The position numbers and the translations under genes were made by a program. A stretch of 56,897 nucleotides of DNA from a virus: positions 1 through 56,897 of IMG/VR virus record IMGVR_UViG_3300031673_000051. One strand, 5' to 3'. Under the pieces are notes generated by a model, which was not told the DNA's origin, did no database searches, and was given only the letters and a program-made list of their open reading frames with translations. Shown in pieces: positions 1 through 56,897 of the stretch (positions are counted from its first letter, which is position 1; every line of letters begins with the position of its first letter).

Positions 1-241
1 CTTGATTGTGTTCAACTAAATTAGCAAGAGATACATTCTCTCGTTCAGTTGATTCCTTATCATGAAGCAACATCTTAACTTGAAGTCTTATAAACTGAAG
101 AAGGTACTTAATCTCATTTGGTCCACAATCCTCAGGTCGTTTAAAGTATTCTTCTGGTGTAAACTGCGGCTCTATGACAGTCACGATATTCTCCGCCTCA
201 AGCCAACAATCGCGGAAATGTTTTCTTTCTTCCTTTGTCAT
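1..241 (-). CDS. Hypothetical protein, cut by the left edge
   Basis: An open frame starts at an ATG (239-241) after a GGAAG-type ribosome site and runs off the window with 80 codons and no stop. The visible part is hydrophilic and helical-looking (starts MTKEERKHFRDCWLEAEN). I do not recognise the family. It follows the 258-584 gene on the same strand with a 16-base gap, so it is probably in the same transcription unit. Confidence 0.6.
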   Translation of the reverse strand, partial: MTKEERKHFRDCWLEAENIVTVIEPQFTPEEYFKRPEDCGPNEIKYLLQFIRLQVKMLLHDKESTERENVSLANLVEHNQ

Positions 242-257
242 CGTAATTCTTCCATCC

Positions 258-584
258 TCAGTTCCCAATTATATTAGGACCCCTACCTGTATGACCTAAT
301 TTAAACTCTCCCTCGGCAGAAATCTTTTTAGTATTGTACGCCTGAACTGTCTTCTCAACACCATTTTCATAAAACACGCCTATCCATATTCCCTCCGTGT
401 AAAAATTTACATCAGCAAAATAGGCGAAGATTGTCCCTGGAACTTTAATAAACTCATAGTGATCGGCTGTAACTAAACTTGGGTCAAGGAACTCTGCTGT
501 TACTACCAGATTATCTTTGACGGAGGTTTTGTAGAAAATCCTCTGAACTCCAGGAGAGTATAACTCAGCCACGGATAACACCAC
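258..584 (-). CDS. Probable virion-associated beta-rich protein
   Basis: About 108 residues read from a GTG; no ATG is in frame. The central part (V-x-A-E-x-L-D-P, then GTIFAYF, then EGIWIGVFYENG) resembles the N-terminal domain of the 700-1368 protein (V-I-A-E-I-Y-L-P, GTYRGIF, LGVWQV), so the two look like copies of one Ig-like or beta-sandwich domain. Such repeated small domains often occur in phage tail or capsid decoration proteins; that role is inferred from content and position only. The start is uncertain because the frame stays open upstream to about 613. Confidence 0.6.
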   Translation of the reverse strand: MVLSVAELYSPGVQRIFYKTSVKDNLVVTAEFLDPSLVTADHYEFIKVPGTIFAYFADVNFYTEGIWIGVFYENGVEKTVQAYNTKKISAEGEFKLGHTGRGPNIIGN

Positions 585-699
585 TTTCTTACTGTACGAA
601 TATACAAATGTACGAAAGATGCCAAATTAATCTAGTACCATTCTAAGTTTGCCTAGATATTATTGTCCACCTTTCGTATTATTACCAGTACCATTGCTA

Positions 700-1368
700 C
701 TAAAATGCTTGTGGAGGAGTATCCAATGACGCCACGGAAAGAGCAATTGCGTCAACCACAGTCTTAACATCAGCAACAGCCGAAGCAGTTGCAAGACCAG
801 CAGCACTTATCGCGGCAGCGGCAGCGGCCTGTACGGCAGCAGCATCAGGTAAAGCATTAATTAAAATAGCAAGAGCACTTTGTGTATCTGACACATTTGT
901 AGCAGTAGCCAAACCAGCAGCAGTTATTGCCGCGGCAGCAGCAACTTGTACTCCAGCAGCATCAATGTTATTAAGAGCACCAATTGCATCTGTAATTATT
1001 GCCTGTGCCGTGGTTACATCACCATCTGTGGCAACATCACCAAGAGCAATGATAGCAGACTGCACAGCTGCCACGGCTACACCAACATCCTGCATATTAT
1101 AATTGCCTACGGAATAGGCTTTATTTACTTGACCATCTCCACCGGCTAAGTGCATTATAACTTGCCACACACCAAGTGCATCAGGAGTAAAAATGCCTCT
1201 GTAAGTTCCGCTATCTCCTACTTCCACCATTGTTACATCTGGAAAGTTGGAATCTTTTGTCCTGTTCGGAAGGTAAATCTCTGCTATAACATCAACCAAA
1301 CCAGTCGTTGCATTTGGTGCTTGATAACCAAATTCGATTTCTTCATTTAATTTAAATTGTTTGTCCAT
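700..1368 (-). CDS. Probable virion protein with alanine-rich repeats
   Basis: 222 residues. The first ~95 residues form a beta-rich domain similar to the 258-584 product. The rest is strikingly alanine-rich with two near-copies of a segment (VQVAAAAAITAAGLATATNV and VQAAAAAAISAAGLATASAV) about 42 residues apart, preceded by a looser helical stretch. No signal peptide or catalytic motif is visible. The architecture suggests a structural fibre, tail or decoration protein; no family is recognised. Confidence 0.65.
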   Translation of the reverse strand: MDKQFKLNEEIEFGYQAPNATTGLVDVIAEIYLPNRTKDSNFPDVTMVEVGDSGTYRGIFTPDALGVWQVIMHLAGGDGQVNKAYSVGNYNMQDVGVAVAAVQSAIIALGDVATDGDVTTAQAIITDAIGALNNIDAAGVQVAAAAAITAAGLATATNVSDTQSALAILINALPDAAAVQAAAAAAISAAGLATASAVADVKTVVDAIALSVASLDTPPQAF

Positions 1369-1379
1369 CTTTTAATTCC

Positions 1380-1769
1380 CTAAAATTTCTGAGCCTCGAG
1401 CTCTACTTTTAATAATGTGACCCCATACTTGGCATCGTACACATTCTTACTCACTACTTCAAAATACATTAAGACAGGTTTAGACAATGCCGCGTCATTA
1501 ATGTAAAGGACTAATGGTCCCAATTTATTTGTATTTGCTGCAGTCAATGTCAAATAATACAAACCAGCGCAACTTGGAATATTCCCCCAAGTATTAGATC
1601 CAATGTTAACAACAGTATCATCAGACTTTATAAGGTACTTCCAGTAATACCAACTAAGTTGTGCCCCCACAACGGGTGTAGGTGGAATATTAATTCTAGT
1701 CTGTATTCCAAGAAATATCCCCACTCTAATTTTCTGTAATGTTTCATGTCTTATTTGGTAAGTGAACAT
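1380..1769 (-). CDS. Small probable virion-associated protein
   Basis: 129 residues, beta-rich, with a core reading GLYYLTLTAANT, GPLVLYIND and VLMYFEVVSKNVYDAKYG. Similar G-x-Y-x-L-x-L-T-A followed by V-x-x-x-N-V-Y-D proteins are common beside phage tail or decoration genes (recollection, not a search). It lies directly downstream of the 1751-1996 gene, whose end overlaps its start by 19 bases, indicating translational coupling. Confidence 0.6.
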   Translation of the reverse strand: MFTYQIRHETLQKIRVGIFLGIQTRINIPPTPVVGAQLSWYYWKYLIKSDDTVVNIGSNTWGNIPSCAGLYYLTLTAANTNKLGPLVLYINDAALSKPVLMYFEVVSKNVYDAKYGVTLLKVELEAQKF

Positions 1770-1996
1770 ACTATAACGTCTGACTTAACTACAACACTTT
1801 CTTGAGCTATTTTTATTTGACCTCTTTCCACAGCTTTTAAATACTGCTGCCTGCCCCATTCTTCTAACCACCCCAATGGAGTTAAAATTGAATCAATGGG
1901 AATTGGATTCTCTTTTAAAAAAGCATTTTCAAAATTGGGGTAATCCTCCTCCTTTATGACAAATGATATACTGGGCACTACATACTCCTTATCCAA
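1751..1996 (-). CDS. Hypothetical protein
   Basis: 81 residues, ATG start, mixed charge, no cysteine-based motif or membrane segment. It overlaps the start of the next gene (1380-1769), and its ATG follows the 1998-2240 gene almost without gap. Not recognised. Confidence 0.6.
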   Translation of the reverse strand: MDKEYVVPSISFVIKEEDYPNFENAFLKENPIPIDSILTPLGWLEEWGRQQYLKAVERGQIKIAQESVVVKSDVIVCSLTK

Positions 1997-1997
1997 A

Positions 1998-2240
1998 TTA
2001 TTTCAAATAAGCGATCTTTGAATCTCGTCTCTGCTGCTTAACTTGATATTCTAGTTTAAGAGCAGCACTTCTTGACATAAATCCACTTGCTACCACCAAA
2101 ACCACGGGCAGTCTGGAACTTGTATATTTAGCACCTTTCCCACTATTGTGCGTAGCTATCCTTTTCTCAAGGTTGTTAGTCACCCCACAATAGAGGGAAT
2201 CATCTCGGCAACGAATTAAATAGACTACCCAGTTATCCAT
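1998..2240 (-). CDS. GIY-YIG nuclease-superfamily protein (YhbQ/UPF0213-like)
   Basis: 80 residues, the usual length of a stand-alone GIY-YIG domain. It starts MDNWVVYLIRCRDDSLYCGV; V-Y-L...L-Y-C-G-V corresponds to the GIY...YIG strands, followed by the conserved N-L-E-K-R-I-x-x-H-N helix, the K-Y-T-S-S-R-L-P turn and a C-terminal A-A-L-K-L-E-Y-Q-V-K helix with the metal-binding glutamate. Small proteins of this type cut or repair DNA, but YhbQ-like members are poorly characterised. It may be a homing-type remnant or a housekeeping nuclease. Confidence 0.85.
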   Translation of the reverse strand: MDNWVVYLIRCRDDSLYCGVTNNLEKRIATHNSGKGAKYTSSRLPVVLVVASGFMSRSAALKLEYQVKQQRRDSKIAYLK

Positions 2241-2241
2241 A

Positions 2242-2736
2242 TTATTTCTTTGCTATCTTAGGTATGTCTCCCCACCAAATTCTACTACCTGCAGGAAGTT
2301 TCTCAATCTTAGCCCACTTAAGATAAACTGCCTTAGCTTCTTCTTTGGAATCACCATCATATTTTATTGGCCAATCACCTTCTTCTGGAATGTAAATGAA
2401 CCATTGTTTCTTCCTGGAAATATCCTTTTCAGTCACATTTTGTGCCTCGTCAACTTCCGTGTCTTCCTCAACAGCTTCTTCTGTAACCGCCTCATTATTT
2501 ACCTTGTAATTCCCCTCATGTAGTAAAGCACTGATCAAGTTAATAACTTCTGTAGGATCAAGCATATCGACCGTACTTGCTCCTGCTCCTGACCAATCTC
2601 CAGTAGCTATCTCGGCTTCATCCGCGGTAATACTGAGCTTACCATCACCTGTAAAAGCTATTCGGTATGATACGCTGTCTGACTCGAACACATAAATATC
2701 ATCTTCCTCTGAAGATTCTTCAGCAACTACGTGCAT
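2242..2736 (-). CDS. Acidic hypothetical protein
   Basis: 164 residues, strongly acidic in the middle (EEAVEEDTEVDE). The C-terminal third (KKQWFIYIPEEGDWPIKYDG and later RIWWGD) looks like a small folded domain. The frame is the same as that of the upstream 2761-4143 gene: only a TAA and seven sense codons separate them, and the only Shine-Dalgarno-like stretch (AAGGAAG) lies rather far (about 14 bases) from the ATG. It may be a separate gene or the C-terminal part of a stop-interrupted protein. Confidence 0.6.
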   Translation of the reverse strand: MHVVAEESSEEDDIYVFESDSVSYRIAFTGDGKLSITADEAEIATGDWSGAGASTVDMLDPTEVINLISALLHEGNYKVNNEAVTEEAVEEDTEVDEAQNVTEKDISRKKQWFIYIPEEGDWPIKYDGDSKEEAKAVYLKWAKIEKLPAGSRIWWGDIPKIAKK

Positions 2737-2760
2737 GTCTGCGACTGCTTCTTCCTTAAC

Positions 2761-4143
2761 TTAAGATTCACTGGTTAGGTGTCCCCAGGCAACCCCACCG
2801 GTTTCATCTTCAACAGCCACCCCTCCCGCAGCTTTAACTTGACTTATGGCCGAATCTAAAGTGGTAAATACCACCTGTTTCTTTCCATCCTTCATAATCA
2901 GAGTATATTTCTTTTCCTCCTCAGTGTCTGACACAGACTCATCCGCCGTCATTTCTCCTGCGTCTTCCTTATCTGTGTGTCTGGGCCTAAATATCCTTCC
3001 ACCTAAAGGATATTCTGTTTCATCCTCTGGCATTTCCTCTTTATGCCTTGGATCTTTATCACCATGGAAATTACCACCAATAACATCAGCAATCTTTTGG
3101 CCAGCTTCTTCTGCTTCTGTTGAAGTATCAAAAGTAAACATCACGGTGGAACTCCTACCACCCGGCCGAACTTTCTGTACATCCCAGCCGTCTCCGAGGG
3201 AAGACTTACTTATGAAAATTTCTGTATCAGAATGAGCAGCTATTCCTTCTTCAACTTCAGCTTCTTCCTCAACTGTATCTTCTGCCACATGCTCCTTGCC
3301 GCACTTCTCATCAGTAACTTCTTCCTCAGGCATGATTTCTGTATCAACGTCTTCCTCTTCCTCATTACATTCTGCTACCTTAGATTCAAGAACACTGGGA
3401 TCACCTAAGCCTTCTCCGACCCATGCCTCAATAGCCTCAGCAGTAGCAATTGATTCCGCATCTTTTCGAGATTTAACAAATGCATAAATCATTTTAATTG
3501 CATTGGGGTTTAACTCAGCAGCATCAATTCCTTCAGGTGTAGGATCTTCAAGAATTTTTTCTAACTGCTGGGCTACCGCCCAACCTAATCGAGTATGAGC
3601 AATATCCGCAAGATCACTATCTGATTCTTTTACTTGTTGACAACTCTCCAATACCTTCTCAAAAGGAGTAACACTTTGAGCTGGCATAACTTGAAGAGCA
3701 TTATCATCAACATTCTTATTGGGATCTGCCTCGACCTTGCGGAACTCTTCTATTGTTTGATCGAAAAGAGATTCATCGGTAACTTTCTTGGTGGCTTTAT
3801 CTTTACAAGATTCTGCAACATCTGATTTCCATATCAATTCTGAACCTTCAACATGACCAAATTCACCCTTTTCATTAGCTTGCCACACCTCTACATAAGC
3901 TAAATCTTTTCCATTTATATCCCGAGCAAGTTCCACTGCAGAAGCTTTAGCCTCTTCATCAGTATCATAATGATAAGTAGCAGTAGCTATATCATCAATA
4001 CTATAACCAAAAGTGCCAAATTTTCCTGCAAGGTCTTTCTCTTCCTTAACTTCTTGCTCATCAACATTCTTATTTTCGTCCTTCTCTACCCGACTAAATT
4101 CATCTACCAAGTTTTCAAACATAGAATCATTACCCGTACTCAT
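2761..4143 (-). CDS. Large acidic protein with internal repeat, possible virion-internal protein
   Basis: 460 residues with long Glu/Asp-rich linkers joining several small domains. An N-terminal element (MFENLVDEFSRVEKDENKNV) recurs near residue 125 (LFDQTIEEFRKVEADPNKNV). A further domain near residues 305-360 carries KSSLGDGWDVQKVRPGG, and another ends the protein (KYTLIMKDGKKQVVFTT). No enzyme motif is seen. The N-terminal element resembles the starts of the 13225-13776, 13776-14162 and 7624-9408 products, which suggests a shared targeting signal. Function unknown. Confidence 0.7.
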   Translation of the reverse strand: MSTGNDSMFENLVDEFSRVEKDENKNVDEQEVKEEKDLAGKFGTFGYSIDDIATATYHYDTDEEAKASAVELARDINGKDLAYVEVWQANEKGEFGHVEGSELIWKSDVAESCKDKATKKVTDESLFDQTIEEFRKVEADPNKNVDDNALQVMPAQSVTPFEKVLESCQQVKESDSDLADIAHTRLGWAVAQQLEKILEDPTPEGIDAAELNPNAIKMIYAFVKSRKDAESIATAEAIEAWVGEGLGDPSVLESKVAECNEEEEDVDTEIMPEEEVTDEKCGKEHVAEDTVEEEAEVEEGIAAHSDTEIFISKSSLGDGWDVQKVRPGGRSSTVMFTFDTSTEAEEAGQKIADVIGGNFHGDKDPRHKEEMPEDETEYPLGGRIFRPRHTDKEDAGEMTADESVSDTEEEKKYTLIMKDGKKQVVFTTLDSAISQVKAAGGVAVEDETGGVAWGHLTSES

Positions 4144-4145
4144 TC

Positions 4146-4547
4146 TTATCCCCTTTTTAGTGTAGCGTAAACCGCCTCATTTAATTGTTCAATTATTTTT
4201 GGAACTAATATGTTATACTCAGAATTCCCTTTCTCCACTTCAATGAAAATGTGGGTTAGGAGTGAACTAAGTGCCTTCGCCGTAATTAAGTTATCCTTGC
4301 TTTTCCCTTCTTGTATTTTCTTGAGCGTCCTACCTATACTCTTTCCTTGGAGCTTTTTAATAAGCCACCCCAATAAGTCCCCACTACTAGGAAGTTTATC
4401 CAATTCCTCACTACACTTATCAAATTGTCCTTGTTCAAACAATTCCCTTGAAAGTTTCACTACACCAAGGTATTCTTTTTTAATGAAGTATTTCTCCACC
4501 TCAAATAACCTATCCATCAATTTTAAATCACAAGGATTAAATGTCAT
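4146..4547 (-). CDS. Helical hypothetical protein
   Basis: 133 residues, rich in Lys, Leu and Glu, predicted largely helical, with no cysteine motif beyond two isolated residues. Its ATG overlaps the stop of the 4547-4771 gene and its end lies two bases before the 2761-4143 gene, so it belongs to the same tightly packed operon. Not recognised. Confidence 0.6.
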   Translation of the reverse strand: MTFNPCDLKLMDRLFEVEKYFIKKEYLGVVKLSRELFEQGQFDKCSEELDKLPSSGDLLGWLIKKLQGKSIGRTLKKIQEGKSKDNLITAKALSSLLTHIFIEVEKGNSEYNILVPKIIEQLNEAVYATLKRG

Positions 4548-4771
4548 TAGTCTAACTCCCTACCCTCTTCTGCTCTTTTATTTTCTGCGTGCCGAATATT
4601 ATCCGCCAAACACAAGTCTTCTACTACCATACCGTCCTTTTTCTTCTTCCTCTTAAAACCACAACCACCGCAAATATCATAAAAAAAACCATCCCCAATA
4701 TCAATATTTATATTCAACATATTCTTGCATTTAGGACACACTGATTCTTCGCCGATGATTTGGTTTATCAT
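4547..4771 (-). CDS. Small zinc-ribbon protein
   Basis: 74 residues. Two cysteine pairs, CPKC near residue 12 and CGGCGF near residue 35, form a typical zinc ribbon, followed by a Lys-rich segment and an acidic tail. Proteins of this kind bind nucleic acid or proteins; the partner is unknown. It is one of many small zinc-binding proteins in this window. Confidence 0.65.
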   Translation of the reverse strand: MINQIIGEESVCPKCKNMLNINIDIGDGFFYDICGGCGFKRKKKKDGMVVEDLCLADNIRHAENKRAEEGRELD

Positions 4772-4772
4772 A

Positions 4773-5060
4773 CTACTCTCCTTCTACTTCATTTATCTCT
4801 TCTGCACGTAATACTACCACGGCAACTTTCTCTTTCAAACTTAACCATTGAGCCTTGCCTGTATCTAAACAAACTACAGGAGTTTTTCCTTCTGGTATTT
4901 CAACCTTAGTACCTGGAGACATATCCGCACCCTGTGGAGTAGTCAAACCCACCACATCCATTTTCATATACACAAAACTACTCTCGGGTATCTTAAAAGT
5001 ATCCCGAGCAACCAACTCACTTAATACTTTCACCATCCGCTCTCTCAATTGAATATCCAT
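4773..5060 (-). CDS. Hypothetical protein
   Basis: 95 residues, ATG start. The sequence alternates short beta-like segments (FVYMKMDVVGL, TPVVCLDTG, KVAVVVLRAEEI) and ends acidic. No family recognised. It is the middle gene of a run of short genes with 1-12 base spacing. Confidence 0.6.
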   Translation of the reverse strand: MDIQLRERMVKVLSELVARDTFKIPESSFVYMKMDVVGLTTPQGADMSPGTKVEIPEGKTPVVCLDTGKAQWLSLKEKVAVVVLRAEEINEVEGE

Positions 5061-5072
5061 CTTTTCTCCTAC

Positions 5073-5252
5073 TTATTGATTCTCTTCTGCTTTAGCCTGC
5101 TCTTGTCGCATCTTCCATTGAACGACTTCATCCCGAGCAAATTCCGCTTGTTGCTGCCTAACCAGCATCCTGCCCCATTCGAGCAGTACTTCACCAGGTC
5201 TACTACCCATCACATCCGGCCATACTCGAAATAAATGAACTTTAATTTTCAT
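5073..5252 (-). CDS. Small hypothetical protein
   Basis: 59 residues from an ATG at 5252 to a TAA at 5073. The second half is Gln/Glu/Arg-rich and probably a single amphipathic helix (MLVRQQQAEFARDEVVQWKM). It sits between the 5285-5668 and 4773-5060 genes with short gaps, and its coding frame is clean. Not recognised. Confidence 0.5.
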   Translation of the reverse strand: MKIKVHLFRVWPDVMGSRPGEVLLEWGRMLVRQQQAEFARDEVVQWKMRQEQAKAEENQ

Positions 5253-5284
5253 TTTATGACCTGGTTAGATAACCATTTTAATAT

Positions 5285-5668
5285 TTACTTTCTACTGATG
5301 GTAAAAACAACCCTGCCACAGACATCCAAAAGATTCACCACCACCTCTTGATATAGCTTCTCCCTCAGAATGTCTCCATTTTCATCTCTCTTAAATTGTA
5401 CTTTAGTAAAAAACTCTGCGGGCGTAAATGAATCATATTCTTTTGGGTATGGCTCAACTATAAGACATTCAATCCAACCCTCCGCCACATTGCACCCCTG
5501 AATAAGTAAAGGATGAATGCAACCTGGATTAGCTATCTCAAAAAGAAATATCTTAAGAATGATATTCTGATGACAACCTACAATTGTATTTTCTGCATAA
5601 TTCCAATTAACTTTTCTTAATTCGTCTAACGTAATTTCTTGCACTTCCGTCTGCATTTCATTAGTCAT
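5285..5668 (-). CDS. Hypothetical protein
   Basis: 127 residues, mixed alpha/beta by eye, with three cysteines that do not form an obvious zinc site. The ATG is preceded by an unusual polypurine leader (5671-5696 on the complementary strand reads only A/G repeats plus one TAAG). No family recognised. Confidence 0.6.
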   Translation of the reverse strand: MTNEMQTEVQEITLDELRKVNWNYAENTIVGCHQNIILKIFLFEIANPGCIHPLLIQGCNVAEGWIECLIVEPYPKEYDSFTPAEFFTKVQFKRDENGDILREKLYQEVVVNLLDVCGRVVFTISRK

Positions 5669-5690
5669 CTTACTCTCTCTCTTTCTCTCT

Positions 5691-5852
5691 TTACGTTGAG
5701 GTTATACTACCTTGTAATACACCACCTCCCGCAGGAAAGGACTCTCGTAGCCATCTGGCCATTCTTTCCTTGTAACACTTGTCACAGTGGCAGAATTGGG
5801 CATAATGATCATGCTCTATAGGGAACACACCCTTTGGTACCTCAGTGTTCAT
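5691..5852 (-). CDS. Small zinc-binding protein
   Basis: 53 residues starting at an ATG that overlaps the TAA of the preceding gene (TAATG). A compact C-x-C-x2-C group (FCHCDKCYKERMARWL) near residue 22, with nearby histidines, suggests a zinc knuckle followed by a basic helix. Function unknown. Confidence 0.5.
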   Translation of the reverse strand: MNTEVPKGVFPIEHDHYAQFCHCDKCYKERMARWLRESFPAGGGVLQGSITST

Positions 5853-6406
5853 TACTCAAATACTCCTAACAACCTATCAATCAACTCCTCCTGATGTTTG
5901 GAAAAGTGCCAACGTACATCCTTGACTTTATTGAACCACTCCCTTGCTTCATTTCCCAGTTCTTCCCCCATTGCGGCCCAATCGGCAACCATCTCAGCAA
6001 CATCCATATCTGGCATCTTTGAGGCATCCACACACTCAATAGAGTCATCCCTATTTGTACCGAGGTTAGCTTTTGTCTTATCATCTAACCAATGCTCTGG
6101 ATGATGTTTAGCATTCCGAATATGGTGAAGCGTTGCATCATCCTCCTCTTTCTTTTCCAATTTACCTGGCGTTTGATATCCTTTGCCTTTAATAGGATCA
6201 AACTTACCACTTTCCTTTTCTAACTTGTGTCTCCAAGTTATGGCAACATACGGAGTCAACTCTGGCTCCTCTAACTTGGAACTATCATGATCCTCTGCCT
6301 GCTCAACCAACCCAGCAAACTCTTCTGAATAAGCCTTTTCTATCTTAGCTGCTGCACCCTGGACCAATCCAATATGCTTGTTAGTTCTCTCCAAGTAATA
6401 ATCCAT
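5852..6406 (-). CDS. DUF5662-like phage protein
   Basis: Start taken at MDYYLERTNKHIGLVQ; upstream codons overlap the previous gene and look non-coding. About 184 residues. Features typical of the DUF5662 family are visible: an early helix followed by D-H-D-x-S-K, then H-H-I-R-N-A-K-H-H-P-E-H-W, then M-P-D-M-D-V-A-E-M-V-A-D-W-x-A-M-x-E-E, and a C-terminal W-F-x-x-V helix. The conserved His/Asp pattern suggests a metal-binding, HD-like helical fold. The biochemical role is unknown. It overlaps the end of the 6381-7157 gene. Confidence 0.75.
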   Translation of the reverse strand: MDYYLERTNKHIGLVQGAAAKIEKAYSEEFAGLVEQAEDHDSSKLEEPELTPYVAITWRHKLEKESGKFDPIKGKGYQTPGKLEKKEEDDATLHHIRNAKHHPEHWLDDKTKANLGTNRDDSIECVDASKMPDMDVAEMVADWAAMGEELGNEAREWFNKVKDVRWHFSKHQEELIDRLLGVFE

Positions 6407-7157
6407 GAGGATCAACTGGTACCTCACGTGCCACAGTGGCATCAGGTATCACAGGAGCTACAATTGCCACGGGTTGCACTCTTGCCATCATGGGATGGAT
6501 CATTGGTACCATTGACCTTGGTGGTGCTGGTGGTAAAGGTTTAATGGGTTGTATCTCAAAATTTATAAGACCGTAACCTATTGTTGTTTCCTTAAACACC
6601 AATCGATATTTTCCGTAGTTACTTATCTGCCCGGAGACATCCTGACCTTTAACTTGACCATCTTCATTTCCTTGACCCAACAACATTCCACCCATTGTTG
6701 TAACAGTCAATTTCTCCTTATTCACCACCTCATATCCTGCCGGTATAGGAAGCTCACCTTGGCACCAACCGGCCTCATGATCCACTGCCACCTTAGCTGT
6801 TCGTTTTCTAGGTTGTTCAACTGCCAACTGAGCTATTGGACGAGCTACTTGCTGAACCGCAGGAACCTTAAGAGCAACAGGAACCGAGGAAACAGGTACC
6901 TTTGGCATAGGTGGTGTTTCTAAATTTGCTAATGACTCCTCTAAACTTATCTTACCCAGCCTAACCTCTTCGTAAGCTTCGATAATCTCCATCACCTCTT
7001 CTACAAGTATGACCAAATCTGCTTCCCTATTTACCCCATCAACAGAGTAAAGACCCGTCACATCCTTACATAACTCCCTTAGTGTTTCATATAAAAAATT
7101 CTCCCAACCTCCAGAAGCATTAATCAATTTCATTAGAAGTTTATTATTTTTTGCCAT
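6381..7157 (-). CDS. Hypothetical protein with proline-rich linkers
   Basis: 258 residues. A helical N-terminal domain (about 1-75) is followed by a Pro/Val-rich linker (PPMPKVPVSSVPVALKVPAV), a middle beta domain (about 130-200, containing GKYRLVFKETTIGYGLINFE) and another Pro-rich C-terminal tail. No catalytic motif is seen. It may be a scaffold or virion-internal protein, but there is no direct support. The upstream leader is AG-rich. Confidence 0.6.
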   Translation of the reverse strand: MAKNNKLLMKLINASGGWENFLYETLRELCKDVTGLYSVDGVNREADLVILVEEVMEIIEAYEEVRLGKISLEESLANLETPPMPKVPVSSVPVALKVPAVQQVARPIAQLAVEQPRKRTAKVAVDHEAGWCQGELPIPAGYEVVNKEKLTVTTMGGMLLGQGNEDGQVKGQDVSGQISNYGKYRLVFKETTIGYGLINFEIQPIKPLPPAPPRSMVPMIHPMMARVQPVAIVAPVIPDATVAREVPVDPHGLLLGEN

Positions 7158-7191
7158 CTCTCAATCTCCTACTTATTTTCTCTCTCTCATT

Positions 7192-7694
7192 CTACTTTAA
7201 CATCCTATTTAATCTACCTAACACCGCCATCCTCGGGTGATCTGGTACAATAGGTATATAATTTGCTACTTGTAAATCTTTTTGCCTTAAGGCAACTTAG
7301 TGTATACTTTTCTAAACTCCTCCCAGGAGGAACCCTCCTCAGCGTACATACCCGTCTTTAACGACTTTACTGAAAAATAAAAATCACCCGTCCCTTCTTT
7401 TATACCCTTTCGAATAGTTCTCATCTGGGATTCTGTTGGCTTCCGCATTAACTCAATATTGAATCCACGTGCTGCTTGGATATACCGAATATGACCTTGC
7501 TTCAAATAACTGGTGTATTCCGTATAAAAATAGCGCCCTGAAGGTACTTCTACCCCGGGATGCGCCTTATGATAAGCATCCCGATCATGTTGCCCTGCCC
7601 GGTAGTTTGGAATCTCCTCAAACTCACCATTTGGATGAATCCAACCACCTTCTTTTATCCCCCAGATAGCTTGAAGAACTGCTGACGTCTTCAT
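7192..7694 (-). CDS. Repeat-domain protein related to the 7624-9408 product (frame interrupted)
   Basis: The first 135 residues (7287-7694) read GGWIHPNGEFEEI, then GHIRYIQAARGFNIEL and PTESQMRTIRKGI. This is the same pattern as the three N-terminal repeats of the neighbouring large protein (K-F-W-x-L-P-x-G...H...G-x-I-R-x...P-T-x-x-Q-x). The stop at 7287 can be bypassed by adding one base in CCTTAAGG, extending the protein by about 30 residues to a TAG at 7192. It overlaps the previous gene by 71 bases in another frame, so it could also be a detached fourth repeat of that gene. Confidence 0.6.
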
Positions 7695-9408
7695 CTACCC
7701 CACTGCTGGGCATCATAACATGCAATGCCTCAGGTGGAATATCCTGAGAATACGTAAAAGTCATAACCTCGGTATCCCGCACATTTAGATCATTTGCTAT
7801 TTTACTTTTATCCAACTGAGCTGTTTCTATCTTCAGAACAACTATCTGGTCTATCCACTCATCAGGAACAGTCTCACTAACTTCTGCAAAAGCTTCCGCC
7901 TCCTCAAAAGTCTTAGCCAAATAAATGAAACCCTCTTCTGAATCAGAATAATTCTTTTCCGTACCACTTATTTTCAAACCCACAGAATTTATTTTATCTA
8001 ACAAAGGCTTAAAAGTACCATGATACAAATACTCAGGAACCTCAACACCCTCGTCAATTGATTCATCCAAACCGTACTCTAAAGCATAACTAAGATCTTC
8101 TGATGAAACAATATCCTTATGAAAACACCCAATCGTATGTCTACCAGGAAAATCAACAAACAAAATATCCGGTTTGTATTCTATATAAAACTGCCTTATC
8201 CTGGCAATCTGATCATCCGTAAGACTTCCGACGTCACCACGTAAATTCAACTGACGGGCTCCAAGTTGAATACCGCCGGAAACCAAACCCATCCTATTTG
8301 AATCAATAAACGTAATGCCACTATCTAATATAGTATCCAAATGAGCATGAACCACTGGAACATAATCACCATTTCTGAGCAATAAAAACTTCAACCAATC
8401 AGATTCACTACCCCAGGTACTTTTTGTCAATTTACCATTTATCTTCTTTGCATAGTATTTCCTAAATTGCTTTTCAGGAGATAACTTAGTATCTACTGCT
8501 TCGTGAACCTTCTCACCATATTCAAGGAAGTACTCAAGTGCCGTTGTACTTGACACTTCCCGACCAAAATTAGTCGTATCCGTTTCTACCCATAATGTAT
8601 CAATCTTGTATTCAATAAAAAGACTTCTAAGCTTTTGCATCTGTGGCTGCGTGGGTGGTCGTCCGTTTTCCCAATGAACACCCATATCCTCGCCTTTTCT
8701 AACGTACCCACGTATAGCTCCTTGTTGTAGCAGCTCTACTACGTCCGCATTTGCTTTATCCGCCAACTGTGTATGTGTATTGCGCCCAACTGAAATCATC
8801 GTACCATCAGGCAATAACCAAAACTTATATTGGTCTTCTTCAGAAGGACAGAAACTAGACTTCACCAACTTTGTACTACAATTTTTATATTTACGAGCCA
8901 TTTTATCTATAGAAGATACTTTAACTGCGGCTTCATCAACCTCATCTTTACCATACTGAAGGAGGTATTCTAAGTGATCTGCAGACTTTATATCTGAATA
9001 CATAACATCTGGTAAACTGTCTACCTCCAAAACCACCGAGGTGGGTTTGTATTCCACATACAACTGCATTAACTTTGAAATCTGTTGAGAAGAGAGCCTG
9101 ATTGCCTCTATATTCAAACTCTCTGTGTTCGGATCAATAAGACCTCTTACTATTCCGCCATTGTAGGCCTCGGAATACCGAACGCCTGCTGCACTAAGAA
9201 CAGCATCATGTGATCCCACTACTGGAATAACATCCCCGGAAGGCAGCATCCAAAACTTATACCATTTTTCCCATGGATAACTACTAAGGGCCAACTTATT
9301 ATTGAGTACCTTCCTGCTGTAAGCCATTAGTTTCTTTACAGGAGATGCCTCTGTGGAAACAGCGGCTTCACCAACCTCAACAAGTTTTTCAACCAAATCT
9401 TCGTACAT
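7624..9408 (-). CDS. Three-repeat protein with ADP-ribosyltransferase-like C-terminal domain
   Basis: 594 residues. Three ~130-residue repeats (about 35-165, 185-310, 320-455) each contain K-F-W/L-x-L-P/R-x-G-x-x-x-P/S-V, a G-I-V/G-A-I/G-G-I turn, Q-x-x-K/R-L/I-x-x-L/F-Y/F-I/V-E-Y-K, and end in L-E/S-Y-x-L/F-x-Y-G-x. The C-terminal domain (about 460-570) begins YLYHGTFKPLLDKINSVGLK and contains FIYLAKTFEEAEAFAE. This H-G-T...Y-L-A...E layout is seen in Tpt1/KptA- and ART-fold proteins, so transfer of ADP-ribose or a related NAD chemistry is possible. The start MYEDLVEKLVE resembles the N-termini of other acidic proteins here. A promoter candidate lies upstream. Likely injected or virion-associated, by inference. 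Confidence 0.7.
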   Translation of the reverse strand: MYEDLVEKLVEVGEAAVSTEASPVKKLMAYSRKVLNNKLALSSYPWEKWYKFWMLPSGDVIPVVGSHDAVLSAAGVRYSEAYNGGIVRGLIDPNTESLNIEAIRLSSQQISKLMQLYVEYKPTSVVLEVDSLPDVMYSDIKSADHLEYLLQYGKDEVDEAAVKVSSIDKMARKYKNCSTKLVKSSFCPSEEDQYKFWLLPDGTMISVGRNTHTQLADKANADVVELLQQGAIRGYVRKGEDMGVHWENGRPPTQPQMQKLRSLFIEYKIDTLWVETDTTNFGREVSSTTALEYFLEYGEKVHEAVDTKLSPEKQFRKYYAKKINGKLTKSTWGSESDWLKFLLLRNGDYVPVVHAHLDTILDSGITFIDSNRMGLVSGGIQLGARQLNLRGDVGSLTDDQIARIRQFYIEYKPDILFVDFPGRHTIGCFHKDIVSSEDLSYALEYGLDESIDEGVEVPEYLYHGTFKPLLDKINSVGLKISGTEKNYSDSEEGFIYLAKTFEEAEAFAEVSETVPDEWIDQIVVLKIETAQLDKSKIANDLNVRDTEVMTFTYSQDIPPEALHVMMPSSGVDEDVSSSSSYLGDKRRWLDSSKW

Positions 9409-9484
9409 ATTATAATTCCGCTCCTACTCTGGCCCTCGGAGCATATTAAAGTTTTGCTGTACTGTACCGGACGCATCATCTAAC

Positions 9485-9512
9485 ATTATAATATTAACAA
9501 TCTTCTCAACAA
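9485..9512 (-). promoter_or_regulatory. Sigma-70-type promoter candidate
   Basis: On the minus strand TTGTTG (9507-9512) and a perfect TATAAT (9485-9490) are separated by 16 bases, with a further 75 bases of leader and a TAGGAGCGG ribosome site before the ATG at 9408. It would drive the 7624-9408 gene. This is one of few spaces in the region with room for a promoter. Confidence 0.55.
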
Positions 9513-9515
9513 CTT

Positions 9516-9614
9516 TTACATATCCTCTGTTTTCTTACGGAGTTTATTAATGAGAATCTTAATCACTGGATTCAAAATATAACCTACACACATTCCTATC
9601 AGTACTAGATGCAT
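9516..9614 (-). CDS. Tiny membrane protein
   Basis: 32 residues with one membrane segment (MHLVLIGMCVGYILNPVIKI) and a Lys/Arg-rich tail. It is preceded by a strong AGGAGG; an alternative ATG lies one codon upstream. Its first twelve coding bases are identical to those of the tiny membrane gene at 10321-10428, suggesting duplication of the start region. Size and topology would fit a small lysis or superinfection protein, but nothing specific supports that. Confidence 0.5.
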   Translation of the reverse strand: MHLVLIGMCVGYILNPVIKILINKLRKKTEDM

Positions 9615-9628
9615 CATTTCCTCCTATC

Positions 9629-10168
9629 TTAAAGTTTTGCTTTGATTTTAGCTACGAGTGCCTTTGTTGAATCCGCCTGTCTTGTAAGTACCTTCTTTAT
9701 ACTATCTTGAATACTTTCCTTAGTACCACCATTAGCTGCAGATTTTTTTATCTCTTGAACATTGCAAATGACATCTTTCAATGCCTTATTCTTAATGATA
9801 ACACTAATGGCTACTGCGGCTACTGCTCCCACCATTCCAAAGATTGCTAACCACAGAGCAAATCGAGCAACCGCCAGTGCCATAAATAGTGACACTGCAC
9901 AGGCAACAACAACTGGGATACCAATCTTGCTACCATTCACAAAGGCAAATACACCCGCCCCTATGCCCAGTATAGAAAAAGCTACCAACCAATTAGTTCC
10001 CTTCGCTGCATTAAGTAATTGTTCTTGTGGACTCTTTGGATCTTTATCCTCAACCTTAGCACTTGGATCTGCAAATATAAAATCCAATATGGGTCTCGCT
10101 ACCCTACAACCAGACGTAAGTAAAACTACTAACAAAAGACAAACTATCCAAATGTTTTTAATATTCAT
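9629..10168 (-). CDS. Predicted lipoprotein with membrane segments
   Basis: About 179 residues. The N-terminus is a clear lipoprotein signal (WIVCLLLVVLLTSGC), with Cys about residue 21 as the lipid attachment site. A short polar stretch follows, then two or three hydrophobic segments (about 60-80, 85-105 and 110-125), then a Lys-rich helical tail. It should sit in the host envelope. Roles to consider are lysis (holin or spanin accessory) or superinfection exclusion; neither is proven. A GTG four codons upstream is an alternative start. Confidence 0.65.
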   Translation of the reverse strand: MNIKNIWIVCLLLVVLLTSGCRVARPILDFIFADPSAKVEDKDPKSPQEQLLNAAKGTNWLVAFSILGIGAGVFAFVNGSKIGIPVVVACAVSLFMALAVARFALWLAIFGMVGAVAAVAISVIIKNKALKDVICNVQEIKKSAANGGTKESIQDSIKKVLTRQADSTKALVAKIKAKL

Positions 10169-10331
10169 TTCTTTTCTCACTCTCCCTCTTGCAAGCTCGC
10201 AATGCCCTATTCCTTGCCCGCTCTAAAGTTATTGGATACCTACTTGACGGCTTAGTATCCAATAATGTGGTACTTAAAGATGACCAACTCACTGCTGCGT
10301 CTGCCTTAACTATTCCATTACTATACATCAT
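10158..10331 (-). CDS. Small basic hypothetical protein
   Basis: 57 residues, ATG-ATG start after GGGAGAAG, ending inside the start of the lipoprotein gene. The second half is Arg-rich (LERARNRALRACKRESEKRN). Not recognised; overlap with both neighbours suggests translational coupling. Confidence 0.45.
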   Translation of the reverse strand: MMYSNGIVKADAAVSWSSLSTTLLDTKPSSRYPITLERARNRALRACKRESEKRNEY

Positions 10332-10428
10332 TCATCTTCTCCCTAATCCTTTTGTAGCAAAGATATAACCGCCATATGATAATTGGAATAAAAACTACTG
10401 TGATTATCTTTGCTGCTACTAGATGCAT
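10321..10428 (-). CDS. Tiny membrane protein
   Basis: 35 residues with one transmembrane stretch (IITVVFIPIIIWRLYL) followed by a basic tail. An AAAGGAAAGAC ribosome site precedes the ATG. It starts with the same bases (ATGCATCTAGTA) as the 9516-9614 gene. Function unknown. Confidence 0.45.
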   Translation of the reverse strand: MHLVAAKIITVVFIPIIIWRLYLCYKRIREKMNDV

Positions 10429-10535
10429 GTCTTTCCTTTATAATGACAGCCACAATTTCCACCTTAGAATGTGGCCAACTATCATAATCAATTTAGCAGG
10501 TTGGCGTCTGGTGGGACGTTTCCCTGAATGGGACT

Positions 10536-10994
10536 TCAATCATCCTTATCATCTAAATCTTTAAACAACTCTTCCACAGTGTCAACTGTTTTAACATCCT
10601 CACCGTGTTCCATTTTTTCAATCGTCTCACGTGTTAGTGCATTTGGTTCCGATTGGTAGCCTTTCTGGGACACATCAACTTCATCAGGATGACTTGCGTA
10701 AGCTGCTGCGGTGACCATTTGCAAATCAAGTAAAGTATTTGCTGGGGCATTCTTTACAAAACCTGTAGAATGGTATTCAAAACACTCTTGTATAATATCC
10801 TTAACATCCTCAAGGGGTATACATCCTAACCCATCCACTAGCTTATAATAACCTGCCAGTGATGTGTCCCGACCGGGTGGTTTGAAAGTAATTTTTCTAG
10901 TATGAATCAATACCCGGAAGAAGTTCAAAAACCATCTTCCCTTTACTCGTTCAACTGGCCAACCGAACTTATCTAAAGTATATAACCTTTTCAT
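10536..10994 (-). CDS. Hypothetical protein
   Basis: About 152 residues from the ATG that overlaps the TGA of the previous gene (ATGA); upstream in-frame codons are a shadow. A ~90-residue N-terminal domain is followed by a flexible acidic C-terminus (LFKDLDDKDD). Not recognised. Confidence 0.6.
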   Translation of the reverse strand: MKRLYTLDKFGWPVERVKGRWFLNFFRVLIHTRKITFKPPGRDTSLAGYYKLVDGLGCIPLEDVKDIIQECFEYHSTGFVKNAPANTLLDLQMVTAAAYASHPDEVDVSQKGYQSEPNALTRETIEKMEHGEDVKTVDTVEELFKDLDDKDD

Positions 10995-11476
10995 GGGGAT
11001 TTCTCCCCATGACATCCACAGTCTTCTCCAGAACATTCTTCCTCATCCAAAGTAACCTCAGTTTCACTACGTTCTTTACCCGGAATATTCCGAGAATATT
11101 TAATAGATTCTTCAATATAATCTTTCACCCCACACTCCTCTTTAACCAACTCTTCCTTGAAAATATCTGGTGGTGGAACTAATCCAGCGTGCTTTTCACG
11201 GGTATCCTTTGCTGCATGAGCCACAACATCTCTTATAAGAGACTTAATTTCTGGGAACTTTACTTCTACAAACTGTGGGCATTCCCAAACTGGGGTAACA
11301 ACACCATGAGCAAGACATACTGCATACAATAAATTTGCAATAGGACAATTTGTTTCCGGCTTTCCTGGATTAAACTTTTCACAGCTAAAACAAAGACAGT
11401 ATTCTCTATGTTTGCCTTGTAAATCTGATCTTACACTAACCATTGTTCCATGGTGGGTGTAGGTAATTACATTCAT
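10991..11476 (-). CDS. Cysteine-rich putative zinc-binding protein
   Basis: 161 residues. A compact cysteine cluster lies in the first 70 residues (CLCFSCEKFNPG, NCPIANLLYAVC, WECPQF), a pattern I associate with small phage and bacterial zinc proteins of unknown function. A second cysteine group ends the protein (ECSGEDCGCHGEK). The ATG is preceded by a polypurine leader (11477-11497) instead of a classic ribosome site. Confidence 0.65.
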   Translation of the reverse strand: MNVITYTHHGTMVSVRSDLQGKHREYCLCFSCEKFNPGKPETNCPIANLLYAVCLAHGVVTPVWECPQFVEVKFPEIKSLIRDVVAHAAKDTREKHAGLVPPPDIFKEELVKEECGVKDYIEESIKYSRNIPGKERSETEVTLDEEECSGEDCGCHGEKSP

Positions 11477-11510
11477 CTTTCTCTCTCTCTTTCTCTTAAC
11501 TCAATACACA

Positions 11511-11740
11511 CTATGGTACTATATTGAATCCACCCGCGTCAACTGCCAGTGCTTCTAGAATAAGTTTATATTTTTCTATCCTATCTACTACAATAGTATT
11601 AGGATCAACCTGTGGCAGTTGCTTTATAAACCATCCTATATCAACTAAAAATGAGAATTAACTACAACATTTTTATATCCACACTTCCGCCCACCAGCAT
11701 TCAACTCATCCAAAATCTTTTTAGCTTCTTCTTTATTCAT
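11511..11740 (-). CDS. Small hypothetical protein (frame interrupted)
   Basis: The ATG at 11740 gives 31 residues ending at a TAG in a run of five T. Adding one T continues the protein (VNSHF then LVDIGWFIKQLP) to a TAG at 11511, for a 76-residue protein. Codon style is consistent across the join. A very regular AAGAGA repeat leader precedes the start. Not recognised. Confidence 0.5.
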
Positions 11741-11885
11741 CTTAATCTTTCTCTTTCTCTTTCTCTTTCTCTCTTAATGTTAATCCCTACCCACAGCACT
11801 CGGGACTCTTTATCTATCTGCCAATCTCATACTGGGTGCAGCAAAGCTTTCTGATCCTTAGAAAGTTATAAATTCTCACTCATAG
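11741..11885 (-). other. Spacer with GA-repeat leader and possible decayed small gene
   Basis: The part nearest the next gene is a pure A/G repeat leader (about 11743-11775). The rest has no intact gene, but a frame from a GTG reads two cysteine pairs (KLCCTQYEIGR, stop, IKSPECCG) across an in-frame TAG. This could be a broken zinc-knuckle protein. Confidence 0.3.
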
Positions 11886-12991
11886 TTACTGTGCATATGA
11901 TCTAGGTAATGGTGTGAGTAACTCCGCTACACCGCCTGCCACCTTCAAATACCATTCATACAATTCCTGCAAACGCCCATCCTGTTGCAAATAGGACATT
12001 TGCCGTTGAAGTTCCATAACTTGATTCCTCATCATTTCCAAGGTATCATCTTTAGGCTTCTCAATTTGGTACTTACCCTGAACAAACATTAACATAACCG
12101 AGTCAATGTCATCTACAAAAACATCCACTGGAACCGCGTAGTGTAAATTAGGTTGATTGCTTCCAACCCAAATACCTATAACCTTACCGTCCATTGTAAA
12201 TACCGGGCAGCCACTATTGCCACCCCCACCTTCTGGAGTCATACCAAATAGAATGGACCATCCGTAACTTTTCATATCATCCGTTCTGCCAATACCGGGA
12301 TCCAACGTTTGGATACTTCCTTTGGCAACAGCATTAAAGTTTTCACTACCTGCTGTACTACCAATAGAAAATACTTCCTGACCCAGTCTACAATCTTTTA
12401 GCCTGCCGAGTTCCAACACATGAAGCTTTACAGCATGACCACCTTTCCTACAAGAAATATCTTCGGCTTTCTCACTAACACAAGTCAAGTCATCAATATA
12501 AATAAATCCAGTGTCATGACCTTTATGTGAAATAGCTCTCGTTGCCTTTATTACATGTCCACCATTAGTGGTTATAGTAAAATCTGTAACTCCATCAACT
12601 ACATGTCTTGCAGTTTTAATGAGCCGGGGACCAATAACAAAACCAGAAGCCTGAAAACCGCCAGTACCAATATGCACCACACCTTCCGCAACTTCCTCTA
12701 CCAAATCAGGGAAGGAAAGGGGCACAACTACCTTGGACGTAACCTCTGATTCTTGCCCTTCGTTAACCTTCTGAAGTTTCTCCTGCAACCTACCTATTTC
12801 GTAGCACAATTCATCATTCTTTTCATCAATTTGATCCCCATACTTTTCCCAGGCACGAACATTATATTGTAAATCTTTATTTTTCTGCTCCAACTGGGAG
12901 TTATTTAAACCTGCTAATATGGATGCTACTATAAAGGCCCAACAACTATTGATGTAATTGTCAACAAAATGCTCTTTAGTACTATCTTCAT
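11886..12991 (-). CDS. Membrane-anchored trypsin-like serine protease (frame interrupted near start)
   Basis: The body is a trypsin/HtrA-type protease: His in KTARHVVDG (about residue 97 of the uninterrupted part), Asp in HKGHDTGF (127) and Ser in GGGGNSGCP (227). A coiled-coil region precedes it and a C-terminal helix (MRNQVMELQRQMSYLQ) follows. No ATG opens this frame. The ATG at 12991 (AAGGAGTGGG upstream) starts a hydrophobic leader (MKIVLKSILLTITSIVVG) that hits a TAG after 20 codons. One extra G in the GGG at 12938-12940 joins it to AFIVASILAGL and the protease. The product would be an inner-membrane or exported protease; target unknown. A role as prohead protease is less likely given the anchor. 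Confidence 0.8.
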
Positions 12992-13034
12992 TTTCCCACT
13001 CCTTGGTAATTTATCTATTCTCTCTTAACAGATA

Positions 13035-13205
13035 TCATTTTTTTGACTTATTCACCCTGTCCCGAAAGGTTATCTTCCGATGGGTACACCTCAAACAAAC
13101 TGCAAATACTTTACCTTTTACTGCGACAACAACTAATGGTTTCCCGCACTTAGAACAACCTTCACCCGCTTTAACTTCTCGGTAATATTGTAAACTATTA
13201 GTCAT
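13035..13205 (-). CDS. Small zinc-ribbon protein
   Basis: 56 residues. CSKCGKPL near residue 17 and CLRCTHRK near residue 37 make a four-cysteine ribbon, followed by a basic tail (RDRVNKSKK). A GAGGTGATGAA ribosome site precedes the ATG. Possibly a DNA- or RNA-binding accessory protein. Confidence 0.6.
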   Translation of the reverse strand: MTNSLQYYREVKAGEGCSKCGKPLVVVAVKGKVFAVCLRCTHRKITFRDRVNKSKK

Positions 13206-13224
13206 TTCATCACCTCATAAATAG

Positions 13225-13776
13225 CTATTCCTCAGCTTCAATACGTGCCTTAGTTAACTCCGCCTCTAAAGCATCAATCTTTGCATAAAGACTGGATTGC
13301 TCTTGACCTTTACGACAACCCTTTGCCATCTTATCCAACTCGGCAATCTTAGCTTCTAAGTTTTCAATCCTATCTGCTACGAACATATTTGCTTCAAATA
13401 AACTCCGATACTGTTCCAACACTTTTGTAGTAGCTGGTAGTATCCTCAAATCATCCCTACCCACTAAACCTAATTCTGGGTCGGTTTTCATTTCAATAAA
13501 AAGATGCCGTCTGTCAGCTTTTGTAGGTTCATTTTCATACCCACAAAAATGGACAACCTCCCCCGACTCATCCAATACCATTAAGCCAAATTGAATATCC
13601 ATGTGCTTTGATTCAGTGGCCTTCGCTGTGTTATAAACTATCTCCTCAGCTTTTGTATGCTGAGGTTTAAGAATACCCTTTTTAGGTTTCTTATCAGCCA
13701 GGTCCTCTTCACGGTTGGTGGCCGGCTCATCTGCTTCATTCATCTTATCTAGTAAGTCTTCAAATTGATTATCCAT
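13225..13776 (-). CDS. Hypothetical protein with shared N-terminal FEDLLDK motif and coiled coil
   Basis: 183 residues. It starts MDNQFEDLLDKMNEADEP, nearly identical to the start of the upstream neighbour (MHNQFEDLLDKINESSS). The middle (about 55-110) is a beta-rich domain; the end is a coiled coil. Its ATG overlaps the stop of the previous gene (TAATG). The common N-terminus on otherwise different proteins suggests a targeting or cleavable delivery signal, by inference. Confidence 0.65.
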   Translation of the reverse strand: MDNQFEDLLDKMNEADEPATNREEDLADKKPKKGILKPQHTKAEEIVYNTAKATESKHMDIQFGLMVLDESGEVVHFCGYENEPTKADRRHLFIEMKTDPELGLVGRDDLRILPATTKVLEQYRSLFEANMFVADRIENLEAKIAELDKMAKGCRKGQEQSSLYAKIDALEAELTKARIEAEE

Positions 13777-14162
13777 TATTCTTCCTCTTTCACAGGGAGC
13801 TCGGTAGTTGCTTGCTGTGCAATATATTTATCTATTGCTTCTTCTGTATAACGAAGGCTTAAATCACCTATTTGCTTTGTTACCTCATCTTCTCCTCTTG
13901 CAGTTTGGCTAATAATATTGCCCCGTATTCCTTGCTCCTTTCTTAGCCTTTTGCGTTCTGCATCAAGTTTCATGCCTTCAGGACTTTTCCAGGCGGCTTT
14001 CATAGCATCATCTATAATTTCATCTGGAACATTGCCTCCCATACTTTGTCGAGTACGCTTTTTAATAAAATCACGGTACTCCTTATCCGTCATATCCTTT
14101 GTTGACTTAACACTGCTACTCTCATTTATTTTATCTAATAAGTCTTCGAATTGATTATGCAT
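13776..14162 (-). CDS. Hypothetical protein with shared N-terminal FEDLLDK motif
   Basis: 128 residues, highly charged and probably helical after the N-terminal motif (MHNQFEDLLDKINESSS). It contains a Lys/Arg-rich middle (AERKRLRKEQGIRG) and an acidic end. Paired with the downstream gene that shares its first 14 residues. Not recognised. Confidence 0.6.
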   Translation of the reverse strand: MHNQFEDLLDKINESSSVKSTKDMTDKEYRDFIKKRTRQSMGGNVPDEIIDDAMKAAWKSPEGMKLDAERKRLRKEQGIRGNIISQTARGEDEVTKQIGDLSLRYTEEAIDKYIAQQATTELPVKEEE

Positions 14163-14163
14163 A

Positions 14164-14328
14164 CTACCAACCCCTACCTAACAGTTTAATCAATGACTCG
14201 TCAATGACCTCAGCAAATCTTCTACTAAGTTCCTCAAGTACTTCTATTTCCTCTGCTGTACGGAATGCAAATCTCTTAGACTTGATTCCAATAAACCTAT
14301 ATAACAAATAGTGTTTCCACCAAACCAA
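14164..14328 (-). CDS. Possible small protein without a clear start
   Basis: About 54 residues from a TTG: an aromatic/basic N-terminal stretch, then an amphipathic helix (TAEEIEVLEELSRRFAEVID). The composition looks coding, but no ATG, GTG or ribosome site is in frame. It may be damaged at its start or coupled to the gene at 14345-14437. Confidence 0.3.
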   Translation of the reverse strand: MVWWKHYLLYRFIGIKSKRFAFRTAEEIEVLEELSRRFAEVIDESLIKLLGRGW

Positions 14329-14344
14329 TTTATAGTTATAGTAT

Positions 14345-14437
14345 CTAATCTATTATCCAATTTGTAAATCCTGCAACTAATATCAACGCCCAGCTACTAA
14401 ACATAATCGCAAGTAACCACTTATCCGCTTTATCCAT
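14345..14437 (-). CDS. Tiny membrane protein
   Basis: 30 residues with a single membrane helix (WLLAIMFSSWALILVAGF). The ATG overlaps the TAA of the previous gene (TAATG), so it is translationally coupled. Function unknown. Confidence 0.4.
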   Translation of the reverse strand: MDKADKWLLAIMFSSWALILVAGFTNWIID

Positions 14438-14886
14438 TATTCTTCCTCCGGTGGAGCTGTAAATCTTACCATTATCATTTCTGGTCTATCTGCATTTCGG
14501 AATACTTTTATCGCAACACCATCTTTACTAAGACGTACTGATGTTTTTGATTCACTATCCAATCGCCATCCTTGGGTAACCAATCCATTCCATATCTGCT
14601 TAAACAGTTGGTGGTCATGCTCACCTAACACGGCAAGATGCTCACTAACATAATCTACATATCTTTGTTCCTTCACCCACTCGGTAGGAAAGGATTGAGT
14701 CTTACCTGTAACAATGGCTCTCGTCTTCTCATAATCCTTCCCGGTAACATTCATCCTCTTCCGCGTTTGACCACAGGTTACATATTCAATACCCTTAACA
14801 TCAAGCTTACCTGAGTATCTATAATGGGCTTGATCGCACAATCCACACTTAGCTGTGCTCCACTTGTTTCCTGTCTTTGTTGCCAT
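14437..14886 (-). CDS. Hypothetical protein with N-terminal cysteine site
   Basis: 149 residues. CGLCDQAHYR near residue 14 and a third Cys near residue 38 (VTCGQTRKR) may bind a metal. The central region (about 60-110) is helical with aromatic residues. Not recognised. Its start overlaps the end of the 14849-15136 gene. Confidence 0.6.
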   Translation of the reverse strand: MATKTGNKWSTAKCGLCDQAHYRYSGKLDVKGIEYVTCGQTRKRMNVTGKDYEKTRAIVTGKTQSFPTEWVKEQRYVDYVSEHLAVLGEHDHQLFKQIWNGLVTQGWRLDSESKTSVRLSKDGVAIKVFRNADRPEMIMVRFTAPPEEE

Positions 14887-15136
14887 GAAATATTTTACCT
14901 ATGAAAACTGAGGGGTCACTCAATATATCTGTCCCCTCTTCAATCTGTACTTCATTAACTAAACCCTCTATAAACTTTCCTACAAAGCCTACCGGGTCCT
15001 TTTCCGCGTCATCCAAATGTCGTAGTATATAATCCATTTCCGCGGCATACAAATGTCGTAGTATATAATCCATAGAACACTTCTTGTGCTTTCTAAGGAG
15101 TTGGACATCTGCCTTGCTTAGTCTGATATCATCCAT
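14849..15136 (-). CDS. Hypothetical protein with a recent tandem duplication
   Basis: 95 residues. Residues about 22-45 contain two consecutive copies of MDYILRHL-x-x-AE, encoded by a 36-base tandem repeat (15003-15074) with only two differences. The copy number may therefore be recent or unstable. The rest is helical with an acidic end. Not recognised. Confidence 0.6.
   Translation of the reverse strand: MDDIRLSKADVQLLRKHKKCSMDYILRHLYAAEMDYILRHLDDAEKDPVGFVGKFIEGLVNEVQIEEGTDILSDPSVFIGKIFHGNKDRKQVEHS
15003..15074 (-). repeat. 36-base in-frame tandem duplication
   Basis: Two adjacent units, 15003-15038 and 15039-15074, differ at two positions and preserve the reading frame of the 14849-15136 gene. 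The core shared block is 23 bases (15015-15037 and 15051-15073). Confidence 0.85.
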
Positions 15137-15399
15137 TCAATCCACCCTGTCGTAAGGAATCACTCGAATCGATTTTAAGAAGCCTCTAGGAATTACCAGT
15201 ATTGTCTTCTCCCCGTCACTTCCTACTATAGCAGATATTCGAATGAACCTTTTATCTTTATTAATAACCAACCACACACCACAACCTCGGCGCACTCAAC
15301 TGCTTGAGCTTGTTCATCAGATAACCAGTTATTATGGCCGGTTAAGTCCCACAACTTTATGACTAACAAATCTGCAGGTTTCATTCTAGGAAGTTTCAT
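15137..15399 (-). CDS. Hypothetical protein (frame interrupted)
   Basis: The ATG at 15399 reads MKLPRMKPADLLVIKLWDLT and on to about 57 codons, ending TAG. The frame one base back continues from about 15285 (WLVINKDKRFIRISAIVG, then PRGFLKSIRVIPYDRVD) to a TGA at 15137 that overlaps the next ATG. The second half is beta-rich and clearly coding. The break lies in a GT-rich stretch and needs one inserted base. Confidence 0.5.
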
Positions 15400-15661
15400 A
15401 CTTTGTTTCTCAAAGGCCCTAATGCTGTCAAACGTTTGATTTCTTTATCTTCTCTTATTATTTCATTCTGCTTATCTACTTTCCAACGTCCCTTTTGTAA
15501 TGGTATGCCTTGCTTTTGCCCAGTAACACCCGCCAGGCATCCCTCATACGATCCCGTATACTGAATATCTCCATGGGTTTGGCAACGTACCACACATCAT
15601 CAAAACATGCTTGTGGTCCATCCTTAACTTGGCGAATAAGTCTATCAATTAATATACTCAT
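15396..15661 (-). CDS. Hypothetical protein (frame interrupted)
   Basis: The ATG at 15661 (MSILIDRLIRQVKDGPQACF) runs to a TAG at 15476. Adding one A to the AAAA of ACAAAAGGGAC continues through KKGRWKVDKQNEIIRED to a TGA at 15396, which overlaps the next ATG (GTATGA). The joined protein has 88 codons. Not recognised. Confidence 0.5.
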
Positions 15662-15779
15662 CTCTTTCTCTCCCAATTCTCTCATTCATTAACAATCTAC
15701 TCATTTGTAATATCATCCTTACCACAAACATCGTCAGCAGTAGTACTAGTAGTTGTTCATTGCTTCCATCTTCACACAT
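15645..15779 (-). CDS. Tiny membrane protein
   Basis: 44 residues with one membrane segment (LLVLLLTMFVVRMILQM) and an Arg/Glu-rich cytoplasmic-type tail. The ATG overlaps the TGA of the previous gene. Its 3' end carries the polypurine stretch that leads into the next gene. Confidence 0.45.
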   Translation of the reverse strand: MCEDGSNEQLLVLLLTMFVVRMILQMSRLLMNERIGRERDEYIN

Positions 15780-15958
15780 CAGTTTCTAATAACGCTTTCA
15801 ACTGAAATATGATCTTCTGTTCTTGCTATCATAGCATCCAGTCTATCCGCAGCATTAGCAAACTGCGTGAAAGCTCGTTTCCATAAAATATTAACAGAAC
15901 AAGCACTCTCCTGCATAGCTTCTTCTCTTATCTCTTGTAATCTTTCTCTATCAAACAT
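15779..15958 (-). CDS. Small helical hypothetical protein
   Basis: 59 residues, almost entirely helical (RERLQEIREEAMQES, then FANAADRLDAMIARTEDH). Its start overlaps the end of the 15951-16337 gene by eight bases. Not recognised. Confidence 0.5.
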   Translation of the reverse strand: MFDRERLQEIREEAMQESACSVNILWKRAFTQFANAADRLDAMIARTEDHISVESVIRN

Positions 15959-16337
15959 CTTTCTCTTCCTTAACTATGGGCTCACCTAATTTCTTTTCTC
16001 GTTCACCCTTCGTTATAATATAGAGAATATGATTTGCGAAGTTCCTGGCGTGATCCGCTTTCATTGTTACCATGTCTTCCCAAAAATGTTTCTTTCTGAA
16101 GACAAATAGGAAAGCCATCTTTATACGTAACCATAGGGTGAACCTGCTGTGTCTTGCATGTCCGAACTCCCAAAAAGATAGGCTTATATATGGGGACTCT
16201 TGAAACTCCCTCATCCAGGTGGACTCCTGTACCATCACCTCGTTATCAGATATATCATCCTTGTCGTAATCCTTGGTAACTGCTATTCCTTCTCCCATAC
16301 AGTCACACGGAAATACCTTCGTTGGTTCCTCAAACAT
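15951..16337 (-). CDS. Hypothetical protein
   Basis: About 128 residues from the ATG reading MFEEPTKVFPCDCMGEG; a CDC-type cysteine pair is near the N-terminus, followed by YISLSFWEFGHARHSRF and a basic, aromatic middle. The layout (short Cys motif, S-F-W-E-F-G-H, then W-x-x-R-I-K) resembles small phage proteins of unknown function. The spacing of AGAGGTAGAGAA supports this start. Confidence 0.55.
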   Translation of the reverse strand: MFEEPTKVFPCDCMGEGIAVTKDYDKDDISDNEVMVQESTWMREFQESPYISLSFWEFGHARHSRFTLWLRIKMAFLFVFRKKHFWEDMVTMKADHARNFANHILYIITKGEREKKLGEPIVKEEKDV

Positions 16338-16362
16338 TTCTCTACCTCTCAACTCTTACCTC

Positions 16363-16517
16363 TCACTCCGCAATAGCCACAATCTTATATGGCCAATGAA
16401 ATCTCCTACATGACCGGCACCAGTATAAGAAAAGTTTGGTGCCATGCTTATGGCAGTATTTAGATTTTATCTTTTTAAACTTCATCTCACTCCGCAAGTC
16501 TTCCGGAAGCTTGTCAT
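16363..16517 (-). CDS. Small putative zinc-binding protein (frame interrupted at the start)
   Basis: A good ribosome site (ACAGGAGTAGAAATAA) and ATG at 16517 lead into an 11-codon dead end. One extra base right after the ATG opens xKLPEDLRSEMKFKK, then KYCHKHGTKLFLYWCRSC to a TGA at 16363. The CH...CRSC set suggests a zinc knuckle. Alternatively the real start is the internal ATG (MKFKKIKSKYCHKH). Confidence 0.45.
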
Positions 16518-16532
16518 TTATTTCTACTCCTG

Positions 16533-16754
16533 TTATGTAACTATTATCTCAAGTTTCTCATCATCAAAATTCACAAGAGCTTTAAAACCGGCACCATCAT
16601 CTAAGGGCGACACAGCCACCCCACAAGGATCATGTCCGTAGCGCATTACTATTGCTCCTACAGTACGACCAATGTCACTCTGAACTTTAGTAAACTCTTC
16701 AAACCTAAACTTACGTAAACCTTCTTCCAATGCTTTAATAAGTGCTTCATTCAT
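16533..16754 (-). CDS. Small hypothetical protein
   Basis: 73 residues with an N-terminal helix (ALIKALEEGLRKFRFEEFTK) and a C-terminal beta part (CGVAVSPLDDGAGFKALVNF). Preceded by a GA-repeat leader (16755-16779). Not recognised. Confidence 0.55.
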   Translation of the reverse strand: MNEALIKALEEGLRKFRFEEFTKVQSDIGRTVGAIVMRYGHDPCGVAVSPLDDGAGFKALVNFDDEKLEIIVT

Positions 16755-16778
16755 CTCTTTTCTCTCTCTTTCTTTCTC

Positions 16779-17177
16779 TCAACAATAATATACTGATGAT
16801 TGCCTACTTCGTAAATCCTGTACTTGGCAAACCATCTCAAGCATCTTCCATTGGGGCAAGTCATCAAAAGCTACTACTCCTAAAATCTTACTACAAATGT
16901 CACAATGAATAATTACTCTTCCTGGCTCCTCTAATCTTTTCAACTCGTAATGTTGCCAAGAAAACTTATGAAATCCTAACCTGCATACTATCTGTCTTCT
17001 AAAAGAAGACCCAGGAAAGTAAATCCATAAAAGAATTCCCTTATATAGCTTTAGCAAAGTTCGCTTTAACCAAGGATTCTTTTTATCTCCAATGTAAAGA
17101 AACTGTTTTAATGACCTTGAAACTCTCTTAACATCCCTTCTCTCTTTCTCAAAATTCTTTTGGATGTATCTGTTCAT
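16779..17177 (-). CDS. Basic hypothetical protein with cysteine pair
   Basis: 132 residues from the ATG at 17177, eight bases after the stop of the 17185-17528 gene. Very basic helical N-terminus (YIQKNFEKERRDVKRVSRSL), then a beta-rich part and CDICSKILG about 40 residues from the end, which with nearby His could bind zinc. No Shine-Dalgarno is visible. Not recognised. Confidence 0.55.
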   Translation of the reverse strand: MNRYIQKNFEKERRDVKRVSRSLKQFLYIGDKKNPWLKRTLLKLYKGILLWIYFPGSSFRRQIVCRLGFHKFSWQHYELKRLEEPGRVIIHCDICSKILGVVAFDDLPQWKMLEMVCQVQDLRSRQSSVYYC

Positions 17178-17184
17178 AGTATAC

Positions 17185-17528
17185 TTAAGATTCCAAATAT
17201 ATGGGTGGTGTAGCAGACGTGGCCAGTTGATGACCTGTGAACGTTGCAACCACACCCCTACCAGCGACCTCTATGTGTGGATCACTGGTGAGTACTGTCT
17301 ACACAATCACAACATTTTCATGCTGTGGATCATCAGACCAGAACCCTACAATCCTTGGAAGCTTCCTTCCTACCTTAAAGGGCTTCTCTGTTACAAGTGT
17401 CACAAATGTCTGGCCTTTTCTTCATTGGTAAATATGTACAATTTATTCCAAGGAGCAGTAACTGACACCATTTGACCACAAGGTCCTGATGGACCTTTAT
17501 CTTCATAAGCAACGTAGTATCTACTCAT
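17185..17528 (-). CDS. Hypothetical protein (one frame break and one in-frame TAG)
   Basis: The ATG at 17528 overlaps the stop of the upstream gene. It reads MSRYYVAYEDKGPSGPCGQM, then to FTNEEKARHL and a TGA. Adding one A to AAAA gives NEEKGQTFVTLVTEKPFKVG, then GFWSDDPQHENVVIV followed by TAG (17299-17301). The same frame continues convincingly (TVLTSDPHIEVAGRGVVATF) to a TAA at 17185, just before the next gene. Beta-rich, not recognised. Confidence 0.45.
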
Positions 17529-17769
17529 TCTCTTCTTTCTTTCCCACTACCTCAAGAATATATCTTAAGTATTCCTCAGGTCCTTCAACTACAACATCTA
17601 TTTCATAATGACTATTTCGTTTAACTCTAACACCTATAACATATTTTATTCCATAATCTCTGGCAGCCTCTTGTTCAAACCGTTCCTTCGGCCAAGAACC
17701 CTCAACATACCGAAGACCATAATGATTATATACTGCTCTGTACAACTTCCATCCACTGGAGTTTACCAT
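17521..17769 (-). CDS. Hypothetical protein, paralogue of the 17798-18112 product
   Basis: 82 residues: GWKLYRAVYNHYGLRYVEG, F-E-x-E-A-A-R-D-Y-G, V-I-G-V-R-V-K, V-V-E-G-P-E-E-Y-L-R-Y-I-L-E-V-V. The same order of motifs occurs in the adjacent upstream protein, so the pair arose by tandem duplication. Family unknown. Confidence 0.6.
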   Translation of the reverse strand: MVNSSGWKLYRAVYNHYGLRYVEGSWPKERFEQEAARDYGIKYVIGVRVKRNSHYEIDVVVEGPEEYLRYILEVVGKKEENE

Positions 17770-17797
17770 CTAAGATCCCCATTCTTTAATAACTTAA

Positions 17798-18112
17798 CTA
17801 TACTGGTTCAGAATCAAGCGCGCATATCCCCTTATGCTGATTGAGGTCTGCTTCAGCCCTAGCCCTATCTTGCATCTTTACTAGTTCCAAAACATACTCA
17901 AGTATTTCTTTATCACCTTCTAATATTACTCTAACATGAACAGATGTGGCAAGTTTGATTGGTTTACCTATAATCCAACCCACACAACCATAATCTTTTT
18001 CTAAAGCTTTTTCAAATTGGTTATCCTCTTCTCCAGAAGAATCACCTTCGATGGCATACTGACCCATCTCATCATAAATACATCTGAGAAGTTTCCATCC
18101 CTTAGCTTTCAT
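17798..18112 (-). CDS. Hypothetical protein, paralogue of the 17521-17769 product
   Basis: 104 residues: GWKLLRCIYDEMGQYAIEG, F-E-K-A-L-E-K-D-Y-G, I-I-G-K-P-I-K, I-L-E-G-D-K-E-I-L-E-Y-V-L-E-L-V, then a 25-residue extra tail absent from its neighbour. Small alpha/beta protein, function unknown. Its ATG overlaps the end of the 18102-18293 gene. Confidence 0.6.
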   Translation of the reverse strand: MKAKGWKLLRCIYDEMGQYAIEGDSSGEEDNQFEKALEKDYGCVGWIIGKPIKLATSVHVRVILEGDKEILEYVLELVKMQDRARAEADLNQHKGICALDSEPV

Positions 18113-18293
18113 TCTTATGACTCCTCAACAGTAAGCCGACTATTAGCACTGGTATCCAGAAATGTAATTCATTTGCCGCTAGTCCTAAGTTTACTCCAAC
18201 TTCTGCAGCCCATCGCTCAAACCAATAGGTGTAAATGGATATGAAAACTATAACAATTAAACATATCATAAAAACAATACTTTTCTTACTCAT
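18102..18293 (-). CDS. Small two-helix membrane protein
   Basis: 63 residues from MSKKSIVFMI. Membrane segments at about 5-23 (FMICLIVIVFISIYTYWF) and 45-58 (FWIPVLIVGLLL), with a short external loop and a basic tail. Function unknown. Confidence 0.55.
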   Translation of the reverse strand: MSKKSIVFMICLIVIVFISIYTYWFERWAAEVGVNLGLAANELHFWIPVLIVGLLLRSHKNES

Positions 18294-18294
18294 C

Positions 18295-18599
18295 TTACTT
18301 CTCCTCATTCTCTACATCTAAGTAGGGTTCTGTTGTAGGTTTATCCAGACCTAACTCCTCTGAACACCAATCAACAAAGTCTCTAACTTCTGCATAATCT
18401 CCATCCCAACCATAGGTACGCGCTAAATGAACTAACTTATCTAAGAACGCTTGATTCCCATCTGGCACATCCTTCGTACCGTTTCTAATCTTTGCCAGAG
18501 CCCAACCGAAGACATAACCTAGGTAGTACATCATGTGCAGAAAGCCTACTGCCGCTGACGCCAGTAATAGTATTGTGACATTTGATCTAAATCTATCAT
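18295..18599 (-). CDS. Small membrane-associated protein (frame interrupted)
   Basis: The C-terminal ~80 residues (GFLHMMYYLGYVFGWALAKI, then FLDKLVHLARTYGWDG) lack a sensible start in frame. A strongly preceded ATG (GAGGAAGAT) at 18599 gives MIDLDQMSQYYYWRQRQ before a TAG; one extra base just before that TAG joins both parts. One membrane segment, then a soluble helical domain ending EEK. Not recognised. Confidence 0.5.
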
Positions 18600-18772
18600 A
18601 TCTTCCTCTTCTTCTCAAATATCCAAAGCCACATAGCCAAAACAAATAACAGTCTTGCCAAATCCAGTAGTATCCAAGGTGATCCATAGGCTACTACCAT
18701 AAATGAGTATAAAACTATTTGATGCGGCAGGGTAACTGTCCATAGCTGCTGCTTCAATGATAACTCACGCAC
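18596..18772 (-). CDS. Small membrane protein with GTG start
   Basis: 58 residues read from a GTG after GGGAGTAAATCAG. Two hydrophobic segments (IVLYSFMVVAY and ILLDLARLLFVLAMWLWIF) end in a basic EKKRKI tail. Not recognised. Confidence 0.5.
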   Translation of the reverse strand: MRELSLKQQLWTVTLPHQIVLYSFMVVAYGSPWILLDLARLLFVLAMWLWIFEKKRKI

Positions 18773-18777
18773 CTGAT

Positions 18778-18882
18778 TTACTCCCGGGAAGTTTTCTTAC
18801 ACTTGGGACAAATTCTTTTACCATCTTTCTTAGCCCCACACCAAGGACAATAAGGATGATTCGGATTGTAACTCCTATACAT
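18778..18882 (-). CDS. Tiny zinc-ribbon protein
   Basis: 34 residues: CPWCGAKK near residue 12 and CPKCKK near residue 25, a minimal four-cysteine ribbon with a basic tail. The ATG lies inside the last codons of the previous gene. Confidence 0.5.
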   Translation of the reverse strand: MYRSYNPNHPYCPWCGAKKDGKRICPKCKKTSRE

Positions 18883-19069
18883 AACTCATAACCTCCGAAA
18901 AATCATGAGGAAATGATTCCTCACTATAGTCATCTTCAATTGTTGCCTCACCCAAATCCATTATGGACCTATCCTTTTGCTCCCTTATGGGGAACTCCTC
19001 CATTACATCAAGTAGTGTTACTTCACTCTGCCACGCTGGGGGTGTGAGTACATCCTGTCCTAAAAACAT
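18875..19069 (-). CDS. Small acidic hypothetical protein
   Basis: 64 residues, ATG start, acidic throughout (ATIEDDYSEESFPHDFSEV). No motif recognised. Confidence 0.5.
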   Translation of the reverse strand: MFLGQDVLTPPAWQSEVTLLDVMEEFPIREQKDRSIMDLGEATIEDDYSEESFPHDFSEVMSYV

Positions 19070-19107
19070 TGTAGTCTTCCTTTATTTCCTATTCCTTATT
19101 CAATTCT

Positions 19108-19788
19108 TTAATCTTCATCCACAAAAAGTCCGAACGTGCTTGCTTGATCCTTCTGCAGTCCATCAACACACAGCTCGGGATGATTCTCCCTAACCCAGCA
19201 GATAAAAGCTCCTCCTATAACCTTCAACCAGGGCACTGGAATTCCTGCCTGTTCAAACATATCAAAATAATCTGTAAACCTGACCTTGTTCTCGCCTCCT
19301 GTCCGACCTTAGGCCTGTTCATCCAAGTATGGCCCCATCGGATACGGTCTGATTCTAGTTGAGCTTTAAAGGCCTCTATAAACTCAGGTAGATAGTCTTC
19401 CAACTTAGGTTCTGCTGGCTTAAGTGCTTCTCTATTTCCTGCATACCTATAGAACTCAACCTTCTCAAGGGTACAACCAGCAAATACACACACTTTTTTC
19501 AGGGATTCGCAAACCTCATATTTCAAATAAAAGGGTTTCATTTCAGCAAGGGATTCACAAGTATGTATTATCCGACTACAACCATCATTCGGGCATATCA
19601 AACCAATCTTTTTTCAAACAATCCAAACTCAACTGCCAAATCACATATATCTCGAGCGGCAACGGAAGACATATCATAAAAACTTCGAATATTCTCTACG
19701 TAAATTCTGTCCAAATCCAAATCCGAAGAAAGCATGGTAGACCAGTCTATCCTCTTATACAAAGCTAAGCATCGTTCCTACTATTCAT
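19108..19788 (-). CDS. Hypothetical protein in four frame segments
   Basis: A single gene can be rebuilt from an ATG at 19788 (MNSRNDA) to a TAA at 19108 by adding one base at three places: GCTTAG to GCTTTAG, the six-A run before GATTGG, and a site near CAAGGTCAGG. Segments then read ALYKRIDWSTMLSSDLDLD, EFGLFEKKIGLICPNDG, HTWMNRPKVGQEARTK, VRFTDYFDMFEQAGIPVPWL and GGAFICWVRENHPELC. A CPNDGC near the middle may bind zinc. The longest uninterrupted piece is 19224-19601. Family not recognised. Confidence 0.5.
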
Positions 19789-19818
19789 CTCTTCTCTCTA
19801 TCTCTCTCTTTCACTATT

Positions 19819-19938
19819 TTATCCTTTTGTTTTTGCTATATCCTCAGCAAACTCTTTCATGAAAAATGAAACAGGTCGATCGAGATGATCAAACTCACTT
19901 AAAAACTTAGCCAGTATCTTATCTATCTTGAGACTCAT
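19819..19938 (-). CDS. Small hypothetical protein
   Basis: 39 residues: MSLKIDKILAKFLSEFDHLD, then PVSFFMKEFAEDIAKTKG. Preceded by the GA-repeat leader and followed by another. Probably a small helical protein. Confidence 0.4.
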   Translation of the reverse strand: MSLKIDKILAKFLSEFDHLDRPVSFFMKEFAEDIAKTKG

Positions 19939-19949
19939 CTCTTCTCTCT

Positions 19950-22487
19950 TTAACTCTCTTTATCAAAAGGCAAAGTCAATTGACCGGGGGTATCCGCTAC
20001 CACAACTGAATCAACCCGGTGACTATCATCTACCTCTTTATCCAAAATCATAGCATTACCATATAAAGCGTTCCATTTCTCCATACATCTTTCTATTCCG
20101 AGCCAACCTCCACTACGTTCCAACTTCTTTAGTGCCACTTCATTTACCCGACCATCTGCATGCTGAGTTTGCGTCGGAACAAATGATTGTAAATCTGTAT
20201 CAAACAAACATGGTTTATTAAATACTCTATCCTTATCTTCCTTACTCATTGACTTATCTAACAACTCCTTAACTTTTATCTCGTGAGCCATTCTCCCTTT
20301 ACGCTTCTCACACAAGAATTTATTCTCGCGAAGTTCCCTGAGTGTCTTATCCCTAAGGGCCTGTCTCTTCCGTTCAAATGGTTGTTCTTCCTCAGGAAGT
20401 TCCTCAATAGGTGCTTCCTCAATTGGAGCTACTTCTTCCGCCACAAGATATTCTTTAAGATCAAAATCCTCTAACTTTAAAATCTTCTCATTTAAGTAAT
20501 TGAATATCTCAATCTTATCTAACTGCTTATCCGTCCCATCAACAATATCACTTATCACTTCCATCATTGAGGATACAACTTCCATACCATCCTTTAAGGA
20601 CGCTTTCAAGGACTCCTCTTCTGCCGTACTCATCTCAGGCATCTGAACATCAAAAAGATTTGGGTCGGGATCCATATTCATATAAGCTAAATGAATCTGA
20701 CAAATTCTTTTGATTCCTGTCCTAACCGTCCTCTGTAATTTTCTGGCCATCCTGGCAAAATTGATATCTACTTTTTCAATGGCCTGACTACCCAGTGCTC
20801 CTGTAGCTTCCTTTAACCATGCACCTAATAGAGGAAGTGGAGTTCTTAGGGCTGATGCCAACTGCTGGCGTAAATCCTCAATATCCTTAATCCATCGTAT
20901 ATCCGTCTCTCCACCTATCTTATCAAAAGTAAGATCACCCACGTTATCCCAAACGGGGATGAAAATATCTTCTATGCTTGACATAGGGTTTTCTTTGCTC
21001 TCGAGGTTTGGAGAGCCAGCACTTGTATCCATACTCCGTGCTTCTCTAAGCACTCGACTATACTGATCTATAAGTTCACCTACTGCCTCCATGTTGGCGC
21101 TATCTACTTTGAGCTTCCAAACGTAGCGGATTAGGCCCCTACTCAACCGGGCAATTAATAAGCTATCTTCTGCTAATCTCAACCTTCTATAAATTGCTAA
21201 GGCATTCATTATAACAGATGTACCATATCGGGTTGTCACCTGCTTTGATCTTAATCCTGTCAATAAATGTACAGTTCTATATTCTGCATAAGACTGATCA
21301 CCAAACTGTGGCCTTTGTTTCTTCCCACCTAACAATCTAAAGTGAACATACTCCCACGGGGCCATTAGTCTTTGTTGATCCCCTGCTTGACCTACAGGTG
21401 TTTTGTAATATCCTATCAATACTCCCTCATGATCCACCCTACTTATATTTATCGGATGGTCACTATCATCAATTGATATAACCCCCTGTCCTGGAATTCC
21501 ATTTACCTTAACAAACATATCTCCATATGAACCTGCTGTAAATGCCCAATCAAATATCTTCTCCTCTATACCAATCCGGTCCATCAATTTTGTTAATTCC
21601 TTTTGGTATGTTGGACTCTCACTTGTTACCCATATGGTGGCATTATGCATGGGAGAAAAGACCGTATTGGAAATATAAATACCTACATCCAAACCAAACA
21701 AGTGACTCCCAGTTACCTCTATGTCATAAACTACCTGTTCTCCAATACATTCTATCTTTGTAATTTTATAATTACACGGTGATGTTGTAAGAAAATAAGC
21801 ATTTTGTAAGAAAAAAGAGACATCTGTGTACCTCACCCAGTTACCATGTGCATCCAGGGTAGGTACATACATACCACCTGCTACATCCCACACCAATTCA
21901 AACCTATTGTCAGTCAGGCACCGGGCGAACGGCATTAAAGAATCACCAACTACCAATTCATCCGTCCTACACAGGCTGCCATCTCTCTTAATAAACTTGT
22001 GGTTATCGCTGGCATCTACAAACTTCCCATTATCCAACCATACTCTATAAGTCTTGGGTGTATGTTTTTGTTTAACTGCATTTACAATCTTAGCAGGTTG
22101 GGGTTTTCCATTAGTATCACAAGAATAAACCCAATTCTCTTTACCTACCTTGTGCTCTTCTAAAATCTCTCTAATTGTCAACGTTCTGCCATCAAGAAGA
22201 GGTATTCTAGTATCTCCCGTTAAACAGCAGTAATTTGCGTATAACTCTGTTGCTGCGCCTACAATAGGATGTTCCAGGGCTTTCTCCACCTGATGGTAAA
22301 TATTATACCTATCATAAAATATCTGAGCATCGGCGAGTAAGTCGTGTTGTACTTGAGTTGATGTAAGACCTATCCTTCTCAATAAAGTCTTATCTTCTGG
22401 TGATAAATGATCTACCTGAGAAACCTCTCCAGGAAGCATCAATGGCTTATTATAAAGATTGTTGAGCTGTGCAAACGGATTATTCAT
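19950..22487 (-). CDS. Portal protein carrying a mini-intein
   Basis: 845 codons. The extein parts (1-87 and 275-845, about 658 residues after splicing) resemble large-phage portal proteins: an N-terminal E-H-P-I-V-G-A-A-T-E-L-Y-A-N-Y segment, the W-E-Y-V-H-F-R-L region, a long helical stem (RQQLASALRTPLPLLGAWLK) and a C-terminal Glu-rich part. The portal forms the dodecameric DNA gate at one head vertex, docks the terminase and later the tail. The intein lies between Cys87 and Thr275. Portal and terminase both carry inteins here. A promoter-like spacer precedes the gene. Confidence 0.8.
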   Translation of the reverse strand: MNNPFAQLNNLYNKPLMLPGEVSQVDHLSPEDKTLLRRIGLTSTQVQHDLLADAQIFYDRYNIYHQVEKALEHPIVGAATELYANYCCLTGDTRIPLLDGRTLTIREILEEHKVGKENWVYSCDTNGKPQPAKIVNAVKQKHTPKTYRVWLDNGKFVDASDNHKFIKRDGSLCRTDELVVGDSLMPFARCLTDNRFELVWDVAGGMYVPTLDAHGNWVRYTDVSFFLQNAYFLTTSPCNYKITKIECIGEQVVYDIEVTGSHLFGLDVGIYISNTVFSPMHNATIWVTSESPTYQKELTKLMDRIGIEEKIFDWAFTAGSYGDMFVKVNGIPGQGVISIDDSDHPINISRVDHEGVLIGYYKTPVGQAGDQQRLMAPWEYVHFRLLGGKKQRPQFGDQSYAEYRTVHLLTGLRSKQVTTRYGTSVIMNALAIYRRLRLAEDSLLIARLSRGLIRYVWKLKVDSANMEAVGELIDQYSRVLREARSMDTSAGSPNLESKENPMSSIEDIFIPVWDNVGDLTFDKIGGETDIRWIKDIEDLRQQLASALRTPLPLLGAWLKEATGALGSQAIEKVDINFARMARKLQRTVRTGIKRICQIHLAYMNMDPDPNLFDVQMPEMSTAEEESLKASLKDGMEVVSSMMEVISDIVDGTDKQLDKIEIFNYLNEKILKLEDFDLKEYLVAEEVAPIEEAPIEELPEEEQPFERKRQALRDKTLRELRENKFLCEKRKGRMAHEIKVKELLDKSMSKEDKDRVFNKPCLFDTDLQSFVPTQTQHADGRVNEVALKKLERSGGWLGIERCMEKWNALYGNAMILDKEVDDSHRVDSVVVADTPGQLTLPFDKES
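21666..22226 (-). mobile_element. Mini-intein in the portal gene
   Basis: Codons 88-274 of the portal ORF. Block A is CLTGDTRIPLLDG with Cys1; block B-like residues are ASDNHKFIKRDGS; block F is YDIEVTGSHLFGLDVGIY; the end is I-S-N before Thr275 (+1). It is only about 187 residues, so a full homing endonuclease is missing. The penultimate residue is Ser instead of the usual His, and the nucleophile at +1 is Thr. Confidence 0.85.
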
Positions 22488-22591
22488 ATCAACCCTACTT
22501 TAATCACTGTTTTTAACTTAAAAGACGGCCTACATTTCACCAAAACATGATCCAAATATACCTCTGGTACATTATAATATAAAGGTACTTG

Positions 22592-22620
22592 TCTATACAC
22601 CTATATAAATAAAGAACCAA
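22592..22620 (-). promoter_or_regulatory. Promoter candidate upstream of the portal gene
   Basis: In the 151-base spacer 22488-22638 the minus strand has TTGGTT (22615-22620), 17 bases, then TATAGA (22592-22597). A second TATAAT lies at 22571-22576. Just upstream an A6T6 stretch follows the stop of the DUF6794-like gene and could end that transcript weakly. Confidence 0.4.
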
Positions 22621-22638
22621 ATAAAAAATTTTTTGAAA

Positions 22639-23147
22639 CTATTTTAAATCTTCCCAGTATTTCTTATAGACTTCAATTTGTTCATCAAGCTCTATACTTA
22701 ATCCATGAGTACTCCGATAGTATGATGTTAAGATGATTCCGGACATATCATCTGCATGCTCAATGCCCCTTTCCTTAAACCACTTGTAGAGGGCGCCTTC
22801 TTCATCCCACAATTTCCAGTTATTGCGTATCCACCTTCCGAGGCTATGATGTAAGGAACAGGTAAACTTTTCTTCACTCCACTCCTTCACTTCTTCTGGA
22901 TTTACGGATAAGTACAGTGGTCGAACAATCTCATCTACCTCTTCTATACACTCGTCTAAATTGGTAGGGAGTTATTTATTTCTTCCTCTGGTTTACTTAC
23001 CTGCTCCCTATGTCCAACACACCAGTTATCTATTTGAGTCAGCACACCCATTAAATCTGGTAAAGGTTCACACTGGGGAGCAAGACTTTTGAATAACCTA
23101 CTTGCATACCCATAGGCTTCTTTATACATCTGTTCGTTTCCTATCAT
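22639..23147 (-). CDS. DUF6794-like protein, possibly fused to an N-terminal domain (frame interrupted)
   Basis: The downstream part shows the DUF6794 pattern: N-L-D-E-C-I-E-E-V-D, then SLHHSLGRWIRNNWKLW, then HADDMSGIIL. It has no start codon in its frame. The upstream part (ATG 23147, GAGGAGAGGGTAAT ribosome site) reads APQCEPLPDLMGVLTQIDNW and ends at a TAG that one added base would bypass, giving one 169-residue protein. They may instead be two genes with a damaged second start. Functions unknown. Confidence 0.55.
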
Positions 23148-23148
23148 A

Positions 23149-23772
23149 TTACCCTCTCCTCTCTCCCATCTCCTTGGACAACAATTGTAATGTCTCATCT
23201 ACTTTCCTACTTGCACAGTAATCCGCTAAATGAACCAACTGAGCAAACGCCTGCTCTTCGCCCTTTAAGTTACTCGGTCGGTAAGCGACATCTGTGGTCC
23301 ACTGACCCATGTGACCTGCTATTCCCATAAGAATCCTGTGCCGTGTGGGCTCAGATAGATACGAACCCATGTTGGCCACCCTTATTGCCTCAGCCAAGTA
23401 CACACCATGGGTACCTGTTGTATTTCCACACCGTTTGTAACTGACGTCCGTTGGGCCGTTCTTGTGCATATCATGCATCAATAGGGCCGCAGTAACTTCA
23501 TCCTTTAGAAGAGCCTCTGGAATACCTTTTAATGCATCAAAAGTATTGACAGCTCGAATCAACCCTTCACCCCACCATACAGCCAACTTGGTATGCCGTA
23601 CTAATCCACCTTTACCTATGGAAACAGCCGGGTGATACTTCCCTGAAAGACTGGCAGGACAAGTCCAAAAATATTCAGGACACAGGTCATCAAAACAATC
23701 CAAAACAAATGACATTATATCATCATTTTGAATGCTTGCTATTTCTTCTACAAAAACTTCTTCAGCTTTCAT
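23149..23772 (-). CDS. HD-domain phosphohydrolase
   Basis: About 207 residues. HD-superfamily metal ligands are visible: His in GGLVRHTKLAVWW, the HD doublet in ALLMHDMHKNGP, His in GIAGHMGQW, and Asp in VHLADYCASRK. HD proteins hydrolyse phosphate esters, often nucleotides; phage members commonly act on nucleotides during takeover. Substrate cannot be read. The start is MKAEEVFVEEIAS after GGTGGTAGAA. Its end overlaps the next gene's ribosome site. Confidence 0.75.
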   Translation of the reverse strand: MKAEEVFVEEIASIQNDDIMSFVLDCFDDLCPEYFWTCPASLSGKYHPAVSIGKGGLVRHTKLAVWWGEGLIRAVNTFDALKGIPEALLKDEVTAALLMHDMHKNGPTDVSYKRCGNTTGTHGVYLAEAIRVANMGSYLSEPTRHRILMGIAGHMGQWTTDVAYRPSNLKGEEQAFAQLVHLADYCASRKVDETLQLLSKEMGERRG

Positions 23773-23864
23773 TTCTACCACCAAATGACTTTAATTATTT
23801 TTTTCTCAATCTACACAACGGACAACGATAGTAATCCACCACTTGAAATTTCTCCCAACCATCC

Positions 23865-24265
23865 CTACCAAACATCAATGGTAAAACAATCGCGTCTCTT
23901 TATCCATTCTTGAACGTCAATTGTTTCTCGCTTCACAAGCTCACACGCCCAACTTGTATATTCGTCTAATATGACATCAACAAATTCCTTAGCCGCTACT
24001 TTCATTTTATCTGTGTAGACTGTACCATTACCTTCGGGATTACTGTATTCTTCATCCAAGTCTTCTATGAGCCTTTCTAAAACGGAAAAAGCTAATAAAT
24101 CCGCTTTGGTAAATCCATGTGTGCATAGCCACACACCTCTATAGTCTCAGGTAGGTCTTTAATATTTTCTATACCATCCAGCACAGACTCAATTGCATCA
24201 TCCATTTCGGTGTAGGTCAGATATTCGTCGCCTTCTGAACCCCAAAATTTTATTTCTTTACTCAT
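23865..24265 (-). CDS. Hypothetical protein of a phage-common family (frame interrupted)
   Basis: The ATG at 24265 reads EGDEYLTYTEMDDAIESVLD, then LPETIEVCGYAHMDLPKR and a stop. Adding one A (CCAAAG to CCAAAAG) continues ADLLAFSVLERLIEDLDEEY, then VDVILDEYTSWACELVKRE and DVQEWIKRR to 23865. The layout (acidic start, D-E-A-I-E, L-P-E-T-I-x-V-C, L-D-E-E-Y, W-A-C-E) matches a small protein I have seen in many phages and plasmids; its function is unknown. Confidence 0.6.
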
Positions 24266-24498
24266 TGTTTAAGCTCCTCACGTTTAATAAAACTATCTTT
24301 ATCACCCACAAATCCAAACACTTCAAGCTGTAACCAATTTGGCCATTCTTCCTGATGATGAAATGCACTGCAAGCACACGGGCCAGAAAGCATATCACAA
24401 GGTTTGGTGCAGGCGTTATAGAATTTACCTATATATTCAATCGGCATATTTGCAAGACCGTTTTTTTCGTTGTAGCAATCTTTATGCTTACCTATCAT
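24262..24498 (-). CDS. Cysteine-containing small hypothetical protein
   Basis: 78 residues; cysteines in HKDCYNE, YNACTKPCDML and GPCACSAFHH could form a metal site. Its stop overlaps the ATG of the next gene. Not recognised. Confidence 0.55.
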   Translation of the reverse strand: MIGKHKDCYNEKNGLANMPIEYIGKFYNACTKPCDMLSGPCACSAFHHQEEWPNWLQLEVFGFVGDKDSFIKREELKQ

Positions 24499-24514
24499 CT
24501 TTTGCTCCTTTGTG

Positions 24515-24697
24515 TTATTGTTCTAATTCTCTATTAATAACTTCTTCACCTGTAATAGGCATATCATGTTCTTCTATTTCATCCATTGTGTTCTTAAACC
24601 ACTCTAAAGCTGCACGCCAACTTTCTTCTCCAGAAGGTAGGTTTGAAGTCAGACTCTTTTGTTGGTATTCCTTTTGATATTTCTTAAATGCTTTCAT
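24515..24697 (-). CDS. Small hypothetical protein, related to the 24807-25004 product
   Basis: 60 residues: SWRAALEWFKNTMDEIEEHD and an E-L-E-Q end. The W-R/K-A-A-L-E-W helix and final E-L-E-Q recur in the protein encoded at 24807-25004, so they look like paralogues. Function unknown. Confidence 0.5.
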   Translation of the reverse strand: MKAFKKYQKEYQQKSLTSNLPSGEESWRAALEWFKNTMDEIEEHDMPITGEEVINRELEQ

Positions 24698-24807
24698 ATT
24701 ACCCTCGATAAAATAGATACAATTAATCCTGCAAGCATGCCCATTAAAATAGACGGCAAAAGCAGTACAATAAAAACAAATAATGCATACCCTAAGTATT
24801 CCTTAAT
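24694..24807 (-). CDS. Possible small membrane protein without a standard start
   Basis: 37 codons of strongly hydrophobic sequence (LGYALFVFIVLLLPSILMGM, then LAGLIVSIL) follow a good GAGGAG site, but the position where ATG is expected reads ATA-ATT. It ends in ATATGA overlapping the next ATG. Either a start-codon change or a base error is suspected. Confidence 0.3.
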   Translation of the reverse strand: MKEYLGYALFVFIVLLLPSILMGMLAGLIVSILSRVI

Positions 24808-25004
24808 TATTGTTCCAACTCCTCTTCTATATCCCAGGGGTCAATATAATCTTGTCCTGTATCATTTGTATGTATACTTTTTAATGCCCATTCCAAAGCC
24901 GCTTTCCAAGCCATTTCTGCAAACTCTTCATTATCTTCGCTTACATAATCTTCCAACCAAAATTGGTTATCTGGATTTTTCCACCACTTTTCAAAATTTT
25001 TCAT
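24807..25004 (-). CDS. Small acidic hypothetical protein
   Basis: 65 residues: FEKWWKNPDNQFWLEDYVSE, then MAWKAALEWALKSIHTND and EELEQ. Shares the A-A-L-E-W helix and E-L-E-Q end with the 24515-24697 product. Function unknown. Confidence 0.5.
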   Translation of the reverse strand: MKNFEKWWKNPDNQFWLEDYVSEDNEEFAEMAWKAALEWALKSIHTNDTGQDYIDPWDIEEELEQ

Positions 25005-25336
25005 TGTTCAAGCTCCTCTTTCTTTCTTCAAAAAATGTATTCAAATCTTCATAATTATCATAAACATATTGCAAAGGCGTTTCTTTTTCAAAAAATTTTG
25101 TAAGAGTTCTGTGTAATATTTTTAATTGATAATCGGGTATCCTTTCAAAATATATCCACTCATTACATCTTTTACAGGTAAACTGCTAACAAATACCAAA
25201 GAATACAGGAAACAGGAATATTAGAACGGTACGCACAAAAAATCTCTTCTTTCCAAACCCGTTTTAAACCTGCTCTACTACGCCACCTTTGAATCAGCAT
25301 TTGAGTAGATTCTTTACTTTCGCCCGGCCAATACAT
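24991..25336 (-). CDS. Putative zinc-binding protein, disrupted
   Basis: The ATG at 25336 gives 54 residues (MYWPGESKESTQMLIQRWRS) and stops at 25172. A second frame without its own start reads FTCKRCNEWIYFERIPDYQL, then YVYDNYEDLNTFFEERK to 24991. Together they look like one protein with a C-x-R-C ribbon; the join needs one base removed or two added. Weakly supported. Confidence 0.35.
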
Positions 25337-25481
25337 ATTTATTTCTCTCCCTCTCTTTAACTTCCAACTCTTCTATATAATCCCTGAACGGGCACACCTG
25401 ACAAATCTTAGCCTTAGCCTTTCTTTGTCTCTTACAATTTTTGTAAAACCAACTATCAAAATCTATCTTAATAGCTTTCAT
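25314..25481 (-). CDS. Small basic protein with cysteine motif
   Basis: 55 residues. NCKRQRKAKAKICQVCPF has Cys at about 16, 27 and 30, in a Lys/Arg-rich context, followed by a helical tail. A nucleic-acid-binding zinc or Fe-S role is possible. Ends inside the start of the next gene. Confidence 0.45.
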   Translation of the reverse strand: MKAIKIDFDSWFYKNCKRQRKAKAKICQVCPFRDYIEELEVKERERNKYVLAGRK

Positions 25482-25669
25482 TCTATTTCCCTGAAGTTAT
25501 CAAAACAATAATTTGAAATATGCATATACAATCTCTTGTCACCAAACTTACTTTCAAATTCAGAATCATCATCTGTTTCTTCCTGTTCCAACAAATTGGT
25601 AAAAAGATCTTTATCTTCTAACTCAATAAGATACCAATGGCAATTTTCATCCTGTTTCAAACACTTCAT
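25478..25669 (-). CDS. Small acidic hypothetical protein
   Basis: 63 residues, ATG start with GGAGAATATC upstream, acidic middle (EQEETDDDSEFESKFGD). Not recognised. Confidence 0.5.
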   Translation of the reverse strand: MKCLKQDENCHWYLIELEDKDLFTNLLEQEETDDDSEFESKFGDKRLYMHISNYCFDNFREIE

Positions 25670-25682
25670 GATATTCTCCTAT

Positions 25683-26935
25683 TCATACTAAAAATTCTTT
25701 TATAAAGTACTCCTGAGCTTTACCTTCTAATACTTTTTGTTGTAAACATGCCACCGTGATTTTGTTGGGTTTTAATTCAATTTTATTCTCATCTAAATCC
25801 AAATCAAAAAACCTTTTCATGAATTCACAAAATACTTCTTTGTTGACATAACCTAATTTTAACTTTAAATCAATACGCCCAGGTCGAAGAAAAGCAGAAT
25901 CGAGCTTATCTATATAGTTAGTTGTAAAAATTACAATCCTCCCGTGAGAAGATATCAAACCATCCATTGCATTTAAAATATCAGAGATACCCAAAGAAAA
26001 GAAATCCTGTAAAGATGTTCTTTTTCTGCAGCTTTCTTTACCGGACTGACGGTATCTTCTTTCTTTTCTTTACCTCCCATTCTTTGGTGTATTGAATAAT
26101 TAGCATCTATATCTTCCACTACTAAAATTTGAAATTCCTCATTTTCACAATCATCAAAAGCTTTTTCTATAGAACCTACACACTTTGCAGGAAGAATTTT
26201 AATATCATAATCAAATTCCGCAGCGATAGCTTTGATTAAAGAAGTTTTTCCTGTTCCAGAAGGACCATATAGTAAAATACCTAGATGATAGGGAATTCCA
26301 TTTTCAATATACCAAGTTTCTTTTTCTTGAAATTCTGAAATGGTTCTTAAAATTAATCGCTTTTCTTTCTTCGGCATAAACACACTGTCCATAGACCGTT
26401 TTGGCTGATCTCCCGCCCTCTTCCAATATTCATCTCTATAAACAAATGTCCTTGTTTTAGAACTGTCTTTTATAAAACCTCTCTTTATTTCTTCCACCAT
26501 TTCATCAAAAAATCTATGAGACCGACCAATTTTCAATATCGACAATTCTAACTTATCTCTTTCTGTTGCGCTACTTTCTAAACGATTCAATTTCAAAATT
26601 AACGGTCGATTCCTATACCAAATAACATGAGTTCCCATGCCTATTGATTTTGTTGATTCCTTATCACCATATCTTCCATTTACAATATTAATTTTACGAA
26701 GTTTCTTTAAGTATCCCTGCTTCATAAACCAAGTCATAATTAAATAATAAGATTCATTAGAAGACATTACTGTAAATGTGGTTGTAAGATGTTTCTTTAA
26801 AAGCCCAAAAACTTTTCTTGGTATATTTCGACAAAAGAAAGTTAATACTCCTAATATCCAAGCAGAAATAGCTGTAGTTAAAAACTGATTACCCCCAGAT
26901 ATTTCTGTAATGTACTGAACAATTTGAGTAATCAT
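25683..26935 (-). CDS. BCS1-like AAA+ ATPase with N-terminal membrane segment (frame interrupted)
   Basis: The first segment (ATG 26935) has a membrane helix near residues 18-35 (LTTAISAWILGVLTFFC), a BCS1-type N-domain (RTFVYRDEYWKR, then MPKKEKRLILRTISEFQ), Walker A GPSGTGKTS and Walker B ILVVEDIDA, then hits a TAA. Adding one A in the GAAAAAG run joins RTSLQDFFSLGISDILNAMD, sensor 1 IVIFTTNY and the arginine-finger region SAFLRPGRIDLKLKLG, which are conserved in BCS1-type AAA proteins. Eukaryotic BCS1 translocates folded Rieske protein across the mitochondrial inner membrane; bacterial and phage relatives are little studied. It would act at the host inner membrane. It sits just downstream of the two tRNAs. 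Confidence 0.8.
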
Positions 26936-26957
26936 TTACACCTCCTAAGTTATAAAG

Positions 26958-27032
26958 GGTGACTGAGGAGATTTGAACTCCTGACCCCTGGATCCACAAT
27001 CTAGTGCTCTAACCAACTGAGCTACAGTCACC
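26958..27032 (-). tRNA. tRNA-His (anticodon GTG)
   Basis: Acceptor GTGACTG pairs with CAGTCAC, with an extra 5' G (-1) opposite C73, the hallmark of tRNA-His. D arm GCTC...GAGC; anticodon loop TTGTGGA gives GTG; T arm GGAG-TTCAAAT-CTCC. The anticodon stem has one A-C mismatch. No CCA is encoded. It lies 17 bases downstream of tRNA-Leu, so the two are probably co-transcribed. Confidence 0.9.
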
Positions 27033-27049
27033 GTTACAATCACCCTAAA

Positions 27050-27133
27050 TGGCCCAGGAGGGAGTTGAACCCTCACATCCAGAAGGATACTGGAGCTTAA
27101 ATCCAGTGCGTCTGCCAATTCCGCCACCGGGCC
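27050..27133 (-). tRNA. tRNA-Leu (anticodon TAA)
   Basis: Acceptor GGCCCGG pairs with CTGGGCC (one G-T pair); anticodon stem CTGGA/TCCAG with loop TTTAAGC gives TAA. A long variable arm is present as expected for tRNA-Leu; T loop is TTCAACT. The TTA codon is frequent in this AT-rich genome, so the tRNA may support translation of phage genes. The 5' end touches the stop codon of the 27133-27351 gene. Confidence 0.92.
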
Positions 27134-27351
27134 TACTTCTTAAAACCCATATACCCAACAATCATTATAGAATCAATTACAAACTTAATCCCCAACCATA
27201 AAAGATAGTAAAAATCCCCTTTATGTCCATGTTCTTCACCCCGGGAATTTCTATGGTGGGTCAACCTCCAAAATATAAATACTAAACTAACCAGATCTAC
27301 TATAAATTTAACTGCCAACCAAAACAAGAAGTATAAATCAAAGTCATACAT
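27133..27351 (-). CDS. Membrane protein with internal duplication
   Basis: 72 residues made of two copies of a membrane unit: FDLYFLFWLAVKFIVDLVSL and FYYLLWLGIKFVIDSIMIVG, linked by a His/charged loop. F-Y/W-L-x-K-F-I/V-V/I-D recurs. Probably arose by duplication of one helix; function unknown. Confidence 0.6.
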   Translation of the reverse strand: MYDFDLYFLFWLAVKFIVDLVSLVFIFWRLTHHRNSRGEEHGHKGDFYYLLWLGIKFVIDSIMIVGYMGFKK

Positions 27352-27381
27352 CCTAAACCTTTCTTTTACGGAGTCTACTGG

Positions 27382-28011
27382 TTAGTCTGCCATCCTCTGT
27401 GGACAATCTGCTTTTGAAATATCACACCATTTACATTCCCCGCTGCTGGGAACTTTTCTACAAGGAGTATCTCCACCTACCCGCTTTACAAGGTCCCAAA
27501 CCACTTCTTTCAAAAAGTCATCTATGTCTGACCAATCTACTGGAACCAAATTATCATTATAAACAACCTGGCCATTAAAAGTAGTATCTTTATACTGTGG
27601 ATGAGCTAAAGGTAAACATATCAAGTAGAGCATCACCTGAACTAAATCACTATTCTTAGCTCTACCAGTCTTACAATCAACTACAATACACCTACCATCT
27701 TTTTCAGCATTCAAACCTACAATGTCTGCCTTACCTGAAACAGTAATATTAGTTTCGGGAACCTCCACCTTAAAACTATTCTGATCTTCAATCAGTACTT
27801 TATATCCTAAGCGTTCCAATTCATCCCTACGCTTATGCAATAAGTTATTATGATTTATTGTCCATTTGACCAAATTGAACTGTGTCGAAGAGGACTTCTC
27901 ACTCTTAAAATGAGCCTTAAACCAAGAAGCCCACTCACACTGGGATTCTCCTGCTATCAACTTCGTCAACCAAGTACACCAAATGTAAGGTTTGTCACGT
28001 TTCTCTGCCAT
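27382..28011 (-). CDS. Cas4/RecB-like PD-(D/E)XK nuclease
   Basis: About 209 residues from MAEKRDKPYIWCTWLTKLIA; earlier in-frame codons overlap the upstream gene. Nuclease core: G-K-A-D-I-V-G near residue 110 and IVVDCKTGRAK near residue 125 (D-x-K). Four cysteines fit an Fe-S cluster: one near the N-terminus (W-C-T-W) or CEW, and CKWCDISKADC at the C-terminus. Cas4-like exonucleases process DNA ends; phage forms assist recombination or replication. Helicase domains are absent. Confidence 0.8.
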   Translation of the reverse strand: MAEKRDKPYIWCTWLTKLIAGESQCEWASWFKAHFKSEKSSSTQFNLVKWTINHNNLLHKRRDELERLGYKVLIEDQNSFKVEVPETNITVSGKADIVGLNAEKDGRCIVVDCKTGRAKNSDLVQVMLYLICLPLAHPQYKDTTFNGQVVYNDNLVPVDWSDIDDFLKEVVWDLVKRVGGDTPCRKVPSSGECKWCDISKADCPQRMAD

Positions 28012-28798
28012 TATTTTCCTCTTCAAAAAGTCTCTTACAATATTCTGCACAAGCATCCTCTGCTTGCTTCTGAGTGTCATAAGGTCCGGTTCTCCCTGAC
28101 CGAGTCTCATCCCACCAATACCAAGCGCCATCTTCATATCTTACTGGGTCAAAATCATAAGACTCAAAAATAGCCATATCAACAAGCTTATCCAACACCT
28201 GCCTAACAAACTCTCGACTCATTGTTTCACTACTACAATGAATCTTTCCATCCCTCTTATCAAAACTTATATGACCAAAACCTAATGGACCAGGAGAACC
28301 CCAGCTAATATCAATCAAACCCTCCCGATAATCTTCGGGCAACTCCACACTATCTATGATGTAAGTAGAATCAGGTGTCTTCTCTGCCGCTTTTATCTCT
28401 GAAATCTTCTGTTGTATTGGTACGAGCTCAGCAAGGTCATACACCCCTGTAACATAAAAGATAGGTACACCTGCTTTATTTGCTGCATCAATCTCCACAG
28501 CAATACCTCCACCAAGCCAACCATCCTCCATAAGAACAATGTGAAGATCCTGTACTGCCAATATCTGACAATCCACAGCAAGAATTTGCTGTTCAGTTAG
28601 TAACTTTTCTGTGTAGCAACGCTGGACAAAATCCTCGTGCTCCGCTGGAACATACAACTTAAGATTGGGTATATTTACTCGAATCCAATCAGCCACTACT
28701 TGAGCCTTTACACAATTGGCATCCATATCCTCAAGAGTAGCTTTTATACCCTTCTTTCCTCTAATAGTGTGTGAAAAATATGCAGTTACCATACTCAT
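27995..28798 (-). CDS. DUF4406 / nucleoside-deoxyribosyltransferase-like protein
   Basis: About 267 residues from MSMVTAYFSH after GGGAGAATGTT. Residues ~1-110 match the DUF4406-type Rossmann-like fold: TAYFSHTIRG, then N-x-x-x-A-x-x-V-A-D-W-I, LYVPAEHEDF, ILAVQDLHIVLMEDGWLGGG and I-A-V-E-I-D-A-A-N-K-A-G-V-P. The C-terminal half is a separate domain ending WYWWDETRSGRTGPYDT, a pattern seen at the ends of several phage proteins. Relatives of NDTs may act on nucleoside bonds; activity here is not shown. Confidence 0.7.
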   Translation of the reverse strand: MSMVTAYFSHTIRGKKGIKATLEDMDANCVKAQVVADWIRVNIPNLKLYVPAEHEDFVQRCYTEKLLTEQQILAVDCQILAVQDLHIVLMEDGWLGGGIAVEIDAANKAGVPIFYVTGVYDLAELVPIQQKISEIKAAEKTPDSTYIIDSVELPEDYREGLIDISWGSPGPLGFGHISFDKRDGKIHCSSETMSREFVRQVLDKLVDMAIFESYDFDPVRYEDGAWYWWDETRSGRTGPYDTQKQAEDACAEYCKRLFEEENNGRET

Positions 28799-28835
28799 AA
28801 CATTCTCCCAATAATAAACTGTCTCCATACTTTAA

Positions 28836-29306
28836 TTATTCTTCCTTGACAACTTTCCATTTTTCAAGAAAAGGTTTAACACAATTTGGATACTTATCTA
28901 TTATCTCTGAAGCTTTTGCATTCAATCTTTGCATATCTGGTCCATTTGGATGCCGGATAGGTCGATCATCCTCCCAGTTACCCATCAACATTGAATCTCT
29001 AAGTACCACCAAAGAAGCAATAGCTTTAGTAATATGTGACAGACCACTATCCCCGTCGGTATCTTCACCTTCCCACCACTGTTCAAACACATGCCGCCAC
29101 ACGGCATCAACGTATACTGAAGCTCTCACTCCGGCGTCTCTGTAATTGTGGGCACCATACTTTCTACCACCTTCCAACATAGCAAGTCCGACCTCGGACA
29201 TAACCTGCATAGGTACCAGGTGTATGGGAACTTTACGGATACCCAGGGCATCCTTTGGATTCGTTGCTTTCTTTCTAGGTGGAACTATTTTAATTTCATC
29301 CTGCAT
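28836..29306 (-). CDS. MazZ-like dATP/dGTP diphosphohydrolase family protein (DUF5664)
   Basis: 156 residues. Family pattern: NPKDALGIRKVPIHLVPMQV, then GLAMLEGGRKYGAHNYRDAG, DAVWRHVFEQWWEGED and S-G-L-S-H-I-T-K-A-I-A-S-L-V-V-L-R-D. This matches DUF5664, now described as an N-terminal dATP/dGTP diphosphohydrolase domain and found in phages that remodel the purine pool. No PurZ or DatZ partner is seen in the window. It directly follows the MazG-like gene. Confidence 0.75.
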   Translation of the reverse strand: MQDEIKIVPPRKKATNPKDALGIRKVPIHLVPMQVMSEVGLAMLEGGRKYGAHNYRDAGVRASVYVDAVWRHVFEQWWEGEDTDGDSGLSHITKAIASLVVLRDSMLMGNWEDDRPIRHPNGPDMQRLNAKASEIIDKYPNCVKPFLEKWKVVKEE

Positions 29307-29310
29307 ACTA

Positions 29311-29754
29311 TTATTCCTTCCGAGGTAATTGCTCTACTGTCTTCTCAATAGCAGCTCTACGTCTTATGTACCCTGCCACAACTTTATCAACAGCAGCTCT
29401 CTCAGCTGCTTTATCCCGGTTCTGGGTTATACCACACTCAGGAGTAAATCCTTCTGGAAAACGAGTTGTAAGTTTTGCCTCATTTATATCCATGAGTTCA
29501 TCAGTAGATGACTCGTACACAATCAAAACATACATCATAAAATGAAGTATATCAGACAACTCAATCAACACATCAGTCCGGGATAATGGTTCACCAGGAT
29601 ATGCCATAAATTTCTTGTAGTTATTAAGTAACTCACCTGCTTCACACAACATTCCCGTAAGTCCATGAAGTAAATTTGGGTCAAAAATCTTACCAAAATC
29701 AGGACTTTGTAAACGCTTGACTAAGGCCATGAACTCTTTTTCTTTACTTGGCAT
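29311..29754 (-). CDS. MazG-like nucleotide pyrophosphohydrolase
   Basis: About 147 residues from MPSKEKEFMALVKRL. All-alpha NTP-PPase pattern: GLTGMLCEAGELLNNYKKF (E-x-x-E) and ELSDILHFMMYVLIV (E-x-x-D), then INEAKLTTRFPEGF. Such enzymes remove pyrophosphate from (d)NTPs; phage copies may alter nucleotide or ppGpp pools. It overlaps the end of the kinase gene by 11 bases. Confidence 0.8.
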   Translation of the reverse strand: MPSKEKEFMALVKRLQSPDFGKIFDPNLLHGLTGMLCEAGELLNNYKKFMAYPGEPLSRTDVLIELSDILHFMMYVLIVYESSTDELMDINEAKLTTRFPEGFTPECGITQNRDKAAERAAVDKVVAGYIRRRAAIEKTVEQLPRKE

Positions 29755-30235
29755 TATTAAACTCCCACACCTCACTTACCTGACTGAAACCCTCTTCTTC
29801 AGTTGGTCTTTCATAAATGGCAGTAAACTTATCCCATACACCCTCCCATAGAGCTCTGTCGTCCTGACCATGAGGATTTTGCATCCGCCTATCCACACTA
29901 GTTTTCTTATCCAGTACTGGCATAACTATTGCCACAGCTTCATAACCATAGCGCCTTGCCAAAGTAAGATACTCTTTTCTATGTGCTGAAGACATGTTTG
30001 TCTCATCAACAAGGATATCCACACCAAGAAGCATAAACTGCTCTATAGCTTGCTCGGCAGTATTAAAAATAGTTGGTTCCAATTTGGGATTAAAGACATA
30101 ATCTCCGCCCCCAATCATATATCGAAGAGCATCCCTGGCTATGACAACAATATTTGGGTTCTTAGCCAAAAGTTTCTTTACCAAAGTAGATTTACCGGAA
30201 CCAATATTTCCTACCATTATGTAAAGTCTCATCAT
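29744..30235 (-). CDS. Polynucleotide-kinase-type P-loop kinase
   Basis: 163 residues. Walker A is GNIGSGKST near residue 9; DILVDETNMSSAHRKEYL fits the Walker B and lid region of AAA_33 / T4 Pnkp kinase domains; R-M-Q-N-P-H-G follows. The 3' phosphatase half of T4 PseT is absent. Likely phosphorylates 5' ends of RNA or DNA, perhaps for repair of tRNA cut by host nucleases (family knowledge). Confidence 0.8.
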   Translation of the reverse strand: MMRLYIMVGNIGSGKSTLVKKLLAKNPNIVVIARDALRYMIGGGDYVFNPKLEPTIFNTAEQAIEQFMLLGVDILVDETNMSSAHRKEYLTLARRYGYEAVAIVMPVLDKKTSVDRRMQNPHGQDDRALWEGVWDKFTAIYERPTEEEGFSQVSEVWEFNNAK

Positions 30236-30522
30236 TACCTCGCTATCGCCAGAATGTCCGCCTCACACATGATTAAACACTCTTCACCGTCTATTGTTAC
30301 CTTCGTTCCAACAGGACCAGGAAGAAGAATTACATCACCCACCTTTACAGTCATAGGCCGCAAAGTACCGTCATCAAGCAATTTACCCTCACCAACACCC
30401 ATAACTTTTGCTTGCTGTGATTTTTCCTGAGCACTTCCCGGGATAAGAATACCTCCACGAGTGGTCGTATCATTTTTAAGTCTCTTAACCAGCACCCTAT
30501 CACCCAATATTTGTAACTTCAT
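30235..30522 (-). CDS. GroES-like co-chaperonin
   Basis: 95 residues from MKLQILGDRVLVKRL, the usual GroES length. Features: L-G-D-R-V-L-V-K-R, a mobile loop (NDTTTRGGILIPGSAQEKSQ), K-V-M-G-V-G-E-G, V-K-V-G-D-V-I-L-L and the C-terminal C-L-I-M-C-E-A-D-I-L-A-I. It should cap host GroEL and help fold phage proteins, as T4 gp31 does for the capsid protein. A second, more divergent copy is at 35446-35817. Confidence 0.9.
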   Translation of the reverse strand: MKLQILGDRVLVKRLKNDTTTRGGILIPGSAQEKSQQAKVMGVGEGKLLDDGTLRPMTVKVGDVILLPGPVGTKVTIDGEECLIMCEADILAIAR

Positions 30523-30679
30523 CTTTATTCTCCTCATCAGGTTTCACTGCTTTAAATTTCTTTTGCTCAGCTTGCTTTTCTTTAAGCTTTGCCACATCTC
30601 GTTCCACTAATTCTGCTATCTCTACAACTGCCAACCTCTGAAAATACTCTATCGTACGTTGTCTCTTTGCCGCCCCCAT
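30500..30679 (-). CDS. Small hypothetical protein
   Basis: 59 residues from MGAAKRQRTIEYFQRL; basic helix then Lys/Glu-rich tail. Its ATG overlaps the stop of the sigma-like gene and its end overlaps the GroES start. Not recognised. Confidence 0.55.
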   Translation of the reverse strand: MGAAKRQRTIEYFQRLAVVEIAELVERDVAKLKEKQAEQKKFKAVKPDEENKDEVTNIG

Positions 30680-31287
30680 TATCCTTCCTCCCAATGCCGT
30701 CTTCTGAATTCAAATCTTAACCGATTCAATGAATCTCTTACTTTCTTTGAAATGGTACCCGTCGAGTGCCTACCTCGCCTTGCAGTATCTTTATAAGACA
30801 CACCTTCAACAAAATGTTTGTGTACCTGAGCAAACTCTTCCTGACTAATAACTCCATCCTTAATAAGTTTCTCAAATCTATCCCTAATAAATTCCCGCTC
30901 AAGATCAGCATAAACTTCGGTTGTATCAAATAACTCATCCTGGACAACATCAAAAGGAACACATACTAGAGACCTTGACGGATCCTTATAATCCTTTACT
31001 ATCTCATTATCAATGTATCTCCTTATATTGTAAATTAACTTACCTCCAGGTTCATCTTCCCTAACTTTTGCCAGTGCTCTGTATAATCCTATCACGGCTG
31101 TTTGATAAAGATCATAAAAATCTACTTCACATAAGTGGGGATTACGCCGCCTAATTTGCCATATCTGAAATTTTAGTAACTTATCTACCTTCAACAGTAC
31201 CCGTACAAAAACCTGTGGGTCACTACTTTCATCAAACTTGAGCGCCAAATCTTTAAGTGCCTGATGTTTGTCTACTGCTGTCTCCAT
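30679..31287 (-). CDS. RNA polymerase sigma-70-like factor
   Basis: 202 residues. A region-2-like segment (DFYDLYQTAVIGLYRALAKV, then LIYNIRRYIDNEIVKDYK) carries the core-binding and -10 recognition helix pattern. A region-4-like helix-turn-helix lies at the C-terminus (FVEGVSYKDTARRGRHSTGT, then RDSLNRLRFEF). Short phage sigma factors of this form direct host polymerase to middle or late promoters. Location next to terminase and portal genes suggests late-gene control, by inference. Confidence 0.75.
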   Translation of the reverse strand: METAVDKHQALKDLALKFDESSDPQVFVRVLLKVDKLLKFQIWQIRRRNPHLCEVDFYDLYQTAVIGLYRALAKVREDEPGGKLIYNIRRYIDNEIVKDYKDPSRSLVCVPFDVVQDELFDTTEVYADLEREFIRDRFEKLIKDGVISQEEFAQVHKHFVEGVSYKDTARRGRHSTGTISKKVRDSLNRLRFEFRRRHWEEG

Positions 31288-31292
31288 TCTAA

Positions 31293-34200
31293 TTAACCTT
31301 TCCTTTGAGATTTATTAAACAAATTCTTAAATTGTGTAGAAGTCTTTTTGGATACAGTATCTTCCTTCACACCTTCCTTAGGTGGCACTGGCTGATTTAT
31401 ATCCAAAAGTGAACGTATTGTTCCAACAGGTTTAAGATGCTGGACCATTTTCTTTGTTGCCGCAATAAATTCTGCTGAAGGAGGAGCGACTGATGCCTGC
31501 AGGGCATTTTCTACTGAACCCGCCACGGCATCAGCAAAATCTTTACTCCCAAATCGAGGTATGTCTCGAGTTTCTCCATTCTCCAAAATCTCCATATCTA
31601 TAACCTCAGTAGGATGATCTATCTTATTCTTATCTGGATCATCTTCAAGGTTAACCAATTCAAAATGTAGATACTCATTCCGATGGCAGCACCAACGTTT
31701 ATCATGTACCAAATCTCGAAAACTCCGGTAAATCTGAGGATTTTTATCCAACGAAAGTCCTTTATCTGGACAATTAATTCCTGCTCTTTGAAGTATCTGC
31801 TTTGAATCTTCACTTACCTGACCTAAATCATATGTAACTAACACAATATTAAAATTATATACCTTTTTAAGATCAATGATAAATTTTCTAACCTTATTCA
31901 ACGGAATCTTATCCCCAGGACGTCCAATTATGCGCATCCCAAAATCTGTCTCCACTACAGGTGCTTTCTCCACCCGCATGGATCCCCCATCTTCCAAATC
32001 TTCAACAGTTCTATCTGTCCAACCACTAACACAAGACATAGCAATACCCAAAGCATCCCCCATACCTGATTTATTGCTATAAGCTATATCCACGTGCAAA
32101 TACCGAGGAACACGTCTTGGAATTCGAATGGCACTAAAATCCAGATACCCAGCAAAATCCACATCATCATGTAACCCGGTCTCAATTGTCAACATGCTAA
32201 CTGGATCTCTTTTAGTGGAATCATAGCAATCCACTATCAATGCTTCAGAAGGAAATAGCTTACTCTTTCGTAGCCCCGTTATTGATACTCCTGCGTAGTC
32301 TCTCAATGCGCCCACGATATCACGTTGATGGGCTTCCAAATATTCTATAGGAACCCAAAGAATTTGAAAACCATTCTTCGCAGCTAAAACTATTGCCTCT
32401 TGATCCGGCACAAACGCAGTACCCTCTCCTTGACCCAGAATTTTAGATGGTACATACACATTACCCAACTGCACCGGGAACTTAACACCACAGTACTCCG
32501 CGGCTTCTTTTGCTTCCCAAACGGGGATATCCACGATATACACATTGGGTGAACTTTTCATCTTTGCCACAAATGTATTCAAAAATGATAACGTTTCCTG
32601 CTTAGAAGCAACTAAGAAAAACTTACCCAAAGTCAATTTTCTATCATCCATCTGAGATCTAAGAACAAATCTGTTTTCAAATCGTCGATAGCCCGCCTCA
32701 AAAGCCTGAAGAACTCGAATTCTTTGCTTATCTGACTCTGAAGGAGAATCAACCTCATCCATCAACGCAGCAATGATATCATGACCTTGAACACCAAATC
32801 CCTTTGAGTAAGGAGAACCAGAAACGTATTCAAAAATAGGAAATTCTATCTTTGGATTTTGTTCAGATCCGCACACTCTACCTCTTTCCTTAAACCAAGG
32901 AGACTGCAAAAGATAACTTTGAAGAAGACCAAATCCACGAGAGGCACCAAGTGATGTCGTTAGGTTGAAAAATACTACAGCCATCTTACCTGCAGCAGTC
33001 TTTCCAAAAAATGCCCAAGGATCGCGAAGACAATTATGAACAACAACCCCTTGACATATAAAATTCTTTGGACTACCCTCTGCCATAACAACATCATAAG
33101 TATTCTTTTTACCCCCATACTCTATTGACTCAATTTTACCAAACAGTGTTTTACTAAAATTTGAATTGGTATACTTAGTCAAAAACCCTAGCTTCTCTTC
33201 AATTTCCTTATCAGATCGTACAATAATATAGGGTAAACCTTTTAATTTCTTATCAAAAAAGCTATCAGGTCTATCTAAACCATCAACCTCAATATACCAA
33301 CCTCCCACAAGAAAATCAACTGATTTAATATAACCATTATTCTTAACTATAACGTGTATGTCATGATCCAATCCATTTTGAGTAAGCCAATCGTCTACTC
33401 TCCCTTCAAATTTACTATCACAAAAATGACCATCTTCCGCCTCAAAGGGCTTACCATACCCCCAACTGGAACGCTTAGCAAAATCTCCACATTTTCTTTT
33501 TGTTTCTAATTGCTTTTGAACTATTTCATTCTTCTGTTCTTGACTTAATGAATTTCTCCACTTCTTCCAACCTATAACAGCTTTTGCAACAGCTTCTGGA
33601 GTATGTAATTGTTCAATAAGTTGCTGTCTTTCTTCCGGAGATAAATTTTTCAATCTTTTCTTAGTAGCTGCTGCACATTTAGCATTCCTTTCCGAATTGC
33701 TCCAAACTTTTTGTTCCATAATCCGACACCATTCTTCCCAATCCATAGAATCCAATCGCTTGAGTACCCTCCGAGCCACATCCTCATCAGAAATATTCTT
33801 CCAATGTTCAATAAGTCCTTGAACAGCTTTCACCCTAACCTCTGGTATACGCAAATGTTTGGTTTTTTCCTTACTCTCATCTAAAGAAAACAACTCCCAA
33901 TAAGCCAAAGCAATACCCTGCATTATCTCATGAAATTCTGTACTCTGCTTAGCCTTGTTACACTTAACTACCCCTTCCGGAGACTGCACTGCCAACAAAC
34001 CCTTTTCACAAATCCGATATCTTTCTTCTTCTGTCCTACTCGCCCATACCTTCTTGGTAGCATCACTTATTATTCCGGATACATCACTCCTGGAAAGATG
34101 AAGATCATCACCATATATAAGAACTTCATCTCCAACAAGAATATCTTTAAGAGGTTTCCAACCATCTTTTGTCCAAAACTTATGATCAAGAGTTGTCCTA

Positions 34201-34736
34201 ATTTTTTTATATCTCCCACCCTTAGAATTAGTGGTATCCTTACGATTAAATAAAAGATCTGCAAACTTTATAACTACTTCATAAACAGGTTTCTTCCCCG
34301 AAAAAATAACCTCATCTACCTTATGTGCTCCAACATTACCCCTCTCATCCACAGCCAAAGTATAATTCAACCCATTTTTATAAGCTTGATTTAAAGCAAC
34401 CCACTTCTTCTTTTCACAATCGTAAACAGGACAGTAACCATCTATGCATAAAATCGTATGCATTACGTGAGCAATGCCTAAAATTGCAGAAGTCGTTTTG
34501 CCAGTTCCAATTGCGCCTGTAAATATTGGGAGGTTCTTTTCAGGCAAATTAGAAAGCTCAGATAGAACCCTATGCCATATTGGGTATAATGCCTTACCTC
34601 CTCTCAAAGAAACTCCAAGATAATCAGTATCCGTCAAAAATTTACGCATTGAAACTGGTATTTCCGCGTAATCAGTACCATACGCAGCCGTCAACAATGT
34701 TTCCATCCGTATTTTTTGGTTACTCTTCTTTGCCAT
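31293..34736 (-). CDS. Terminase large subunit with inserted intein
   Basis: 1147 codons; about 675 residues after removal of codons 97-568. The ATPase has Walker A GAIGTGKTT (74-82) and Walker B IIAALMDEVDS; the RNase-H-like nuclease domain follows with YLHVDIAYSNKSG, a middle acidic segment and KDFADAVAG near the end. It drives ATP-dependent DNA packaging through the portal and cuts the concatemer. The gene directly follows the probable small subunit with a 17-base overlap. The intein sits a few residues past the Walker A helix, a place where loss of splicing would kill packaging. Confidence 0.92.
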   Translation of the reverse strand: MAKKSNQKIRMETLLTAAYGTDYAEIPVSMRKFLTDTDYLGVSLRGGKALYPIWHRVLSELSNLPEKNLPIFTGAIGTGKTTSAILGIAHVMHTILCIDGYCPVYDCEKKKWVALNQAYKNGLNYTLAVDERGNVGAHKVDEVIFSGKKPVYEVVIKFADLLFNRKDTTNSKGGRYKKIRTTLDHKFWTKDGWKPLKDILVGDEVLIYGDDLHLSRSDVSGIISDATKKVWASRTEEERYRICEKGLLAVQSPEGVVKCNKAKQSTEFHEIMQGIALAYWELFSLDESKEKTKHLRIPEVRVKAVQGLIEHWKNISDEDVARRVLKRLDSMDWEEWCRIMEQKVWSNSERNAKCAAATKKRLKNLSPEERQQLIEQLHTPEAVAKAVIGWKKWRNSLSQEQKNEIVQKQLETKRKCGDFAKRSSWGYGKPFEAEDGHFCDSKFEGRVDDWLTQNGLDHDIHVIVKNNGYIKSVDFLVGGWYIEVDGLDRPDSFFDKKLKGLPYIIVRSDKEIEEKLGFLTKYTNSNFSKTLFGKIESIEYGGKKNTYDVVMAEGSPKNFICQGVVVHNCLRDPWAFFGKTAAGKMAVVFFNLTTSLGASRGFGLLQSYLLQSPWFKERGRVCGSEQNPKIEFPIFEYVSGSPYSKGFGVQGHDIIAALMDEVDSPSESDKQRIRVLQAFEAGYRRFENRFVLRSQMDDRKLTLGKFFLVASKQETLSFLNTFVAKMKSSPNVYIVDIPVWEAKEAAEYCGVKFPVQLGNVYVPSKILGQGEGTAFVPDQEAIVLAAKNGFQILWVPIEYLEAHQRDIVGALRDYAGVSITGLRKSKLFPSEALIVDCYDSTKRDPVSMLTIETGLHDDVDFAGYLDFSAIRIPRRVPRYLHVDIAYSNKSGMGDALGIAMSCVSGWTDRTVEDLEDGGSMRVEKAPVVETDFGMRIIGRPGDKIPLNKVRKFIIDLKKVYNFNIVLVTYDLGQVSEDSKQILQRAGINCPDKGLSLDKNPQIYRSFRDLVHDKRWCCHRNEYLHFELVNLEDDPDKNKIDHPTEVIDMEILENGETRDIPRFGSKDFADAVAGSVENALQASVAPPSAEFIAATKKMVQHLKPVGTIRSLLDINQPVPPKEGVKEDTVSKKTSTQFKNLFNKSQRKG
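33033..34448 (-). mobile_element. Large intein with Vsr/PD-(D/E)XK-type endonuclease in terL
   Basis: Codons 97-568. Starts with Cys97 (CIDGYCPVYD), includes a TTLDHKFWTKDGWKPLKDIL block B-like segment and ends VVVHN with Cys569 as +1. The insert of ~300 residues has NUMOD-like repeated helices (LSPEERQQLI, LSQEQKNEIV) and a nuclease core SKFEGRVDDWLTQNGL, SVDFLVGGWYIEVDG, DSFFDKKLKG, resembling very-short-patch-repair-fold homing endonucleases. The endonuclease looks intact, so the element may still home. Confidence 0.88.
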
Positions 34737-35436
34737 CGTCCATACTTTCCAAATTCTGTCGTATCCTGCTAATTACAACTTCCCTATCCATTGAGGGCAA
34801 TTTTTTAAGATCGGCAACAATTTGCTGGTCACCAGACATCAAACGTTTAACAGGGTTTCCACCAGAGTTATCACCCAAACTTAACTGGTAATTGGTTTGC
34901 TTGATCAGAGCTGGTTTTTCTACACCAAATCCCAAATCTTCCGCAGCCTTAACTATTTGCTCTTCATCGTTTCTTTGCTCCACCCTTAACTTTCTTATAG
35001 TTTCAAACACCCCAAGATTTGGAACTCGATAAGCATTACATATCTTTTCACATTTCAAACAAACAAAAGTTATCTCCTTCTGTTCATTAACCCTTGGTTG
35101 AGCAGCAGCATCGCAACAAGCTGATCGGTAACTAAACCTGTGCTCAGAAAGTTCTACGTCATCCTCATTCCAAAGCAATTCCCTCTGCTTTGTACCCATG
35201 AATACATAATCCATAATGTATGTAGCAACAAAGGGAGAATTCACCTTCTCTTCTTTCTTAAACTTCTTAATAACTTTTTCAACAAAGTCTATGGTAATCC
35301 TATCGCCAGGGTTATCAACCTCATCCTCATACTTTTCTCTGAGCGCTTTCAAAACTTCAGCTAAGTTGCCCCGGTGTCTGAAGTACAGTAGTCGGGTGGT
35401 ATTTTCTAATTCTAATTTTTGAATTGACTTAGTCAT
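34720..35436 (-). CDS. Probable terminase small subunit
   Basis: 238 residues immediately upstream of and overlapping terL. N-terminal helical DNA-binding-like region (about 5-60), a four-cysteine site (SACCDAAA and FVCLKCEKICN) in the middle and a C-terminal helical tail. The name rests on gene order; no clear TerS motif is visible. Could instead be another packaging or replication accessory. Confidence 0.55.
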   Translation of the reverse strand: MTKSIQKLELENTTRLLYFRHRGNLAEVLKALREKYEDEVDNPGDRITIDFVEKVIKKFKKEEKVNSPFVATYIMDYVFMGTKQRELLWNEDDVELSEHRFSYRSACCDAAAQPRVNEQKEITFVCLKCEKICNAYRVPNLGVFETIRKLRVEQRNDEEQIVKAAEDLGFGVEKPALIKQTNYQLSLGDNSGGNPVKRLMSGDQQIVADLKKLPSMDREVVISRIRQNLESMDDGKEE

Positions 35437-35445
35437 ACTTTCTTC

Positions 35446-35817
35446 CTAATCTACTAATCCAAATACATCCTGTGCTCCACAAAGAACAGTGTAGTACTTG
35501 TGTCCATCCAATCCAGTAATATTTAGACCCCAAGGAACAGAAATATCAAATAATACTCTAACTCCTGCACTTAACTTTGGGTGTGTAGGATGACATTTCC
35601 CTTTAAGATCTGTGTATCCCGGACCTATAGATAGTATAGTTCCCGTTCCATTGTGATACTTCTTTCGAATACTTTCAGGAAGAACTATTACATTATCCTG
35701 TCCCATCTTCTCAGGAGGAGAATCTGGACAAATGAAAACTAAATCTCCCAACATCTGATAGGGGAATTGAAGTTCACCCTTCTTATTGTGCCAGGGTGTT
35801 TTATACTCAATACTCAT
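35446..35817 (-). CDS. Divergent GroES-like co-chaperonin
   Basis: 123 residues with the Cpn10 layout: Q-M-L-G-D-L-V-F-I near residue 22, a loop ending NVIVLPESIRKKYHNG, G-T-I-L-S-I-G-P-G, L-S-A-G-V-R-V-L-F and a C-terminal Y-Y-T-V-L-C-G-A-Q-D-V-F. The spacing and barrel pattern match, but extra inserts make it longer than GroES. Two Cpn10-type genes in one phage suggest specialised rings or clients. Confidence 0.65.
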   Translation of the reverse strand: MSIEYKTPWHNKKGELQFPYQMLGDLVFICPDSPPEKMGQDNVIVLPESIRKKYHNGTGTILSIGPGYTDLKGKCHPTHPKLSAGVRVLFDISVPWGLNITGLDGHKYYTVLCGAQDVFGLVD

Positions 35818-35826
35818 AACTCTCCT

Positions 35827-36090
35827 TTATCTCAAGTGTGACAAAGCCTCTGCTTTGGCAGCTACTATTGCTTTCTTCTTTTCAATGAAATAATTCCGGA
35901 TGCCTGATGCACAACACACAAAACCCATAAGTGCATACCCATACTTCTCGGCTTCTATTGAAACTATGGAAAAAGGAATATTAGCTAGGGCATAAAACAA
36001 CCACCATCTATAACTCCGACCAAGCATAAAAATGGCAGTGGTAAGCCAAATTGCTCCAACTATTTCTATTACACGTATAGTAGACATCAT
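35827..36090 (-). CDS. Small membrane protein
   Basis: 87 residues with three hydrophobic segments (VGAIWLTTAIFML, WWLFYALANIPFSIVSI, YALMGFVCCASGI) and a Lys-rich C-terminus. Starts at adjacent ATGs overlapping the QueD stop after GAGGAGG. Possibly a fragmentary transporter-like or PnuC-like protein; not assigned. Confidence 0.6.
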   Translation of the reverse strand: MMSTIRVIEIVGAIWLTTAIFMLGRSYRWWLFYALANIPFSIVSIEAEKYGYALMGFVCCASGIRNYFIEKKKAIVAAKAEALSHLR

Positions 36091-36464
36091 TCCTCCTCGT
36101 ATGTAGCCATATTACCCGTTGATTCTTGAACATCAACCCGGTAACAACTTGGTATTTGCATACATATCCATCTGGCTATTCTTTCAGCTGTTGGATTTAA
36201 ACCACCTTGATTTAATGGTGTTTTTGTTGCAGAATCCCAACCTACCCCTTCTATGTCATTCAAGTACTGATGATCCAATTGACCATGTACCACTCTCTTT
36301 ATCTCAGTAAAATCTACTACCATACCATTTTCATTGAGCTCTTCAGCTGAGCAATAGACCGTGATTAAAAGGGAATGGCCGTGATTCCTGTTACAAGCAC
36401 TTATATAGGGTAGATTGAGCTTGTGAGATACTGCCACTTCCAGTGTTTTCTTAACCTTAAACAT
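36087..36464 (-). CDS. queD: QueD-like 6-carboxytetrahydropterin synthase
   Basis: 125 residues, typical length. Zinc and catalytic signature: HKLNLPYISACNRNHGHSL (Cys and H-x-H), then V-D-F-T-E-I-K, LDHQYLND, N-P-T-A-E-R-I-A and a final VQESTGN (Glu). It converts dihydroneopterin triphosphate to 6-carboxytetrahydropterin, a step toward preQ0 and other 7-deazaguanines. Other pathway enzymes (FolE, QueE, QueC) are not in this window. It neighbours a phosphoribosyltransferase. Confidence 0.88.
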   Translation of the reverse strand: MFKVKKTLEVAVSHKLNLPYISACNRNHGHSLLITVYCSAEELNENGMVVDFTEIKRVVHGQLDHQYLNDIEGVGWDSATKTPLNQGGLNPTAERIARWICMQIPSCYRVDVQESTGNMATYEEE

Positions 36465-36465
36465 G

Positions 36466-36561
36466 TTACACTCCTCTTATAGAATATAGTAATAAAACTA
36501 GTAAAACTGCTACTATTAGCAACCACCAATCAACACTCGTTAAAAACTTTCGAATCATCAT
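36466..36561 (-). CDS. Tiny membrane protein
   Basis: 31 residues with one long membrane helix (WWLLIVAVLLVLLLYSI). Its ATG overlaps the TGA of the phosphoribosyltransferase gene and its stop precedes queD by one base. Unknown function. Confidence 0.5.
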   Translation of the reverse strand: MMIRKFLTSVDWWLLIVAVLLVLLLYSIRGV

Positions 36562-37124
36562 TTCTCCACCTCGTATATTTCCGGAAATCCCCGATAAGCT
36601 TCACCAGCACCCATGCCAGCTCCCACCAAGAAGCCTTTGTCCAAATACCGCCATCCAATAATATCCGGCTCTAATGCACCTTGCTCAGCTCGTAGAAAAA
36701 CCTTATCTACTAAAACTGCAGTATACACTTCTAAAGGATCATACCCGGATATGATTTTCTTTGCCTCAGCAAGGGTGTTTCCCGTTTCTGCACAATCGTC
36801 CACAATGATAACATTTCTACCACAAATATCTTTTCTTGATAAATCCAGAGGTGTCATCAATTTTACTTCAGCCCGAGCCTTCATTTCTTCTCCATAAGAT
36901 TCAAGACCTATATGCCCGATTACTACGTCTGGTTGATGCCAAAGTGAACCAACCGGATTAAGTGTGTATAAAATTTGTAACAATTGGTATGCCGTGTAAG
37001 CTCCACCTTTCAACACAGCAATAATGGCCAAAGGATATCCTACCATATTTATCTCCCCTGCCATCTTCCTCAAGGCAGCATCTACACCTTCTTGATTCAA
37101 AATTTGATTAAGTTTAGTTGACAT
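36558..37124 (-). CDS. Phosphoribosyltransferase
   Basis: About 188 residues from MSTKLNQILNQEG after AGGAGATGGGAGTG. The PRPP-binding loop VIIVDDCAETGNTLAEA is clear, and the upstream AVLKGGAYTAYQL fits the type I PRTase fold. Substrate is likely a purine-like base. Next to QueD, use of a modified guanine-like base is an attractive guess. Confidence 0.8.
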   Translation of the reverse strand: MSTKLNQILNQEGVDAALRKMAGEINMVGYPLAIIAVLKGGAYTAYQLLQILYTLNPVGSLWHQPDVVIGHIGLESYGEEMKARAEVKLMTPLDLSRKDICGRNVIIVDDCAETGNTLAEAKKIISGYDPLEVYTAVLVDKVFLRAEQGALEPDIIGWRYLDKGFLVGAGMGAGEAYRGFPEIYEVEK

Positions 37125-37788
37125 CACTCCCATCTCCTAACTGTGGCGTAAACTCAATATTATCCACCAACTTCTCCAGAAGTTCAACACTACTCACACC
37201 TTCCAACTTTGTAACCATAAAAGCTGCGTCTGCTATTTCAACTAACCCCTCATCTTGACTTATTATAATGAATTGCATATTCATTGTCTTAGCCAAGTAT
37301 TGAGTCATTTCCCTCACAGCTTCTGCATTTTTCAATCCATGCAAATTTCTGAACGGCTCGTCAAAAATGAGTACAGGGCGTGTCCTCTCATACTGAATTG
37401 CCCATAAGATTATCCTAAGAGCAAAAGATACCACATCGGCTTGGCCACCACTAAACTCATCATCCTTTGGAGAAAATCTCTCACCATCAATAACAATATA
37501 CATATGAATTTCTGGTTGGTTGTGTGATATACTACCTTCTAATTCAAACGAATGATTATCCCCAAATACAAATTTAAGGGCCTGAGTAACCAAAACCTCG
37601 ACAACCTCCTCAAACTCCTGTTGAACCAAAATACCAACAGTATTCATCACCTCAAGAGCTTTTTCAAGGTCTGCAAGACAATTCTGATGAGATACAATCT
37701 CAATTCCCAGATCTTCAACCTTACTCTTAAGAAGTTTCTGAGTAGCCTTCTTCTCGCTTAAGAAATCAGTGTATTTTGTCAGATTCAT
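37114..37788 (-). CDS. Rad50/SbcC-like ATPase, C-terminal half
   Basis: 224 residues. Short coiled coil, then ABC signature DEFSGGQADVVSFALRI (about 112-128), Walker B RPVLIFDEPFRNLHG and a switch region FIIISQDEGLVEIAD. Walker A is missing; it must come from the 39772-40869 product, which ends at the zinc hook. The two halves would assemble with Mre11 (38697-39635) into a nuclease for DNA ends and recombination. The genes between the halves make this a split Rad50. Confidence 0.85.
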   Translation of the reverse strand: MNLTKYTDFLSEKKATQKLLKSKVEDLGIEIVSHQNCLADLEKALEVMNTVGILVQQEFEEVVEVLVTQALKFVFGDNHSFELEGSISHNQPEIHMYIVIDGERFSPKDDEFSGGQADVVSFALRIILWAIQYERTRPVLIFDEPFRNLHGLKNAEAVREMTQYLAKTMNMQFIIISQDEGLVEIADAAFMVTKLEGVSSVELLEKLVDNIEFTPQLGDGSDVN

Positions 37789-37801
37789 TATTTAACTTTC
37801 T

Positions 37802-38077
37802 TTACAAAGGTCCTACGACAAACATAGTTATCTTGAAACGTCCACGACCAGATTCTGAGTATTCTCTTAAAAAATGTTGATTACCATCTTCACCTGGCTG
37901 CATTGACCATCTGCCATAAATATGACTTGCTCGTCCTACTTCGTAATCATGATCTATTGCCCCAGCATCAAATAATATTTCAATTCCTTCTTCATGGCTC
38001 ACATGGCCTTTAATGTAGTAAGCATCTGGCGTGCCATACCAGTTCAGTGGCATGTATTCACCATCATTACATTTCAT
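37802..38077 (-). CDS. Hypothetical protein
   Basis: 91 residues, beta-rich by eye (YYIKGHVSHEEGIEILFDAG, HIYGRWSMQPGEDG, RFKITMFVVGPL). Not recognised; lies between the Rad50 halves. Confidence 0.55.
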   Translation of the reverse strand: MKCNDGEYMPLNWYGTPDAYYIKGHVSHEEGIEILFDAGAIDHDYEVGRASHIYGRWSMQPGEDGNQHFLREYSESGRGRFKITMFVVGPL

Positions 38078-38078
38078 C

Positions 38079-38255
38079 TTATTTCTCCTTATCCAACTTC
38101 TTTAAATTGGTCTCAAATTTTTCTAGAAATAGTTGAACATTTCCTTTGTTTGCAACTACCCTATGTGCTCTAGATTGTAGATGCTTCCGATGTTCCGGCC
38201 AGGTAGAAAAATCAATTCCACACACGCTACATCTGTATCTACTTACCTTTGCCAT
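38079..38255 (-). CDS. Single C2H2 zinc-finger protein
   Basis: 58 residues from MAKVSRYRCSVCGIDF. C-x2-C...H-x3-H plus later H (CSVCGIDFSTWPEHRKHLQS, then RAH) forms a classical C2H2 finger, followed by a helical tail. Uncommon in bacterial phages but known. Likely binds nucleic acid or an Mre11-Rad50 component. Confidence 0.65.
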   Translation of the reverse strand: MAKVSRYRCSVCGIDFSTWPEHRKHLQSRAHRVVANKGNVQLFLEKFETNLKKLDKEK

Positions 38256-38256
38256 C

Positions 38257-38496
38257 TTAATCTTTATCCTTTGGTAGTAGTAAATAAACTCGAGTTCCAG
38301 GAGGTAACTCCCTCGGAGGAAACACCAGTGGTTGCTCCTCAGTAAAGGATACCTCATCATACACCTCTCCACGATAGGAGACCCAGTACTTCTTACCCAT
38401 TAAATCATCCTTCACAAGAATTGCATAACCCGCTATATCTGATAGCTTAATCTTTTTGTGGGGTGGCCGCTGAAATAATTGCAGACATCTCTTCAT
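38257..38496 (-). CDS. Hypothetical protein with uncertain start
   Basis: Coding-like sequence IKLSDIAGYAILVKDDLMGK, then YWVSYRGEVYDEVSFTEEQP and PPGTRVYLLL. The upstream ATG (38496) lies in the neighbouring gene's frame; a nearer ATG at 38400 has AAGGA upstream but would drop a good-looking segment. Removal of one A in the CAAAAAG run would fuse it to the 38447-38704 gene. Confidence 0.45.
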   Translation of the reverse strand: MKRCLQLFQRPPHKKIKLSDIAGYAILVKDDLMGKKYWVSYRGEVYDEVSFTEEQPLVFPPRELPPGTRVYLLLPKDKD

Positions 38497-38704
38497 CCAA
38501 TTTTTTGAGCGTGCTTTCATGTATAATAAGCTCCAAACTTAATTCCTCAGATTTTTTCTCAGCGGCAGCAACAGAAGTCGTTCCCGACACATCCTTTAAT
38601 TGCTTGAGTAATTGTGTCTTTTGTCCATCCTGCTGTGCTTGCTCCCGACGCAGTTCTTCAATCTTCTTTACTTTTTGCTTAACCTCAGAAATGATATCAG
38701 CCAT
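38447..38704 (-). CDS. Small coiled-coil protein
   Basis: 85 residues from MADIISEVKQKVKKIEELRR. Two heptad-rich helices (KIEELRREQAQQDGQKTQLL and EKKSEELSLELIIHESTLKK). Overlaps the end of the Mre11 gene by eight bases. Possibly a linker or regulator of the split Rad50; inferred from position only. Confidence 0.55.
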   Translation of the reverse strand: MADIISEVKQKVKKIEELRREQAQQDGQKTQLLKQLKDVSGTTSVAAAEKKSEELSLELIIHESTLKKLDEEMSAIISAATPQKD

Positions 38705-39635
38705 TTTTAACCTCCTCCAAAATTTCATCAATAACCTGACGAACCCCCATACTTGCTTTCTTTTCCTCCAAAACTTTCAAAAGAAAACCTTTCCAACCGA
38801 GTATCTTCTCATCCCCTTCTTTTAATCGTTTCACAAGTTCAACAAGAAGAGAATTATCCTTCGTCCTAACATCTCTCTTAGTAAGATCGAATATCTTCTC
38901 AATTGGCTCTATACCAAGTTCAATAACTTCTGATTCATTTGTATCCGTATCAAATATAACAACTGCTGGTTGATGTTCCAAATCAAACCTTGAAATCGTC
39001 TTTCGAATTACCGCTCCGGGATTGATAATTATTCGCCCTTGCCAAGTTTCAATGAATCTATAGTGATAATCTCCTGCCAAAATGAGAGCATAGTCTGGAC
39101 ACTGCCGAAGAAATTGTCTCGGACCAGGCAACACCTGCCCTGGCCACAAAGCTCTATCCCCCACCATCCTATGAGTTACAAGAATATTGTAAGCATCTTT
39201 ATCTAGCACCTCAGGAACGGGCTCACCAAATGACGCTCCGTAAAAGAATACACTGGCTTGCTGGGGTCCTGCTATAACAGGATTATCACCCAGTATCTTA
39301 ACAACTCTTGCCGATTCCAATTCAACTAATGGGCTATTAGGTAAAGTAGCTTTTGAATGGCCTGAGATATCATGTTGGCCATAGACACAAAGCATCCGCT
39401 CATCCCCAAATCTCCCAAAGCAATGTAACAGTTGCATAACTTCTGACTTGACTTTATTTGCTACTGTGGGAGCATCAAAAAAATCACCCACTTGTATAAT
39501 GATATTACATTTCCTACCATCAAATATATCCAAACTTTGGGACACTTTCCTACATAGAGTCTTCCAGTAATCATCTATACGCCGCTCAGGCGATTTATTT
39601 GTTAAATGAAGATCTCCTATAATTCCTATTCTCAT
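38697..39635 (-). CDS. Mre11/SbcD-like nuclease subunit
   Basis: 312 residues. Phosphoesterase motifs in order: GDLHLT (9), IIIQVGDFFDAP, YGQHDISGH (GNHD in most homologues, Gln here), VTHRMV and LILAGDYHYRF. C-terminal part includes capping and Rad50-binding helices. Works with Rad50 as an ATP-dependent exo/endonuclease on DNA ends. Confidence 0.9.
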   Translation of the reverse strand: MRIGIIGDLHLTNKSPERRIDDYWKTLCRKVSQSLDIFDGRKCNIIIQVGDFFDAPTVANKVKSEVMQLLHCFGRFGDERMLCVYGQHDISGHSKATLPNSPLVELESARVVKILGDNPVIAGPQQASVFFYGASFGEPVPEVLDKDAYNILVTHRMVGDRALWPGQVLPGPRQFLRQCPDYALILAGDYHYRFIETWQGRIIINPGAVIRKTISRFDLEHQPAVVIFDTDTNESEVIELGIEPIEKIFDLTKRDVRTKDNSLLVELVKRLKEGDEKILGWKGFLLKVLEEKKASMGVRQVIDEILEEVKNG

Positions 39636-39639
39636 AGCC

Positions 39640-39755
39640 CTACTTTCCGTTTTCTAATTCAACAAAATTATCCATATGAATACAAATTCTTCCCCAGTTT
39701 TAAATGGATATTTATCCTCATATCCTTCGGGAAGATACGCTTTACACAAGGTCAT
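39640..39755 (-). CDS. Small hypothetical protein (frame interrupted)
   Basis: ATG at 39755 reads MTLCKAYLPEGYEDKYPFKT, then GEEFVFI and soon stops. One A added (CATATGG to CATAATGG) gives MDNFVELENGK and a TAG at 39640, five bases before the Mre11 start. About 38 residues, not recognised. Confidence 0.4.
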
Positions 39756-39771
39756 ATTTTCATTATCTTTC

Positions 39772-40869
39772 TTACTTCCCTAATAAAATTTGCTTTGATT
39801 CCGATGTAAGCCCTGTTCCACACATGGGACAATTCTCAAGTTTTTCTTTGAGCTCAATTTCCTCAAGTTCTAACTGTTTCAATCGAATATCGCTCTCAAC
39901 AAGCCCTACCTCAATTTTATGGATATCTTCAAGAAGATTAAGAACTGTTTCCAACTTGGTATCAATATAATTATACCTTTCTAAAGTACCTTCCACAGCA
40001 GTTATCACCTCAAGATTTTTTGGAAGAACTATTTCATGAGCTTTAATACTTTTTATCTTAACTATCAAAGGTTTAAGAGCATCTATGCACGTAGTTACCT
40101 TAGCAATATCCTCAGAAGATTGCCTCACATTATCAAATATCTGATCAATATTGTCTGGAATGTGTATCTGACACTTTTCGAGGACTCTTAGGGCATTGAC
40201 AATAGCATTTAACTGCTCTACCTCCGCCCTTAACCGCCTAACTTCTTCAATGTGAACCTTGGTCTCTTCAATTTTACTTTCAAGCAGGAGAAGGTTTATG
40301 GCGCCTAAGACAGCTAACTTCTGATTGGTGGCTTCAAGCTCTTTTTGCTTAGAAGCTACATCACCTTTCTCTATTCGAATCTTACTGGCCAATGACTTGG
40401 TGACCCGATCTATTTCATCCAATTTTGTTATAGATCTGATATATGTAGCAATCTGACCTGGTGGAGTATAAACAAGAAAATGCTGATCTCGCTGCTTTTG
40501 AACATTCAAATCTGATAGATTAATTACCTCAGAAATCATTTCGGGAGGACTATTTCCAAATCCTGTGAATGGATCCAGCCTATCCCCATTATGCTCCAGG
40601 GTATAACTATTCTCAGATGTGCCACGACTCCGAGTTATCTTATATACATCCTTATCCTCACTGACCACCATCTCTACAACACTAGTATCCTGACCTCTTC
40701 GTACATAATTACTGCCCAATGGACGATTGGTGGTAACCCAATTCAGACCCAACAATATATTCGTTTTTCCGTTACCAGAGTTACCCGTGAAAACGTTTAT
40801 TCCAGGAGATAACTCCAATTCAGTATCCTTATAAGTCTTAAAGTTATTTAAAATAATCTTTTCAATCAT
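39772..40869 (-). CDS. Rad50/SbcC-like ATPase, N-terminal half ending at the zinc hook
   Basis: 365 residues from MIEKIILNNFKTYKDTELEL. Walker A is VFTGNSGNGKTNI (near 30) and a Q-loop-like segment precedes long coiled coils (about 150-355). The final residues are CPMCGTGLT, the C-x2-C zinc hook. Normal SbcC continues through a returning coil to Walker B; here that part is a separate gene (37114-37788). The start overlaps the homing endonuclease gene. Confidence 0.88.
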   Translation of the reverse strand: MIEKIILNNFKTYKDTELELSPGINVFTGNSGNGKTNILLGLNWVTTNRPLGSNYVRRGQDTSVVEMVVSEDKDVYKITRSRGTSENSYTLEHNGDRLDPFTGFGNSPPEMISEVINLSDLNVQKQRDQHFLVYTPPGQIATYIRSITKLDEIDRVTKSLASKIRIEKGDVASKQKELEATNQKLAVLGAINLLLLESKIEETKVHIEEVRRLRAEVEQLNAIVNALRVLEKCQIHIPDNIDQIFDNVRQSSEDIAKVTTCIDALKPLIVKIKSIKAHEIVLPKNLEVITAVEGTLERYNYIDTKLETVLNLLEDIHKIEVGLVESDIRLKQLELEEIELKEKLENCPMCGTGLTSESKQILLGK

Positions 40870-41651
40870 TTTTACACTCAAAAAAGGTCAATAATTTACA
40901 CCTTAACTTATGAACTTCCTTAAGCTCATGTTGCCAAACAATTAAAGTTTGATAACCATATTGAACAAATGAACCTATTCTTTGTTGTTCCTCTTCTCCT
41001 TTTGTTCTCCCAGTAAACTTTTCTCCATGCCAATAATCACCAAACATCTCAATAATTTTCTTTTGACCACCAACATTATGAAATCCGGAATCTTACCCGC
41101 TATAATAAAATCCTTATCACCAGCATCACCTGTGTACTTCCATTGGTCAGGGAATAATCCTTGAAGAAGTTCATATAACTGTTTCTCAGGTACCGTTTGT
41201 TTATTTCTTGAATTCTTACTTACAACGTGTAACCTTTGTTTCTTGTTCGCTGGATCTGCCCAAAAATGTAGCATTCTATCAACATGTTTCTTTTTGACTT
41301 CTGGCCTATTCTGAGATTCTTTCGAGGATGCACTAAATCGTGCCTTTACTTCTGGTTGACTTGCAGTAATTTTCAGTGAAGCACTCCTTTTTGCATTCAC
41401 TTCAGGCCGATTCTGTGCTATCCTTTGCATAGCTTTTGGGCGATAATCTGTTTAATCTGGTATTCTGGATCCGTCCACACCTTCTGCAAAGATACACTTT
41501 TCTTAGCTTTTACTTCTAGACGATTTTGTATTTCTTTTTGTCTCTCACTCTGCTTTCTACGTTCTTCAGGATCTTTCCAACGTTTTCTTTGAGCTATACG
41601 AAGATTTTCTGCATACTCTTCTCTCTTCTTTGGATCTTTAGGTGGAGGCAC
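40862..41651 (-). CDS. Free-standing Vsr-like homing endonuclease (two frame breaks)
   Basis: Three segments join when one A is added at CCCAAAAG (near 41430) and at TCATAATG (near 41077). From a GTG it reads PPPKDPKKREEYAENLRIAQ with repeated R-P-E-V-K-A-K/R-x-S-A-S units (NUMOD-like DNA-binding repeats), then TVPEKQLYELLQGLFPDQW, then IAGKIPDFINVGGQKKIIEM and FGDYWHGEKFTGRTK, ending QTLIVWQHELKEVHKL. The D-F...I-E...D-Y-W-H pattern fits Vsr-fold homing endonucleases. It probably invades DNA near its own locus. It lies between the resolvase and Rad50 genes. Confidence 0.75.
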
Positions 41652-41652
41652 A

Positions 41653-42387
41653 CTACTCTCCCTTTTTACATATAAATGAGCGAGATAACAAATTCACCGG
41701 AAACGCTTTTGTAACCCGAAGGAATATCCTTCTTTCATTCTCCCCTAATTGATTCAACCTAACGTCACCATTCCTAAGTGTCAACTCCCTATACACCATC
41801 CGAGCCAGAAAATAAGCATCTGCTATGTCTGTGGCAGGTCCATCAAACTCTTCAATCGAGGCAAGAAGCTTTTTCTTCTTAATCATCTTCTTCTTTATCA
41901 AACCCTCAGGGATATCAAAAACAAGTTGGGCCTTCTCCACCACGTCCTTCTTCAAACAATTCCCCTTATTCGTAGCAAAAAGCTTTACACTAAGGGGGTC
42001 ATGTACTCGAATCTTCCCGCCACCTTCAAATATCATATGTTTTAAGTAGCCGGTAAGTTCAGCTATCTGACAAATTGAAGTAGTTTGGGATGCATAGGAG
42101 TATCCTTCAACAGAATAGTAGTCTTGACCTACCATAAATTGTGGGGGTAAATTACTTAAGTGGAGAAAATTATGGAGGCCTTTTTGATACTCCCCCATTC
42201 TCCTTAACCGAAAAGTCTCTTTAGGTTCACCCTTCCCTATCTTACTAAGAAGAATTGAGTGTTCAGGATCAATGTCAGCACTCTTTTTGGTAGATGTGAT
42301 GTAGGCATAGTTTAACACATTACCCACCTCATCAAGAATAACAAATCCTCCATGATCCAATGATATATCTAGTCCGTAAATCCTCAT
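41653..42387 (-). CDS. RuvC/RNase H-fold Holliday-junction resolvase-like protein
   Basis: 244 residues. MRIYGLDISLDHGGFVIL carries the first catalytic Asp; YYSVEGYSYASQTTSICQIA the Glu; DGPATDIADAYFLARM the final Asp pair. This acid layout is that of RuvC-type resolvases, which cut four-way junctions to prepare genomes for packaging. Located among recombination genes. Confidence 0.78.
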   Translation of the reverse strand: MRIYGLDISLDHGGFVILDEVGNVLNYAYITSTKKSADIDPEHSILLSKIGKGEPKETFRLRRMGEYQKGLHNFLHLSNLPPQFMVGQDYYSVEGYSYASQTTSICQIAELTGYLKHMIFEGGGKIRVHDPLSVKLFATNKGNCLKKDVVEKAQLVFDIPEGLIKKKMIKKKKLLASIEEFDGPATDIADAYFLARMVYRELTLRNGDVRLNQLGENERRIFLRVTKAFPVNLLSRSFICKKGE

Positions 42388-42711
42388 GCTTTGCCTCTTC
42401 TCTTCTTATTTAACTGAGAAATCTTTCGCCTAAACTCCTTTGGATTCGTCAAATAACTGTAGTCAGATGTTACACAGTCAAACTTGGGATCAATCTGAAC
42501 AGCGGGACAATAGTCACACATGAATCCGGAAGTTTCAGGCTTGTCATATTCATCCTTGGCAAACTGACAAAAGAAGCAATCATTCCACACCTCCTCAAAA
42601 CCATTCTCCGCCATCCAGTCTGCTTTATTTTCTAAAACACTACCAGGTAAATCAAATGTCGTTCCACATCTTTAAGCAGTATTCCCATACCTTATCCAAT
42701 GTCATACTCAT
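42384..42711 (-). CDS. Putative zinc-binding protein (frame interrupted)
   Basis: The ATG at 42711 (overlapping the preceding TGA) reads MSMTLDKVWEYCLKMW. Removing one A from TGGAACGAC continues TTFDLPGSVLENKADWMAEN into the open frame with CFFCQFAKDEY, then FMCDYCPAVQID and FDCVT. Five cysteines suggest a metal site. Alternatively the gene starts at MAENGFEEVWNDCFFC (42614). Confidence 0.55.
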
Positions 42712-43499
42712 GTTATGCTCACCTTTTCCATCACTTCATAAGTAAGTCCATCTCTTAACTGTACTTCATCTTTTGTGACTGCTACAAATGTTGGGTATTC
42801 ATCATCAACCCAACTACCCGTGTTTGCATAGATTCTTTTAAAAGATACATGTGGCCATCTACCCTCAGGATTTATGGCAACAATCTCCTTAAGTTCAGCA
42901 TTATGGCTATGTCCCATAATAGTAATAGGTGCTAAATTTTGTTGTCTAAGGTTTTCTATCACAAAAATATGCTGATCTAAATCAGTTATATTGTATTTCT
43001 TATTCTGCAACAAAGCTGCTTTAACTTTAAAATCACCAAACTTATCGTACATTTTCTTAAGCCAGACATCAGAATCTGGATGAATAATTCTTTCCAACCC
43101 AGCCACCAACACAGTAATATATTTACCTATCGGCCATTTTAAACTAAGCAATGGATTCTCAAAATTATTGAAAGTATCAAACTGATGCCCGTGCACCGCC
43201 CATACACCATCCTTACTATATTGAGAAGGTGTGAGTTTAGAAAATGGAAGAGCATCATGATTGCCATGTACAAAATAGACCTTATCCCTTCTCTCATCTA
43301 ACGCCCGTATAACAGCAGCGTGTGCCCAGAAGATCTTCTCCAATTTTGACTGCCAGAGTTCATATAAATCTCCAACAATAACAATCTCGTGTGCTCGTTT
43401 ATCTGTCCACTCTAAGAATTTGATTAACTCTGCATCTCTGTGAAAGTCATCTGACTTAGAGCCGTCACCTAAATGTATATCGGATAAAAACACTCTCAT
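42708..43499 (-). CDS. Calcineurin-like metallophosphoesterase
   Basis: 263 residues. Motifs: FLSDIHLGDG, VIVGDLYELW, VYFVHGNHDALP, WAVHGHQFDT and TIMGHSHNAEL. Closest in layout to LpxH/UDP-diacylglucosamine hydrolase-like enzymes, but the phage substrate is unknown; a nuclease or phosphodiesterase role is equally possible. ATG after the zinc-ribbon gene with overlap. Confidence 0.82.
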   Translation of the reverse strand: MRVFLSDIHLGDGSKSDDFHRDAELIKFLEWTDKRAHEIVIVGDLYELWQSKLEKIFWAHAAVIRALDERRDKVYFVHGNHDALPFSKLTPSQYSKDGVWAVHGHQFDTFNNFENPLLSLKWPIGKYITVLVAGLERIIHPDSDVWLKKMYDKFGDFKVKAALLQNKKYNITDLDQHIFVIENLRQQNLAPITIMGHSHNAELKEIVAINPEGRWPHVSFKRIYANTGSWVDDEYPTFVAVTKDEVQLRDGLTYEVMEKVSIT

Positions 43500-43747
43500 T
43501 TTCTATTCAACTCCTCTCTGATATCAAAACCAAACAAATCTTCCAACACCTTTTCCGAAGCATTCTGAGTAAGTTCAAATTTATGGCCGCAAACACAGTA
43601 TTCTATTGCATCAGTATCAGGATAGGTATTCTTACATTTAGGACATATTTTTATTTTTTCATGTGAAGCCACAATTTCCTCTAAAATGTGTTTAATTTGA
43701 CCTGGGCCACATACTTCACAATCCTCTGATATACCCCAACGATCCAT
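43496..43747 (-). CDS. Zinc-ribbon protein
   Basis: 83 residues: CEVCGPGQ near 10, CPKCKNTYPD near 35 and CVCGHKF near 51; six cysteines give one full ribbon (CPKC...CVCG) and one extra pair. C-terminal helix follows. Partner unknown. Confidence 0.6.
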   Translation of the reverse strand: MDRWGISEDCEVCGPGQIKHILEEIVASHEKIKICPKCKNTYPDTDAIEYCVCGHKFELTQNASEKVLEDLFGFDIREELNRK

Positions 43748-43762
43748 AACTATATTCCTTCC

Positions 43763-43869
43763 TTAGTTTCTTTCATCAAGTGGTGACATTTTTTCCATAA
43801 AGTTATCTAAAGTCTTTGCCCATAAATGTCCATTTCTTTCTTACAAATTGGACAAGCTACTCTTGCCAT
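43763..43869 (-). CDS. Tiny zinc-knuckle protein (frame interrupted)
   Basis: ATG 43869 reads MARVACPICKKEMDIYGQRL then TAG. One T added (CTTTAG to CTTTTAG) gives LDNFMEKMSPLDERN and a TAA just before the AAGGAAGG site of the next gene, total 35 residues. CPIC is half of a zinc site. Confidence 0.4.
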
Positions 43870-43875
43870 AATGCC

Positions 43876-44064
43876 TTACTCCAATTCTTCTATGAATGTT
43901 GCTACTCTTACTGGAATACATTTTTCTTTTCCGTAAACAGTCATTGGATAATTACAAAAACCAGCGTTAAATATATTTTCTGTATATCCAAAAAAACATG
44001 TCCTGTATTTACTACCCGATTTGGCAACATATTGAATTTCTTCTTCTACTCTTTCAGTTTTCAT
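43876..44064 (-). CDS. Small hypothetical protein
   Basis: 62 residues; ATG preceded by AAAGGAGCAAAGCA and by a strong promoter. Contains YRTCFFGYTENIFNAGFCNY. First gene downstream of the promoter at 44102-44129. Not recognised. Confidence 0.55.
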   Translation of the reverse strand: MKTERVEEEIQYVAKSGSKYRTCFFGYTENIFNAGFCNYPMTVYGKEKCIPVRVATFIEELE

Positions 44065-44101
44065 TGCTTTGCTCCTTTAAACTCTTTTGCCACTGTATTA
44101 C

Positions 44102-44129
44102 ATTATACCATGCTTTCGGCATAAGTCAA
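44102..44129 (-). promoter_or_regulatory. Strong sigma-70 promoter
   Basis: Minus strand TTGACT (44124-44129), 16-base spacer, TATAAT (44102-44107) with an extended -10 TGG just before it. It precedes the 43876-44064 gene and could feed the downstream phosphoesterase, resolvase and recombination genes. The TGGTATAAT element recurs upstream of the clamp-loader gene. Confidence 0.8.
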
Positions 44130-44137
44130 GAGAAATA

Positions 44138-44434
44138 TTAAATTTTCTCTCTAATATTGAATAGAAATTTGGCACCATCAAGTTGAATGTAAGGTGTGCC
44201 ACCCATATTGGACATTTCAAGCCAAGAGACAATAGGGCCGCCTGCCAGTACTAAGTATATCCACATTCCTACGGGGTTCTCAAACACATCCCCATGCTCC
44301 CAAACATGCTCTGGTTTTGGGTAGAACTTATCCAGTATGGCTTGAGCATCTTTTTTAGTAGGCCACCACTCTGGGCACGCATCATACGTATTGCCGTCAG
44401 AGTGTAAAAATTGACCATGCTCCCCCTTCTTCAT
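44138..44434 (-). CDS. Hypothetical protein
   Basis: 98 residues from MKKGEHGQFLHSDGNTYDAC. An alpha/beta mix with GMWIYLVLAGGPIVSWLEMS. Overlaps the 44397-44552 gene by 38 bases. Not recognised. Confidence 0.55.
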   Translation of the reverse strand: MKKGEHGQFLHSDGNTYDACPEWWPTKKDAQAILDKFYPKPEHVWEHGDVFENPVGMWIYLVLAGGPIVSWLEMSNMGGTPYIQLDGAKFLFNIREKI

Positions 44435-44552
44435 CAAACAAATATTCCGTCAAAAGATCTGTTATCTTCTCAGGACTTGCAGCACACATTAGACCAAGTA
44501 TTGAAATGAGATGGGCTATTGTTCCATATTCTATCTCTTGTTTTGATGGCAT
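44397..44552 (-). CDS. Small hypothetical protein
   Basis: 51 residues; good AGGAG site. IEYGTIAHLISILGLMCAAS is moderately hydrophobic, followed by an acidic end. Could be membrane-peripheral. Lies directly downstream of the recombinase. Confidence 0.45.
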   Translation of the reverse strand: MPSKQEIEYGTIAHLISILGLMCAASPEKITDLLTEYLFDEEGGAWSIFTL

Positions 44553-44566
44553 GGAAATAACTCCTA

Positions 44567-45622
44567 CTAACTAAAGGTTCTGGGCTTCCTATCTGAAGGT
44601 CTATAAACTTCCTGCCAAACTTTCCATATCTCTTCTCGTAATTTCTCCTCCAAATTTTCGCCTTCAATCTTAGTGACCCAGGATTTCATTTGTTTATCTT
44701 CACCCCAAAGCTTAATATGCTGAGTTTTATTCTTAGCCGCAGCCTTACCATTTTGTACCTCACTTAGAAAATACAAATTGGAGGAGATGTCATCCATGCC
44801 GTAGTCGAATAAAATTTTAAACTGCCCGTCTCTAAAAGGAGGACCCACCTTATTTTTTACGGCCTTAAAGCTCGTCCAAACACCGATTACCTTTTCTTGG
44901 GTATTCGTTACAGCAGGACCGTGCTTCAAATGTATACGAACTGATGGATAAAACATTTGAGCTTTTCCACCAGGAACAGTCTCACCACCAAATGCAGAAC
45001 CAAAATTATCTCTTGTTTGATCAATAACCACCAAAGTTGTGTTGCTGTACGAAAGGGCCTTCAAATACTTTCGGTATCCCAGTGACATCTGCTTTGCACG
45101 GTAGGCGCCATAACCTTGATCGTCCATTTTCTTATCAGCTTCAATCTTAGCGGGAAGAGCAGTAATGGTATCCGTAACAACTATCTTAGGCTTCTTATCC
45201 AGAATAGTGCACTTTGTATCTTTAAAGATAATCTTGGAAAGCCAGACATCAAAAAACTCTTCAATGGTTGCCGGAAAAGCATCATCGGTATCAAAGTCTT
45301 TTACATTGGTTAGCTTCTTAAAATCCAAACCATAATAGCTGGCAAATCTAGGATCCAGGGTGTGCTCAATATCACCATAATATGCACCCATCTTCGCCCT
45401 CTGAGCAAACCCCAGAATAGACGAAGCTATTACAGACTTACAGGTACTTGATCCTCCAAAAATCTGAACGATTCTACCAATGGGAATGCCACCAGGAAAT
45501 CTATTTGCAATAGCAAAATCCAAAACAGTGCATCCCGTCTGCAAAAAATCAGTGACGTCTGGAATACCTATAACTTTGCTTGCAGCTTTAGAAGTTTTTT
45601 CAATATCGGATTCTTGTGCCAT
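44567..45622 (-). CDS. uvsX: UvsX/RecA-family recombinase
   Basis: 351 residues. RecA core: Walker A GGSSTCKS (56-63) with Cys where most RecA proteins have Gly, like T4 UvsX (G-P-S-K-S-F-K-S); KIVVTDTITALPAKIE (Walker B region); LVVIDQTRDNFGSAFGG and VPGGKAQMFYPSVRIHLK (L2 region). It would form ssDNA filaments and promote strand exchange with the SSB-like and mediator-like proteins encoded upstream. C-terminal basic tail RKPRTFS. Confidence 0.85.
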   Translation of the reverse strand: MAQESDIEKTSKAASKVIGIPDVTDFLQTGCTVLDFAIANRFPGGIPIGRIVQIFGGSSTCKSVIASSILGFAQRAKMGAYYGDIEHTLDPRFASYYGLDFKKLTNVKDFDTDDAFPATIEEFFDVWLSKIIFKDTKCTILDKKPKIVVTDTITALPAKIEADKKMDDQGYGAYRAKQMSLGYRKYLKALSYSNTTLVVIDQTRDNFGSAFGGETVPGGKAQMFYPSVRIHLKHGPAVTNTQEKVIGVWTSFKAVKNKVGPPFRDGQFKILFDYGMDDISSNLYFLSEVQNGKAAAKNKTQHIKLWGEDKQMKSWVTKIEGENLEEKLREEIWKVWQEVYRPSDRKPRTFS

Positions 45623-45625
45623 GAT

Positions 45626-45883
45626 CTATTCTTCCTTTCCAATCACTTCTTCGGGTGCAGTATTTGAAAACCATTCAATACTGTCATCATCAAACTTTAG
45701 TTGAACTTGACTAAAGCAATGATAGTCAGATTCTACCTGCAGTACCTCTCCTACCTTATCAATAAATTTTTCTTTACCCTTATCATTATCACCAAAGTTA
45801 TCTTTAACTTTAGCATATTGGATACCTTTTTGTTTAGCCAAACCCCAGGATGTACCCCTATTAAATCCAGCACAAAAAAGCAT
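45626..45883 (-). CDS. Small hypothetical protein
   Basis: 85 residues starting MLFCAGFNRGTSWGLAKQ; ends in an acidic segment (APEEVIGKEE). Sits three bases before the uvsX start and overlaps the preceding small gene by 23 bases. Not recognised. Confidence 0.5.
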   Translation of the reverse strand: MLFCAGFNRGTSWGLAKQKGIQYAKVKDNFGDNDKGKEKFIDKVGEVLQVESDYHCFSQVQLKFDDDSIEWFSNTAPEEVIGKEE

Positions 45884-46016
45884 CAACTATTTCTTCCGCA
45901 GTACTCCTACCAATAATTGAAGGTAAAGAAAAATAAGCCTCCATAGCGTGTAATCGAGCGGTTATATCCTCATCGTCCGGAAGATACCCCTGGAAATTCC
46001 AATACTCTGCTTTCAT
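45861..46016 (-). CDS. Small hypothetical protein
   Basis: 51 residues: MKAEYWNFQGYLPDDEDITA, then LHAMEAYFSLPSIIGRSTAE. ATG directly follows the previous gene; clean frame. Not recognised. Confidence 0.5.
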   Translation of the reverse strand: MKAEYWNFQGYLPDDEDITARLHAMEAYFSLPSIIGRSTAEEIVDAFLCWI

Positions 46017-46017
46017 A

Positions 46018-46551
46018 CTATTCCTCTCTATTATCCTCTCCTAGGTCAGTTGAAGTCTCAGCTCTTTTCCTTCTTGTATCCATAATTGCTTTTTCACCTT
46101 GTTCCCAGCCACTTGTATCAAGCCCACTCTGTTCCTGTGAATAGTAATTATTGACGTACAATCGAACAAGATCGCGTAATCCAGATTGCCTCTGCTGAGC
46201 AGAATCCAAAAGAATAGAGGCTTCAGAAGCTAATCTGTCCGCCTCTACATAATCCAGAAAAGCTTTTCGATACCTCTCATGAATGTTAACCGTGGACCTG
46301 ACGGCATCCACGGTAGACTTCTCCGGTAAACCATACTCTTTAGGATCTTTTCTAATGGCCAGGAGCAGCTCTGACTCAACAAAACTAATATGCTCCTTAG
46401 CAATCTTGGCCTGGGCCTTGACATCGGCAACCCAACTTCCGATGTCGTCATAAACAATGGCCTGCTGACAGCACTCTGTCTCCAACTCAAGTCGATCCAA
46501 GGGTAACCTTGATCTAAACTCTGAAAGTATTTCTCTATCTTCATCAGTCAT
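46018..46551 (-). CDS. Helical protein, possible recombination mediator
   Basis: 177 residues from MTDEDREILSEFRSRLPLDR. Helical layout: a long helix with K-A-Q-A-K-I-A-K-E-H-I-S-F-V-E-S-E, then K-D-P-K-E-Y-G-L-P-E-K-S-T-V-D-A-V, R-Y-R-K-A-F-L-D-Y-V-E-A, and LRDLVRLYVNNYYSQE. This arrangement between an SSB-like and a RecA-like gene recurs in many phages. By position and helical form, a UvsY-like loader is plausible; no sequence proof. Confidence 0.6.
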   Translation of the reverse strand: MTDEDREILSEFRSRLPLDRLELETECCQQAIVYDDIGSWVADVKAQAKIAKEHISFVESELLLAIRKDPKEYGLPEKSTVDAVRSTVNIHERYRKAFLDYVEADRLASEASILLDSAQQRQSGLRDLVRLYVNNYYSQEQSGLDTSGWEQGEKAIMDTRRKRAETSTDLGEDNREE

Positions 46552-46555
46552 GTTT

Positions 46556-47488
46556 TTACTCCGTCCTTCTCCTGCGACTTTGAACATCTGCTATCTTTGC
46601 CTTGATAACAGCAGCTTGTTCCGAATCTTCAACAACCTCTTTAGTAGATTCAAACTGAGTGTCACTGGCACTAACTCGTTCTCTACGAGATGCTCGAGTA
46701 GTTTCCTTTTCAAGGGGTTCCTGGGCAGTTTCCTTTTCAGGTTCCCTGGATTCTCGGCGTGAACGTGAACCTTCCGTACTCGACTTCCCAGCTGATTCAG
46801 AAGTAGTAGGAGTGGCTTTCACACCACTAACAGCTAAAGCCATTTCATCCGGATCTGGCTTTAAAAGAATATCCTCAAAAGGAGGAAGATCCTCATACCA
46901 AGATTTTGGAATTGGCTCGGTTTTCGTGAGTACAAATCCAACATATTCCGTTCTCTTACCGTCTTTACGAGTAAACTCAATATCCCTGCCGTCAACTGGA
47001 TCAGTAGGATCTACCTTTTCACCTGTTCTCCTATCCTGAGACAGAGTGCACACTGCTTTGTAAATTGAAGGCGGACAATCAAACCAATGAGTACCTTCAT
47101 CCTCAGAAGCAACATCAGTTGTATCCACTACATAAAGAAGGAAACGACGACTTGTCTTAAGATCGTTTATAACGTCTGAACTTATATTCTGCCGACGTAA
47201 TTCCTGTGCATGATTGCAGATAGGACAATCCATATTAAACATCTCTTTCATACACAAAAAGGTCGACTTACCAGAACCTATTTGAGTATGTATGTGTATC
47301 TCCATGGCAAAAGGTCCTGTAGTACTCGGAGCCACTATCCGAATAAAATTATTGCCCTTCGGCTTTTTGGTATTGTACTTAGTAATACCCAATCGCTCCA
47401 ATTTGCTCGTATCCACGAAATCAAAATTAGATCCACCTGTACTCATATTAGCTCCTGCGTTGAGGGCTTTCATTCTTGCTTCGTCCAT
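46556..47488 (-). CDS. Candidate ssDNA-binding protein (gp32-like)
   Basis: 310 residues from MDEARMKALNAGANM after GGAGACAAAACTG. N-terminal domain includes NNFIRIVAPSTTGPFAMEIH, then FLCMKEMFNMDCPICNHAQE (C...CPIC...H, like the zinc region in T4 gp32-type proteins) and RRFLLYVVDTTD. A disordered Ser/Arg/Glu-rich C-terminal tail (about 225-310) may recruit partners. Directly upstream of the mediator and uvsX genes. Confidence 0.7.
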   Translation of the reverse strand: MDEARMKALNAGANMSTGGSNFDFVDTSKLERLGITKYNTKKPKGNNFIRIVAPSTTGPFAMEIHIHTQIGSGKSTFLCMKEMFNMDCPICNHAQELRRQNISSDVINDLKTSRRFLLYVVDTTDVASEDEGTHWFDCPPSIYKAVCTLSQDRRTGEKVDPTDPVDGRDIEFTRKDGKRTEYVGFVLTKTEPIPKSWYEDLPPFEDILLKPDPDEMALAVSGVKATPTTSESAGKSSTEGSRSRRESREPEKETAQEPLEKETTRASRRERVSASDTQFESTKEVVEDSEQAAVIKAKIADVQSRRRRTE

Positions 47489-47556
47489 CAGTTTTGTCTC
47501 CAAATCAAAATATTAGTATTGTTTATCTTTTAACTCTTAATATCTTTTCAAACACT

Positions 47557-47733
47557 TTACCAATCTCTTTTAAGTACCATACCTGCTTCTTTCCATCCGG
47601 CAAAGAGTAATACCATGACAACAAAAAGTATCAAACAAATAACTACTCCAGGGAAAAAGATAATTCTTCGTATAATGGTGTACCAGGGATTACATTCCGG
47701 ATGCTCTTTACTATTAGGCCATTTCCAATTCAT
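47557..47733 (-). CDS. Small membrane protein
   Basis: 58 residues from MNWKWPNSKEHPECNPWYTI; AAGGAGTGATGAG precedes the ATG. One long membrane segment (IIFFPGVVICLILFVVMVLL). Sits between clamp loader and SSB genes. Function unknown. Confidence 0.55.
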   Translation of the reverse strand: MNWKWPNSKEHPECNPWYTIIRRIIFFPGVVICLILFVVMVLLFAGWKEAGMVLKRDW

Positions 47734-47737
47734 CTCA

Positions 47738-48691
47738 TCACTCCTTCCAGGTTTCAAAACAGGCTCTTGCAATAAGAGCACCCATCAAACTTTTCTTACC
47801 ATAAAAAGTACTATTAGAAAAAATCTTCAACAGGTGTGTAACGTCTAACGCGTCCTCCACGTTATCATACTTCTTTAACTTATTATACAAAAACGTCATG
47901 AGGGAAAACCTAATTCTCTCAGAATCTTCATTAATAGCATCAAAAGTTGTAATAATCGTTTTCCATTTCTTTCTTCGAGCAGCAGGACCCATCGATATAA
48001 GATTAAACAAGTCAAAAATAGTTTTCTCCTGCTCTGTGCCATTTACTATAAGTTCAACAACATCATCCAAGTTAGTCATCTCAGCAACTTTTTCAAGTGC
48101 AACTAAAGCAGCCCTCGGAGATCCATCATTAGTTTGCACTAAAGCTTCTATAATACCCAATGTAATTATCCATCTTTTCTTTATGCAGGCCCGTGTAAGA
48201 ACTTCCCTTATCTCCTCTTTCTGTAACAAGCTAACTGTATACTCGGCACACCTATTACGAAGAGTTGGTATGAGACTTTCCGCATCCGTTGTACAAAAAA
48301 TGAAGTAACAATGAGGAGGATTATCCTCTATCACTTTCAATAAACATTCTTGTGCTTTGCCTGAGAATTCATGGCATTCGTCAAATATATAAACTTTAGC
48401 CCCACCTCCAAAACCTATCAAAGGAGCGTTTTCAGCAATACCTCTAACCGTACCAATTCCATTTGTATTAGCTGCATTTAATTCAAATATAGAATCAGAT
48501 AAAGCTCCGAATTCCCTGGACAAAATACGTCCAATGGTTGTCTTGCCACAACCCGTTGGCCCTTTCAAAAGAATAGCATGTGGCCGATGTTCCTTAGACT
48601 GTTTTAACATAGCCACTAAAGCCCCAACAACGGCTGAATTACCTACTATATCCTCGAAAGTTGTGGGCCTGATTTCCTGATAGAGCGACAT
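47738..48691 (-). CDS. Clamp-loader ATPase (RFC/DnaX-like)
   Basis: 317 residues. Walker A LLKGPTGCGKTTIGRIL (about 41-56), Walker B VYIFDECHEFS, sensor 1 YFIFCTTDAE and the SRC-like LRNRCAEYTV. C-terminal collar helices follow. It opens the DnaN-like clamp on primed DNA; a separate small subunit is not recognised. AGGAGGTAATT and an extended -10 promoter precede it. Confidence 0.88.
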   Translation of the reverse strand: MSLYQEIRPTTFEDIVGNSAVVGALVAMLKQSKEHRPHAILLKGPTGCGKTTIGRILSREFGALSDSIFELNAANTNGIGTVRGIAENAPLIGFGGGAKVYIFDECHEFSGKAQECLLKVIEDNPPHCYFIFCTTDAESLIPTLRNRCAEYTVSLLQKEEIREVLTRACIKKRWIITLGIIEALVQTNDGSPRAALVALEKVAEMTNLDDVVELIVNGTEQEKTIFDLFNLISMGPAARRKKWKTIITTFDAINEDSERIRFSLMTFLYNKLKKYDNVEDALDVTHLLKIFSNSTFYGKKSLMGALIARACFETWKE

Positions 48692-48710
48692 AATTACCTC
48701 CTATAAAATA

Positions 48711-48742
48711 ATTATACCATCAACTCTGCTATACCACTGTAA
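48711..48742 (-). promoter_or_regulatory. Extended -10 promoter candidate upstream of the clamp loader
   Basis: TGGTATAAT (48711-48719 complement), identical to the one at 44102-44110. No good -35 at 17 bases; TTACAG is at 20. About 20 bases to the ATG, with AGGAGG between. Confidence 0.5.
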
Positions 48743-48745
48743 TTA

Positions 48746-51307
48746 TTACATGCCTGACATTTCATACCAATTCTTAGCTCCGTACTCCCAAGAAACACTC
48801 ATCGGAACATCTCCCTGCCAATCAAACATTTTTGAGCACAGAATTTTTTCACCCAACTCAATGACATCTTCCATCTCATCAAGATGAGTATCCAAAATAA
48901 TAGCATCATGAATTTCTGCAACTGACAAAGTTCTAAACTCCCGACGGACTAATTCTGCATCAATTCTATTACCACCAGCTTGTAACAAATGGTACGCTGG
49001 CCCTTGTATTGGAGTATTATACAACTTATTTATATTAAGTGGTCCTGGACGTCTTGCTCCTGTGACCAATTCAACATAACCATTTTTCTGATAATCATGA
49101 ATAGTTTTGAGTTGCCATTCTTTAATATAAGAATATTCATCCCAAAATCTGGCCTGTACCGAAGCTATATACTCCGGATCAAGACCCATTGAGCGGGCTA
49201 TGGAGGCGGGTATTGCTCCATAAATACTGGGGAAAAAGAATCCATTCTTTGATTTATTTCTTATTGCCTTTTGCTCTACTGATTCAGTGTAAACCTCCCC
49301 CTCCCGGCCATAAGCTCTACTCGCCCACATCCAATGTACATTATAACCATCTTGAATCTGTTTTGTGAGTATGGGATCTTTTGAAATCATCGCAGCAACA
49401 CAAATCTCTGCACCAGAAAAATCCGGTTCAAGAAATATGTGTCCCGGCCTTGGAACAATACACCTTCTAAACGTTTTCTGCCGTAAATTATGCTTAAAAA
49501 CATTCTGAATGTTCGGACCGTCACAAGCAGACCGATAAGACCTTGTTATATTAAGACTGTAAGATGGGTGAGCTTTCCAACTGGGATCAACAAGTCGACG
49601 GTACTCCGCAGCTCTTTCCAAAACTTTTAAGCCACTACGGTAAGTGGTGACATTTGTTAAAATCTTCTTAACCTGGAGATCATCTGTCGTACTAAGTATT
49701 TCTGCGAACACATTCTTATCAGTACAGGGTTTCTTACCCGCAGTCATACGCTTTGATGTAAGGGGAACACCACAAATCTCATAGAGCACCTTACCAATGT
49801 GTGCGGGTTTACCTATATCAAATGCTACTCCTTTAGGATCATTTTTGATACTCTCATTATATTTAATAACAGCTGGAGTACCCTTAATGGCCTTCACACA
49901 ATCCTCTATCTCAGTCGTAAAATCATCTTCAACAGCTTTCAAAGCAGTTTCATCTATTTGAATACCATTATATTTATAATTAGCCAATGTGCGGAGGCAT
50001 TGGATGAAAAAATCATTAAACTTCTTTAAATTCCCATCCAACATGGCTTCTTGCTTATAGTAAGCCATTAAAGTATACCGGGAATCCCAACAGTTATAAT
50101 CACACACCTTTTCAAGGGGTTGGTCAAATATCTTAGTGACGTCAACCATCTTCTTGTACACATGCCCCGTCATTTCAAAAACCTGGTAGGCCAATCCGGT
50201 TGTCCTGGCACTACAATTAATCACATGAGCAGTTACCATGGTATCATGTATAAAGTTCGTCATTGACTGTCCAAACTTGTTGCGCCCCCACAATTCCTCC
50301 ATATAATAATTCTGACAGATCTTAGGTGTACTACTTTTCAAAAAATGTTTCCACGCAGCAGATATCCTAACCTGTTCTCCTGAACTAAAAATGCCCTCAA
50401 AACCAAGAGGAATGAAATCCGCATACTCGATGCTATCAGTAAACGATATAGAAGCCACCTGGGCATCCCGTTGAAAAGAATCAAGCATATTAGCTTCATA
50501 ATCAAAGGATACAGGCTTATCATGATCACAATACCCCTCTATAGCAGCAATTGCATCATCAACATTAGTTAAGCACCTATTACCTTCTGCAGTCAATGGT
50601 TGAGGAAGAGGCTCACCAAGATAACTTATTACATTAGCCAAATCATATGCAAGAATCACCTCATCATCGGGAACATCAGCCCTACCCTTTCTCTCCAAAA
50701 AGAAAGCAGGTCGATGTGCACAGCCAACCCAGCAATTTCGTTCGTGGTACGGAAAAATCTTACCATGTAGCAGACCTTCATCTGGTAATTTGCTAAAAGC
50801 CTTGGATTTCAAAACAGCTTGGATCGCAATTGTTCCAAGACAAATAATCAATTCCGGCTGTACTTCTTGTATATCTTTTTCAAGATTTGTAAGACAACAG
50901 TTAATTTGATCCTTCGTTGGAGCCTTATCCCGTCCCCGAGAATCTCTTCCAGGAAAACACCGAACAACATTGGTTCTCGTGCAATCCACATCCAAATCAA
51001 TACCCGAGTAGCCACAGAATTTAGTGAGGAGCCTACCTGCACCCCCTGAAAAATTTCGACCTGCTCTGTCATCCACACCTGAGGGGCTTTGACCAACAAT
51101 CAAGATTCGCTTTCTTCCTTCTCCAAATCTTTTCAATTTGGGATGTCTACACTTATCACAGAGACCACAGGTACTGCAGTCATAAATTTTTGCTGGACGA
51201 GCAGCTTTCTTAACACCGGAGCCCCCGCGTTTTCGCGTGAACCTCTCAGGGTGCTCCTGTTGAAATAACTCCCAACTGTCCATAAAAAATGCAGGTTGTT
51301 TTGACAT
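48746..51307 (-). CDS. Uracil-DNA glycosylase (family 4) fused to family A DNA polymerase
   Basis: 853 residues. Residues ~40-230 are UDG family 4-like: cysteines in CSTCGLCDKC (44-53), GQSPSGVDDRAGRNFSGGAG (72-91), T-R-T-N-V-V-R-C (around 110-117), NCC near 136 and AHRPAFFL. Residues ~255-430 form a 3'-5' exonuclease-like domain (SFDYEANMLDSF; D-x-E). The polymerase has motif A EPDFSGAEICVAAM (627-640), motif B with R...K...F...YG (about 683-697) and motif C EIHDAIIL (798-805), where the usual HDE is HDA. It would replicate the genome with the clamp while the UDG domain may read or remove uracil. Confidence 0.9.
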   Translation of the reverse strand: MSKQPAFFMDSWELFQQEHPERFTRKRGGSGVKKAARPAKIYDCSTCGLCDKCRHPKLKRFGEGRKRILIVGQSPSGVDDRAGRNFSGGAGRLLTKFCGYSGIDLDVDCTRTNVVRCFPGRDSRGRDKAPTKDQINCCLTNLEKDIQEVQPELIICLGTIAIQAVLKSKAFSKLPDEGLLHGKIFPYHERNCWVGCAHRPAFFLERKGRADVPDDEVILAYDLANVISYLGEPLPQPLTAEGNRCLTNVDDAIAAIEGYCDHDKPVSFDYEANMLDSFQRDAQVASISFTDSIEYADFIPLGFEGIFSSGEQVRISAAWKHFLKSSTPKICQNYYMEELWGRNKFGQSMTNFIHDTMVTAHVINCSARTTGLAYQVFEMTGHVYKKMVDVTKIFDQPLEKVCDYNCWDSRYTLMAYYKQEAMLDGNLKKFNDFFIQCLRTLANYKYNGIQIDETALKAVEDDFTTEIEDCVKAIKGTPAVIKYNESIKNDPKGVAFDIGKPAHIGKVLYEICGVPLTSKRMTAGKKPCTDKNVFAEILSTTDDLQVKKILTNVTTYRSGLKVLERAAEYRRLVDPSWKAHPSYSLNITRSYRSACDGPNIQNVFKHNLRQKTFRRCIVPRPGHIFLEPDFSGAEICVAAMISKDPILTKQIQDGYNVHWMWASRAYGREGEVYTESVEQKAIRNKSKNGFFFPSIYGAIPASIARSMGLDPEYIASVQARFWDEYSYIKEWQLKTIHDYQKNGYVELVTGARRPGPLNINKLYNTPIQGPAYHLLQAGGNRIDAELVRREFRTLSVAEIHDAIILDTHLDEMEDVIELGEKILCSKMFDWQGDVPMSVSWEYGAKNWYEMSGM

Positions 51308-51310
51308 CTT

Positions 51311-51603
51311 TTACCTACCTCGTAATGCTTCTTGACAACAAATATCGTCTAATTGATTGAGCTCTTCCATCGTTGCCTCGGCAATGGCCTCTTCATAAAG
51401 ATAATATACATCTGACCTATTAGAACCTGTGCGTAACCTTAACTGATGTCCAGATTCGATTCTATCAAGAACTTTATTGACCCAACAAGACTGATTACAA
51501 TCAAGTAAGTCAACCCAAGAATCTCTATCACAACGAGTCATCTGGCCAAGCCATCGGTTCCACCGAGTCCTATACTTCTCAAGATTAGATTTAGACTTTT
51601 CAT
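51311..51603 (-). CDS. Hypothetical protein (frame interrupted at start)
   Basis: The ATG at 51603 (GAAAGGTG upstream) dies after 21 codons, but adding one A (GATGAAAAG to GATGAAAAAG) gives KSKSNLEKYRTRWNRWLGQM joined to the open frame TRCDRDSWVDLLDCNQSCWV and YLYEEAIAEATMEELNQLDD. About 97 residues. The uninterrupted part alone starts at 51541. Confidence 0.5.
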
Positions 51604-51616
51604 CTACAACACCTTT

Positions 51617-51835
51617 CTAGTAATATAATGAGGTTACTCGATGCTTATCCTCTTTGGAACCTTTAAGGTACCAATCAGTAGTCATTGAAATGGCTTTTCT
51701 ACCGAGAACCTCACCTTTAATCTTAAAGATGGCCCCACCAGCACTAATGAATTTCTTATCCTCTTCCTCAGTTAAAGGTTCAGACAATACCTGATGAGAA
51801 ACACCCTGCACGTATAAAAAGTTAATTCCATCCAT
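51617..51835 (-). CDS. Small hypothetical protein
   Basis: 72 residues, ATG immediately after the clamp gene; MDGINFLYVQGVSHQVLSEP, then GAIFKIKGEVLGRKA. Beta-rich. Ends TAG, with an open continuation in the same frame leading into the 51311-51603 gene. Not recognised. Confidence 0.55.
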   Translation of the reverse strand: MDGINFLYVQGVSHQVLSEPLTEEEDKKFISAGGAIFKIKGEVLGRKAISMTTDWYLKGSKEDKHRVTSLYY

Positions 51836-52879
51836 TTAATCTGCACCTCCTGTCCGCATTAGATACTGTAACTTTTCTGCTTCAAACAAAATCAAACCAT
51901 CAGCATAAAACTTGAAACTTGAACACTTACTTGCTATCTCTCTCAAAAAAGTGGGATTGACTGAAAAGGCTAACTTCAAATCCTCCCTTACCTTAACATC
52001 TATCTGCTCAACAAGATTAGCTTTCTCCGGCACCTTAGAAGTAAGAGTACAAACTCCTCCTTCAATTTCAATTAACATTATCCGATCAAGCGGATTTATA
52101 TCTCCAAGTAAAGTTGAGTGCCGTTCAATAATTGAAGTTAATTTATCACCAAACTCGATCTGTTCATACGTATTGGAACTAGAAAAATATTGTAAAAGTT
52201 CCGGGTATTTTCCTGGAATTAGGCAGGTAGTAATGCACATACCATCCTCCAGGATAGCCATAAGAATATTATCACCAACTGCGGATAAAGAAACAATATC
52301 ACGTTGATACCTCTTTAACAAGTCAATAAACTTAACTGGTATTGTACAGGTAATACCTGAATCCTCTTTTAACTCCCATTTTGTAACTCGGTATCTATCT
52401 GTACTAAAAATTGTATCCTTGTTAAGCTGAACACCACAGTATGGTCCTGCCACAATATCCTTGGAAACTCCAAAGCGGCAAAAACCAAGTGCCTCCACCA
52501 CATCAGACAACAGAAGTGGATCTATACTCACCCGCTCTTCATTATCTGCAAAGGGTGTGGATTGAAACGTAGGCGGAGTTATCACAAAAAACTTTCCCAC
52601 AATCTTATTAGTCTTTATCTTAAGTTCATTCTCTTTAACTTGCAAATCAACTTCTTCTGCACTAAGAGAGATTAAAAGATCAAGAACTTCTTTAGATATT
52701 GAACAGCATAAACCAGTATCAATTGAACAAATTAAATCCGCCAAAATAATTCCATTAGTAGCCTGGATATGATTCCCCTCAATTTGAAAATACTGAAGCT
52801 CAGGCATAAGGGGATTACTTCCAAGCATTGGCGCCATCTTTTCAAGAATCGCCACAAATGTACTTCTATTAATTTTCAT
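51836..52879 (-). CDS. dnaN: Sliding clamp (DnaN-like)
   Basis: 347 residues from MKINRSTFVAILEKMAPMLG after GAGGAG. Three similar ~115-residue domains as in bacterial beta clamp. Landmarks: FFVITPPTFQSTPFAD, TDRYRVTKWEL, LIPGKYPELLQYF and a C-terminal LILFEAEKLQYLMRTGGAD in the place of the bacterial MPMR tail. The clamp tethers the polymerase. A bacterial-type beta clamp beside a UvsX-like recombinase is a mosaic. Confidence 0.85.
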   Translation of the reverse strand: MKINRSTFVAILEKMAPMLGSNPLMPELQYFQIEGNHIQATNGIILADLICSIDTGLCCSISKEVLDLLISLSAEEVDLQVKENELKIKTNKIVGKFFVITPPTFQSTPFADNEERVSIDPLLLSDVVEALGFCRFGVSKDIVAGPYCGVQLNKDTIFSTDRYRVTKWELKEDSGITCTIPVKFIDLLKRYQRDIVSLSAVGDNILMAILEDGMCITTCLIPGKYPELLQYFSSSNTYEQIEFGDKLTSIIERHSTLLGDINPLDRIMLIEIEGGVCTLTSKVPEKANLVEQIDVKVREDLKLAFSVNPTFLREIASKCSSFKFYADGLILFEAEKLQYLMRTGGAD

Positions 52880-52902
52880 CAATAACTCCTCAATCAAATT
52901 TA

Positions 52903-53844
52903 TTAAAATACTGGGGGCTGAATATTCTTATTTAATTTTGGTGGTATGTGCATCAATTCTTCATCCTGTAGTCGGGCATAAAACAAAGTATTCGCCTTCA
53001 ATCTTTCAGCCTGTTCTGTCTTAAGTTTTTCAGAATCAACACCTATCGTCCTAAAATATTCTTCTATCCTTTCAACTATCACAGCAGGATAAGTAATACT
53101 GTAGTGTGAATGCACAGTATCCGTCTTAGCTAGGGAAACATCAGATGCAGATACCACATATGGTGTACACATAAAGTTGTACTTCTTTGTTCTTACATCA
53201 AACTTAGGAACCATAATCCTTCCAAAGCCAGCCTGCTTCAACCAAGTAGTTGAATCAACACTATAGAATGGATACCTTACCATGAATTGGAATCCAGTAA
53301 CTCCGAAACCATGAACCCTGGTACCCAAATTTTTCTGCTCAATATAATCAAAAACTCTATCAAACAAATTCCTGAGACTTCTTACGGGTATTCCACGAGC
53401 AATACCACCAACACCAATGTACTCATATTCGTTAACATACCTCTCTGCCCACTTAAAATCCTCACCATAATGGTACACTGGAACAGGACGAACCCCCCTA
53501 CTCTCCATGTACTTTTGATTCACCCAACCTGCTTCGACATCTCCAATAGCATCAAGATTTGCATAGGCATATAACCTGTGATTCCATTTCAGAATGTAAT
53601 CAATGTAGTCATCCAAATATTTTTGAGTATCCTTAACTTGTACATTCTCCAAAGTAAACGACCCCGAATCCAAGAAAATCTTCACCTCTGGAAGCTCCTC
53701 TAATATCTGGGTTACTTCAGTATGAGCAAAAAATGATTCCAAAGCAAGAATCTTACCCTGACGACCCATTTCTATAAGTTCATCTGTATGCTGTCGCTTG
53801 GATGCAGTAAGGAATCTGGCTAAATATATTCTATTGAAAGACAT
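52903..53844 (-). CDS. TGT/DpdA-like 7-deazaguanine transglycosylase-family protein
   Basis: 313 residues. TIM-barrel TGT-like motifs: KIFLDSGSFTLE (compare DSGGFQ), YAYANLDAIGD, YIGVGGIARG (compare GGLxxGE), RVHGFGVTGF and YSVDSTTWLK. In tRNA-guanine transglycosylases the Asp residues bind and attack the base; phage and bacterial DpdA use this fold to insert 7-deazaguanines into DNA. With QueD at 36087-36464 this suggests DNA or tRNA base exchange. Starts after GGGGAGTAGT. Confidence 0.75.
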   Translation of the reverse strand: MSFNRIYLARFLTASKRQHTDELIEMGRQGKILALESFFAHTEVTQILEELPEVKIFLDSGSFTLENVQVKDTQKYLDDYIDYILKWNHRLYAYANLDAIGDVEAGWVNQKYMESRGVRPVPVYHYGEDFKWAERYVNEYEYIGVGGIARGIPVRSLRNLFDRVFDYIEQKNLGTRVHGFGVTGFQFMVRYPFYSVDSTTWLKQAGFGRIMVPKFDVRTKKYNFMCTPYVVSASDVSLAKTDTVHSHYSITYPAVIVERIEEYFRTIGVDSEKLKTEQAERLKANTLFYARLQDEELMHIPPKLNKNIQPPVF

Positions 53845-53853
53845 ACTACTCCC

Positions 53854-54078
53854 CTATTTTCGTTCTTCTGGAGCTCCACAATAAATGCAGTTATCCTTGG
53901 CCCGATCTAGTTTATTAAATACACAACAACCAACTGGAGACTTTTGACAAGTCCAACTACCTAATGAATGATATTGACCTACATCCTCTCCAAGATATCT
54001 ATCGAGAATGGTTGATATCTCCTCACGCAGAGTCTGCTGCTCTTATAAAATTTCCTTAATTCTATCTGGATCAGTCAT
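53854..54078 (-). CDS. Small zinc-binding protein with in-frame TAA
   Basis: From ATG 54078: MTDPDRIKEIL, then TAA at 54043-54045, then the same frame continues QQTLREEISTILDRYLGED, GSWTCQKSPVGCCVFNKL and DNCIYCGAPEERK to TAG. The cysteines (C...CC...CxxC) make a zinc module. Either a base substitution, decay, or a restart inside. No downstream ATG exists in frame. Confidence 0.4.
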
Positions 54079-54167
54079 TTCAATTTACTCCATCTTAAAT
54101 AAAAGCAAAGCTCAGGACAGGAATGGTGTTCCCTGAGTGTACACATCATCATGTGGTTCTTTGCTTT

Positions 54168-54470
54168 CTATTCAGTGTAACCTCTGGCTCTATCCTCAAC
54201 GTTATCCGGCTCGAAGAAGTATGAATTATAGTTATCAGTTATGATATCCCTATCCTTAAATACTTGCCGCATATCTTTCCACCCTATAGATTGACCAGAT
54301 TCTGCATCTTCAGCTTCAATAAACACGTCAAGTTCTTTGATATACATGCTGTCAGACCCGCCCTCGCCTCCATTATCTGTCCAGAAGCAAATGACTTCAC
54401 CTAATCCACACATATTAAAACGACTTGAACACATTCCATATTCAGAATGCTCTTTCTCTCTAACTTTCAT
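54168..54470 (-). CDS. Hypothetical protein
   Basis: 100 residues; Cys at 13, 20 and 27 (MCSSRFNMCGLGEVICFW), then acidic beta-rich part. Start overlaps the end of the glycosyltransferase gene. Between its end and 54078 there is only a 25-codon frame I cannot support. Confidence 0.55.
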   Translation of the reverse strand: MKVREKEHSEYGMCSSRFNMCGLGEVICFWTDNGGEGGSDSMYIKELDVFIEAEDAESGQSIGWKDMRQVFKDRDIITDNYNSYFFEPDNVEDRARGYTE

Positions 54471-55521
54471 CTAACTCTCCCATATACTCCACACATCTTT
54501 TAATCGTAGACTCATACTGCTTTATATCAATGTAGAAAGGATTGAATTTTAATTCCATCAAACGAGTCAGTTTATCCACAAGATCATCCTCACTCGAATA
54601 CAGCAACCGTTCATCACCTACCACTTCTGGATAAGCAAACTGGTTAGGACACAAAGGAATACTATGCAAAACATAAGCTTCTAACTGCCCAATTCCGAAC
54701 GTTTCTTCAGTTTTCAACGAAAGAATTACTTTCGCTTTATTTAAAAGTTTGTAATACTCTTTTCTACTACTGGCCTGAAGAACAGAAACGTCAGTAAACT
54801 TCTGCTTTATTGTATCTATAAGACGAGAGTTACTTTGTTCCAATCTCCCACTAATAAGTATTCCTTTTTTCTCCTCAAAGGGTATGGGTTTGGCATAGGC
54901 TACAACATCCTCTTGATAGAAAGGAAAACCAACCACTACCAAATTATTGAATTTCCTTCCAAAGTAATCCTCAATCTTTTTCGTATGATAGTACGTAGCC
55001 ACAAAAACCTTATCATAGGTGTCAAATATCATCCTATCTATCCATGGCCTACCCTTTGTCCTACTCCAAACATCCCCGTCACACCAGCAACCCGCGTGTA
55101 GGTATCCGCAGGCTTTCAACTTTGGATTCGTCAGTCTCAAAAGCTGGATCGCGGGTGTCATCAATCCTGGAAACTCAACATCTAAACAGAGTATCTTATC
55201 CGGTTTAATTACAGTTAACGCCTGTATTTGTGCACATTCATACTCCAAAGCCTTATAAGGATCAGTGAAATATTTAGTTACCTTGGCAAGAGGAAAGTAG
55301 GGATTATGAGGATCTACCATTTGAAAAGATACATCCAACTTTCTCAACTCACGCCTCCACACTTGGATCCAATCAGCCGTGTATCTATTTTCACAAGGTA
55401 ATTGAGGTAGTACTGTAATCATATTAATCATCCTCAGTGAAACATCTGTCCGTAATTCTTGGTGTAATTCCTGAGCCGTTATCCTCACACGAACAACTTT
55501 CTCTTTTCCATACAAATTCAT
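54460..55521 (-). CDS. GT-B glycosyltransferase (GT4-like)
   Basis: 353 residues with two Rossmann-like halves. N-half: ITVLPQLPCENRYTADWIQV, then KILCLDVEFPGLMTPAIQLL. C-half: KGILISGRLEQSN, then LSLKTEETFGIGQLEAYVLH and S-I-P-L-C-P-N-Q-F-A-Y-P-E-V-V, the E-x7-E-type donor-binding loop of GT4 enzymes. It transfers a sugar from a nucleotide-sugar; acceptor (DNA base, virion or host surface) is unknown. Next to a PIG-L-type deacetylase. Confidence 0.82.
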   Translation of the reverse strand: MNLYGKEKVVRVRITAQELHQELRTDVSLRMINMITVLPQLPCENRYTADWIQVWRRELRKLDVSFQMVDPHNPYFPLAKVTKYFTDPYKALEYECAQIQALTVIKPDKILCLDVEFPGLMTPAIQLLRLTNPKLKACGYLHAGCWCDGDVWSRTKGRPWIDRMIFDTYDKVFVATYYHTKKIEDYFGRKFNNLVVVGFPFYQEDVVAYAKPIPFEEKKGILISGRLEQSNSRLIDTIKQKFTDVSVLQASSRKEYYKLLNKAKVILSLKTEETFGIGQLEAYVLHSIPLCPNQFAYPEVVGDERLLYSSEDDLVDKLTRLMELKFNPFYIDIKQYESTIKRCVEYMGELDES

Positions 55522-55631
55522 CTCGTGCGGACTATTGTATAAAATGCTCTACACATATTCTTAGTATACCCAAGATTAACCGTTCGAAATACATTTCCGG
55601 TTTTAACCACCCAACAAATTCTAGAAGCCAT
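55518..55631 (-). CDS. Tiny hypothetical protein
   Basis: 37 residues: MASRICWVVKTGNVFRTVNL, then YTKNMCRAFYTIVRTR; GGAG upstream; overlaps the glycosyltransferase start. Very basic. Confidence 0.4.
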   Translation of the reverse strand: MASRICWVVKTGNVFRTVNLGYTKNMCRAFYTIVRTR

Positions 55632-55644
55632 TATATTCTCCAAT

Positions 55645-56112
55645 CTATACAAAATCCAAAACTATACCTTCAAACAAGAAATATTTCCAATCACTTTCCC
55701 ACAAGGATTTTTGGTCCGGGTAAAACTTGTTAAGTGCAGCTCTCTTTTCTTCCTTATCCTTCTCACTCAACTCTCTGATAAAACTTGCTTCCATACTCAC
55801 GGAATAGTATCCCAACCCACATCCACTTAATCGTGCAATACTATTAACCGCCTTGTGCAGAGGATGATGGTCAGTTACATCAGGTACCAAACAGGTAAAC
55901 CTCTGAGCTCTAGCCAACTCCAAATATTTGTATAACCCCTCAAACTCCAATTGATCTACAGAAAATCCTAACTCATAACCTGCCTTCTTGGCCAATTCGT
56001 AACGTTCTGGAGTTGCATCAAGATATACCACCCAATCAATCAAACCTTTTTTGATTAAGGAGTAACAGCCGATCAAACAATCATCCGGATGGGGAGCAAT
56101 AATAATATTCAT
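55645..56112 (-). CDS. PIG-L/LmbE-family deacetylase-like protein
   Basis: 155 residues from MNIIIAPHPDDCLIGCYSLI. A-P-H-P-D-D is the metal-binding signature (A-H-P-D-D-E in most; Cys follows here instead of Glu). A Rossmann-like N-half, then VTDHHPLHKAVNSIARL, where His-x-x-H fits the third ligand. The family removes acetyl from GlcNAc-type groups. With the adjacent GT-B enzyme it may build an amino-sugar on an unknown acceptor. Confidence 0.75.
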   Translation of the reverse strand: MNIIIAPHPDDCLIGCYSLIKKGLIDWVVYLDATPERYELAKKAGYELGFSVDQLEFEGLYKYLELARAQRFTCLVPDVTDHHPLHKAVNSIARLSGCGLGYYSVSMEASFIRELSEKDKEEKRAALNKFYPDQKSLWESDWKYFLFEGIVLDFV

Positions 56113-56136
56113 ATTGTGTACCCTATTCCTTCCCAA

Positions 56137-56514
56137 CTACACATTAGTAGCAAAGTTCAGTAACGCGTACAGTTCTATACGATTGGGTGTAGCATTCATG
56201 AAATCCCCGGCCAAACTCGAAATAGTGCACTTATCTGCCTGCATAATGACGGCAACTCCTTCCGTTTTCGGGTAATGTGTAATAAGAACTTCTGACAGTA
56301 TTCCCGCCACATCTCTCATTCCCTGAATGGAATTTGGCAACTCCTTACTATTAAAATACCCATTTACCACATCATCTAAATCATCCAAATTATCATCCGT
56401 AATTAATGCGACAAATGTGAGTATAGGAAGACTGTACCTTCGCATAATTAAAGGCGAATACTCTTTCCCAACTAACTTGGTATTGGGCACTGCTTTTGTT
56501 TTTTCTTTACTCAT
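56137..56514 (-). CDS. Hypothetical protein
   Basis: 125 residues, helical with acidic DDNLDDLDDVVNGYF and later GVAVIMQADKCTISSLAGDF. Not recognised; first of the glycosyl-cassette genes. Confidence 0.55.
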   Translation of the reverse strand: MSKEKTKAVPNTKLVGKEYSPLIMRRYSLPILTFVALITDDNLDDLDDVVNGYFNSKELPNSIQGMRDVAGILSEVLITHYPKTEGVAVIMQADKCTISSLAGDFMNATPNRIELYALLNFATNV

Positions 56515-56535
56515 GTAAAACTACTCGCTTTCTAA

Positions 56536-56897
56536 TTATATCTTGTCTCTATGTCTGATTAAAAATTCTTCTTCAGTTTCCGGATGAAAATGGAAAAGCT
56601 CAATGGCAACTTGAGAATGTAAATAGAATGCCATTGCCCGAACAGATGAATCGGGATGATGGTAGGCCAATACCGCAAAGCTATCAGCAAGATGATGAAC
56701 ATAATGCACCGGGCAGTACTCTAATTCGTCCAATGCTTTATCTATCAACGTACTACCCATATCAATTGTTTTCATGTAACTTTGCTTGGTTGGATCAGCA
56801 TCTATTTGACACTTAGATCGAAGCCAACGAGTACATTTCTTGACATTCTGAGTATACTGGTCTGGTGCTCGCAAACCACTTAAAAGAATAGACTGCA
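56536..56897 (-). CDS. Hypothetical protein, cut by the right edge
   Basis: The frame is open from the window end to 56536. An internal TTG at 56874 is not a convincing start, so the gene probably begins outside. Helical, His-rich (YCPVHYVHHLADSFAVLAYH, HSQVAIELFHFHPE). Not recognised. Confidence 0.5.
   Translation of the reverse strand, partial: QSILLSGLRAPDQYTQNVKKCTRWLRSKCQIDADPTKQSYMKTIDMGSTLIDKALDELEYCPVHYVHHLADSFAVLAYHHPDSSVRAMAFYLHSQVAIELFHFHPETEEEFLIRHRDKI

Follow-up and report, generated by a model that had tools for sequence, protein, structure and literature searches.

A family A DNA polymerase from a clamp-encoding phage, carrying a uracil-DNA glycosylase fold with altered catalytic residues

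The stretch of viral DNA analyzed here (56,897 nucleotides, IMG/VR record IMGVR_UViG_3300031673_000051; hereafter, the window) carries on its minus strand a single ATG-initiated open reading frame of 853 codons that runs without interruption (Table 1). The first-pass annotation, made from the sequence alone, had described the product as a uracil-DNA glycosylase (UDG) fused to a family A replicative polymerase, and had proposed an HMM search as a check. The Pfam search bore out the fusion, with matches to the UDG superfamily (PF03167; residues 62-188, E = 2.5e-19) and to DNA_pol_A (PF00476; residues 492-849, E = 4.1e-40), separated by a 3'-5' exonuclease match (PF01612; residues 262-413) that falls marginally short of the cut-off (E = 1.3e-4). 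In the PHROGs collection, the whole protein corresponds to the phage DNA polymerase family phrog_17 (E = 1e-79). The N-terminal domain is the only UDG-family match in the whole record. An identical 853-residue protein is encoded on a second viral contig, and relatives with 75, 67 and about 48-57% identity, all of which keep the full layout, are present on other viral contigs, whilst none was found in bacterial genomes.

Table 1. Features of the UDG-polymerase locus (positions in the window)
Feature	Position	Strand	Evidence
UDG-exonuclease-polymerase fusion, 853 aa	48746..51307	-	open frame; Pfam UDG, exonuclease and DNA_pol_A; AlphaFold2 model, mean pLDDT 81
N-terminal extension, residues 1-40	51188..51307	-	Q4-x-x-F7-F8 at 51284-51298, invariant among close relatives
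UDG-fold domain, about residues 41-235	50603..51187	-	Pfam core 50744-51124; structure matches
Putative Fe-S cysteines C44 and C47	51167..51178	-	alignment to Thermus UDGa
Putative Fe-S cysteine C117	50957-50959	-	alignment to Thermus UDGa
Putative Fe-S cysteine C138	50894-50896	-	alignment to Thermus UDGa
Q73, position of motif-1 Glu41 of Thermus UDGa	51089..51091	-	alignment
R199, position of catalytic His155 of Thermus UDGa	50711..50713	-	alignment, close relatives
3'-5' exonuclease domain, residues 245-430	50018..50575	-	D269, E271, E337 (Asp in Klenow), Y404, D408
Family A polymerase domain, residues 431-853	48749..50017	-	motif A D629, O helix R683/K687, motif C
Motif C, H800-D801-A802	48902-48910	-	alignment to Klenow
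Sliding clamp (DNA polymerase III beta-like), upstream neighbor	51836..52897	-	phrog_947, E 2e-32
Clamp loader, downstream neighbor	47738..48691	-	phrog_5846, E 1e-55
gp32-like single-strand DNA-binding protein	46556..47503	-	PF08804, E 1.7e-13
RecA/UvsX-like recombinase	44567..45622	-	PF00154, E 3.2e-37; phrog_97

The full-length AlphaFold2 model resembles Klenow fragments (TM about 0.8 by target length). Because the top 50 matches of that model in the PDB were polymerases alone, we modeled and searched the UDG part on its own. The model of residues 1-245 has a mean pLDDT of 80, which rises above 90 across residues 61-160, and in Foldseek searches it matched Thermus UDGa (1UI0 and 1UI1) and Mycobacterium UdgX (6AJO) at E values of 1e-11 to 1e-13, with a best TM to family-4 UDG/UdgX structures of 0.8 by target length. 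The UDG fold, whose absence from a predicted structure would have spoken against the first reading, is thus present at the N-terminus.

In the polymerase domain, motif A (D629), E634, the O-helix R683 and K687, and H800-D801 of motif C are intact when aligned to Klenow. The catalytic aspartate pair (D629 and D801), the O-helix Arg/Lys and the match to the Klenow fold place the protein in family A. Motif C reads HDA, not HDE, and it had been suggested that catalysis may differ on account of this IHDA sequence. The motif is indeed there. However, D801 is kept, and each of the 23 phage polymerases that we aligned has A, S or D directly after the motif C aspartate; HDE is therefore not diagnostic within this group, membership of family A rests on the two aspartates and the fold, and we rejected IHDA as a mark of altered catalysis. 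The exonuclease domain keeps D269, E271, Y404 and D408 of DEDDy motifs I and III. Its motif II aspartate is replaced by Glu337, and glutamate occupies this position in every member of the clade to which the protein belongs; judged by the alignment, this substitution is a more clade-specific departure than IHDA. A DpoZ-like aminoadenine polymerase was also considered, and gave just a weak general PolA match, far below the cut-off.

To place the protein, we built a maximum-likelihood tree from the exonuclease-polymerase part of the polymerases. The window protein groups with those of two viral records (L003 and L004), Edwardsiella phage ZHS, and Vibrio phages MAR10 and SSP002, with support of 100/99. 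The UDG domain is present in every clade member scanned. Members share a gene order of beta clamp, UDG-polymerase, clamp loader, gp32-like single-strand DNA-binding protein (SSB) and UvsX/RecA. A beta clamp of phrog_947 was found in all seven whole clade records searched, as well as in the window itself, and was absent from the matches in 13 further records that encode phage family A polymerases, mostly UDG-fused, which include SPO1, LysYB1, Serbin and PMBT14; part of the sequence may be missing from some of the 13, and the search would overlook a clamp that had diverged strongly. Strong matches to the clamp loader family were likewise restricted to the clade. Clade members also have two adjacent phenylalanines (FF) among their first eight residues (MSFF or MGFF in the ZHS and MAR10 groups), and this motif, Q4-x-x-F7-F8 in the window, is possibly a clamp-binding peptide. 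Given the genomic association and the conserved motif, the protein is a candidate clamp-dependent replicase.

Several other genes in the window deserve mention. A queuine tRNA-ribosyltransferase/DpdA-like gene (52903-53844, minus strand; phrog_887) adjoins the beta clamp; a gene of this kind often precedes the clamp in the clade, and is also found near the polymerase in L003 and in four further records (L020-L023). Its presence suggests 7-deazaguanine modification of the DNA. Near the replication genes, the region 54460-56136 (minus strand) holds a glycosyltransferase-like gene and a weak PIG-L deacetylase-like gene. A nucleotide-metabolism cluster (28836-30235, minus strand) comprises members of the dATP/dGTP diphosphohydrolase N-terminal and all-alpha dUTPase families and a nucleotide/polynucleotide kinase-like gene. 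In the product of the T4-type portal protein gene (19950-22487, minus strand), residues 95-264 correspond to an intein splicing domain, and a 1147-residue open reading frame (31293-34736, minus strand), for which no host-protein family was identified, has a sub-threshold intein match (E = 2e-7). Finally, an AAA ATPase (25973-26935, minus strand; phrog_7485) carries a BCS1 N-terminal domain (PF08740, E = 2e-20), which is best known from a mitochondrial protein.

We then compared the UDG active site residue by residue, in an alignment of the window domain with Thermus UDGa and about 30 phage UDG domains. The cysteine set for an Fe-S cluster that had been noticed at the outset holds up in full, in that C44, C47, C117 and C138 align with C13, C16, C84 and C100 of Thermus UDGa, and all four are invariant across 13 UDG domains. 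The domain probably holds a 4Fe-4S cluster. The pocket residues Phe54 and Asn80 of Thermus UDGa are also kept, as F86 and N113. Other active-site positions are changed: Glu41 is replaced by Q73, Gly42 by S74, Glu47 by D79, Asn89 by D122 and His155 by R199. As a result, the family 4 motif 1, GE(A/G)PG, reads GQSPS, and motif 2 (HPxxLLR) begins with RP, the catalytic His being replaced. An earlier proposal had been that loss of the pocket Asn/His residues on alignment would argue against a UDG, and the outcome is divided, with the Asn retained and the catalytic His lost. The score against TIGR00758 is 71.7 bits, below the curated cut-off of 125.3. A UdgX-like cross-linking enzyme was rejected, given GQSPS instead of GEQPG and the lack of a His in the aligned KRRIH loop, which holds the nucleophilic His109 of UdgX.

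What these substitutions might cost can be gauged from Thermus UDGa, in which k2/Km falls from 2.4e5 for the wild type to 2.7e2 for E41Q and 9.4e1 for H155S, that is, by about 900- to 2,500-fold for each single change (PMC5387724). The Gln at motif 1 is not decisive alone, since Gln is the family 1 UNG residue at position 41 and combining E41Q with G42D in Thermus UDGa restored most of the activity, so that the double mutant was nearly active (PMC5387724). Given that rescue, the several relatives that have Q-C at the Glu41-Gly42 positions together with the His, and the His that lies one position before R199 in the window (H198), where a shifted register is possible, weak activity in some relatives is possible.

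The pattern of conservation separates the fold from the chemistry. Among six distinct close relatives (the window included), the His position reads R/H/Y/S/H/H and the Glu position Q/Q/Q/T/Q/Q, so that His is kept in three of the six, whilst the four cysteines are invariant and most have a recognizable pocket, with Q at motif 1 and N80. Invariant columns make up 36% of the UDG domain, versus 31% of the exonuclease and 23% of the polymerase. As its conservation is no lower than that of the other two domains, the UDG domain appears to be maintained, and the invariant cysteines and conserved columns, set against the variable Glu and His, suggest that the fold has been kept whilst the glycosylase chemistry has not. 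Across the clamp clade as a whole, Glu is found at position 41 in 0/14 members and His in 3/14; among non-clamp fusions, His is kept in 12/15. N80 is kept in 5/14 clade members, F54 is lost in more than half, and none of the four cysteines is present in MAR10 or SSP002.

Based on these observations, we favor, with a probability of about 0.6, a clamp-assisted replicative polymerase in which the UDG fold serves as a non-catalytic, DNA-contacting or structural module. The family A polymerase of this tailed phage would copy the phage genome whilst tethered by the phage's own sliding clamp, and would work together with its clamp loader, SSB and UvsX. The UDG fold, which a 4Fe-4S cluster probably stabilizes, would have lost efficient glycosylase chemistry through the Glu41-to-Gln and His155-to-Arg changes, and would brace the polymerase or contact duplex or single-strand DNA, with bases not being excised. 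Weighing against this view are the retained N113 and F86, the recognizable pocket of most close relatives and the His present in three of the six.

An alternative is that the domain reads uracil or modified bases without excising them and makes the polymerase pause, which would be an excision-free analogue of the read-ahead stalling of archaeal polymerases. Such a role would fit the retention of the uracil-contacting Asn and Phe (N113 and F86) alongside changed chemistry residues, the phage's own dUTPase-like gene, the TGT/DpdA-like gene that adjoins the clamp, and PDB entry 9QHS, whose description names a phiLo family A polymerase and a modified template. However, with N80 kept in just 5/14 clade members and F54 gone from more than half, uracil reading is not a clade-wide function, and the window yielded no thymidylate synthase that would hint at thymine modification, although the record may be a fragment. 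We consider this reading unlikely for the protein studied here. The idea that thymine modification of the genome accounts for the UDG domain was set aside on the same negative result for the window, which may be only part of the genome. It is also conceivable, if rather unlikely, that the clamp-clade domain has turned from a glycosylase into purely a reader or DNA tether, which holds or samples template bases close to the polymerase and leaves them in place whilst the FF peptide docks on the clamp, and that clamp-less SPO1 types, in which the His is kept, use their UDG domain for processivity.

The first-pass annotation had gone further, in proposing that uracil is sensed or removed enzymatically during synthesis. 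An active glycosylase that clears uracil from template or nascent DNA would fit the retained fold and Fe-S cysteines, and some fusions, such as that in MW202455, retain every catalytic UDG residue in the alignment, which implies that this architecture can host an active enzyme. In the window protein, two chemistry residues are changed, each at the cost in Thermus UDGa given above, and the His varies even among close relatives; moreover, AP sites generated in the template ahead of the phage's own polymerase would presumably be harmful without further repair. Excision is therefore not supported, and we regard it as quite improbable; the domain is probably not a working glycosylase. Least probable of all is a vestigial passenger from an active ancestor, which would account for the stepwise loss of catalytic residues over the clade, and for the absence of the four cysteines from MAR10 and SSP002, but sits poorly with UDG columns as conserved as those of the exonuclease and polymerase and with the UDG domain found in each of the clade members scanned.

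Fusions of a UDG to a polymerase occur repeatedly in phages, and the role of the UDG part is not addressed in the literature that we found; a search of incomplete coverage returned no dedicated study of UDG-fused phage polymerases and no function for the fused domain. The comparison made here sets the maintained fold, with its cysteines and overall conservation, apart from catalysis, for which the Glu and His are gone, ties the loss of catalytic residues to phages with their own sliding clamp, and leaves three testable alternatives for the UDG part, namely excision, reading and tethering. Labeling the clamp-clade domains as active uracil-DNA glycosylases is probably wrong.

The UDG-PolA layout itself is already known from SPO1, LysYB1, Serbin, MAR10, ZHS and other phages. 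With a UDG superfamily domain N-terminal to exonuclease and DNA_pol_A domains in one protein, the window polymerase is of the SPO1 type, as stated in the first reading; the N-terminus of the SPO1 polymerase (gene 31) matches Thermus UDGa (1UI0) at E = 4e-28, and an SSB gene is annotated nearby in SPO1 too. Publications on the UDG superfamily from around 2000 had already pointed out that the SPO1 polymerase is homologous to UDGs, and some deposited family-4 UDG/UdgX records are named "phage SPO1 DNA polymerase-related protein". Unlike the window protein, the SPO1 polymerase lacks the Fe-S cysteines and yet keeps the His; an intron interrupts its gene, next to which a dUMP hydroxymethylase is annotated, and no beta clamp was found in the SPO1 genome in the phrog_947 search. 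Three SPO1-like relatives (L010, L015 and L016) have UDG-polymerase genes in two parts, and L015 and L016 show a gap similar to the annotated intron of SPO1.

Closer in clade are the polymerases of ZHS and MAR10/SSP002, which share the gene order, the exonuclease motif II Glu and degenerate UDG motifs, but are only about 23-24% identical to the window protein and have HDD at motif C where it has HDA; those of MAR10 and SSP002 also differ in lacking any of the four cysteines. The phiLo polymerase (9QHS), for which our incomplete literature search returned no paper, has a UDG-like domain near its N-terminus that matches that of the window, but is a distant protein of 1142 residues. More generally, matches to the window's UDG domain were found in 25 phage records, several of them inside annotated DNA polymerases. 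Thermus UDGa (1UI0) and UdgX share the fold and the Fe-S cysteine positions, but are standalone proteins with the motif-1 Glu and catalytic His, and UdgX has the KRRIH loop in addition. A functional parallel is vaccinia D4, a UDG that acts as a polymerase processivity factor (PMC10253040) and for which a catalysis-independent role is reported (PMC1936997; PMC10253040). D4 differs in being a separate subunit that is tethered to the viral polymerase through A20 and has UDG activity of its own. In both cases a UDG fold has been recruited to a replicative polymerase, and the role of the module in the window protein may be comparable to that of D4 by analogy, not by descent.
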